Of a stretch of DNA of 37,830 nt, positions 1-37,830 are shown one piece after another. Each line of letters begins with the position of its first letter. Position 1 is the stretch's first letter. The notes beneath the pieces are model-generated. The model made no database searches. It was not told the origin of the DNA and was given only the letters and a program-made list of their open reading frames with translations. The position numbers and the translations under genes are program-made. The stretch covers positions 1 to 37,830 of the forward strand of contig NZ_LMMV01000009.1 of NCBI RefSeq assembly GCF_001422405.1, read 5' to 3'. This DNA is from Pseudorhodoferax sp. Leaf267. GTDB lineage: Bacteria > Pseudomonadota > Gammaproteobacteria > Burkholderiales > Burkholderiaceae_C.

Positions 1-332
1 GCGCGCAGCTCCTGGATCTGCTTGCCCCATTCCTGCGTGAAGCCCACACCCGACGTCACCAGCAGGCGCTGGCCGGCCGGGTGGGTGTGCCACGCCGAGC
101 GCGCACCGGGCTCGAAGGTCACCATGTGGCCGGACGCGGTGATCTGCGCATTGGCAGGCCAGACCGGCTCCACCCGCACGCGGCCGGTGAAGTACTCGGC
201 TGGGCCGACGCCAGACGGCTGGCTGCCGGCACGCGAGATCTGCTGGGTTGCGGTGGTTTGCGCCTCGGCGAGGCCTGCAGTGGCTATGACGGCGACCATT
301 GCCGCGGAGCACAGGGGACAGGTGTTGATCAT
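1..332 (-). CDS. Secreted cupin-domain protein (C-terminus beyond the left edge)
   Basis: The ATG at 332 has a good Shine-Dalgarno (AAGGAAA) just upstream, and the frame runs open off the left edge, leaving about 110 residues. The first 24 or so residues look like a cleavable signal peptide ending near Ala-Glu-Ala-Gln. After it comes the start of a cupin barrel: the GRVRVEPVW strand, then HMVTFEPGARSAWHTHPAGQ, the classic metal-binding cupin motif 1 with His-x-His. Proteins of this shape, small exported cupins sometimes labelled carboxymuconolactone-decarboxylase or mandelonitrile-lyase-like, are common in Burkholderiales and mostly lack a proven reaction. It is divergent from the cyclophilin-like/LysR pair at 750. 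The family is clear; the reaction is not. Confidence 0.8.
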   Translation of the reverse strand, partial: MINTCPLCSAAMVAVIATAGLAEAQTTATQQISRAGSQPSGVGPAEYFTGRVRVEPVWPANAQITASGHMVTFEPGARSAWHTHPAGQRLLVTSGVGFTQEWGKQIQELR

Positions 333-749
333 GCGTTTCCTTGTATGGAGTGGTGTAAAAATTGCTGTGGCGGCCGTCAGGCCACCTTGCATGCCGGCAG
401 CTGCACATGCGCTTCTCGTCGCGCAGCACCCGCGGCAGCGGGGTTCTCGGCAGGCGCTGGCAGCCCGCATGGCTGGCCCTTGGCCTGCAGTGCGGTCATC
501 GCCGAGGCAAGTGTGGAACCCGTGTAAAGGTAGCCAGAAAAAGCCACCGCGACTAGCCGGTTTGCGTTGCATGCGCTTATCAACCTCATTCATGAATGGG
601 CAGACCCCTGCATTCATGAACGAGGTCGATAGAAGCTTGCAGTCCACGCTACTGGATCCCGCCCGCCATCGCGCTTAAAGTCTGCGCCAGCAGGCCTGCC
701 GAACACCCGACTTCGATCCGACGCCAGCCCCCACGCGCGAGCCACACCC
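333..749. other. Gene-free divergent intergenic region
   Basis: No coding sequence is supported here; the open frames that cross it read like GC-rich shadow frames with no family similarity. The stretch separates the divergent cupin and cyclophilin-like genes and should carry both promoters. Its most structured part is the pair of TTCATGAA palindromes at 583-626. Confidence 0.6.
583..626. promoter_or_regulatory. Pair of ATTCATGAAt palindromes forming a larger inverted repeat
   Basis: ACCTCATTCATGAATG (583-598) and CATTCATGAACGAGGT (611-626) are inverted copies with one mismatch, separated by 12 bases. Each arm also contains its own palindrome around TTCATGAA, with centres 24 bp apart. This nested symmetry is typical of an operator for a dimeric or tetrameric regulator. 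The LysR protein encoded at 1099 is the nearest candidate; that link is inference. Confidence 0.55.
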
Positions 750-1112
750 ATGAAAATCCGCATCGTTCTCGGCGAGCAAGCCATCACCGTCGCGCTGGAC
801 GGCAGTGCTGCAGCACGCGACTTCACTCTGCTGCTGCCCCTCACACTCACGCTGGAGGACTATGCCGCGACCGCGAAGATCGCGACACTGCCGCGCAAGC
901 TCGACACCTTTGGCGCACCGGCCGGATGCACGCCACAGACCGGCGACTTCAGCTACTACGCGCCCTGGGGCAACCTGGCGCTGTTCCACAAGCCCTTCAC
1001 GCATTCGGCCGGGCTGGTCCGGCTCGGCCGCATGGAAGGCGACCTCGCGCTGCTGCGCATGCCGGGCCCTGTGTCGGCCCGCTTGGAAGCCGTTTCCAAT
1101 GCCGCGCGATGA
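750..1112 (+). CDS. Cyclophilin-like fold protein
   Basis: This 120-residue protein starts MKIRIVLGEQAITVAL and has the features of the small bacterial cyclophilin-like beta-barrel family: an initial beta hairpin, an ARDFTLLLPLTLTLEDY segment, a central GDFSYYAPWGNLALF segment and a closing strand. It has no signal peptide, so it should be cytoplasmic. Peptidyl-prolyl isomerase activity has not generally been shown for this family. There is no convincing Shine-Dalgarno. Its 3' end overlaps the LysR gene by 14 bases, so the two are probably co-transcribed and translationally coupled. A secreted relative is encoded at 10007. Confidence 0.75.
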   Translation: MKIRIVLGEQAITVALDGSAAARDFTLLLPLTLTLEDYAATAKIATLPRKLDTFGAPAGCTPQTGDFSYYAPWGNLALFHKPFTHSAGLVRLGRMEGDLALLRMPGPVSARLEAVSNAAR

Positions 1113-2052
1113 CCTGAGCGACCTGCTGGCATTCATCGCCATCACGCGCGAGGGCAGCTTCACTCGCGCAGCATCCAAGCTGGGGCTGTCGCAGTCGGCG
1201 CTCAGCCACCGGATCCGCGCCATCGAGACACGCATGGGGGTGCGCCTGCTCAACCGCACCACCCGCAGCCTGGGGCCCACCGAGGCCGGCGAACGCCTTC
1301 TCGCCGCCGTGACGCCGCGTTTCGAGGCCATCGAATCGGAGCTGCAGGCCCTGGGCGCATTGCGCGACGAGCCGGCCGGCACCGTGCGCATCACGGCGGT
1401 CGATTCGGCGGTCGACACCTACGTTTGGCCCCGGCTGGCGCCACTGTTGCAGAGATACCCCGACCTGCGCGTCGAGATCGACACCGGCTACCGCATGGTG
1501 GACATCGTGGCCGAGAAATACGACTTCGGCGTGCGCGTGGGCGAGGCGATCGCCAAGGACATGGTGGCCGTGCGCATCTCGCCGGACTTCCGGCGCCTGA
1601 TCGTCGGAGCGCCCAGCTACTTCGCGCAGCACGGTGAGCCGCGCACGCCGCAGGACCTGCTCAAGCACAACTGCATCGCACTGCGCCTGCAGAAAGGTGG
1701 CATCTACGCCTGGCCATTGCAGAACGGCACCCAGGAGCAGACCGTGCGCGTGGAAGGCCAGTTCACCTTCAACGGCAGCTACCAGGTGCTGCATGCCGCG
1801 CTGTCCGGCAGCGGCCTGGCGTTGAGCCCCGAGTACCTGGCGGGCCCGCATGTCGCGGCCGGGCGCCTGCGTGCCGTGATGCAGGACTGGCAGCCGGTCT
1901 CGGCCGGCTTTCACCTGTATTACCCGAGCCGCCGCCACATGCCGCGCGTGATGCGGATCGTCATCGATGCACTTCGCCACGACGGCGCTGCCGCACCGAC
2001 CGGCTCAGCCGCGCCAGCGGATGGCGTCGATCACCAGGTCCAGGGTGCGTGA
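1099..2052 (+). CDS. LysR-family transcriptional regulator
   Basis: A 317-residue LysR protein. The N-terminal winged helix-turn-helix covers about residues 4-62 (DLLAFIAITREGSFTRAA, then LSQSALSHRIRAIE and GVRLLNRTTRS). It is followed by the linker helix and a periplasmic-binding-protein-like effector domain ending in the HLYYPSRR segment typical of the aliphatic/aromatic LTTR subgroup. The ATG at 1099 lies inside the preceding gene and gives a start at the usual distance from the HTH. The last 20 or so residues (Ala/Pro/Gly-rich) exceed the family norm and run over the 3' end of the convergent LysR gene by 48 bases. The TTCATGAA palindromes at 583-626 are possible sites for it. Confidence 0.9.
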   Translation: MPRDDLSDLLAFIAITREGSFTRAASKLGLSQSALSHRIRAIETRMGVRLLNRTTRSLGPTEAGERLLAAVTPRFEAIESELQALGALRDEPAGTVRITAVDSAVDTYVWPRLAPLLQRYPDLRVEIDTGYRMVDIVAEKYDFGVRVGEAIAKDMVAVRISPDFRRLIVGAPSYFAQHGEPRTPQDLLKHNCIALRLQKGGIYAWPLQNGTQEQTVRVEGQFTFNGSYQVLHAALSGSGLALSPEYLAGPHVAAGRLRAVMQDWQPVSAGFHLYYPSRRHMPRVMRIVIDALRHDGAAAPTGSAAPADGVDHQVQGA

Positions 2053-2901
2053 AGACTGGCGCCGGCTCGGGTAGTAGGCATGCAGACCGGGAAACACCGG
2101 ACACCACACGGCCATGACGGAACGCAGCCGACCCGCCTGCAGGTGCGGCGCCACCAGGTCCTGCGGCAAGAACGCCAGCCCGGCTCCCGAGAGCGCCGCG
2201 TTGAGCATCTGGTAGATGCCGTTGAAGGTGGCCTGCCCCTCGACACGCACCTGGGTCTCACGGCGCCCCTGCTGCCGCAGCTCCCACCCATAAAGCCCGC
2301 CGCTGCCGGCCAGACGCAGCGTGATGCAGTTGTGCTGCAGCAGATCCGGCGGCGTCCCGGGCTCGCCGCGGGTGTCAAAGTACGAGGGCGCACCCACCAC
2401 GGTCATCTGCATGTCCGGCGCCAGGCGCACGGCCACCATGTCTTTAGCGACCTGATCGCCCCAGCGCACACCGATGTCGAAGCGCTCGGCGACGATGTCG
2501 ACCATGCGGTAGTCGGCGTTGCACTCGATCTTGACCTCGGGGTACTGCGCCAGCACCGGGGCCAGGCGTGGCCACAGGATGCTGTCGATCACGTGGTCGA
2601 TGGCGGTGATGCGCACCGTGCCCGCCGGCCGGTCGCCCAGTTCGCTGACGGCTGCGACCTCGGCCTCGATCTCCTGCAAGCGCGGCGCTACCGACTGCAG
2701 CAAGCGTTCGCCAGCCTCAGTGGGTGCGACGCTGCGCGTGGTGCGCGTGAGCAGGCGCACACCCAGGCGCGCCTCCAGCCCGCGCACGGTGTGGCTCACG
2801 GACGACTGCGAGATCCCTAGGTGGGCGGCAGCGCGTGTGAAGCTGCGCTCGCGCGCAACAACGAGAAAGGCCAACAGATCACTGATCGTTTCACGCGGCA
2901 T
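2005..2901 (-). CDS. LysR-family regulator divergent from the hydrolase-MFS operon
   Basis: A 298-residue LysR protein with HTH segment DLLAFLVVARERSFTRAA and LGISQSSVSHTVRGLE, followed by a complete effector domain ending HAYYPSRRQSSRTLDLVIDAI. I prefer the internal ATG at 2901 (MPRETISD) because the paralogues begin MPR followed directly by the helix. The gene is divergent from the alpha/beta hydrolase at 3182, the usual arrangement for a LysR activator and its target. A candidate operator, TTAATA-GATT-TATTAA, lies between them. It resembles the LysR genes at 1099 and 36489; the 36489 gene has the same divergent relation to a hydrolase pseudogene. Confidence 0.92.
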   Translation of the reverse strand: MPRETISDLLAFLVVARERSFTRAAAHLGISQSSVSHTVRGLEARLGVRLLTRTTRSVAPTEAGERLLQSVAPRLQEIEAEVAAVSELGDRPAGTVRITAIDHVIDSILWPRLAPVLAQYPEVKIECNADYRMVDIVAERFDIGVRWGDQVAKDMVAVRLAPDMQMTVVGAPSYFDTRGEPGTPPDLLQHNCITLRLAGSGGLYGWELRQQGRRETQVRVEGQATFNGIYQMLNAALSGAGLAFLPQDLVAPHLQAGRLRSVMAVWCPVFPGLHAYYPSRRQSSRTLDLVIDAIRWRG

Positions 2902-3037
2902 GTCTGCTGCTCCACCCCGCGCGCTCACCGTGCTTCATGCTTGGGATTCTGCCAGCGCACCGAGAGCCCGACGCCTGCACATCAGCCACCCGGCGCCCCT
3001 GCCAGCAAACGCAGCAGCAGGTCCCAAACGCGGCTTC

Positions 3038-3065
3038 TGATTAGTAAGATTAATAGATTTATTAA
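3038..3065 (+). promoter_or_regulatory. AT-rich operator-like site upstream of the hydrolase operon
   Basis: TGATTAGTAAGATTAATAGA (3038-3057) overlaps an inverted repeat TTAATA-GATT-TATTAA (3050-3065) in an unusually AT-rich part of the LysR-hydrolase intergenic region. The first motif recurs with 16 of 20 bases at 8591-8610. Position and symmetry fit a LysR binding site; the regulator assignment is inferred. Confidence 0.5.
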
Positions 3066-3181
3066 GCATTCATTATCTAGTCAAGTCGAACACAGTTCGT
3101 CAAACTGGCCTCCAGTGCTGAAAGGCCCCGTTTGGAAGCAACGCACGGCGCTCAGTGCCACATTTTTACAGGGCAACGACC

Positions 3182-4318
3182 ATGAACCATTTCGAACAGA
3201 CGGCAGCGGCTGCCGTGCAAGACGCCAACAGCTCCGATCGACGCGACTTCCTGAGGATGGCCGGTACCAGCCTGGCTGCGGCGGGCCTGCTGTCGAAGGC
3301 GGGCGCGACTTTGGCGGCAGCGCCACCCAAAAGCACGCGGCTGCCCAACGGCGCCGACAACTTCTACACGAGCGACAAGGTCACCGTGCAGAAGGTCACT
3401 TTCAAGAACCAGTACCAGATGACCGTGGCAGGAAATCTCTTCGTTCCCAAGGCGCTGGACCGAAAGAAACGTGCCCCCGCAATCGTCGTGGGCCCCCCGA
3501 TGGGAGCGGTCAAAGAGCAAAGCGCCAACCTTTACGCGACCAAGATGGCCGAGCAAGGCTTCGTAGCGATGTCGCTGGACCTGGCCTTCTGGGGCGGCAG
3601 CGCAGGGCAACCGCGCAATGCCGTCTCGCCCGACATGTACGCCGAGAGCTTCAGTGCAGCGGTCGACTTTCTAGGCAGCCAGGCCTTCGTGGACAGGCAG
3701 CAGATCGGCGCCATCGGCATTTGCGGCAGCGGCAGCTTCGTCATCAGTGCGGCGAAGATCGATCCGCGCATGAAGGCCAGCGCCACGGTGAGCATGTACG
3801 ACATGGGCGCTGCGAACCGCAACGCGCTCAACCATTCGCAGACGCTGGAGCAGCGCAAGCAGATCATCGCGGCGGCTGTCGAACAACGCCAGGCTGAGTT
3901 CGATGGCGGCGCCATCCAGTACACCGGCGGCACCGTGCTCGCGCTGAGCGCGGACACGCACCCGATCCAGCGCGAGTTCTTCGACTTCTACCGCACGCCG
4001 CGCGGCGAGTTCACGCCGCAGGGTGCGTCGCCACGGACCACCACCATGCCGACCCTGAGCAGCAACGTGAAGTTCATGAACTTCTATCCCTTCAACGACA
4101 TCGAGACGATCTCGCCGCGGCCGCTGCTCTTCATCACCGGTGATCAGGCGCACTCCAGGGAGTTCAGCGAAGACGCCTACCAGCGCGCTGCCGAACCGAA
4201 GGAACTGGTCGTCGTGCCGGGCGCGGGCCATGTGGACCTGTACGACCGCGTGACCCTGATCCCGTTCGACAAGCTCACGGCCTTCTTCAACAAGCATCTC
4301 GTGTCGGCGAGCCTCTGA
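3182..4318 (+). CDS. Tat-exported alpha/beta hydrolase
   Basis: A 378-residue protein. The start at 3182 (MNHFEQT) places a twin-arginine signal, SDRRDFLRMAG, near residues 19-29, followed by a hydrophobic Ala/Leu stretch and an Ala-rich cleavage region. The mature part is an alpha/beta hydrolase. The nucleophile-elbow motif GICGSGS has Cys at the nucleophile position, as in dienelactone-hydrolase-like families. The acid loop is near FITGDQAHSREF and the catalytic His is in GAGHVDLYDR. The substrate is unknown. It is first in a tight operon, and its stop overlaps the MFS start by one base, which implies coupled translation. A decayed paralogue lies at 35338-36368. Confidence 0.88.
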   Translation: MNHFEQTAAAAVQDANSSDRRDFLRMAGTSLAAAGLLSKAGATLAAAPPKSTRLPNGADNFYTSDKVTVQKVTFKNQYQMTVAGNLFVPKALDRKKRAPAIVVGPPMGAVKEQSANLYATKMAEQGFVAMSLDLAFWGGSAGQPRNAVSPDMYAESFSAAVDFLGSQAFVDRQQIGAIGICGSGSFVISAAKIDPRMKASATVSMYDMGAANRNALNHSQTLEQRKQIIAAAVEQRQAEFDGGAIQYTGGTVLALSADTHPIQREFFDFYRTPRGEFTPQGASPRTTTMPTLSSNVKFMNFYPFNDIETISPRPLLFITGDQAHSREFSEDAYQRAAEPKELVVVPGAGHVDLYDRVTLIPFDKLTAFFNKHLVSASL

Positions 4319-5553
4319 TGACAGCGCAGGTCATGCCGGTCAACGCGGGCGACGGCACCGCCACACACATGCATGAAGCGCAGGCGTCGCATTGGAGCGG
4401 TGTGTTTGCGATGACGCTGTGCGTCTTCGCCTTGATCGCTTCCGAGTTCATGCCGGTGAGCCTGCTCACGCCGATGGCCACCGACCTTCAGGTCACCGAA
4501 GGCATGGCGGGGCAAGGCATCGCCATTTCCGGCGCTTTCGCCGTGCTCACCAGCCTGTGCATTTCCAGGATCGCCGGCAGAGTCAACCGCAAGACCTTGC
4601 TGCTGGTGCTGACGGCAATGATGTGCCTGTCCGGCGCCATCGTCGGGCTTGCCCCCAACTATGCGGTCTACATGGTCGGCCGGGCGCTGATCGGCGTGGT
4701 GGTGGGGGGCTTCTGGTCGATGATGGCCGCCACCGCCATGCAGCTCGTGCCGCCGTCCAAGGTGCCAAGCGCGCTGGCCATCTTCAACGGAGGCAACGCA
4801 CTCGCGACCGTGGTGGCCGCCCCCATCGGAAGCTATCTCGGCGCCACCGTCGGGTGGCGGGGAGCGTTCTTCTGCCTGGTGCCCATCGCGATGGTCGCGT
4901 TCGTGTGGCAGTGGGCAAGCCTGCCTTCGATGCGGCCGCAGCCGCGCGCGCCGGGCGCCGGCAACGTCTTCCGACTCCTGAAGAACCCGGTGGTGGCGGT
5001 CGGCATGTTGGCGGTCGGACTGTTCTTCATGGGGCAATTCGCGCTCTTCACATACCTGCGTCCATTCCTGGAGACCGTCACAGCGGTCGACGTGTCGACC
5101 TTGTCCCTCGTCCTGCTCACCGTGGGAGTCTCGGGCTTCATCGGTGCGACTGTGATCGGGTGGTTCCTGAGCAAAGGCATCTACCGCGTGCTGGCGATCA
5201 TCCCGCTGCTGATGGCGGTGATCGCGGTCTCGCTGATGGTCGTCGGCACGTCGGTGGCCGCGACCACCGCGCTGATGGGCGCCTGGGGACTGGTTGCCAC
5301 CGGTGCGCCGGTGGGATGGTGGGTGTGGATCGCACGCACGTTGCCGCACGACGCCGAAGGCGGTGGCGGCTTGATGGTGGCGGTGGTTCAGCTCTCCATC
5401 GGACTGGGCTCGACCGTCGGTGGCCTCTTGTTCGATCACCAAGGCTACACAAGCACGTTCAGCTTCAGCGCTGGAGCGCTCGTGCTCGGTGCGATCATGG
5501 TCCTGATGACATGGGGCGCAGAGCGCAGGCACACACGGCAGCGGGGCCACTGA
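4318..5553 (+). CDS. MFS exporter, NepI-like (DHA1 family)
   Basis: A 411-residue protein with about 12 hydrophobic helices. The first helix region contains SEFMPVSLLTPMATDL and the second GRALIGVVVGGFWSMMA, both strongly reminiscent of E. coli NepI, a purine ribonucleoside/drug exporter of the DHA1 family. I recognise the family; the substrate is unproven. The 5' end overlaps the hydrolase stop by one base and the next gene follows within 2 bases. Export of the product or substrate of the hydrolase is a reasonable guess. A truncated remnant of a homologue sits at about 35110-35325. Confidence 0.88.
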   Translation: MTAQVMPVNAGDGTATHMHEAQASHWSGVFAMTLCVFALIASEFMPVSLLTPMATDLQVTEGMAGQGIAISGAFAVLTSLCISRIAGRVNRKTLLLVLTAMMCLSGAIVGLAPNYAVYMVGRALIGVVVGGFWSMMAATAMQLVPPSKVPSALAIFNGGNALATVVAAPIGSYLGATVGWRGAFFCLVPIAMVAFVWQWASLPSMRPQPRAPGAGNVFRLLKNPVVAVGMLAVGLFFMGQFALFTYLRPFLETVTAVDVSTLSLVLLTVGVSGFIGATVIGWFLSKGIYRVLAIIPLLMAVIAVSLMVVGTSVAATTALMGAWGLVATGAPVGWWVWIARTLPHDAEGGGGLMVAVVQLSIGLGSTVGGLLFDHQGYTSTFSFSAGALVLGAIMVLMTWGAERRHTRQRGH

Positions 5554-5555
5554 CC

Positions 5556-6197
5556 ATGAGGAATGTTGTGGTTCTCGGCGCCAGCGGGCGCACTTCGGCG
5601 GAAATCATCTCCAGGCTGCTGGCACGGGATGATGTGACGCTCACGCTGTTCCTTCGCCGCGCCAGCCGCTTGAAGCACCTCGCGAGCAAGCGCGTCGCGC
5701 TCATCGAGGGTGACGCCAGGAACACGGCGGATCTGCAGCGCGGCATCCAAAGCCAGGACATCGTCGTCAGCACCCTGGGCGGCATGGATCTCGATCTCAA
5801 GACATCTCGTGTCATTGACGCGATGCAGGCGGCCGGTGCACAACGCCTCGTCGCCATCAGCGCGGGTGGCATCTATGACGAACTGCCCCAGCCCTTCAAC
5901 GCCTGGGACAAGCGCATGGTCGGCCAAACGCGTCCGGTCAACCTGAGGGCCGTGCAGCTGATCGAGCAGTCGCCATTGGTCTACACCGTCCTGCGTCCGG
6001 TGTGGTTGACCGACAAGCCAACGGAAGTGTTCGAACTCACAACGAAAGGCGAGATCTACAAAGGCACGGAAACCTCGCGCGCCAGCATCGGGCGCTTCGT
6101 GGCCGACCTTGTCGACGACCCGGCGCACCACGCCCACCAGAACCTCGGCATCAGCCAGCCCGGCACGGATGGAAGCAGGCCGCAGGCCTACCGCTGA
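5556..6197 (+). CDS. NAD(P)-binding Rossmann protein (atypical SDR, NmrA-like)
   Basis: 213 residues. The N-terminal VVVLGASGRTSAEII is a G-x-x-G-x-x nucleotide-binding loop of the NAD(P)H-binding atypical SDR type. It is followed by GDARN, STLGG and an AISAGGIYD segment that replaces the classical Tyr-x-x-x-Lys site. Length and motifs fit the small flavin-reductase/NmrA-like group. It starts 2 bases after the MFS stop, so it belongs to the operon. The substrate cannot be deduced. Confidence 0.82.
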   Translation: MRNVVVLGASGRTSAEIISRLLARDDVTLTLFLRRASRLKHLASKRVALIEGDARNTADLQRGIQSQDIVVSTLGGMDLDLKTSRVIDAMQAAGAQRLVAISAGGIYDELPQPFNAWDKRMVGQTRPVNLRAVQLIEQSPLVYTVLRPVWLTDKPTEVFELTTKGEIYKGTETSRASIGRFVADLVDDPAHHAHQNLGISQPGTDGSRPQAYR

Positions 6198-6234
6198 CGC
6201 TCCAAGGCACTCCCGCAACCACAAAGGATAGATC

Positions 6235-7284
6235 ATGACCATCAAGGCTTATGGCGCTCGGTCGAGCGACCGCCCACTCGAATCCATGGACATCACGCGA
6301 CGCGCACCGGGCGCGCACGATGTGCAGATAGACATTGCCTATTGCGGCGTCTGCCACTCCGACCTGCACCAGGTCCGCGCCGAATGGGGCGGCACCCTGT
6401 ATCCCTGCGTGCCGGGGCACGAGATCGTCGGCCGCGTGTCGTCTGTGGGACAGGATGTGTCGGGCTTCAAGCCGGGCGATCTGGTCGGCATTGGCTGCAT
6501 CGTCGACAGCTGCAGGCATTGCGCGGATTGCGGCGAAGGGCTCGAGAACTACTGCGACCACATGGTCGGCACCTACAACAGCCCGACAACGGAGGCACCC
6601 GGGCACACGCTGGGCGGCTACGCGCAGCAGATCGTGGTGCACGAGCGCTACGTTCTGCGCATCCGACACCCCGAAGCACAACTCGCCGCGGTGGCGCCGT
6701 TGCTGTGTGCGGGCATCACCACCTATTCGCCGCTGCGCCACTGGAAGGTCGGTCCGGGCCACAAGGTGGGCGTGGTGGGCATCGGCGGCCTGGGCCACAT
6801 GGGCATCAAGCTGGCCCATGCGATGGGGGCGCACGTAATAGCACTCACCACCTCCGAATCGAAGCGCGAGGCGGCCCTGGCCCTGGGCGCCGACGAGGTC
6901 GTGGTGACTCGCCATGCGGCCGAGATGGCAGCGCATGCCACGAGCTTCGACTTCATCCTGAACACGGTGGCAGCGCCGCACGACCTGGACCCGTTTCTCC
7001 AACTGCTCAGGCGCGACGGCACCATGACCCTGGTCGGGGCGCCCGCCACGCCGCATCCGGCCCTGCAGGTGTTCAGCTTCATCATGAAGCGCCGCAGCCT
7101 GGCGGGATCGATGATCGGCGGCATTCCCGAGACGCAGGAAATGCTCGATTTCTGCGCAGCGCATGGCATCGTGGCCGACATCGAGATGATCCGCGCCGAC
7201 GAGATCGAGGCCGCCTACGCACGCATGCTCAACGGCGACGTGAAGTACCGCTTCGTGATCGACAACGCCACGTTGGCAGCGTAA
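6235..7284 (+). CDS. Zinc-dependent NAD(P)-alcohol/aldehyde dehydrogenase, YahK-like
   Basis: 349 residues, a medium-chain dehydrogenase with a good Shine-Dalgarno (AAAGGA). The catalytic zinc site is visible in CGVCHSDLH and GHE. The structural zinc site is the Cys cluster of CRHCADCGEGLENYC. The Rossmann domain carries GIGGLGHMGIKLAHAMG. Overall it matches the cinnamyl-alcohol-dehydrogenase / YahK aldehyde reductase branch, which mostly reduces aldehydes with NADPH in the cytoplasm. It lies 37 bases after the previous gene and 1 base before the next MFS gene. In this operon it could detoxify or reduce an aldehyde made from the operon's substrate. Confidence 0.92.
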   Translation: MTIKAYGARSSDRPLESMDITRRAPGAHDVQIDIAYCGVCHSDLHQVRAEWGGTLYPCVPGHEIVGRVSSVGQDVSGFKPGDLVGIGCIVDSCRHCADCGEGLENYCDHMVGTYNSPTTEAPGHTLGGYAQQIVVHERYVLRIRHPEAQLAAVAPLLCAGITTYSPLRHWKVGPGHKVGVVGIGGLGHMGIKLAHAMGAHVIALTTSESKREAALALGADEVVVTRHAAEMAAHATSFDFILNTVAAPHDLDPFLQLLRRDGTMTLVGAPATPHPALQVFSFIMKRRSLAGSMIGGIPETQEMLDFCAAHGIVADIEMIRADEIEAAYARMLNGDVKYRFVIDNATLAA

Positions 7285-7285
7285 C

Positions 7286-8494
7286 TTGAACCGCCAGCGC
7301 GGAGTGGACCAGCCTATCGCCAAGAGCCTGCCCGGCACGCCGTCCGTCCTGCGCGCCTTGGTCCCCATCATGGTGATTGTGCTGCTGGGTTTTGCCGTCA
7401 TTGGCATGGCACTGCCCGTGTTGCCGCTGCACGTACGCGAACGGTTGGGCATGGGGCCTCTCGTCGTCGGTCTGATCTCCGGCAGCCAGTTCGCGTCGTC
7501 CTTGCTGTGTCGGCCGTGGGCCGGTGCGTTTGCCGATCGACGCGGGGGCAAGCTGGCGGTGACCATCGGTCTTGTGGCAGCCACGGCTGCCGGGTTGCTC
7601 TACCTGGCATCTCTGCATTACGTGCACCTGCCGTTGGTGTCGGCGGCCGTGCTGCTCGTTGGCCGGGGCGTCCTCGGCGGAGCCGAAAGCTTCATCATCA
7701 CGGGCGCGATGGGTTGGGGCCTGGGCATGGCCAGCGCGGAATACACCGGCAGGGTCATCGCCTGGGTCGGAACGGCCATGTTCGCGGCCTTTGCCGTTGG
7801 AGCGCCAGCCGGCTCCACCTTGTACGAAAGCTTCGGTTTTAGTGCGGTGGCAGTGGGCACCGTGGTGGTCCCGCTGCTGACCTTGCTCGTGGTCGCACCC
7901 ATCCGGAGCAGCCCTCCGGTCGCTGTCGAGCGGACCTCGTCTCGGGCGGTGCTGTCTGCGGTCTGGCTGCCGGGACTGGGTCTGGCCCTGAGCTGCACAG
8001 GCTTCGGCGCCATCATCGGGTTCGGTTCGCTGCTCTTTGTCGATCGTGGCTGGTCGCCGGTGTGGCCGGTCTTTTCAAGCTACGCAGTGGCTTTCATCCT
8101 TGCCCGCGTCGTACTGGGCCATCTGGCCGATCGTTTCGGCGGCGCGCGCGTCGCACTCGTCTTTCTCGTCGTCGAAGCCGTCGGACTCGCGCTGCTGGGG
8201 CTGGCTACGACCCAGGCGCTGGCGCTGGTCGGCGCAGCGCTCACCGGCTTCGGCTTCTCGCTGGTCTTTCCCGCATTCGGTGTCGAGGCGGTCAAGCGCG
8301 TTCCGGCGTCCAACCGCGCGCTTGCGATGGGCGTCTACACCGCGTTCCTCGATCTGTCGCTGGGGCTTGCAAGCCCGTTGATGGGATGGGCGGGCGAGTC
8401 GGCCGGCCTTCCGACGATCTTCGTGGGTGCAGCCGTCGCGGTGCTGTTGGCGACCGTGATCGCGATCCATCTGGCTGCACGCCGTCTGCCATGA
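7286..8494 (+). CDS. MFS transporter, YhhS/arabinose-exporter-like
   Basis: 402 residues read from a TTG at 7286 that begins one base after the dehydrogenase stop; a GTG at 7304 is an alternative. It has about 12 hydrophobic helices, with the cytoplasmic loop GAFADRRGGKLAV after the second and GRGVLGGAESFIITGAMGWG in the fourth to fifth. This pattern resembles the YhhS/YfcJ branch of DHA1 proteins. It is the fifth gene of the operon starting at 3182, which therefore encodes two different MFS proteins. The substrate is unknown. The non-ATG start suggests translation coupled to the dehydrogenase gene. Confidence 0.85.
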   Translation: MNRQRGVDQPIAKSLPGTPSVLRALVPIMVIVLLGFAVIGMALPVLPLHVRERLGMGPLVVGLISGSQFASSLLCRPWAGAFADRRGGKLAVTIGLVAATAAGLLYLASLHYVHLPLVSAAVLLVGRGVLGGAESFIITGAMGWGLGMASAEYTGRVIAWVGTAMFAAFAVGAPAGSTLYESFGFSAVAVGTVVVPLLTLLVVAPIRSSPPVAVERTSSRAVLSAVWLPGLGLALSCTGFGAIIGFGSLLFVDRGWSPVWPVFSSYAVAFILARVVLGHLADRFGGARVALVFLVVEAVGLALLGLATTQALALVGAALTGFGFSLVFPAFGVEAVKRVPASNRALAMGVYTAFLDLSLGLASPLMGWAGESAGLPTIFVGAAVAVLLATVIAIHLAARRLP

Positions 8495-8590
8495 ACTCTA
8501 ACCAGACCTCGACATCAAGACTCGATCGGACGCAAACGGCACGGTCATCGGCGGGCGGCGACACGGCGGTGTCGTGCGCAACAAGCAGAT

Positions 8591-8610
8591 TGATTAGTCA
8601 GGTTGATAGG
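8591..8610 (+). promoter_or_regulatory. Second copy of the motif found at 3038
   Basis: TGATTAGTCAGGTTGATAGG matches 16 of 20 bases of the site at 3038-3057. It lies in the 221-base gap between the first MFS operon and the DUF6152 gene. The recurrence suggests that both transcription units answer to the same regulator, most simply the LysR protein at 2005-2901. A weaker match at 9907-9922 was not accepted. Confidence 0.45.
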
Positions 8611-8715
8611 TCTTAGAAGTTCCCCTGCGCTACTCAAGTTTGCCCGCATGCGCCACCATCCAGAGTCGCGCCCATGCCCGGCAAACATCGCCCCGCCCGT
8701 CTGGCGGCACCACCC

Positions 8716-9303
8716 ATGAAAGCAATGAGAAAAGAGATGGCAACTACCGACAGCAGCGCGTGTGGCAACCAAGGCCTGTCGCTCAGGCGTCGGGGCTTGA
8801 TCCTCGGCGCTGCTGCGCGCGCACCGCTACCGCTGGGCTCGCTTCTGGCGGCCCTGCCGGCGTTCGCGCACCACGGGTGGCCTGGCTTCGACACCGCCCA
8901 GCTGGTCTACATCGCGGGCACTGTGTCCTCGAACGGGGTCTGGGGCAATCCGCATTCACTTTTCGATGTCGTCATCGACGGCAACCTGCCGGCCCACACG
9001 CCGGAGTTGGCGATTCCTAAGGAGTTGCAAGACCCCGAGGACAGCGTCCGGGTCAAGGCCGCGCGCGCGTACAAGGGTCCGCACAATGAACTAGAGATCA
9101 TCATTGCGCCGCCGGCATGGTCGGGCAGGTGGGGCCTGGGCCGGGCGCTGAAGATCGGAGAGCGCTTCCAGGCGGTCGGCTACATCAATCGGTCAGACGA
9201 CAGCCTGTTTCGACCCGTCGTATTCTGGTACGGCAGTGACGCCGTTCCTGTGAACCAGGTGCTCGGCAACACGCTCCCGGTCCGCGCGCCGCTGCCCAGA
9301 TAG
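8716..9303 (+). CDS. DUF6152 family exported protein
   Basis: About 195 residues from the ATG at 8716; an ATG at 8737 with GAG-rich sequence before it is equally possible. The N-terminus carries LRRRGLILGAAA followed by a hydrophobic stretch and AFAHHG, a Tat-like signal with cleavage before the mature His-His-Gly-Trp. The HHGW start, AGTVSSNGVWGNPHS and the C-terminal FRPVVFWYGSD region fit DUF6152, small periplasmic proteins of unknown function. The downstream DUF6644 gene follows after 11 bases. Confidence 0.78.
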   Translation: MKAMRKEMATTDSSACGNQGLSLRRRGLILGAAARAPLPLGSLLAALPAFAHHGWPGFDTAQLVYIAGTVSSNGVWGNPHSLFDVVIDGNLPAHTPELAIPKELQDPEDSVRVKAARAYKGPHNELEIIIAPPAWSGRWGLGRALKIGERFQAVGYINRSDDSLFRPVVFWYGSDAVPVNQVLGNTLPVRAPLPR

Positions 9304-9314
9304 GCCCCGCACAG

Positions 9315-9800
9315 ATGCTGGACACTTTGCTGGAGCTATTGCAGGGATCCGCGCTCGGAGAAGCGGTGCGCAATGCCAGGTTCGTCTATCCCTTGCTCGA
9401 GGCCAGCCACATCCTTGGAATCGCGCTTCTGGTCGGCCCGGCTTTCACCTTCGACCTGCGGTTGCTGGGCATCGGGCGGCGCGTCGTGTCCGTCACCACA
9501 GCCGCGCGCGTTCTGCTGCCAATTTCACACCTCGGCTTCGCCATCGCCATCTGCACGGGGATCGCGCTGCTCAGCGCGCAGGCCACCGTGGTCGCCGAGA
9601 CCGGCGCGGCGCCGTGGAAGTTCGGCCTTTTGATACTCGCCTGCCTCAACGTGCTGATCTTTCACTGCGGCATTTACCGCCGCGTCGATGACTGGGCGGA
9701 TGGCGCGGTCACCCCGCTGGCGGCCCGCGTCGGCGCTGGCGTGTCACTCACCACCTGGACGGGCGCGACCTTCGCCGGCAGGCTCCTCGCCTATAGCTGA
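9315..9800 (+). CDS. DUF6644 family inner-membrane protein
   Basis: 161 residues with four to five hydrophobic segments. The pattern RFVYPLLEASHILGIALLVGPAFTFDLRLLG contains the His-bearing helix typical of DUF6644/DUF2214-like membrane proteins. No enzymatic motif is recognised. The conserved helix His raises the possibility of haem or metal binding, which is not shown. It follows DUF6152 by 11 bases. The two families often occur together, so a membrane protein with a periplasmic partner is likely. Confidence 0.78.
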   Translation: MLDTLLELLQGSALGEAVRNARFVYPLLEASHILGIALLVGPAFTFDLRLLGIGRRVVSVTTAARVLLPISHLGFAIAICTGIALLSAQATVVAETGAAPWKFGLLILACLNVLIFHCGIYRRVDDWADGAVTPLAARVGAGVSLTTWTGATFAGRLLAYS

Positions 9801-10006
9801 CCCCCGAGGTGCTGGCGTTGGCTCCAAGCCCCGATCCCTGGTGGCTCCGAAGGCCGCCGACATCGGCCATTGATAAGCACAGCGAATAGGCAATAGAAGC
9901 CGTCGTTGGCTAGTCAGATCGGCCTTCGCACGCGACCATCGACCGGCAGCCCTGCGGTAGACACCGCCTCGCTCGACATCCGCCACGACAGAGAACGGAG
10001 CATTCC

Positions 10007-10573
10007 ATGACGACCCAGGCAGGTCAGGCCTGTTCGGCCACTTTCTCCGCCCCACGCGGCACCGCGGCGCATCCCCCGCGCGCAGGCGGCGTGTTCGCCC
10101 CGCCGCTGTTGCGCGCACTGGGCCTGCTCTTGGGCCTGTTCGCCTTCGTCGGCAGCAGTGCAGCCCAGTCGGCAGCGCCAGTTGCTTCGAGTTCCACCGC
10201 GGCGCCAGCCGCCCAACCGGAGAAGTCCCGCATGTGGATGACCATCGGCGAACGCCGCTTCGCCTTCACCCTGGCCAACACCGAGGCCGCCCGCGCCTTC
10301 GCCTCGATGATGCCGCTCACGATCTACATGCCCGACCTGAACAGCAACGAGAAGCACGCAAAGCTGCCGAGGTCCTTGCCGACGAGCACCACGCGGCCCG
10401 GCACGATCCGCAGCGGCGACCTCATGCTCTACGGGTCGGACACCCTCGTGGTCTTCTATTTGACGTTCGATTCGGCCTACTCGTACACGCGCTTGGGCAG
10501 TGTGGACGATCCAGCCGACCTGGCACAGGCGCTCGGCAAGGGCACTGCGCGGATCACGTTCACCAAGCGGTAA
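10007..10573 (+). CDS. Exported cyclophilin-like protein
   Basis: 188 residues with a Shine-Dalgarno GGAG 7 bases before the ATG. An unusually long N-terminal extension (about 30 residues) precedes a hydrophobic helix LLRALGLLLGLFAFVG and an Ala/Ser-rich linker, so it is an exported or anchored protein. From about residue 75 the domain is cyclophilin-like: MWMTIGERRFAFTLANTEAARAFASMMPLTIYM, then GDLMLYGSDTLVVFY and YSYTRLGSVDDPADLAQAL. It is a secreted counterpart of the cytoplasmic protein at 750. The function is unknown; the MFS gene follows after 73 bases. Confidence 0.78.
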   Translation: MTTQAGQACSATFSAPRGTAAHPPRAGGVFAPPLLRALGLLLGLFAFVGSSAAQSAAPVASSSTAAPAAQPEKSRMWMTIGERRFAFTLANTEAARAFASMMPLTIYMPDLNSNEKHAKLPRSLPTSTTRPGTIRSGDLMLYGSDTLVVFYLTFDSAYSYTRLGSVDDPADLAQALGKGTARITFTKR

Positions 10574-10646
10574 CGATGGTGCATTCGTTGACGCCCCTAG
10601 GTGGCGTGGATCGGCACGCCGCATCGACCGGAACCAGGCACACCCG

Positions 10647-11879
10647 ATGAGCGACGTACACCCTACGCCTTCGTCGTCGACCAACGGGTCTTGCGGCAAA
10701 CAGAACGGACGCTTCCCGCTCATGGGCCTGCTGGCGCTGTCGACAACCGCATTCCTGACCATCCTGACCGAGACCATGCCCGCCGCCGTGCTGCCGGCGA
10801 TGGCCGACAGCCTGGACCAGTCGGCAACCGGCATCGGCCAGCTCGTGTCCGTCTACGCGCTGGCCTCGGCGGCAGCCGCCATCCCGATGGTGGCGCTCAC
10901 CAGAGCCGTTCCGCGCAGGCTGCTCTACATCGCTCTCGTGCTGGCCTTCACGGTTGCGAACACCATCACTGCCCTGTCCAGCTCCTACCCGCTGACCGTC
11001 GCCTCGCGCGTGGTGGCCGGCCTCGCTGCGGGTGTTGTCTGGCCAGTGATCTGCGGCTATGCCATCCGGCTGGTCGACACCAGGGACATGGGGCGCGCAC
11101 TGGCAATCACCCTGGCCGGCAGCACGGTCGCCATGGTGGCGGGCCTGCCGCTGGGAAGCCTGCTGGGTTCATGGCTCGGCTGGCGTTTCAGCTACGGACT
11201 GCTCTCCCTGTTGTCGGTGCTGGTCGTCATCTGGGTCATCATGGTGGTGCCACCGGCGCCGGGTGAACGTGGCCGGAACATGCCACGGGTCGGCCAGGTC
11301 TTGCGACTCCCTGGACTGCGCCCCATCCTGCTGGCAACGCTCTTCGGAATCGTCGCGCACTACACCCTGTACACCTACATGGCACCGCTGTCCGCCGCGC
11401 TCGGGCTGCCGGGCGGCACAACGCAAGGCCTGCTGCTATTCGGCGCCGGGGCGCTCGTCGGCGTCGTGTTGGCTGGTCGCCTGGTGGATGCCAGTCTGCG
11501 CCGCATGGCCATCGGTGCACTGCTGCTCGCGGCATTGACGACGGTGGCGCTGATGGCCGGTCTGCCCCCTGCATTGGCGAGCGTGGTGCTGTTGCTCTGG
11601 GGCGCATCGTTCGGCGGCCTGCCGACGCTTTTTCAGTCCGCCACTGCACGGGTGACAGGCACCAGCGCGGAACTCGGCACCGCCATGCTGACCACCATCT
11701 ACAACATCGGCATCTTCGGCGGCGGAGCGATTGGCGGCCTGGCGATTGGCATCCATGGCGTCGGCAGTCTCGGCCTCATCGCAGGCTTCGCCCTCTGCGT
11801 GGCGCTGGTCATCGTGCTGCAAAGCAGCCAGCATGCGTTTCCGCGCGCGCTTGCTGCAACAGCCGAGTGCGCAGCATGA
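10647..11879 (+). CDS. MFS exporter, AraJ/YdhP-like (DHA1 family)
   Basis: 410 residues. The ATG at 10647 gives a short Ser-rich cytoplasmic tail before helix 1 (MGLLALSTTAFLTILTETMPAAVLPAM). About 12 hydrophobic helices are visible. The motif GVVWPVICGYAIRLV and the GGGAIGGLAIG stretch in the eleventh helix resemble AraJ/YdhP-type sugar or drug exporters. The substrate is unknown. It is the last gene before the 240-base gap in front of the molybdenum enzyme genes. Confidence 0.87.
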   Translation: MSDVHPTPSSSTNGSCGKQNGRFPLMGLLALSTTAFLTILTETMPAAVLPAMADSLDQSATGIGQLVSVYALASAAAAIPMVALTRAVPRRLLYIALVLAFTVANTITALSSSYPLTVASRVVAGLAAGVVWPVICGYAIRLVDTRDMGRALAITLAGSTVAMVAGLPLGSLLGSWLGWRFSYGLLSLLSVLVVIWVIMVVPPAPGERGRNMPRVGQVLRLPGLRPILLATLFGIVAHYTLYTYMAPLSAALGLPGGTTQGLLLFGAGALVGVVLAGRLVDASLRRMAIGALLLAALTTVALMAGLPPALASVVLLLWGASFGGLPTLFQSATARVTGTSAELGTAMLTTIYNIGIFGGGAIGGLAIGIHGVGSLGLIAGFALCVALVIVLQSSQHAFPRALAATAECAA

Positions 11880-12119
11880 ACGGTCGTTCTCCAGGGCCGC
11901 AGCAGCTTCTTGCCAGTCCAGCCGCCGGCCGGGCGCGTTGCGGGGTTCAGCAACGACCGCCGACACGCTTGATTCCAGGGACCGGCGTTGCCAACGCTGC
12001 CCTGCCCCTACATGCACCGCAACGTGAAAAGACCGGGGTCACCGGACTGCAGCGCATGCCATTGCCCTTGCGGGCGCGTCAACCGCCAACGCCTTGAGCG
12101 TTAAAGAAAGGACCCCACG

Positions 12120-12941
12120 ATGAAATACCCCATCGAGACCGACCCGCCGGTCGAGCTGAGCGCTGACGAAGCAGCGCTTCTGAAAGAAATGCCCGAGTTG
12201 GATGGTGTGGGCCAGTCGCGGCGCACCTTCATGATCAACTCCGCCGCAGGCGGCGTTGGCGTGTTCGCGGCGAACCTGCTGGCTCAAGAGGCTGCATTGG
12301 CCCAGTTGCCGCTTGCCGAGGGTGCTGCCGTGGCCCCTATCAAGGCCCAGAACGTCGTCAAGGTGGTCTTTCAGGTCAACGGTGTGCAGCAGACCCTGGA
12401 ACTCGATTCCCGTGTGGTTCTGCTCGACGCCCTGCGGGAGCGCTTGGCGATGACTGGATCGAAGAAGGGCTGCGATCAAGGCCAGTGCGGCGCCTGCACG
12501 GTACTGGTGGACGGCCAGCGTGTGCTGTCCTGCCTCACCCTGGCAGCGACGCTCGAAGGGCGAGAAGTCACAACCATCGAAGGGCTGGCCCAGGGCGATC
12601 AACTCCATCCGGTGCAGGCCGCCTTTATCAAGCACGATGGCTTCCAGTGTGGCTACTGCACGCCGGGACAGATCTGCTCGGCCGTCGGTCTGCTTGGCGA
12701 AGCCCGTCGAGGCGACGTCAGCCACGTCACCGCCGACGTTCGCAAGACGACCACACGCCTGACGGACGATGAGATCCGCGAGCGCATGAGCGGCAACATC
12801 TGCCGCTGCGGCGCCTACCCCGGCATCGTCGCCGCCGTGCAGGAGGCGCACTCGGGCCGCCAAACCGCCCAGACCTGGGGATTCGCCACCGAAACGCAAC
12901 TGGCGTCGGCACGATTGGAGGATGGCCATGAGACCGTTTGA
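12120..12941 (+). CDS. paoA: Aldehyde oxidoreductase [2Fe-2S] subunit, PaoA-type, Tat signal
   Basis: 273 residues, with AAGAAAGGA before the ATG. A twin-arginine motif SRRTFM lies at residues 33-38, followed by a hydrophobic segment; the Tat signal carries the whole folded complex to the periplasm. Two [2Fe-2S] domains follow. The plant-ferredoxin type has Cys in GCDQGQCGACTVL and VLSC. The helical type has Cys in FQCGYCTPGQ and GNICRCGAY. Order and length match E. coli PaoA (YagT), which passes electrons from the molybdenum site. It overlaps the FAD-subunit gene by 14 bases. The aldehyde substrate is unknown. Confidence 0.92.
   Translation: MKYPIETDPPVELSADEAALLKEMPELDGVGQSRRTFMINSAAGGVGVFAANLLAQEAALAQLPLAEGAAVAPIKAQNVVKVVFQVNGVQQTLELDSRVVLLDALRERLAMTGSKKGCDQGQCGACTVLVDGQRVLSCLTLAATLEGREVTTIEGLAQGDQLHPVQAAFIKHDGFQCGYCTPGQICSAVGLLGEARRGDVSHVTADVRKTTTRLTDDEIRERMSGNICRCGAYPGIVAAVQEAHSGRQTAQTWGFATETQLASARLEDGHETV
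12917..12921 (+). promoter_or_regulatory. Ribosome binding site fixing the FAD-subunit start
   Basis: GGAGG lies inside the 3' end of the iron-sulphur gene. Two in-frame ATGs follow, at 12922 and 12928. Only the second has workable spacing (6 bases), and it gives a protein beginning MRPFEY, close to E. coli PaoB MKAFTY. The start at 12928 is therefore preferred. Confidence 0.8.
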
Positions 12942-13920
12942 GTATGTACGCGCGGCCGATGCCGCTTCCAGCGTCGCCGCAGTAGCGAGCGTTCCGGGCG
13001 CGAAGTTTCTCGCCGGCGGGTCCAACCTTGTGGATTTGATGAAGGAAGACATCGAGCGGCCCACCCGCCTGGTGGACATCCGGCAGTTGCCGCTGCGGCA
13101 GATCCAGCGCAGCCGTGCTGGCCTGTCGTTGGGCGCACTCGCCACGAACACCGAAACCGCCAACCATCCACTGATCCGCGAGAACTACCCGCTGCTGACG
13201 CAGGCCATCGTCGCAGGTGCCTCGGGGCAGTTGCGCAATATGGCGACCAATGGCGGCAACCTTCTGCAGCGCACCCGGTGCAATTACTTCTACGACACCG
13301 CTACGCCGTGCAACAAGCGCGAACCCGGTACTGGCTGCGGTGCGCGCGACGGACTGAACAAGATCCACGCTGTCCTCGGTGGGAGCGAAGCGTGTGTGGC
13401 GACCTACCCGGGAGACATGGCCAACGCGCTGTATGCGCTGGACGCCAACGTGCGAGTGCGTGCGACTGACGGACGCGAGCGACTGATCCCGATCGTCGAC
13501 TTTCACCGCCTGCCGGGCGACACGCCGCAGCGCGACAACAACCTCGAGCACGGTGAGTTGATTCTTGCCATCGAATTGCCGGTCGCCACAGCGGAGTTCG
13601 CCCGCCACTCGCATTACCTCAAAGTTCGCGATCGGACTTCCTACGCCTTCGCGATGGTCTCCGTCGCCGCCGCGCTGCAACTCGACGGCACCACCATTCG
13701 CCAGGCGCGCGTGGTGCTGGGCAGCGTTGCGCACAAACCCTGGCGTAGCGCGGAGGCAGAGGCAGTGCTGGTCGGCCGCCGAGCCAGCGAGGACACGTTC
13801 CGTCAGGCTGCGCAAGCCGCGATGCGCGATGCCCGCCCATTGGCCCACAACACCTACAAGGTGGAACTGGGACAGCGATCTGTTGTGCGTGCACTGATGC
13901 GCGCTTCGAAACTGGCTTGA
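12928..13920 (+). CDS. paoB: Aldehyde oxidoreductase FAD / [4Fe-4S] subunit, PaoB-type
   Basis: 330 residues. The FAD-binding segment PGAKFLAGGSNLVDLMK is near the N-terminus and GASGQLRNMATNGGNLLQRTRC follows. Four Cys (in RTRC, TPC, TGC and SEAC, about residues 117-157) match the insertion that binds an extra [4Fe-4S] cluster in E. coli PaoB; ordinary xanthine-dehydrogenase FAD subunits lack it. This makes the PaoABC assignment firm. It transfers electrons from the iron-sulphur subunit to an acceptor in the periplasm. It lies between the iron-sulphur and molybdenum subunit genes. Confidence 0.93.
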   Translation: MRPFEYVRAADAASSVAAVASVPGAKFLAGGSNLVDLMKEDIERPTRLVDIRQLPLRQIQRSRAGLSLGALATNTETANHPLIRENYPLLTQAIVAGASGQLRNMATNGGNLLQRTRCNYFYDTATPCNKREPGTGCGARDGLNKIHAVLGGSEACVATYPGDMANALYALDANVRVRATDGRERLIPIVDFHRLPGDTPQRDNNLEHGELILAIELPVATAEFARHSHYLKVRDRTSYAFAMVSVAAALQLDGTTIRQARVVLGSVAHKPWRSAEAEAVLVGRRASEDTFRQAAQAAMRDARPLAHNTYKVELGQRSVVRALMRASKLA

Positions 13921-13937
13921 GCGGAAGGAAAATAACC

Positions 13938-16124
13938 ATGGCACGCTATCTTGGAAAAGAAACGACCCGCGTTGACGGGATCGCCAAAGTTACGGGCAAG
14001 GCCAAGTACACGGCCGAGTTCCAGATCCCGCACGTCGCCTACGGATTCATCGTGCTGAGCACGGTGGCCAAGGGACGGATCACCACCATCGACACCCGTG
14101 AAGCCGAACAGGCCGCAGGGGTGCTGCGCGTTTTCACCCATCTCAACGCGGGCCGCTTGGGAAAGGCGCCGGCTGCCGGCGCGCCGCCGCAGTGGTCATG
14201 GCCGCTGCAGTCGGATCGGGTGTTTTTCAGCGGGCAGCCGATCGCGCTGGTGGTCGCCGAGACCTACGAGCAGGCCCGGTATGCCGCACGGCTGGTCAAG
14301 GCCAGCTATCAAGCCGAATCGCACGTTACCGATCTGGAGGCGGTGTTGGACAAGGCGCAGCCTGCACCTCAGAACACCCCGGCCCGCGGTGATCCGTCGA
14401 GGGCACTGCAATCAGCGGCGATCAAGGTTGAAGCGGAATATCACATCCCGATCAACCACCACAATCCGATCGAACCGCACGCGGCCATCGCTTTCTGGGA
14501 GGGCGACCAGGTCACCATTTTCGACAAGACCCAGAACGTCTACGGCGTCCAGAACCACCTGGCCGAAGGCCTGGGCGTTTCGGCTGAGAAGATCCGCGTG
14601 ATCTCGCCTTTCGTCGGTGGCGCGTTCGGCTCCTCGTTGAAACCGAACTACTACCCGTCGTTGACTGCGATGGCCGCGCGCGAACTGAAGCGGCCCGTCA
14701 AGGTGGTCTTCACGCGCGCGCAGATGTTCACCGGACACGGCTATCGCCCGCAGACGATTCAGAAGGTCACGTTGGGCGCGGACCGCAGCGGCAAGCTGCA
14801 GGCCATGCTCCAGCAGGCATTCCACAACACCTCGTCCTTCGAGCCGTTCTCCGACAACACCACTGGCTTTCTCAAACAGGTGTACGCCTGCCCCAACCTC
14901 GACATGCCTCTGAAGGTCGCGGCAACCGATTTGTCGACGCCAACCTGGATGCGAGCACCCGGCGCAGTCAGCGGCATGTTCGCGTTGGAAAGCGCGATGG
15001 ACGAGTTGGCCTATGCACTGAAGATCGACCCGCTGCAGTTGCGTTTGATCAACTACGCGGAGGTCGACCCGGTCAGCGGCAAGCCCTTCTCCAGCAAGGC
15101 CCTGCGTGAGTGCTACCGACTGGGTGCCGAGAAGTTCGGCTGGAAGAACCGCAACCCGGAGCCGCGATCGATGCGCGACGGCAAACTGCTGGTCGGTTGG
15201 GGAATGGCATCGAGCGTCTGGGGCGCCATGCAGATGCCCGCGAGCGCGCGCGTTACTTTCCGCGCTGATGGCACCGCCAGCGTTGAGAGCGCGACCAGTG
15301 ACATCGGCCCTGGCACGTACACCGTGATGACCATGATTGCCGCTGAGTTTCTTGGGCTCCAGCTCGACCAGGTGAAATTCGAACTGGGCGACACGCGCCA
15401 GCCACAGGCGCCCGCGCAGGGCGGGTCGTGGACGACATCCAGCGTGGGTTCGGCGGTGCGCGGTGCTGCGTTGACCATCACGGCGAAGCTGCTGGAGTTG
15501 GCGAGCCGGGATGCAGTCTCCCCGCTGCGCGGTCTCGCTGCAGATGAGGTGGAGATGCTCGATGGTCGCCTGCGTGCCAAGAACGATTCATCACGTGCAG
15601 CCGACATTGCCGACGTCATGCGGCGCACCGGCACGAACGAGATCACGGAGGTCTACAACTCCACACCGTCGCCCGAGCGCGAGAATTACGCCTCGCTCGC
15701 CCATGGCGCACAGTTTGTCGAGGTCAAGATCGACCCCGACCTAGGCACCATTCGCGTGACTCGGGTGATCGAGATCACCGCCTGCGGCAAGATCCTCAAT
15801 CCGCTGGCCTCCCACAGCCAGGAGATCGGCGGCGTGGTGTGGGGCATTGGCATGGCGCTGGAAGAGGCGACCGAAGTCGATCATCGATCGGGTCGGTTTA
15901 TGAACGCAAACCTGCAGCACTACCACGTGCCCGTGAATGCCGACATCCACTCCATCGAGACCATCTTTGTCGAGGAGGACGACCTGATCGTCAATCCATT
16001 GGGGGTCAAGGGCATGGGTGAATTAGGCATGGTCGGGATCCCGGCCGCTATCGCCAATGCGGTGTACCACGCCACCGGCAAGCGCATCCGCCACCTGCCG
16101 ATCACTCCGGAAAAGCTCTTGTAA
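13938..16124 (+). CDS. paoC: Aldehyde oxidoreductase molybdenum-cofactor subunit, PaoC-type
   Basis: 728 residues, close to the 732 of E. coli PaoC. The start at 13938 (MARYLGKETTRVDG) is preceded by AAGGAAA. Visible landmarks are VDGIAKVTGKAKYTAEF at the N-terminus, the PFVGGAFGSS cofactor loop, and GVKGMGELGMVG, in which Glu at about residue 695 is the catalytic base of the xanthine oxidase family. It has no signal of its own and should be exported as cargo of the Tat-bearing subunit. It oxidises an aldehyde to the acid with water. No XdhC/PaoD-type maturation gene is in the window. Confidence 0.93.
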   Translation: MARYLGKETTRVDGIAKVTGKAKYTAEFQIPHVAYGFIVLSTVAKGRITTIDTREAEQAAGVLRVFTHLNAGRLGKAPAAGAPPQWSWPLQSDRVFFSGQPIALVVAETYEQARYAARLVKASYQAESHVTDLEAVLDKAQPAPQNTPARGDPSRALQSAAIKVEAEYHIPINHHNPIEPHAAIAFWEGDQVTIFDKTQNVYGVQNHLAEGLGVSAEKIRVISPFVGGAFGSSLKPNYYPSLTAMAARELKRPVKVVFTRAQMFTGHGYRPQTIQKVTLGADRSGKLQAMLQQAFHNTSSFEPFSDNTTGFLKQVYACPNLDMPLKVAATDLSTPTWMRAPGAVSGMFALESAMDELAYALKIDPLQLRLINYAEVDPVSGKPFSSKALRECYRLGAEKFGWKNRNPEPRSMRDGKLLVGWGMASSVWGAMQMPASARVTFRADGTASVESATSDIGPGTYTVMTMIAAEFLGLQLDQVKFELGDTRQPQAPAQGGSWTTSSVGSAVRGAALTITAKLLELASRDAVSPLRGLAADEVEMLDGRLRAKNDSSRAADIADVMRRTGTNEITEVYNSTPSPERENYASLAHGAQFVEVKIDPDLGTIRVTRVIEITACGKILNPLASHSQEIGGVVWGIGMALEEATEVDHRSGRFMNANLQHYHVPVNADIHSIETIFVEEDDLIVNPLGVKGMGELGMVGIPAAIANAVYHATGKRIRHLPITPEKLL

Positions 16125-16150
16125 CCCCACCCCACACGGCGACGCACCCC

Positions 16151-18577
16151 ATGGCGAACAAGAACTCCGAAACCTCTACATCGAAGCCGCGTCGTTCGTG
16201 GCCCCGAAGGCTCGTGGCACTGCTCCTGCTTGCGTTCGGTCTCGCGCTCGCCGTTGGTGGCGTGGTGCTCGCCACGAGCGGAGGCTCGCTTTACTACCTG
16301 ATCACCGGTCTGGCGTACATCCTCAGCAGCGTCCTGATCTGGAGGGGCGATGCACGAGGCACCTGGATCTACGGCGCGATGCTGATCTGGACCGTCGCCT
16401 GGAGCCTTTGGGAAGTGGGCTTCTCTGGCTGGCCGCTCGCGCCGCGGCTCATTGCCCCCGTCGCTCTGGCCGCCTTGTTGCTGCTGCCGTCGATCAGGCA
16501 GATGCCGGCAAGCAAGCCAGCGCCGTGGCGGACCCACGGCTGGGGTACCTTCGCAGGCGGATTGTTCATGGCGGTGGTACTCGGCGGCCTTGCCCACACT
16601 ATGGGCGACGCCCCCGAAATGCCAGCGCTGCGGCGTGGAGTGCAGACGCACGCGCCGGCAGCGCTGCCGCAACCGTTGGCGACCATCGATCGCGATGACT
16701 GGCAGGCCTATGGAAACGATCAGGGCGGCACGCGTTTCAGTCCTCTCGACCAGATCAACACGTCCAACGTCTCCGGCCTGATCAAGGTCTGGGAGGCCGA
16801 GATGACGGCGACTGTACCCGGAGAAATGAACGCGCTGCAGGTCACTCCGATCATGATCGGCGACACGCTTTTCGGCTGCGACGGCAACAACGGCGTTCAC
16901 GCATTCGATGCGGAAACCGGCAAAGTGCGCTGGCGACAAAACGTCTCCAACGGCGAGCCGCCTTCTGGCAAACCTTGCCGAGGCGTGGCGTACTACAAGG
17001 TTCCAGATGCGAGTGGTCTGTGTGCCGAGCGCATTTACGCGCCAAGCCATAACCCCACTTTGGCCGCACTCGATGCAAAGACCGGCCAGCTCTGCCCAGG
17101 TTTTGGCAATAAAGGCCTGGTCAATCTGCAGGCCGGTATCGCTCCCTACCCGCATGGGCTCTTCTACGTGAGTTCAGCGCCGCAGCTGATCCGTGGAAAG
17201 GTCGTGGTCGGCGGGGGCATCCCGGACGGCCAGTATTGGGGCGGCCCCTCCGGGGTCATCCGCGCCTTCGATGCGGTGACGGGCGAACTGGCCTGGGCCT
17301 ACGATGCGGGTACGCCCGAGCGGATCGGTGCGCCGCCGCCCAGCGAGTTCTATACGCCATCGTCACCCAACAGTTGGGCGCCGAGTAGCGCGGACGAGGC
17401 GCTCGGCCTGGTTTACCTGCCCATGGGCGGTGCGACGCCCGACGCATTCGGCGGGCTACCGCGGCCGTTCGACGACAGCATTGGCAGTGCGGTCATTGCG
17501 CTGGACGCGGACACCGGCCGGCTGCGCTGGCGCTTTCAGACGACTCACCATGACATCTGGGACTACGACGTCGCCTCGCAGCCGACGCTGGCCGACCTGC
17601 CCACGTCGCAGGGCGTGCGGCGTGCGCTCATCCAGCCTACCAAGCGCGGAGAGATCTTCGTGCTCGACCGCGAGACTGGCGAACCCATCAAGACGGTGCG
17701 GGAACTGCCGGCGCCGCAACGTGCTGTTGCTGCGGGCGAGCGATTGGCTCCCACCCAGCCCGAGTCCAGCGACATGCCCGCCTTCCGCGGAGCGCCGCTG
17801 CGCGAGCAGGATATGTGGGGCATGACGCCGATCGATCAGATGATCTGCCGCATCGAGTTCAAACGCTCGCTCTACGAGGGCATGTTCACCCCTGTCACGC
17901 TGGGCAAGACCATTGTGATCGACCCCGGCTCCATGGGTGGGGTGAACTGGAACGGTGTGTCGCTGGACGCCGGGCGCGGCATCATGATCGTTAACTGGAC
18001 GCAGGTGCCCGACCGACTCGAACTGATCACGCGTGAAGAAGCGACGCGTCGCAATTTCAAGATCGCGCCGGGCATCGATGCGGGCGGCCAGACCGACCAG
18101 CCGATGCTCGGCACGCCCTATGGTGCTTACCGGACTCAGTTCCTCTCGCCACTGGGGAGCCCATGCACGGCACCGCCATGGGGGCTGATCGCGGGGGTGG
18201 ACCTGGCGAGCGGCAAGGTGCTTTGGTCCAAGCCGTTCGGAACAGGTCGTGATATCGGCCCGCTGAAGTTGGGTGTTCGCACCATGCTGCCGATCACGAT
18301 CGGCACGCCGACTGCGGGCGGCGCTGTGACGACGCGCGGCGGACTGGTCTTCATCGGCGGAGCCGCCGAACATACGTTCCGCGCACTGTACGCAGCAACC
18401 GGTCACGAACTGTGGAGCAGCCGCTTGGCGACCAGCGCCAACGCAACTCCTATGACCTACCGCAGCCCGCAAAGCGGGCGGCAGTTCGTGGTGATCGCCG
18501 AAGGTGGACGGCCGCAATACGGGACGAAGTCCGGAACGAAGTTGGTCGCTTTCGCTCTACCAGTCGCGCGAAAGTGA
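16151..18577 (+). CDS. Membrane-bound PQQ-dependent dehydrogenase, glucose/quinate/shikimate family
   Basis: 808 residues. An N-terminal part of about 155 residues has five hydrophobic helices that anchor it and interact with ubiquinone. The periplasmic eight-bladed PQQ propeller follows, with DWQAYGNDQGGTRFSPLDQI at its start and the family hallmark TTHHDIWDYD near residue 470. It oxidises a sugar, polyol or cyclic polyol on the periplasmic side and delivers electrons to ubiquinone. It begins 26 bases after the PaoC-type stop, so it is probably co-transcribed, yet there is no clear Shine-Dalgarno. Glucose, quinate or another alcohol cannot be told apart from the sequence. No pqq biosynthesis gene is in the window. 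Confidence 0.92.
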   Translation: MANKNSETSTSKPRRSWPRRLVALLLLAFGLALAVGGVVLATSGGSLYYLITGLAYILSSVLIWRGDARGTWIYGAMLIWTVAWSLWEVGFSGWPLAPRLIAPVALAALLLLPSIRQMPASKPAPWRTHGWGTFAGGLFMAVVLGGLAHTMGDAPEMPALRRGVQTHAPAALPQPLATIDRDDWQAYGNDQGGTRFSPLDQINTSNVSGLIKVWEAEMTATVPGEMNALQVTPIMIGDTLFGCDGNNGVHAFDAETGKVRWRQNVSNGEPPSGKPCRGVAYYKVPDASGLCAERIYAPSHNPTLAALDAKTGQLCPGFGNKGLVNLQAGIAPYPHGLFYVSSAPQLIRGKVVVGGGIPDGQYWGGPSGVIRAFDAVTGELAWAYDAGTPERIGAPPPSEFYTPSSPNSWAPSSADEALGLVYLPMGGATPDAFGGLPRPFDDSIGSAVIALDADTGRLRWRFQTTHHDIWDYDVASQPTLADLPTSQGVRRALIQPTKRGEIFVLDRETGEPIKTVRELPAPQRAVAAGERLAPTQPESSDMPAFRGAPLREQDMWGMTPIDQMICRIEFKRSLYEGMFTPVTLGKTIVIDPGSMGGVNWNGVSLDAGRGIMIVNWTQVPDRLELITREEATRRNFKIAPGIDAGGQTDQPMLGTPYGAYRTQFLSPLGSPCTAPPWGLIAGVDLASGKVLWSKPFGTGRDIGPLKLGVRTMLPITIGTPTAGGAVTTRGGLVFIGGAAEHTFRALYAATGHELWSSRLATSANATPMTYRSPQSGRQFVVIAEGGRPQYGTKSGTKLVAFALPVARK

Positions 18578-18677
18578 GCGCTCTTCCGCCTACGATTACC
18601 TGCACGGCATCTTCGTCAAGAGCTTGGCTGCCTGATATCGATTCCGTCTGCGCCGGCGCTTCGAAATGGCCTCTTCC

Positions 18678-19457
18678 TCAGGCCCGAAACGCCTTTCCGC
18701 CATCGACTGAAATGACCGTTCCGCTGATGTAGCTGGCGCGTGGAGAGGCAAGGAAGACGACGACGTCGGCAATCTCCCGGGCAGTCGCAGCCCGACCGGC
18801 TGGAAGCTTGCCGGTGTCCTGGCATTCCCGCCATCGCTCGGCGTCGCCGAATCGCTCCATCGCCTGCTGGCGTAGCAGCGACTCCATCCGCTCCGTGTTC
18901 ACTGGGCCGGGGTTCACGCCCACGACACGAATGCCGTCGTCCATCGAGGCTCCGCCCAGGCCGCGCGTGAAGGCCATCAGCGCCGCGTTGCCGGTCGAGC
19001 CGACGATGTACTCGGCCGAGTTGCGTTCGCCGGCCATGCCGATCACATTCACGACCACGCCACTGCGGCGGGCTTTCATGCGCGAGAAGACCGCGCGGCT
19101 CAGGTCGATGGTCCCAAAGACCTTCAGGTCCCAGGCCTCGCGCCAACGGTCTTCCCCGATCGCCTCGACCGTCCCCCGGGGAATCGCGCCGGCGTTGTTG
19201 ACGAGGATGTCGAGGTCGCCACATGCGTGGGCAAGGGCCGCCGGACTGCCCCGCTCCGCCAGGTCGATGGCATGGACCTCAGGTCTCGGTGCGCCCGTAT
19301 CGGCGATCTCCTGCGCGATCGCCTCCAGGTCCGCAAGGCTGCGGGCCGCAAGATGGACGCGACAACCTTCTCGCGCAAGCTCCATGGCAACGGCGCGGCC
19401 GATGCCCTTCGACGATCCGGTGACGAGGGCCGTCTTGCCTTTCAATTCCAGTTCCAT
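18678..19457 (-). CDS. SDR-family protein with non-canonical active site
   Basis: 259 residues. The Rossmann loop TGSSKGIG (13-20) and NNAG (87-90) are intact, so NAD(P) binding is likely. The classical SDR tetrad is not there. By alignment with the usual pattern, Asn is Lys112 (DLKVFG), Ser is Gly140 (NVIGMAG), Tyr is Gly153 and Lys is Asn157 (in YIVGSTGNAAL). Tyr150 is the nearest tyrosine. AAAAGG precedes the ATG. It is the last gene of the minus operon, 11 bases after the DUF35 gene. It may be a non-catalytic partner, as one subunit of the BbsCD alcohol dehydrogenase is reported to be, or an SDR with rearranged chemistry. The GSxGNAAL pattern seems to recur in a subfamily and is not random decay. 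Confidence 0.85.
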   Translation of the reverse strand: MELELKGKTALVTGSSKGIGRAVAMELAREGCRVHLAARSLADLEAIAQEIADTGAPRPEVHAIDLAERGSPAALAHACGDLDILVNNAGAIPRGTVEAIGEDRWREAWDLKVFGTIDLSRAVFSRMKARRSGVVVNVIGMAGERNSAEYIVGSTGNAALMAFTRGLGGASMDDGIRVVGVNPGPVNTERMESLLRQQAMERFGDAERWRECQDTGKLPAGRAATAREIADVVVFLASPRASYISGTVISVDGGKAFRA

Positions 19458-19468
19458 GCGAACCTTTT

Positions 19469-19897
19469 CTATGCAGATTGCGCGTCAACGCCACACAGGC
19501 GGAAGCGAGGTAGCGAGACTTCGGGGGTCACTTCTTCAAAGACGACCTGCACGGCATCGCCGACTTTCGGTACGTCATTGGCAACGCCCACCACGTTGCT
19601 GAAGAGGCGAGGTCCTTCCTCAAGCTGAATCATGGCCACGTTGTACGGGACGTCGTGCTTGAAGGCCGGGTTGTAGACCTGGTGGTAGACGATGTAGGAG
19701 TAGATGGTGCCCCGGCCGCTCAACGTGCACCACTGGTGCTCCAGCGCCAGGCACCTCGGGCACACGTGGCTGATCGGGAAGCGGACATGTGCGCACGCGC
19801 TGCATTGCTGCATCACCAGGTGGCCTTGCCTTGCCGCCTCCCAGAACGGGCGGTTGCTGCCATCGATGCAAGGCAGTGGCTTGAGGTATTCGTTCAT
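19469..19897 (-). CDS. DUF35 zinc-ribbon / OB-fold protein, partner of the thiolase-like protein
   Basis: 142 residues. A rubredoxin-like zinc ribbon with Cys32, Cys35, Cys46 and Cys49 (QCSAC...CPRC) is followed by an OB-fold acyl-CoA-binding domain (LSGRGTIYSYIVYHQVYNPAF, PYNVAMIQLEEGPRLFSNV). Such proteins act as obligate partners of thiolase-like proteins, for example BbsA in benzoylsuccinyl-CoA cleavage and the DUF35 part of ChsH2 with the Ltp2 aldolase. It starts 5 bases after the thiolase-like stop, which supports a stable complex. Whether the complex is a thiolase or an aldolase is open. Confidence 0.9.
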   Translation of the reverse strand: MNEYLKPLPCIDGSNRPFWEAARQGHLVMQQCSACAHVRFPISHVCPRCLALEHQWCTLSGRGTIYSYIVYHQVYNPAFKHDVPYNVAMIQLEEGPRLFSNVVGVANDVPKVGDAVQVVFEEVTPEVSLPRFRLCGVDAQSA

Positions 19898-19902
19898 GGA
19901 AC

Positions 19903-21048
19903 TCAGCCCTTCCTCAAAATGTTGGCATTGGCCGTGTTGAGTTCGCGCCCGCGTCCGGTGACCAGGCAGACTTCGGCGCCCGAGACCTGCCGTGGCCCGC
20001 ATTCGCCACGCATCTGGCGCACACCTTCGACGATGTGCAACCAGCCTTCCATGTAGGACTCCGACAGATTGCCACCGGCCGTGTTGATCGGGAGTTCGCC
20101 GCCGAGGCGGATGCGGCCACCTTCCACGAAAGGGCCAGACTCCCCCACCTTGCAGAAGCCGCCGTGTTCGAACCACAGCAGCACGCTGCTCGTGAAGTTG
20201 TCGTAGAGCTGCGCGACATCAATGTCCCGTGGGCCGACGCCCGCCATGGCGTAAGCATCGTTGACCGCCAGCTTCTGGTGCGGCACATACCACCAGTCCG
20301 GGTTGTCAAGGTTGCGTGTTGTGTAGGCCTGGCCGAACCCTGAGATCAGCACCAGCGGCTGCTTGAGGTCGCGGGCACGCTCACGCGTTGTGACGATCAC
20401 GCAGACGCCGCCATCGGAGATGAGGCAGCAATCGAGCAGATGCAGCGGCTCCACGATCCAGCGCGAGGCCTGGTGGTCGTCGACGGTGATCGGTGTGCGC
20501 ATCACCGCGTTGGGATTGAGCGAGGCGTGGTACCGGCAGGCAACCGCGATCTCGCCGAGCTGACGACTGGTCGTGCCATAGAGCGCCATGTGACGGCTGG
20601 CCGTGATCGCGCTGTTGCCTGCGGCGGCCTGGAAGCCCCAGATGCCCCACGAGTCCCCCCAGCCCGCGGCGCGGTCGAATCGGTAGCCGCCCGTGGCGGC
20701 GGTGTCGCCGAAGACGCAGGCCACATAGTTCGCCATACCCGCATTGACAGCCAGCACTGCCTGCTGGAGCAGGGCCCCGGCGGTGCCGCCACCCATGTTG
20801 AAGGTGCCCGTGAAGCGCGGATCGATGCCCAGGGCCTCGCCCACGCGCAGGTAGTTGAGGGGGCCTTCGGGAGAGGTGGTTCCGGCCATCGTCATGAGGC
20901 CGTCGATCTGGTCCTTGCGCAGCCCTGCGTCGTCGAGCGCGCGCTTGAAGGCCTCGACGGCCAGCGTGAGGGGGGTGGAGCCGGGCAGCCGGCCTTGTGG
21001 CGAGGCGCCGACGCCGACGATGGCTGCCTTGTCGCGAAGAGGGTGCAT
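19903..21048 (-). CDS. Thiolase-fold protein (SCP-x/Ltp2 type) without the nucleophilic Cys
   Basis: 381 residues with both thiolase halves: AIVGVGASPQGRLPG and FNMGGGTAGALLQQAV in the first, AQLYDNFTSSVLLWFEHGGF and GGNLSESYMEGWLHIVEGVRQMRG in the second. In the position where thiolases carry the acyl-accepting Cys (the Cys-x-x-Gly turn), this protein has Gly in GGGTAG. That matches SCP-x/Ltp-type proteins, some of which are acyl-CoA retro-aldolases using tyrosines; tyrosines are present in QLYDNFT and LSESYMEG. It is paired with the DUF35 gene. Cleavage of a C-C bond in a CoA thioester is the likely job. Confidence 0.88.
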   Translation of the reverse strand: MHPLRDKAAIVGVGASPQGRLPGSTPLTLAVEAFKRALDDAGLRKDQIDGLMTMAGTTSPEGPLNYLRVGEALGIDPRFTGTFNMGGGTAGALLQQAVLAVNAGMANYVACVFGDTAATGGYRFDRAAGWGDSWGIWGFQAAAGNSAITASRHMALYGTTSRQLGEIAVACRYHASLNPNAVMRTPITVDDHQASRWIVEPLHLLDCCLISDGGVCVIVTTRERARDLKQPLVLISGFGQAYTTRNLDNPDWWYVPHQKLAVNDAYAMAGVGPRDIDVAQLYDNFTSSVLLWFEHGGFCKVGESGPFVEGGRIRLGGELPINTAGGNLSESYMEGWLHIVEGVRQMRGECGPRQVSGAEVCLVTGRGRELNTANANILRKG

Positions 21049-21076
21049 GTTTTTTCTTTCTCCGTGGTCGTGTGGT

Positions 21077-22306
21077 CTAGCGCAGGACGTCGTCGGCGAG
21101 CAGATCGTCGTACTGCTCGTCGCTCAGGTTCAGGACTTCACGCAAGACCTCTCGCGTGTGTTGCCCGAGCAACGGCGCTGCGCTGCGGACCTGCACGTCG
21201 GTGGTGGAGAAGCGGAACGGCGGCTGGTTGTACAGAGCCGTGCCCATCTCCGGATGGTCCAGGGTTACCCAGTGGCCGCGGTGTGCCAGTTGCGGATCGT
21301 GCTCGACGACGTCGCGCGCGGTCTGGACCACGCCGGCCGCGACACCCAGTGCCTGGAGATTCGCCATGAGGGCTGTCGCGTCGTGCGGTCGCGTCGCCAG
21401 CGTCAGCAGGTCGTCTAGTTCGTCTGCGTGCGCCAGGCGTGCCTCCGCACGGTCCCATCGCGCATCCATGGCCCAGGACGGACTGCCCAACCCGATGCGC
21501 AGTTGGCGCCACCCCTCGTCGTCGCGCACGGCGATGGCGATCCAACGGTCTTCTCCCGCGCAAGGGTAGACACCATGCGGTGCCAGCGCGGCATGGCGAT
21601 TGCCTTGGCGGTGCTGCACACGCCCATTGGCGGTGAGATCCAGCAGCGTCGGGCCAAGCAAGGCGACCGTTGGTTCGACCTGCGCGAGGTCGATGAACTG
21701 GCCCTCTCCCGTGCGGCGCCGATGCCGCAGCGCGGCCAGCAGCGCAAAGGCCGCGTGGCAGGGATTCGGGATGTGGTCCGGATAGTTGGTTCCCGTGCCT
21801 GCCGGTTCGCGGCCGGGCAGACCACTCAGTTCGTGCAGGCCCGTCAAGGACACCATGCTCGCGCCGTAGCCGAGATAGGCGCGTTCGGGCCCTTCCGATC
21901 CCGCCATCGACATGGCGAGATAGACGATGTCCGGCTTCATCTTGCGGACATCGTCGTAGCCGAGCCCGAACTTTTGCATGACGCCGGGCGTGAAGTTGTT
22001 GGAAATGACATCGCTGTCTTCGATCAGTCGTTTCACGAGCGCCAGCGCGCGCGGGTGCTTCATGTCGATCGTGATGCTCCGCTTGCTGGTGTTGCGGTCG
22101 GCGAAGTAGCCGCTGCGGTTCACGCCCGAGACCCCGTCCTTGTAGGGCGGAGCAAGCCGCAGGGAGTCCAGCCGGGCGGCGCTCTCGACCTTGATGACGT
22201 CTGCGCCCATGTCGGCCAGCAACTTCGTGCAGTACGAGCCCGCGCCCAGCCAGCAGAAGTCAAGAACGCGGATGCCGGACAGCGGAAGTCGGGAATCGGA
22301 TTTCAC
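21077..22306 (-). CDS. Family III (CaiB/BaiF) CoA-transferase, second of an overlapping pair
   Basis: 409 residues from a GTG at 22306. The Shine-Dalgarno GAGGTGA (22311-22317) and the normal family start (LSGIRVLDF near residue 9) decide this start against a longer frame. Landmarks are LLADMGADVIKVE, RNTSKRSITIDMKHP, FGLGYDDVRKMKPDIVY and RRRTGEGQFIDLAQVE. The catalytic Asp is probably Asp177 in NYPDHIPNP. The GTG overlaps the stop of the upstream CoA-transferase by 4 bases, so the two should be made in equal amounts. Two-subunit family III CoA-transferases such as BbsEF are the nearest precedent. Confidence 0.9.
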   Translation of the reverse strand: MKSDSRLPLSGIRVLDFCWLGAGSYCTKLLADMGADVIKVESAARLDSLRLAPPYKDGVSGVNRSGYFADRNTSKRSITIDMKHPRALALVKRLIEDSDVISNNFTPGVMQKFGLGYDDVRKMKPDIVYLAMSMAGSEGPERAYLGYGASMVSLTGLHELSGLPGREPAGTGTNYPDHIPNPCHAAFALLAALRHRRRTGEGQFIDLAQVEPTVALLGPTLLDLTANGRVQHRQGNRHAALAPHGVYPCAGEDRWIAIAVRDDEGWRQLRIGLGSPSWAMDARWDRAEARLAHADELDDLLTLATRPHDATALMANLQALGVAAGVVQTARDVVEHDPQLAHRGHWVTLDHPEMGTALYNQPPFRFSTTDVQVRSAAPLLGQHTREVLREVLNLSDEQYDDLLADDVLR

Positions 22307-23541
22307 GGGCTCACCTCGGCAGCGGCGGCAGCGTGGACACCGCGACCCGCTTCGCGCCAGATTTCTTCGTTGTGCTGGCCCAGACGAGGCGCCGGCCGCT
22401 GCACGCGCCATGGCGTGCCGGACAACTTGTAGGGCGCGCCGGGCATGCGCAGCGTGCGGCCTGCCGCGGCACCAGCGACATCGACAAAATGGCCGCGGCT
22501 GCGCAGCTGCGCGCTCTCCAGGATGTCCACGGGCGTGTTGACCGGGGCGATCGGGATCTGGCGTGCCTGGCCTGCGTGGTACAGGCTGGCCTTGGTACGC
22601 GGCGCTGCCCAGGGAAGAAAGATGTCATTGAAGCGCCGCTTTGCCTCGTCCGACTGCAGGTACTCCACCTGCTGCCACTTGGGCAGCAAGAACTCCTCGG
22701 CGCCCACCATGTCTTCGTCGGCGAACCACTTGATGGTGCGCTCCCAAAACCGATTGGCGCCGATGCCGCCTGCCATCAGGAACACATGGCCGTCGCTGCA
22801 GGCGTAGACGCCCGTCCCGGCGAAGCGCTGCTCGCCGGCCCATCGCTTGCGGACCGTGCCCTCCAGGTCATAGAACTGCACGGCGTTCTCCATGGCCAGC
22901 ACGACGGCCTCCTGCATCGAGACATCGATGTGCTCGCCTCGCCCGGTAAGTTCCGCCTGCGTGAGCGCAACCATGGCGGCGACCGCGCCGTACATGTTGG
23001 CGCACAGGATGGCCTGGTCGCCATGCACGCGCATGGGCGCGCTGTCCGCGTATCCACCCAAGGACAGGAAGCCGCCGAGCGCCAAGGCCACGATGTCTTC
23101 GGCCTGGTAGTGCGCGTAGGGACCTGTCTGCCCGAAGGGCGTGATGCTGAGCATCACCAGTCCCGGGCGCAGCTTTGCCAGAGCGCCGTAGTCGAGGCCG
23201 CGCGCCGCCATCGCGCCGGGTACTGCGGTCTCGATCACCAGGTCGCATGAGGTTATCAGCGTGCGCAGACGGTCCTGGTCGTTCGGCGCGTCGAGGTCGA
23301 GTGTGATGCCTCGCTTGCTGGTGTTGTGGTACGCGAAGGCCAGGCTGGCCTCGATGCCCGGGGTGTCATCGAGATAGGGAGGCTGGTGGCGCAAGGCCGA
23401 ACCCTGCGGCGGCTCGACCAGGACCACGTCAGCGCCCAGCTCCGCAAAAAGCTTGCCGGCGTAGTTGCCCATGGGGCCGGACAGATCGAGCACCCGCAGG
23501 CCAGCCAGTGCGTCTCTGGCCTGGCAACTAATAAAGTCCAT
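22303..23541 (-). CDS. Family III (CaiB/BaiF) CoA-transferase, first of an overlapping pair; catalytic Asp doubtful
   Basis: 412 residues from the ATG at 23541, giving MDFISCQARDALAGLRVLDLSG, the usual spacing to the family start. Landmarks are LFAELGADVVLVEPP, YHNTSKRGITLDLD, MLSITPFGQTGPYAHY and GRGEHIDVSMQEAV. In the segment HGDQAILCANMYGAVAAM, counting back from the conserved Ala-Leu puts Ile178 where family members have the catalytic Asp; Asp175 is three residues off. It could therefore be a non-catalytic subunit of a heteromeric enzyme with its overlapping partner. It heads the minus operon, and its start codon lies inside an IclR-like palindrome. Confidence 0.88.
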   Translation of the reverse strand: MDFISCQARDALAGLRVLDLSGPMGNYAGKLFAELGADVVLVEPPQGSALRHQPPYLDDTPGIEASLAFAYHNTSKRGITLDLDAPNDQDRLRTLITSCDLVIETAVPGAMAARGLDYGALAKLRPGLVMLSITPFGQTGPYAHYQAEDIVALALGGFLSLGGYADSAPMRVHGDQAILCANMYGAVAAMVALTQAELTGRGEHIDVSMQEAVVLAMENAVQFYDLEGTVRKRWAGEQRFAGTGVYACSDGHVFLMAGGIGANRFWERTIKWFADEDMVGAEEFLLPKWQQVEYLQSDEAKRRFNDIFLPWAAPRTKASLYHAGQARQIPIAPVNTPVDILESAQLRSRGHFVDVAGAAAGRTLRMPGAPYKLSGTPWRVQRPAPRLGQHNEEIWREAGRGVHAAAAAEVSP

Positions 23542-23549
23542 AATATGGA
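23537..23549. promoter_or_regulatory. IclR-type operator candidate A (TCCA-N5-TGGA)
   Basis: TCCATAATATGGA covers the start codon of the CoA-transferase at 22303-23541. Read on the minus strand, the surrounding 20 bases match site C at 33852-33871 at 18 of 20 positions. Perfect 4-bp arms and the repeated context suggest a specific binding site. Overlap with a start codon would fit repression. The regulator is inferred, probably one of the two IclR proteins. Confidence 0.6.
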
Positions 23550-23657
23550 TTTCTTTAAAATGATGGATTGCACCGAAGTCTAGCGATGATCCTCTTGTCA
23601 CGCAATCTGTCTATTGCTATTCTTGGTTTTGTTGGCAGATACCAATTGCCAATTGAA

Positions 23658-23670
23658 CCCACATAGTGGA
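23658..23670. promoter_or_regulatory. IclR-type operator candidate B (CCCA-N5-TGGA)
   Basis: CCCACATAGTGGA ends 28 bases before the BadI-like ATG at 23699. It shares the run ATAGTGGACT with site C at 33855. A direct repeat CCAATTG-CCAATTG lies just upstream (23642-23655). It is one of four sites fitting YCCA-N5-TGGR in the two divergent intergenic regions. Confidence 0.6.
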
Positions 23671-23698
23671 CTAACATTCAAGCAACCAGGAACCAGCC

Positions 23699-24490
23699 AT
23701 GGCACGCGAATACAAGGACATCCTCGTAGAGCACCGCGATCACGTCGCGCGCATCACCATCAACCGCCCCAAGTCGTACAACGCCTTCACAGGCGACACG
23801 CTCAATGAACTCACGCTGGCTTTCGAGGACGCCGGTGCAGATCCAACTATCGGTGTGGTCGTCCTGACGGGTGCGGGCGACAAGGCCTTTTGCGCGGGCG
23901 GCGACGTCGGCTGGGAGGCCAAGGGCGGCAAGGAGCGAACGCTGCTGGAGCCGTACATGCTCCACGTCACCATCTCGCGCTGCCCGAAGCCGGTGATCGC
24001 ACGCGTGAACGGCTATGCCATCGGTGGTGGCAACCATCTGGCCTATTACTGCGATTTCACGATCGCGTCGGAGAACTCCGTCTTCGGCCAGAACGGCCCG
24101 CGCGTGGGCAGCGTGCCCGCGAGCCCGCTGCCCAGCTACCTGTCGAAGATCGTCGGCCACAAGCGCGCACGCGAGATGTGGATGCTGTGTCGCAGGTACA
24201 CGGCCCAGCAGGCGATGGACATGGGCCTGGTCAACGCGGTCGTGCCCGCTGACCAGCTCGATGCGGAGGTCGATCGCTGGTGCGACGAGTTGCTGAGCGC
24301 ATCCCCCACCGTGCTGCGCGTCATCAAGGCGGCCTTCGTGGCCGAGTTCGAATACATCTTCGGCCACAACGATTCGCACCGCCGCCAGATGGTCGCGCCC
24401 GAATTCTGGTCCACCGAGCAGAAGGAAGGCACGAGCGCATTCGCTGAAAAGCGCAAACCGAACTTCCGTCGCTTCCTCAAGCCGCGCTGA
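23699..24490 (+). CDS. Crotonase-family enzyme, BadI/MenB-like
   Basis: 263 residues, with AGGAA before the ATG. It matches the BadI (2-ketocyclohexanecarboxyl-CoA hydrolase) and MenB (DHNA-CoA synthase) branch: INRPKSYNAF, GAGDKAFCAGGDVG, the oxyanion-hole segment GYAIGGGNHLAYYCDFTIASEN, FGQNGPRVGSV, REMWMLCRRYTAQQAMDMGLVNAVVP and the C-terminal EKRKPNFRRFLK. BadI opens an alicyclic beta-keto ring and MenB closes one by Claisen chemistry. Where both have Asp after the Gly-Ser-x turn, this protein has Pro140, so its substrate or reaction may differ. It heads the plus operon and is followed after 26 bases by a CoA-transferase. Confidence 0.88.
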   Translation: MAREYKDILVEHRDHVARITINRPKSYNAFTGDTLNELTLAFEDAGADPTIGVVVLTGAGDKAFCAGGDVGWEAKGGKERTLLEPYMLHVTISRCPKPVIARVNGYAIGGGNHLAYYCDFTIASENSVFGQNGPRVGSVPASPLPSYLSKIVGHKRAREMWMLCRRYTAQQAMDMGLVNAVVPADQLDAEVDRWCDELLSASPTVLRVIKAAFVAEFEYIFGHNDSHRRQMVAPEFWSTEQKEGTSAFAEKRKPNFRRFLKPR

Positions 24491-24516
24491 ACCTCACTGG
24501 TATCTGGAGACATCGA

Positions 24517-25740
24517 ATGAAAGCACCCCTTTCGCACATCCGTGTGCTCGACCTGAGCCGTCAGTTGGCAGGGCCATGGTCGGCGCAGATGCTGGCCGAC
24601 TTCGGCGCGGACGTCATCAAGGTCGAGCGGCCCAAGGTGGGCGACGACATGCGCCACTACGGACCGCCTTTCGTGAAGGGAGCCGATGGCAAGGAAACGC
24701 GGGAATGCCCGTTCTTTCTCGCCGCAAACCGCAACAAGCGGTCGGTGACGATCGACATCGGCCACCAGGAAGGGCAGGAACTGATTCGGCGCATGGTCGC
24801 GCACTGCGACGTGGTGATCGAGAACTACAAGGTCGGCACGCTGCAACGCTACGGCCTGGGCTACGAGGACTTGAAAAAGATCAAGCCGGACCTCGTGTAC
24901 TGCTCGGTGACGGGTTATGGGCAGGATGGGCCCTACAAGGATCGCGCGGGCTACGACTCCGTCCTGCAGGCCATGAGCGGCATCATGAGCATCACCGGCG
25001 ACCCGGACGATGTTCCCGGCAGTGGCCCGCAGAAGACAGGTATGCCGGTGAGCGACTTCTCGGCGGGGCTGTACGCGACCGTCTCGATGCTCGCGGCCCT
25101 CATGCACCGGGAGCGAACCGGCGAAGGCCAGTACATCGACATTGCGCTGCTGGACACGAGCATGTCGCTGCTGCCGGTCGAAATACTGCGCCACCTCCAG
25201 TTGGGCGAGACGCCCAAGCGGATCGGGCTGAAGAGCCGCAACATGGTGCCCGCGCAGGCCTTCCATTGCGCGGACGGACAACTCGTGCTCGCCGTTGGCA
25301 CCGACGAGCAGTTTCGCAAGCTCATGCAGGGACTCGGACGCCCAGAGCTGGGCACGGATCCACGCTTTGAGACCAATCGCCTGCGCAAGCAGAACCGCGA
25401 CGCGCTCATCCCCATCCTCGATGGACTGTTCATGCAGCAGACCGTCGCGCACTGGGTCGAGACGCTGAGCGCGCGCCAGGTTCCGTGCGGTTCGGTCAAC
25501 GACATCAGCCAGGTATTCAAGGATCCTCACGTTCAGCACCGGGGCATGCGGATCGAGATGAACCACCCGACCATCGGCAACGTGCCCTTGCTGGGCAACC
25601 CGGCGAAGCTCTCTGTCACGCCGCCGTCGTACCGGCGCGCCCCGCCTTTGCTGGGCCAGCACACACGCGAGATCCTGTGCGAGTTCGCCGGCGCCGACGA
25701 TGCCGTACTCGCCAGGCTCGCGAACCAGGAAGTGATCTGA
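24517..25740 (+). CDS. Family III (CaiB/BaiF) CoA-transferase with intact catalytic Asp
   Basis: 407 residues with GGAG before the ATG. All family landmarks are present: HIRVLDLSRQLAGPW at the N-terminus, MLADFGADVIKVERP, NRNKRSVTIDI, YGLGYEDLKKIKPDLVYCSVTGYGQ and RTGEGQYIDIALLD. Asp180 in PVSDFSAGLYA aligns with the aspartate that forms the acyl-anhydride intermediate (Asp169 in formyl-CoA transferase). It moves CoA from a donor thioester to a carboxylic acid in the cytoplasm. Its place between the BadI-like and MmgE/PrpD genes suggests it activates the substrate of this operon. The acid is unknown. Confidence 0.93.
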   Translation: MKAPLSHIRVLDLSRQLAGPWSAQMLADFGADVIKVERPKVGDDMRHYGPPFVKGADGKETRECPFFLAANRNKRSVTIDIGHQEGQELIRRMVAHCDVVIENYKVGTLQRYGLGYEDLKKIKPDLVYCSVTGYGQDGPYKDRAGYDSVLQAMSGIMSITGDPDDVPGSGPQKTGMPVSDFSAGLYATVSMLAALMHRERTGEGQYIDIALLDTSMSLLPVEILRHLQLGETPKRIGLKSRNMVPAQAFHCADGQLVLAVGTDEQFRKLMQGLGRPELGTDPRFETNRLRKQNRDALIPILDGLFMQQTVAHWVETLSARQVPCGSVNDISQVFKDPHVQHRGMRIEMNHPTIGNVPLLGNPAKLSVTPPSYRRAPPLLGQHTREILCEFAGADDAVLARLANQEVI

Positions 25741-25745
25741 GCGCC

Positions 25746-27101
25746 ATGGCGAACGCCACGCTCCCTGCGGACTCCACGCGCCTGCTCGCGCGCTGGGTGT
25801 CGTCGTTGCGCTTCGAAGATCTTCCTGGCGAGGTCGTCACGGCGGCGCGGTTGCAGATCATCGACACGCTGGCGGTGGCATGGGCCGGCTCGAAAGCCGA
25901 GTCGGTCAACCCGGTGCGCACTGCAATCTCCGACATCGGGGGTACGCCGCAGGCCCGTGTCTGGTGCTTCGGCGACCGGTTGCCCGCCACGCAGGCGGCG
26001 TTCGTGAACGGCATGCTCGCTGCGGCCCTGGACTTCGACACGCTCCATGACCGCGCCAATGTCCACAGCGACGGCGTGGTGCTCCCTGCCGTGTTCGCGT
26101 TGGCAGAGGCCAGGGATGCATCTGGCAGCCAGATGATCGCGGCACTCGTCGCGGGCGGCGAATTGATGGTGCGTCTGGGCCTGGCCGCCCAAAGCGCGCC
26201 CGGATGGTACTACTCCTCCGTGTTCGGTGCATTCGGCGCCGCGGCAGCAGCGTCCAATCTCCTTGGCCTGAGCGAGACGCAGACGCTGCATGCGCTGGGG
26301 ATCGCGCTGAGCCAGGCTGCAGGAACACAACAGCCCTTGCTGGAGCGCAGCCTCACGAAGCGCCTTCAGACTGCCTATGCGGCCCGGCAGGGCGTGGAGG
26401 CAGCGCTCCTGGCTGAAGCCGGCGTGACCGGGCCGACCCAGCCTCTGGAAGGTGTCGCCGGAATCGGTCGCCTGTATGCGCCGCTGGACGCAAGCCTGCT
26501 GGAAGGACTGGGTCAGCGCTATGCGTCGCTGGGCATGACCTTCAAGAAGTACGCGAGCTGCATGTGCAACCATGCCCCCATCGAGGCGGCGTTGCGGCTG
26601 CGGGCCGACACCAAGGTGCAGCCGGCCGAACTGGACCGCGTGCAGGTCACGATCTCGCCGTTCATGCACCGGCTCACCGGCGCACCGTTCACGCCGGGTG
26701 ACAGCCCGCAAGTCAGCGCGCAGTTCAACGTGCGCTTTTCGGTCGCGAGTGCACTGTTGCGCGGGCGGTTCGAGACACGCGATATCGCACCGGATGCCGT
26801 TCTCGACAGCCGCGTGCTGGATCTGGCGTCGCGGGTCGAGGTGCGTGTGGACGAGAGTGCGGGAAGGTTCGGCCCTGCCTACCTCCAGATCCGTCGGCGC
26901 GACGGCCGCGAGCACACCATCCATGTGCAAGCGCCGCCAGGAACTCCTGAGGATCCGCTGACCGAAGCGGAAATTCTTGAGAAGACGCACAAGGCCTTCA
27001 CACAAGCGGCGAACCCGCTGAGCGATCACGCGGCGGGCGCATTGATACAAGCCCTGCAGTCGCTGGAGCGCTGGCCCCATGTCCGCGCCCTGCCGCACTG
27101 A
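25746..27101 (+). CDS. MmgE/PrpD family protein
   Basis: 451 residues starting at the ATG 5 bases after the CoA-transferase stop. N-terminal helical domain: WVSSLRFEDLPGEVVTAARLQIIDTLAVAWAG, then GMLAAALDFDTLHDRANVHSDGVVLPAVFALAE. The central TFKKYASCMCNHAPIEAAL is a variant of the usual KxxPxCxxxH motif. The C-terminal lid domain ends with LTEAEILEKTHKAF. The best-known members are 2-methylcitrate dehydratase and cis-aconitate decarboxylase. Many homologues in Burkholderiales catabolic clusters are unassigned, so a dehydratase or isomerase role is only a guess. Confidence 0.9.
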   Translation: MANATLPADSTRLLARWVSSLRFEDLPGEVVTAARLQIIDTLAVAWAGSKAESVNPVRTAISDIGGTPQARVWCFGDRLPATQAAFVNGMLAAALDFDTLHDRANVHSDGVVLPAVFALAEARDASGSQMIAALVAGGELMVRLGLAAQSAPGWYYSSVFGAFGAAAAASNLLGLSETQTLHALGIALSQAAGTQQPLLERSLTKRLQTAYAARQGVEAALLAEAGVTGPTQPLEGVAGIGRLYAPLDASLLEGLGQRYASLGMTFKKYASCMCNHAPIEAALRLRADTKVQPAELDRVQVTISPFMHRLTGAPFTPGDSPQVSAQFNVRFSVASALLRGRFETRDIAPDAVLDSRVLDLASRVEVRVDESAGRFGPAYLQIRRRDGREHTIHVQAPPGTPEDPLTEAEILEKTHKAFTQAANPLSDHAAGALIQALQSLERWPHVRALPH

Positions 27102-27136
27102 CCATCCCCCCAACACCACCGCCTCTGGAGACAAAC

Positions 27137-28156
27137 ATGAAAACCAAACAACCGTTCGCGCTGCCGAGCCGCCAACTGTCCACGCTCGTGCGTTCGCTCG
27201 CCGCGGCGCTGGGGCTAGCGTCCACCCTGGCCGCGACGCAGGCCGCGGCGCAGGCGACCTATCCGAATCGCCCGATCCGGATGGTCGTTGCCTTTGCCGC
27301 TGGCGGCTCGACCGACGTCGTCGCCCGGGTCATCGGCCAGAAGCTCTCCGAAGGGCTCGGCGTGCCCGTTGTCGTCGACAACCGGGCCGGCGCCAACGGC
27401 ACGGTCGGAAGCGAGGTCGTGGCGAAGTCTGCGCCCGATGGATACACGATCATGATGGGCGAGGTGGGAAGTCTGGCGATGGCACCGGGCCTCTATCCGA
27501 AGCTGCCGTACGAACCGACCCGGGACTTTGCGCCGGTGACGCTGGTCGCCCGCACGCCTCTGCTGGCGACGGTCAAGGTGGACAGCCCGATCAAGTCGCT
27601 CGCCGAACTGATCGCCTATGCCAAGAGCCACCCAGGCAAGCTGAACTTTCCCTCCTCCGGCGCCGGCGGGCCAAACCACCTTGCTGGCGAGCTGTTCAAC
27701 CTGCAGGCGAACGTCAAGACCCAGCACGTGGCCTACAAAGGCGGCGGTCCGGCCGTCCTGTCGCTGGCGAGTGGAGAGACCGACTTCGGCTTGCTGAGCC
27801 GTGTGACGATCGACTCCCAGTTGCAGTCGGGGCGCCTCAAGCCGCTGGCCGTTGCGAGCGAGCAGCGCCTCGCCAACATGCCCAACACGCCCACCTTTGC
27901 CGAAGCGGGCCTGCCGGGGTTCACCGCCGAGACCTGGTTCATGGTCGTCGCCCCCGCGGGCACGCCGCCACCGGTCATCACCCGCCTGAACGCCGAGATT
28001 GTCAAGATTCTTCCTGCGCCCGAGATGGTGGACCGTTTCGCGAGCATGGGCGCGATCGGTGTGGGCAATTCTCCAGAGGTTGCGGGCGCGTTCCTGAAGG
28101 CCGAACTCGCCAAATGGACGCGGGTGAGCAAGGCAGCCAGCATCACTCTCGACTGA
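27137..28156 (+). CDS. Bug-family (TctC-like) periplasmic binding protein
   Basis: 339 residues with GGAG before the ATG. A signal peptide of about 38 residues ends AATQAAAQA. The mature protein has the Bug signature YPNRPIRMVVAFAAGGSTDVVARVIGQKLSE, NRAGANGTVGSEVVAKSAPDGYT, FPSSGAGGPNHLAGELF and VAYKGGGPAVLSL. These proteins bind carboxylates in the periplasm, as the soluble part of TctABC transporters or as orphan sensors. No tctA or tctB gene is in the window, so it must use a distant membrane component or act in signalling. Its place in a CoA-transferase operon suggests the ligand is the operon's acid. Confidence 0.92.
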   Translation: MKTKQPFALPSRQLSTLVRSLAAALGLASTLAATQAAAQATYPNRPIRMVVAFAAGGSTDVVARVIGQKLSEGLGVPVVVDNRAGANGTVGSEVVAKSAPDGYTIMMGEVGSLAMAPGLYPKLPYEPTRDFAPVTLVARTPLLATVKVDSPIKSLAELIAYAKSHPGKLNFPSSGAGGPNHLAGELFNLQANVKTQHVAYKGGGPAVLSLASGETDFGLLSRVTIDSQLQSGRLKPLAVASEQRLANMPNTPTFAEAGLPGFTAETWFMVVAPAGTPPPVITRLNAEIVKILPAPEMVDRFASMGAIGVGNSPEVAGAFLKAELAKWTRVSKAASITLD

Positions 28157-28165
28157 TTTACAAGG

Positions 28166-29020
28166 GTGCCACCGACGCCCAGCAACGATGGCGCCCCGAG
28201 GGCGCGTCATCGCACGCCAAACCCGGATCGCAACGCGACGGATCCGTCCGCTGCGATGCCGGCCGGGACGCAGAGCATCCAGAGGGTTGTCAGGATCCTG
28301 CGCGAACTCGGCGCGCGCAACCGCGAGGGCGTGCGGCTTTCCGATCTGGTCCAGTCGCTCAAGCTGGAGCAGCCCACTGTTCACCGCATGTTGCGCTCTC
28401 TCGTGGCAGAGTCGATTGCCACGCAGGATCCTGCAACGAAACGCTACTTTCTCGGGCAGGCGGTCTATGAGCTGGGGCTCGCCGCGGGCCATCGGTTCGG
28501 ACTGAAGTCGCTTTGCGAACCCATCCTGAGCAGTCTGTCGACGCGAACGAAGGACACCGCGTTTCTCGCGGTGAGAAGTGGCGACGACTCGGTGTGCCTG
28601 GACCGGCGTGAAGGGGACTCGCCCGTCAAGATCCTGACACTGGCTGTGGGCGACAGGCGCCCCCTCGGTGTGGGTGCCAGCGGCATGGCCCTACTTTCCG
28701 CCTATCCCGAAGATGAAGTACGGCGCGCCATCGAGGCGAACAGTTCACGCCTGGCGAAGTACGGAGAGAACGACATCGCCAACCTCGTCGCACGCGTGCT
28801 GGAGGCGAAGGACCGCGGCTATTCCCTGCGCGACCTGCCTGGCTATGAGGGCATTCGTGCGATCGGCATGCCCGTGTTGGACCTGCAGGGCCGCCCCATC
28901 TGTGCGCTGAGCATCTCCACACTGGTGGGCCGCCTGACGGGCGAGAACTTCGACGACAGACGCAGGCTGTTGCAGAAGCACTGTGAAGCCATCACGCGTT
29001 TGACGCCGGATGCACGCTGA
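28166..29020 (+). CDS. IclR-family regulator (copy 1)
   Basis: 284 residues from a GTG at 28166, 9 bases after the binding-protein stop. An ATG at 28256, giving MPAGTQSIQR, is a credible alternative, because the paralogue is unrelated to this protein before PAGTQSIQRVV. The winged HTH includes IQRVVRILRELGARNREGVRLSDLVQSLKLEQPTVHRMLRSL. The effector domain includes YFLGQAVYELGLAAGHRF, VCLDRREGDSPVKI, GVGASGMALLSAYPEDE and GYSLRDLPGYEGIRAIGMPV. It is the last gene of the plus operon, so it is probably autoregulated. It is the candidate to bind the YCCA-N5-TGGR sites. Confidence 0.9.
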   Translation: MPPTPSNDGAPRARHRTPNPDRNATDPSAAMPAGTQSIQRVVRILRELGARNREGVRLSDLVQSLKLEQPTVHRMLRSLVAESIATQDPATKRYFLGQAVYELGLAAGHRFGLKSLCEPILSSLSTRTKDTAFLAVRSGDDSVCLDRREGDSPVKILTLAVGDRRPLGVGASGMALLSAYPEDEVRRAIEANSSRLAKYGENDIANLVARVLEAKDRGYSLRDLPGYEGIRAIGMPVLDLQGRPICALSISTLVGRLTGENFDDRRRLLQKHCEAITRLTPDAR

Positions 29021-29023
29021 GCC

Positions 29024-29065
29024 GATCGCTTCTTCCCGTCCTTCACAGGACGGGAAGAAGCGATC
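29024..29065. terminator. Perfect 19-bp hairpin between convergent operons
   Basis: GATCGCTTCTTCCCGTCCT (29024-29042) and its exact complement (29047-29065) enclose a 4-base loop, TCAC. It begins 4 bases after the IclR stop and lies before the 3' end of the convergent GMC gene. There is no strong T-run on either side, so it may act as a transcript-end stabiliser or a bidirectional terminator without a classic U tract. Confidence 0.85.
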
Positions 29066-29104
29066 ACTTTACATTCGATTCAGCCTCAGGCTTTTCGACA
29101 GGTA

Positions 29105-30811
29105 CTAGGCCGGGCTGCTGGCCAGGATCAGGTCAGCCGCGATGTCCGCGATGGCCAGAACCGGCGCGTGGGTGTTGCTGCATGGCAGCGTCGGCATGAC
29201 CGACGCATCGACGACGCGCAGGCGGTCCACACCGCGCACGCGCAGGGCTTCGTCCACAGGTGCCGTGGACTCCTTTCCCATGGCGCAGGTGCCGGCATAG
29301 TGGAAGTAGGTCACGAAGGTCTTGCGCACAAAGTCAGCGATGTCCGCCTTGTTGGCACCGCGCAGGCTGAATTGCTCCGAACGGATGTCGGAGAAGGCCC
29401 TGGCATTGCCGATCTCGATACCGAGTTGCATACCCGCCACGTACGTATCGATGTCTGCCTGTTCGGCAAGATAGTTCGGGTCCACCAGCAGGGGGGAATC
29501 CGGGTCCGTGCCCGTTAGGCGCACGCTTCCACGGCTCTTTGCCTTCATCAGGCCCGGCATGATCGCGTAGCCCTCGTCGAACTTGATGTCCGCAGAACCG
29601 AACACGTTCTGCCGGCCCAGAATCTGAATGTCGGGTCCGGGCAGCGATGCGCTTGTCTTCAGGTACGTGGTACCGGAGACGCCAGTGCCTTCGAAGGCCG
29701 GCATCTTGGTCTTGGAACGGAAGTAGATGCGAGTCAGAACGTGGTCCTGCAGATTGGCGCCGATTTCCGGCCGATCCACGATGACGGGAATGCCGAGCTT
29801 GCGCAGATGCTCGGCGGGCCCTACCCCTGACAGCATCAGGATCTTGGGCGAGTGGATGGCGCCTGCACACAGCACCACTTCCTTGGCTGCAGCGATGCGG
29901 CGCTCCTGTCCGCCGACCGTCGCGAACACCCCCCGGCACGTTCCGTTCGCGATGTCGAGTCGCCACACCGGGGTGTCGGTGAGCAGGGTGAGACTGCTGC
30001 GCGACAGCGCCGGCATCAAGAAGCAGTGCGCAGCCGAGACGCGACGACCGTTCTCGATGTTGTGGTCCGTCTGGCTCGCCCCCAACATGCTCGCGCTGCC
30101 GTTGATGTTCGACTTCTCCGGAATACCCTGCTCCTTCGACGCCTCGATGACGGCTCGGGTGACCGGGTGCGAGAGCGCTGTGGTCTGGGTCGGGATCGGC
30201 CCCGATCCGCCGCGGTATTGGCCTTCACCTCCCGCATACCGCTCAAGTTTCTTGAAGCGTCCAGCGATCGCATCGAATCCCCAGTTCGGGCCAGCCTTGG
30301 CTTCCCATTCGTCGAAGTCGGCCTTGTCGCCGCGCAGCCACATCATGGCGTTGATGCTCGACCCGCCTCCGATCACCTTGCCGACGGGAACAGGGATGAC
30401 GCGGTTGCCTAGGTGCGCCATCGGTACCGTCTTGTGGCACCAGTCGGTGTCCGAACCGATGTTGGTCGGCCATCCCAGCGGCCCGGAGATCTTCTCTTGC
30501 TCAATGTTCGTGCCGCCGCCCTCGATCACCAGCACGCTTGCACGTCCTCCCTGGGACAGGCGATGCGCCATCAAGCAACCGGCCGCGCCAGCGCCGACGA
30601 CGATGTAGTCGTATTCGCCTTTGAGGTTGGCGTTCTGGGCGGATTGGTTGGCATGCGCGAACGTGGCGTGCTCGGCCATGTCGTAGGCGGTGGCCGTTGC
30701 TATCCCCAGGGATGCAAGCCCCCGGAAGAACGTGCGACGGCTGATTCGGCCGCGGTAGGCCGCATCGATCAATGAGTTGATTGCTTCGCCGCGGTACAGG
30801 TTGCGATCCAT
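29105..30811 (-). CDS. GMC-family FAD oxidoreductase with Tat signal
   Basis: 568 residues from the ATG at 30811, preceded by GGAG. The N-terminus carries a twin-arginine motif SRRTFFRGLASLG at about residues 24-36, so export is expected, which is uncommon for this family. After it come the FAD loop YDYIVVGAGAAGCLMAHRL, the GKVIGGGSSINAMMWLRG signature, LCAGAIHSPKILMLSGVGP, the catalytic His region YFHYAGTCAMG and NTHAPVLAIADIAADL at the C-terminus. It oxidises an alcohol; the substrate is unknown. It lies 194 bases downstream of the IorB-like gene on the same strand. No cytochrome c partner is nearby. Confidence 0.92.
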   Translation of the reverse strand: MDRNLYRGEAINSLIDAAYRGRISRRTFFRGLASLGIATATAYDMAEHATFAHANQSAQNANLKGEYDYIVVGAGAAGCLMAHRLSQGGRASVLVIEGGGTNIEQEKISGPLGWPTNIGSDTDWCHKTVPMAHLGNRVIPVPVGKVIGGGSSINAMMWLRGDKADFDEWEAKAGPNWGFDAIAGRFKKLERYAGGEGQYRGGSGPIPTQTTALSHPVTRAVIEASKEQGIPEKSNINGSASMLGASQTDHNIENGRRVSAAHCFLMPALSRSSLTLLTDTPVWRLDIANGTCRGVFATVGGQERRIAAAKEVVLCAGAIHSPKILMLSGVGPAEHLRKLGIPVIVDRPEIGANLQDHVLTRIYFRSKTKMPAFEGTGVSGTTYLKTSASLPGPDIQILGRQNVFGSADIKFDEGYAIMPGLMKAKSRGSVRLTGTDPDSPLLVDPNYLAEQADIDTYVAGMQLGIEIGNARAFSDIRSEQFSLRGANKADIADFVRKTFVTYFHYAGTCAMGKESTAPVDEALRVRGVDRLRVVDASVMPTLPCSNTHAPVLAIADIAADLILASSPA

Positions 30812-31005
30812 TCTCTTGTCTCCTCGTTGCTCAGTCAGTGGTTGGGTGCGGCATCGCCGCAGTTTGAAACTCGGACGGGCATGGCTGCGCCTCGTGCGGG
30901 CGCAGCCAGTGCCCGCAGGGTCGTTCGTTTGAAGGTTGTCGCTCGTCTCCTCGGTGCTTGGATGTCGGGTTGCGCAGATGCCGCCCGTCGAGAGCGCGGG
31001 TGGAG

Positions 31006-33315
31006 CTAGCCTCGCGCCAATTGGTCGCCGATGGGCAGTTGGCGAATTCGTTTGCCTGTGGCTGCGAAGATCGCGTTGCACAGGGCCGGGGCCACAGGTG
31101 GCAGTCCGGGCTCCCCTACGCCGCCAGGCGCAACGGAATGGTCCGAAGGTGAAAGGTGGACCCGGATTTCGCGCGGCGCTTCGGCATGCCGCGCCAATGG
31201 ATGGTCATGAAAGTTGCTCTGCACGACGCTTCCGTCCTTGAACGAGATCTGTCCGTGCATCGCCAGGCCCAAGCCCATGATCACCGACCCTTCAAGCTGC
31301 GACGTGATGCGTTCAGGGTTCACATGCGGACCGCAGTCGAGGGCAATGTCGACATCGACGATGCGCAGAAGGCCCTTGTTGTCGATCTCGACTTCGACGA
31401 CCGCCGCGCTGTAGCTCACGAACGAGTTGGCCATCGCAATGCCCATTCCGCGGCCTTTGGGAAGTTTTCTGCCCCAGCGCGCGCCGGCAGCGGCCAGTTC
31501 GATGACGCGTCGCATGCGTCCGGTGTCGATGGGGTAGCGCTCTGGCGACTCGCCGTAGTTGATCTGGTCGGACAGGGTCCGCGGGTCAATGCGTCGATCC
31601 GGACCGAGCAGTTCGACCAGGTAGTCCTTGGGATCGCGCCCCGCTGCGACGGCCAACTCATGCACGAAGCACTGCACGGCGAACGCGTGCGGAATGTTGT
31701 AGACCGCCCGGAACCACCCGATGCGCGCATGGGCGGCAACTTCCGGCGACTCGACCCGCACGTTCGGGATCGCATACGGGACGTTGATGGCGGTCATGCC
31801 CATCTCCAGCGGGCGCAGCATCCTGTTCTCGAGCGAGAAGGTCGCGCCAATGGACGGCGCTGCGGAGCGGTGCAGCCAGGCGACAGGTTTGCCTGTGCTG
31901 TCCAGTGCCGCCTCCAGGCGCTCGACGGCCACTGCGTGGTAGTAGCCGTGCCGCAGGTCGTCGTCGCGGGTCCACTGCAGCTTGACGGGTGTGCCACCCA
32001 TGGCCTTGGACACCAGCGCGGCCTCCGAGACGAAGTCGGACTTCGACTTGCGGCCGAAGCCTCCGCCCAGCAAGGTGACGTTCATCGTCACCTGCTCGGG
32101 CTTGAAGCCCAAGTGGGCTGCAACGTTGTCCCGCGCTCCTTGCGGCGCCTGAACTGGCGCCCAGACTTCGCAGTGGCCATCGACAATGCGTGCCGTTGCG
32201 ACAGGTGGTTCCATCGTCGCATGCGCAAGATGGGGCAGGTAGTATTCCGCCTCGACACGCCGCGTGGCCCGTGCGAGTGCCGCCATCGTGTCGCCATCGT
32301 CGCGCACCGCCTTCGACGGCGTGCGCGCTGCCTTTTCCAGCGTGAGCCTGTACGCTTCGGAGTCGTACGTGCCGTTGGGGCCACTGTCCCAATCCAGCTC
32401 CAGGACTTCACGGCCCTTCATCGCCGCCCAGGTGTTGCTTGCCACCACGGCAACACCGCCCAGTGGATGGTGGGCCGCAGGCAGCGGAGTGCTCTTGAGC
32501 TCCACCACGCGGATGACGCCCGGCACCTGCAGCGTCTTCTCGGCCTTGAAGGACTTCAAACGCCCGCCCACGACGGGAGGGCGGGCGACCACGGCGTACA
32601 CCATCCCTGGCAAGCGGGTATCGATGCCATACGCTGCCCGGCCTCGGACGATGTCGGGGCCGTCGATGAGGGGAATGTCTGCTTTTCCGATGTAGCGGAA
32701 CTGCGCCGGGGCTTTGAGCGTGAGCGTGCTCCGGTCCGGAATCGGCAGACTCGCCGCTGCAGCAGCGACCTCGCCGAACCCAAGTTTTCTGCCCGAAGCC
32801 TGATGGACGAGCTCATGGTTCAGGGCTCGCACTTCTGTCGCCGGCACTCCCCAACGGGCAGCGGCAGCGGCCTGCAGCATCGTTCGGGCCGCCGCGCCCA
32901 CACGTCGCAATGGTTCCGTCGAATGCCGCATGCTGCGAGAGCCGTCGGTATTTTGGTTGCCGTATTTCTTCTCATCGCCAGGCGCCTGGATCACCCGAAC
33001 CCTGGTGAGGTCGGCTTCCAGCTCTTCGGCCACGACCATCGGGATGCTCGTGCGCACGCCCTGACCCATCTCCTGGCGATGGCAAACCACCGTGACTGTG
33101 CCATCCGTGGCGATGCTCACGAACACCAGCGGGTTGTCAACCAGGCCGCCGGGCATGCGGTCACCGCCGTACTTCGGCGGTGTCGGGGTTGCGGCTTGCG
33201 CGTAAACCTCGCCGGTATGTGCGACGGCCAAGGCCAGCCCGGACGCGAGACCTTTGAGCAGCCGACGCCGCGCGTTATTCAGAACAGCGTCTGTGGCAGT
33301 CGAAACGTGCGTCAT
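31006..33315 (-). CDS. Molybdenum-cofactor subunit of an IorB-type hydroxylase/aldehyde dehydrogenase
   Basis: 769 residues from the ATG at 33315, which overlaps the stop of the iron-sulphur gene by 4 bases. [20 protein letters not shown] is a Tat-type signal. The molybdenum cofactor domains follow the single-chain IorB order: [47 protein letters not shown] and [13 protein letters not shown], where Glu735 is the catalytic base. Members include isoquinoline 1-oxidoreductase and membrane-bound aldehyde dehydrogenases that use a cytochrome c subunit. None is encoded here, so the electron acceptor is open. The substrate is unknown. Confidence 0.92.
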
Positions 33316-33785
33316 GCCTTGCTCCCCTTTTGTGCAGCGACCTGTTTGATGGCAGCACGTATTCGGGTGTAGGTGCCACACCGGCACAGATTGCCGTTCA
33401 TGGCTTCGTCGATCTCGCCATCGCTCGGGTTCGGCACCCGCTTGAGGAGTGCCACGGCGGCCATGATCTGCCCACCTTGGCAGTAGCCGCACTGCGGCAC
33501 ACGAAGCGCAAGCCATGCAGCTTGCACTGCGGCCCCCAACGGGTCCGTTTCGACGTGCTCGATCGTGGACACCAGCATCCCAGTGGCGGCGGAGACGGGC
33601 GTGATGCAGGAGCGCGTTGGCTCTCCATTCAGGTGAATGGTGCAGGAGCCGCACAGGCCAGCCCCACAGCCGAACTTGGTGCCGACCATCCCGAGTTCGT
33701 CACGCAGAACCCAAAGCAGTGGCGTGTCCGACGAAGCGCTGACCTGCAAGGTACGGCCGTTGATGTTCAGATTCGTTGATGTCAT
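33312..33785 (-). CDS. [2Fe-2S] subunit of the IorAB-type molybdenum hydroxylase
   Basis: 157 residues. Four Cys in [15 protein letters not shown] and RSC bind the ferredoxin-type cluster. Four more in [11 protein letters not shown] and GNLCRCGTY bind the helical-domain cluster. Length and lack of its own export signal fit the small IorA-type subunit, exported with its partner. The gene overlaps the large subunit by 4 bases. It is the first gene of the minus run, 70 bases from operator candidate C. Confidence 0.93.
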
Positions 33786-33854
33786 GTCTCCCTTTCTCCG
33801 CTTGGCGCAAATGCACTGCCTTCAACCCACCAATCATCAAATCTCAGATATAAA

Positions 33855-33867
33855 TCCATATAGTGGA
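33855..33867. promoter_or_regulatory. IclR-type operator candidate C (TCCA-N5-TGGA)
   Basis: TCCATATAGTGGA lies 70 bases upstream of the iron-sulphur subunit start. The 20 bases AAATCCATATAGTGGACTTT (33852-33871) match the minus-strand context of site A at 18 of 20 positions, although the downstream genes are unrelated. Confidence 0.62.
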
Positions 33868-33965
33868 CTTTCCGAAAAATGTCTTGGTGCCAGGTAAGTA
33901 TTGATACTTTCAAATGATCCATCAACGATCTGACCGCCAAAATCACTTAAAAATTTCTACGATAG

Positions 33966-33978
33966 CCCACAATATGGG
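33966..33978. promoter_or_regulatory. IclR-type operator candidate D (CCCA-N5-TGGG)
   Basis: CCCACAATATGGG has perfect 4-bp arms and is centred 111 bases from site C, close to the 121 bases between sites A and B. It lies on the IclR side of the divergent region and may serve autoregulation. Confidence 0.5.
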
Positions 33979-34090
33979 TCTTTGGCTGACCCACGCCGCT
34001 GCGGATTGCTTCAGGCTTGGCCTACAAAAGAATGCGCCGTCCAGCCAGCCATTGCAGCGGTGAACGGAGCCGCTTCGAGCGCTCGGTGTG

Positions 34091-34110
34091 CGCGCGCCAG
34101 CTGGCGCGCG
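34091..34110. repeat. 20-bp perfect palindrome
   Basis: CGCGCGCCAGCTGGCGCGCG reads the same on both strands with no loop. It lies in the leader of the second IclR gene. It could be a cruciform or a protein site, or chance symmetry in GC-rich DNA; nothing else in the region decides. Confidence 0.45.
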
Positions 34111-34228
34111 TACAGCCCTGGCGGCCGATCACGGGGGGCTCTCGTGGCCGAAGCACGTGAACTTCGCAGCACTGCCTTCGAAGGTGCCTCAGCCGCTACC
34201 ATCGCAGGCTGAACAACCGCACCAATAC

Positions 34229-35044
34229 ATGTCAGTGCAAGATCGCAAGGCTGTAGGGCCGCTCGCTGCGGCCCCGGCTGGAACCCAGAGCATCCAACGG
34301 GTGGTGTTGATCCTTCGGGAACTTGCCGCGCGAAACCGTGAGGGTGCGCGTCTGTCCGACATGGTGCAATCCCTTGGACTCGAGCAGCCCACAGTGCATC
34401 GCATGCTGCGCTCGTTGGTTGCCGAGTCGATGGCGACGCAGGATCCCGAGTCCAAGCGGTACTTTCTCGGTCAGGCGGTTTACGAGTTGGGACTCGTTGC
34501 AGGGCATCGATTCGGCCTCAAAGCGCTGTGCGAGCCCCTTCTCAGCAGCCTGTCCTCTTTGACCCGGGACACCACGTTTCTGTTGGTGCGCAGTGGCGAC
34601 GAATCGGTCTGCCTTGACAGGCGTGAGGGCGATTCGCCGATCAAGATCTTCACCGTGGCACTGGGGGATCGTCGCCCGCTCGGCGTGGGGGCGAGCGGCA
34701 TGGCTCTGTTGTCGGCATATCCTGAAGAGGAGGTCCGGCGTGTGATCTTGGCCAATGCCGGGCGGCTGGCGAACTATGGTGAACGCGATCCTGCGGCTTT
34801 GATCGCGCGGGTACTGGAGGCCAAGGAACGCGGCTATTCGCTGCGGGACCTGCCAGGCTATGAAGGGATACGTGCAATTGGGATGCCCGTCGTGGATGCA
34901 GATGGCAATCCTGTTTGCGCGTTGAGCGTGTCGACCCTCGTCGGCCGGCTCACTGGGCAGAACTTCGAAGAGCGCCATCGCCTGCTCCGCGAGCACTGTG
35001 ATGCAGTGGCCCGCGTCACGACCGGCCGGGTGGGCGCTGCTTGA
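34229..35044 (+). CDS. IclR-family regulator (copy 2)
   Basis: 271 residues from the ATG at 34229 (MSVQDRKAVG), chosen because similarity to the other IclR protein begins soon after, at PAGTQSIQRVV; upstream codons lack similarity. HTH: LILRELAARNREGARLSDMVQSLGLEQPTVHRMLRSL. Effector domain: YFLGQAVYELGLVAGHRF, VCLDRREGDSPIKI and GYSLRDLPGYEGIRAIGMPV. It is nearly collinear with the protein at 28166 over the whole length, so the two are recent paralogues and may share operators or form mixed complexes. It is divergent from the IorAB-type genes. Confidence 0.92.
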   Translation: MSVQDRKAVGPLAAAPAGTQSIQRVVLILRELAARNREGARLSDMVQSLGLEQPTVHRMLRSLVAESMATQDPESKRYFLGQAVYELGLVAGHRFGLKALCEPLLSSLSSLTRDTTFLLVRSGDESVCLDRREGDSPIKIFTVALGDRRPLGVGASGMALLSAYPEEEVRRVILANAGRLANYGERDPAALIARVLEAKERGYSLRDLPGYEGIRAIGMPVVDADGNPVCALSVSTLVGRLTGQNFEERHRLLREHCDAVARVTTGRVGAA

Positions 35045-35109
35045 GATCGAAGAGCCCAGCCAGGGCGGCGTTCTGAACCAGACTGGAGGCACGATCGGCG
35101 CGCCCATGC

Positions 35110-35325
35110 CGTTGCTGCTGAATCGCACAGGGGGCTGTTCACGAACGCGCCCGAGATAGCCCCCCAGCCCTGCCATATCTTCGCTGACGCCAAGGTCGGC
35201 TGCCAGCGGTGTCAGCAGGCGCACAGGCATGAACTCCGCGCGCTCAGCGTCATTGCGAACACACCGCCCCAGTGCGCTGGCTGCGCCATGCCCTCGGGCC
35301 GACGGCGCCGCCGCGACGGCCATGG
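35110..35325 (-). pseudogene. Remnant of a NepI-like MFS gene
   Basis: On the minus strand one frame gives MAQPAHWGGVFAMTL and another gives EFMPVRLLTPLAADLGVSEDMAG. Together they match the first helix region of the intact NepI-like protein at 4318. The join lacks 16 bases relative to the intact gene (between CTG and GAGTTC, near 35237-35244), which causes the frameshift. Traces of base-level similarity go on to about 35110, after which the rest of the gene is missing. It lies directly downstream of the hydrolase pseudogene, as the intact MFS gene does of the intact hydrolase. Confidence 0.78.
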
Positions 35326-35337
35326 CTGAGGCTGCCG

Positions 35338-36368
35338 TCAGGCGCTCGCCGCGGCCCGGTGCTTGCCGAAGAACGCGTTCAGCGCGTCCCAGGGGATCAG
35401 GGCCACCCGGTCGTACAGATCGACATGTCCGGCACCGGGAACGATGTGCAGCTTCTTCGGCTCGGCCGCACGCTGGTAGGCGTCCTCGCCGACCTCCCTG
35501 AAGTGCGCGCTGTCGCCGGTAATGAACAGCAGGGGCCGCGGCGAGATCGTCTCGATGTCGCTGAACGGATAGAAGTTCATGAACTTGACATCGCTGCTCA
35601 GCGTAGGCTTCGTGGTGGTTTGCACCGACGCGCCTGGCGGCGTGGACTGCCCGCGCGACGTGCGGTAGAAGTCATAGAACTCACGCTGGATCGGATGCGT
35701 GTCCTCCGCCAGTTCGAGCACCGTGCCGCCCGTGTACCGGATGGTGCCGCCGTTGAACTCCATCTGGCGTTGCTCGGCAGCCTCGGCAATGATCTTGCGG
35801 CGCTCTTCGAGCGTCTGCGACTGCTGCACTGCATGGCGGCTGGCCGCCCCCATGTCGTACATGCTCACGGTGGCGATGGCTTTCAGGCGAGGGTCGATCT
35901 TGGCTGCGCTGATCACAAAGCTGCCGCTCCCGCACACGCCGATCGCGTCGATCCGCGCACGGTCCACGAACGCTTGGCTGCCCAAAAATTCGACCGCGGC
36001 ACTGAGGCTCTCGGCGTAAATGTCGGGTGACACAGCGTTGCGCGGCTGGCCTTCGCTGCTGCCCCAAAAGGGCAGATCCAGCGACAACGTGACGTAGCCT
36101 TGCTCCGCCATCTTCGTGGCGTACAGGTTCGCGCTCTGCTCATTGACCGCACCCATGGGGTGGCCCACCACGATGGCCGGGCTGCGCCTCTAGCGGTCCA
36201 GCGCTTCGGGCAAGAAGAGGTTGCCAGCGACGGTCATCTGGTACTAATTCTTGAAGAGAACCTGCTGCACAGTGACCCTGTCGCTCGTGTAGAAGTTGTC
36301 GCGCAGGGGCGCCGTCGGGTCGTCCTGGCGGCGCTGGCGTTGGAGGGGTCGTTTGTAGACGGGTTCAT
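35338..36368 (-). pseudogene. Alpha/beta hydrolase pseudogene with two in-frame stops
   Basis: Read on the minus strand in one frame from about 36300, the product DNFYTSDRVTVQQVLFKN is interrupted by TAG (36244-36246), continues YQMTVAGNLFLPEALDR, is interrupted by TAG again (36190-36192), then continues as an intact hydrolase to 35338. In the intact paralogue (3182) these codons are Gln and Lys. The rest, including GVCGSGSFV and GAGHVDLYDR, is well preserved, so decay is recent. No Tat signal can be read. The nearest ATG (36368) is in another frame, which suggests a third lesion or a different N-terminus. A GTG at 36171 could give a 277-residue fragment, but it would lack the first strands. 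Confidence 0.88.
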
Positions 36369-36488
36369 GGTTGATGTCCTTGGTGGCGCAGGGACAAGTT
36401 TGCCGGCCATTGCGCAGTTTGACTAGGTAATGAATTCTTACTACATTCATAAGTTACATTAATCAGCTAATGCGCATTTAAAGGCGGC

Positions 36489-37387
<899 letters not shown>

Positions 37388-37403
37388 CGGTGGCCCGCAT
37401 GTC

Positions 37404-37830
37404 CTACGGTTTCGCTGGCGCATGCGGACCCAGTTCGATGCCCACCCACCAGCGACCGAACTGCTGCTGCGCATCACCGATCCGCACCACCTCGCCGATG
37501 CGCGGTGTGAGCAGTCGGTAAGGCTTGCCCCTGCTTGCCACAACGGCGCGCTCGAATGGCTCGTCCCAGGCATGGCGCGCCAGGCTGAAGCGGCCAGCAT
37601 GCGCCGTGAGCAGGCTGCGTGCACGCAGGATTTCGGCAGCGCGCGAAGCCTCTTCCGGGTTCATGTGGATGTCGGCCCACTGCGCGTTGTACTGGCCTGC
37701 ATCGAGCGCCACCAGGTCGAAGCCGTCGAAGCGCGTGGCCATGCTTTCGAAATGCGGGCCGAAGCCGGTGTCGCCGCTGAAGTACAGGCGCCGCGTGGGT
37801 GTCTCCACCGCGTAGCTGGCCCACAGCGCC
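37404..37830 (-). CDS. Metallo-beta-lactamase-fold hydrolase, UlaG/NAPE-PLD-like (N-terminus beyond the right edge)
   Basis: The C-terminal 141 or so residues are present. Metal-site landmarks are FSGDTGFGPHF, with the bridging Asp, WADIHMNPEEA, and LLTAHAGRFSLARHAWDEPFER, which matches the His-rich end of the lipoprotein-like MBL group (RomA/UlaG/NAPE-PLD). The first zinc motif (HxHxDH) lies outside the window. It is convergent with the LysR gene, 16 bases apart. The substrate is unknown. Confidence 0.85.
   Translation of the reverse strand, partial: ALWASYAVETPTRRLYFSGDTGFGPHFESMATRFDGFDLVALDAGQYNAQWADIHMNPEEASRAAEILRARSLLTAHAGRFSLARHAWDEPFERAVVASRGKPYRLLTPRIGEVVRIGDAQQQFGRWWVGIELGPHAPAKP

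Follow-up and report, generated by a model that had tools for sequence, protein, structure and literature searches.

Paired palindromic sites of conserved spacing and a putative IclR-type regulon in a catabolic gene region of Pseudorhodoferax sp. Leaf267

Four 13-bp palindromic sites (A to D) occur as two pairs, one in each of two control regions about 10 kb apart, in a 37,830-nucleotide stretch of Pseudorhodoferax sp. Leaf267 DNA (contig NZ_LMMV01000009.1, positions 1 to 37,830) that is referred to here in its full length as the window (Table 1). We propose, with a probability of about 0.7, that these sites are operators of two related IclR-type proteins, IclR1 and IclR2, which would control a CoA-thioester gene block and an oxidoreductase gene block as one regulon by means of paired operators that bracket promoters and are perhaps looped. 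The positions of the sites, their rarity, conservation, pairing and spacing were obtained by computation. What is new is the presence of palindrome pairs whose spacing has been conserved while the intervening DNA has changed. This combination of kept sites, kept spacing and lost spacer sequence is a footprint by which a distance constraint can be told apart from the ordinary conservation of sequence.

Table 1. Sites, predicted promoters and genes discussed in the text, with their positions in the window.
Feature	Position	Strand	Remarks
Site A, TCCATAATATGGA	23537..23549	.	overlies the likely ATG (23541-23539) of the left CoA-transferase gene
Site B, CCCACATAGTGGA	23658..23670	.	right-gene ATG 28 bases on; 121 bp from A
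Site C, TCCATATAGTGGA	33855..33867	.	upstream of the IorA-type gene
Site D, CCCACAATATGGG	33966..33978	.	111 bp from C; likely IclR2 ATG 251 bases on
Predicted back-to-back promoters, A-B interval	23590..23625 (approximate)	.	rightward TTGTCA-17-TATTCT, leftward TTGCGT-17-TAGACT
Family III CoA-transferase-like gene	22303..23541	-	runs leftward from A
Rest of leftward block: second CoA-transferase, thiolase-like, OB-fold protein, short-chain dehydrogenase	18678..22411	-	presumed operon membership
Rightward block: BadI/MenB-like hydratase, CoA-transferase, MmgE/PrpD protein, TctC-type binding protein	23699..28156	+	presumed operon membership
IclR1	28226..29020	+	listed ORF begins at 28166; final gene in the rightward CoA block
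IorA-type iron-sulfur and IorB-type molybdopterin subunits	31006..33785	-	then GMC oxidoreductase, 29105-31081
IclR2	34229..35044	+	ORF listed from 34088

The preliminary description of this DNA, made from the letters alone, had placed four sites of the form YCCA-N5-TGGR at these positions, and a motif scan of the window recovers all of them there. The centre distances it gave, 121 bp from A to B and 111 bp from C to D, follow from the confirmed coordinates, and the likeness it noted between A and C (18 of 20 bases) is borne out when C is compared with the reverse complement of A. Both pairs do lie between divergently read open reading frames (ORFs), as had been described, but A overlaps the likely ATG of the left gene and is not strictly intergenic. 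The statement that the motif is found in just two intergenic regions is not borne out: the window contains nine loose matches (2.38 expected, standard deviation 1.54; maximum of 100 shuffles 7), and the five others, at 6815, 16593, 17366, 21345 and 26437, are all within ORFs. The match at 16593 fits the symmetrical form YCCAYANTRTGGR as well, but sits inside a PQQ-dehydrogenase-type ORF. Read by eye, an inverted repeat, TTGGCA-N9-TGCCAA, is also present between A and B, at 23632-23652, directly before B.

The genome-wide scan proposed in the preliminary description has a divided outcome. The motif as first written is frequent, with 758 genomic matches where the reversed pattern has 343, and was dropped as a genome-wide test for that reason. 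The AT-centred refined form common to A to D, YCCAYAWWRTGGR, which was chosen after sight of the four window sites and fitted to them, is infrequent: it occurs at seven distinct places in the 6,530,331 bases of the genome, four of which are A to D (controls, 1 and 0). At one of the remaining places, C3:5560, the motif forms the stem of a terminator-like hairpin located between two genes, which we take to be a ribosomal-protein gene and a peroxiredoxin gene. The palindrome core forms such a hairpin stem beside the same peroxiredoxin-type gene in Pseudacidovorax also (positions 1501-1513 of both L010, from the own genome, and L086); this match is a spurious hit of the motif scan, yet a conserved one. 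At another place, C1:1444162 (position 1501 of locus L009), the match stops 8 bases short of a possible ATG that would open a large ORF; this site may be genuine and may mark a further member of the regulon. The seventh place is C27:169196. A further pattern, YCCAYNNNRTGGR, was tried in four genomes and dropped, as it gave 78-140 matches per genome against 46-89 for the reversed controls, and in one genome (G212) the control, 89, exceeded the count, 81.

The CoA-block pair is separated by exactly 121 bp in all three of the genomes compared (the window, G212 and Pseudacidovorax sp. RU35E, G786). In each of them the left-gene ATG falls on position 9 of site A, and the distance from B to the start of the right gene is 28 (window), 21 and 28 bases. 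The right gene itself differs, being a hydratase gene in the window and, by sequence likeness, a gene for a TctC-type protein in G212 and Pseudacidovorax. The second site of the pair matches at 12/13 positions in the window and at 11/13 in G212 (L030, 12110 and 12231) and Pseudacidovorax (L089, 1380 and 1501); sites of at least 11/13 occur about 4 times per 10,000 positions of shuffled sequence. Across the three genomes, identity is 0.85-1.00 for site A and 0.77-0.92 for site B, while the 108-base spacer, aligned without gaps, has identities of 0.27, 0.23 and 0.31 in the three comparisons against a mean of 0.25-0.26 when shifted. Putative paired operators with kept spacing are thereby established at the level of sequence comparison. 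The IorAB pair is 111 bp apart in the window and 108 bp apart in Pseudacidovorax (spacer identity 0.27-0.39 over four shifts), and because of this difference its spacing is, to judge from these two genomes, less strict than that of the CoA block. Both IorAB-side sites are kept in Pseudacidovorax, where the listed ORF past the D-like site is TonB-receptor-like, lies on the IorAB strand and ends towards the site; a mechanical antisense ORF is also there. Since the listed neighbour is on the same strand as IorAB, the D-like site in that genome is not explained by a divergent gene.

The refined motif occurs at four places in the whole Pseudacidovorax genome. C18:51958 lies upstream of IorAB and C18:60272 covers the start of the CoA-transferase gene; the third place precedes a different IclR gene, and the fourth is the hairpin. 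The cluster sites are 8.3 kb apart there, compared with 10.3 kb from A to C in the window. In G212 the motif is present at three places, one of them over a CoA-transferase start codon, and in Verticiella at two (reversed-motif controls, 2 and 1), both directly upstream of IclR genes, one of which is divergent from a CoA-transferase gene. A second Verticiella CoA-transferase gene (L092, 60%) has no site at its start. Relatives of the CoA-transferase were found in 5 of 399 genomes of the order, the own genome included. The comparison of orthologous clusters, which the preliminary description had also suggested, has two sides: the motif is kept at both Pseudacidovorax blocks and at the G212 CoA block, but none of the five more distant foreign CoA-transferase loci (from four genomes) has a site of at least 12/13 or a pair, which would argue against a universal operator for that gene. 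Among the loci with IclR relatives of 42-50% identity (L033-L048), 0 of 16 have a site of at least 12/13; one of them, L033, has two 11/13 sites, 103 bp apart.

Promoters were predicted in six regions with a home-made sigma-70 scorer, the candidates being chosen from the three best matches per strand, and they fall between sites that are 108-121 bp apart. For the leftward candidates, the downstream operator is 36.5, 37.5, 33.5, 38.5 and 37.5 bp away from the -10 centre in five of the six regions and 29.5 bp away in Verticiella. Rightward candidates lie at 43.5, 40.5, 44.5 and 45.5 bp in four regions, and in the other two none of the three best matches is at a comparable place. Some promoter matches that overlap an operator outscored those between the sites. 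Because the predicted promoter place shifts by 3-4 bp while the total stays at 121 bp, these candidates suggest that the distance between the operators is itself under selection.

IclR1 and IclR2 had been called near-identical, which overstates their identity of 79-81%. They have a common recognition helix, LEQPTVHRMLRSLVAES; their identity is 88% in the first 66 residues compared, where the helix-turn-helix lies, and 77% in the 184 that follow. IclR1 scores above the Pfam gathering threshold for both HTH_IclR and IclR_C; IclR2 is placed in the family by its identity to IclR1 and by matches to IclR-family NCBIfam models. The best NCBIfam matches of the two proteins are to the BhcR and PcaR/PcaU/PobR subfamilies, yet all are below the cut-offs (BhcR equivalog, 109.1 bits for IclR2 and 111.7 for IclR1 against 350; PcaR/PcaU/PobR, 88 and 94.4 bits against 284.75). 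In a tree of 36 rows, IclR1 and IclR2 are sisters (100/99), followed by L027 of Pseudacidovorax and then L030 of G212; with these two outside the pair, the duplication looks younger than the split from the Pseudacidovorax and G212 lineages. Orthologues of the pair were found in 2 of 399 genomes of the family at E 1e-70 (own genome included), in 1 of 328 genomes of a second draw from the family at 1e-60 (G212), in 4 of 6 genomes of the genus at 1e-48 (own included; the others at 39-42%) and in 27 of 399 genomes of the order at 1e-48 (own included). A search of genome contigs gave three loci, of which L029 (28%) was left out, and a search of plasmid records gave 20, each below 60% identity.

The suggestion that both blocks belong to a single regulon is well supported by these comparisons. 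A single regulon accounts most simply for the finding that both blocks, each with the motif, occur in Pseudacidovorax together with one close IclR protein (five matches at E 1e-20, the best at 64% identity and the next at 39%). As for the looping or paired repression that had been thought possible, paired repression is strengthened because the pair spacing is kept, while looping is compatible with it. In the mechanism that we infer, in which the binding protein, repression rather than activation, the effector and bridging are each conjectural, IclR1 and IclR2, duplicates that share their recognition helix, would bind the four palindromes. Each control region would have two operators 108-121 bp apart that flank the predicted promoters: one would closely follow a promoter (A lies on the likely start codon), and the other would be at the opposite side. 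Repressor bound at A and B would obstruct transcription, and a tetramer, if it joins two bound dimers, would shut the promoters in a short GalR-like loop; a pathway metabolite would release the repressor.

Bridging of the paired sites is possible; the fixed spacing, the predicted bracketing and the tetramers stated for the IclR family in PMC8222616 speak for it. At 10.5 bp per turn, 121, 111 and 108 bp are 11.5, 10.6 and 10.3 turns; 121 and 111 bp have a common phase (0.52 and 0.57 turn), near half-integral, and 108 bp is at 0.29, so that helical phasing does not clearly favour looping. Several findings count against the proposed mechanism: the lifting of gal repression at 108 and 118 bp described below, the scattered phases of other groups, the choice of promoters from the three best matches per strand with some operator-overlapping ones scoring higher, the lack of a site of at least 12/13 in all 16 loci L033-L048, the distant CoA-transferase loci without a pair, the second sites of 11/13 in G212 and Pseudacidovorax, and the distance of D from the IclR2 start.

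Similar pairs are present beyond this cluster. When the 260 bases preceding each of 34 other IclR genes are scanned, a site of at least 11/13 is present in 18 regions (2.64 on average in shuffles, at most 7), and two sites 60-130 bp apart are present in 13 (0.05 on average in shuffles, at most 1). These regions are not independent, the 13 positives forming nine groups by our own sorting; L083 and L084 entered through the motif search, the same genes being found later by protein similarity, and without them the count is 11 of 32. A wider set of 54 rows represents 50 distinct loci, given four own-genome duplicates (L105/L019, L108/L018, L111/L020, L115/L021), and has 13 loci with pairs and 0 with reversed-motif pairs. 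IclR1, IclR2, L027 and L030 are excluded from both pair counts. In a different IclR orthogroup (L052, L056, L064, L083) the pair is spaced at exactly 86 bp in all four genomes seen, with spacer identities of 0.26-0.55. Another orthogroup has 124 bp in two genomes, and its spacer, at an identity of 0.56, is not lost. The pair spacings of other groups scatter over helical phases. It may be, although we regard this extension as tentative and rather doubtful, that a wide range of IclR-type regulators form a class of short-loop repressors distinct from LacI/GalR. Such proteins would bridge distant paired operators on either side of promoters, and within each orthogroup the spacing would be fixed to the base pair (121 bp for three genomes, 86 bp for four and 124 bp for two) while the intervening DNA could change freely.

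Other readings of the four sites deserve attention. Within the same regulon, each operator could act independently, A on the leftward gene, B on the rightward gene, C on IorAB and D on IclR2, in which case the distances would mirror the places of divergent promoters and nothing would be bridged. This is a serious contender whose chances we put somewhat short of even. The divergent layout of both window regions agrees with it, as do the position of A on one start codon and of B 21-28 bases before the other in three of three genomes, and the helical phase is not common to the pairs. The exact 121 bp in three genomes despite a spacer at chance identity is harder to reconcile with independent operators, and so is the persistence of the D-like site in Pseudacidovorax, where the listed neighbour is not divergent. 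The paired sites could alternatively serve an activator of the PcaU/PobR kind. Activators occur in the IclR family, and IclR1 and IclR2 both match the PcaR/PcaU/PobR model weakly, but with A over a start codon and B between a predicted promoter and its gene, the arrangement suits blocking, and activation is unlikely.

We think it quite unlikely that another regulator, be it a different IclR protein or a member of another family, owns the sites and that IclR1 and IclR2 act elsewhere. Refined-motif matches in the own genome cluster in the control regions next to IclR1 and IclR2, and a Verticiella site directly precedes an IclR gene; in favour of another regulator are the motif type, which is common to the IclR family according to PMC8222616, and the 39% IclR protein of Pseudacidovorax, which has a near-identical motif upstream. 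That the palindromes arose by chance in AT-rich spacers is scarcely credible. The refined pattern was fitted to these sites, and the two control regions are AT-richer than the window (G+C 0.40 and 0.505 against 0.651), yet base shuffles of the same regions give a mean of 0.0004 refined matches (maximum 1) where four are observed, and the sites are conserved at the same places in other genomes.

If A to D are operators of IclR1 and IclR2, an uncharacterised catabolic island gains a regulon and a directly testable operator. The CoA-transferases, the BadI/MenB-like hydratase, the thiolase-type protein, the MmgE/PrpD protein and the TctC-type binding protein suggest that the products of the block take up an organic acid, perhaps cyclic, and break it down as a CoA-thioester. 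The GMC and molybdopterin oxidoreductases would carry out the prior oxidation of an alcohol or aldehyde, the substrates being presumptive in both cases. The Ior names are those of the preliminary description; in a profile search the genes match xanthine-dehydrogenase-like models. Among all NCBIfam matches listed for the region, none reaches its cut-off. Beyond IclR2, at 35338-36500 (minus strand), a gene that is presumably alpha/beta-hydrolase-like, and for which a Pfam scan gave no match, is broken by in-frame stops relative to a full-length relative (L027, 7675-8808) and looks like a pseudogene; an intact copy is present in Pseudacidovorax.

The sites resemble the group 1 operators in a survey of the IclR family (Suvorova and Gelfand 2021, PMC8222616), for which the accessible text gives the consensus GKTYCRYW3-4RYGRAMC with the palindrome core TYCRY-W3-RYGRA. 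Sites A to D agree with the core consensus TYCRYW3RYGRA, matching it at 13, 12, 13 and 11 of 13 positions, and match the full 17-mer at 14, 13, 14 and 13 of 17. Group 1 site centres are reported there at about -22 and between -3 and +1 relative to the gene start, roughly where B and A are found, and the regulons include many CoA-thioester and transport genes, as does the window. The systems differ in spacing: that text stresses tandem sites with centres 18-22 bp apart, three and four turns being over-represented too, whereas the pairs here are 73-124 bp apart (121 and 111 bp in the window); the survey data may include long pairs as well. A search of open-licence full texts found no paper on an IclR-type DNA loop, as judged from titles and the opening lines of abstracts, a result that applies to those texts and makes no claim of absence from print. 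The E. coli gal operators OE and OI, bound by GalR, are 113 bp apart, and the accessible part of PMC4693257 reports that repression is lifted at 108 and 118 bp. The two gal operators bracket the promoters and one of them is within the first gene; here the predicted promoters would be bracketed likewise, with A over the likely start codon. In gal, however, the protein is of the LacI/GalR type and acts with HU, and looping and phase dependence come from experiment, whereas here the protein would be of the IclR type and the loop is proposed. If IclR proteins do bridge such pairs, the family would have a further way of repressing genes, in addition to the closely spaced tandem sites emphasised in PMC8222616.
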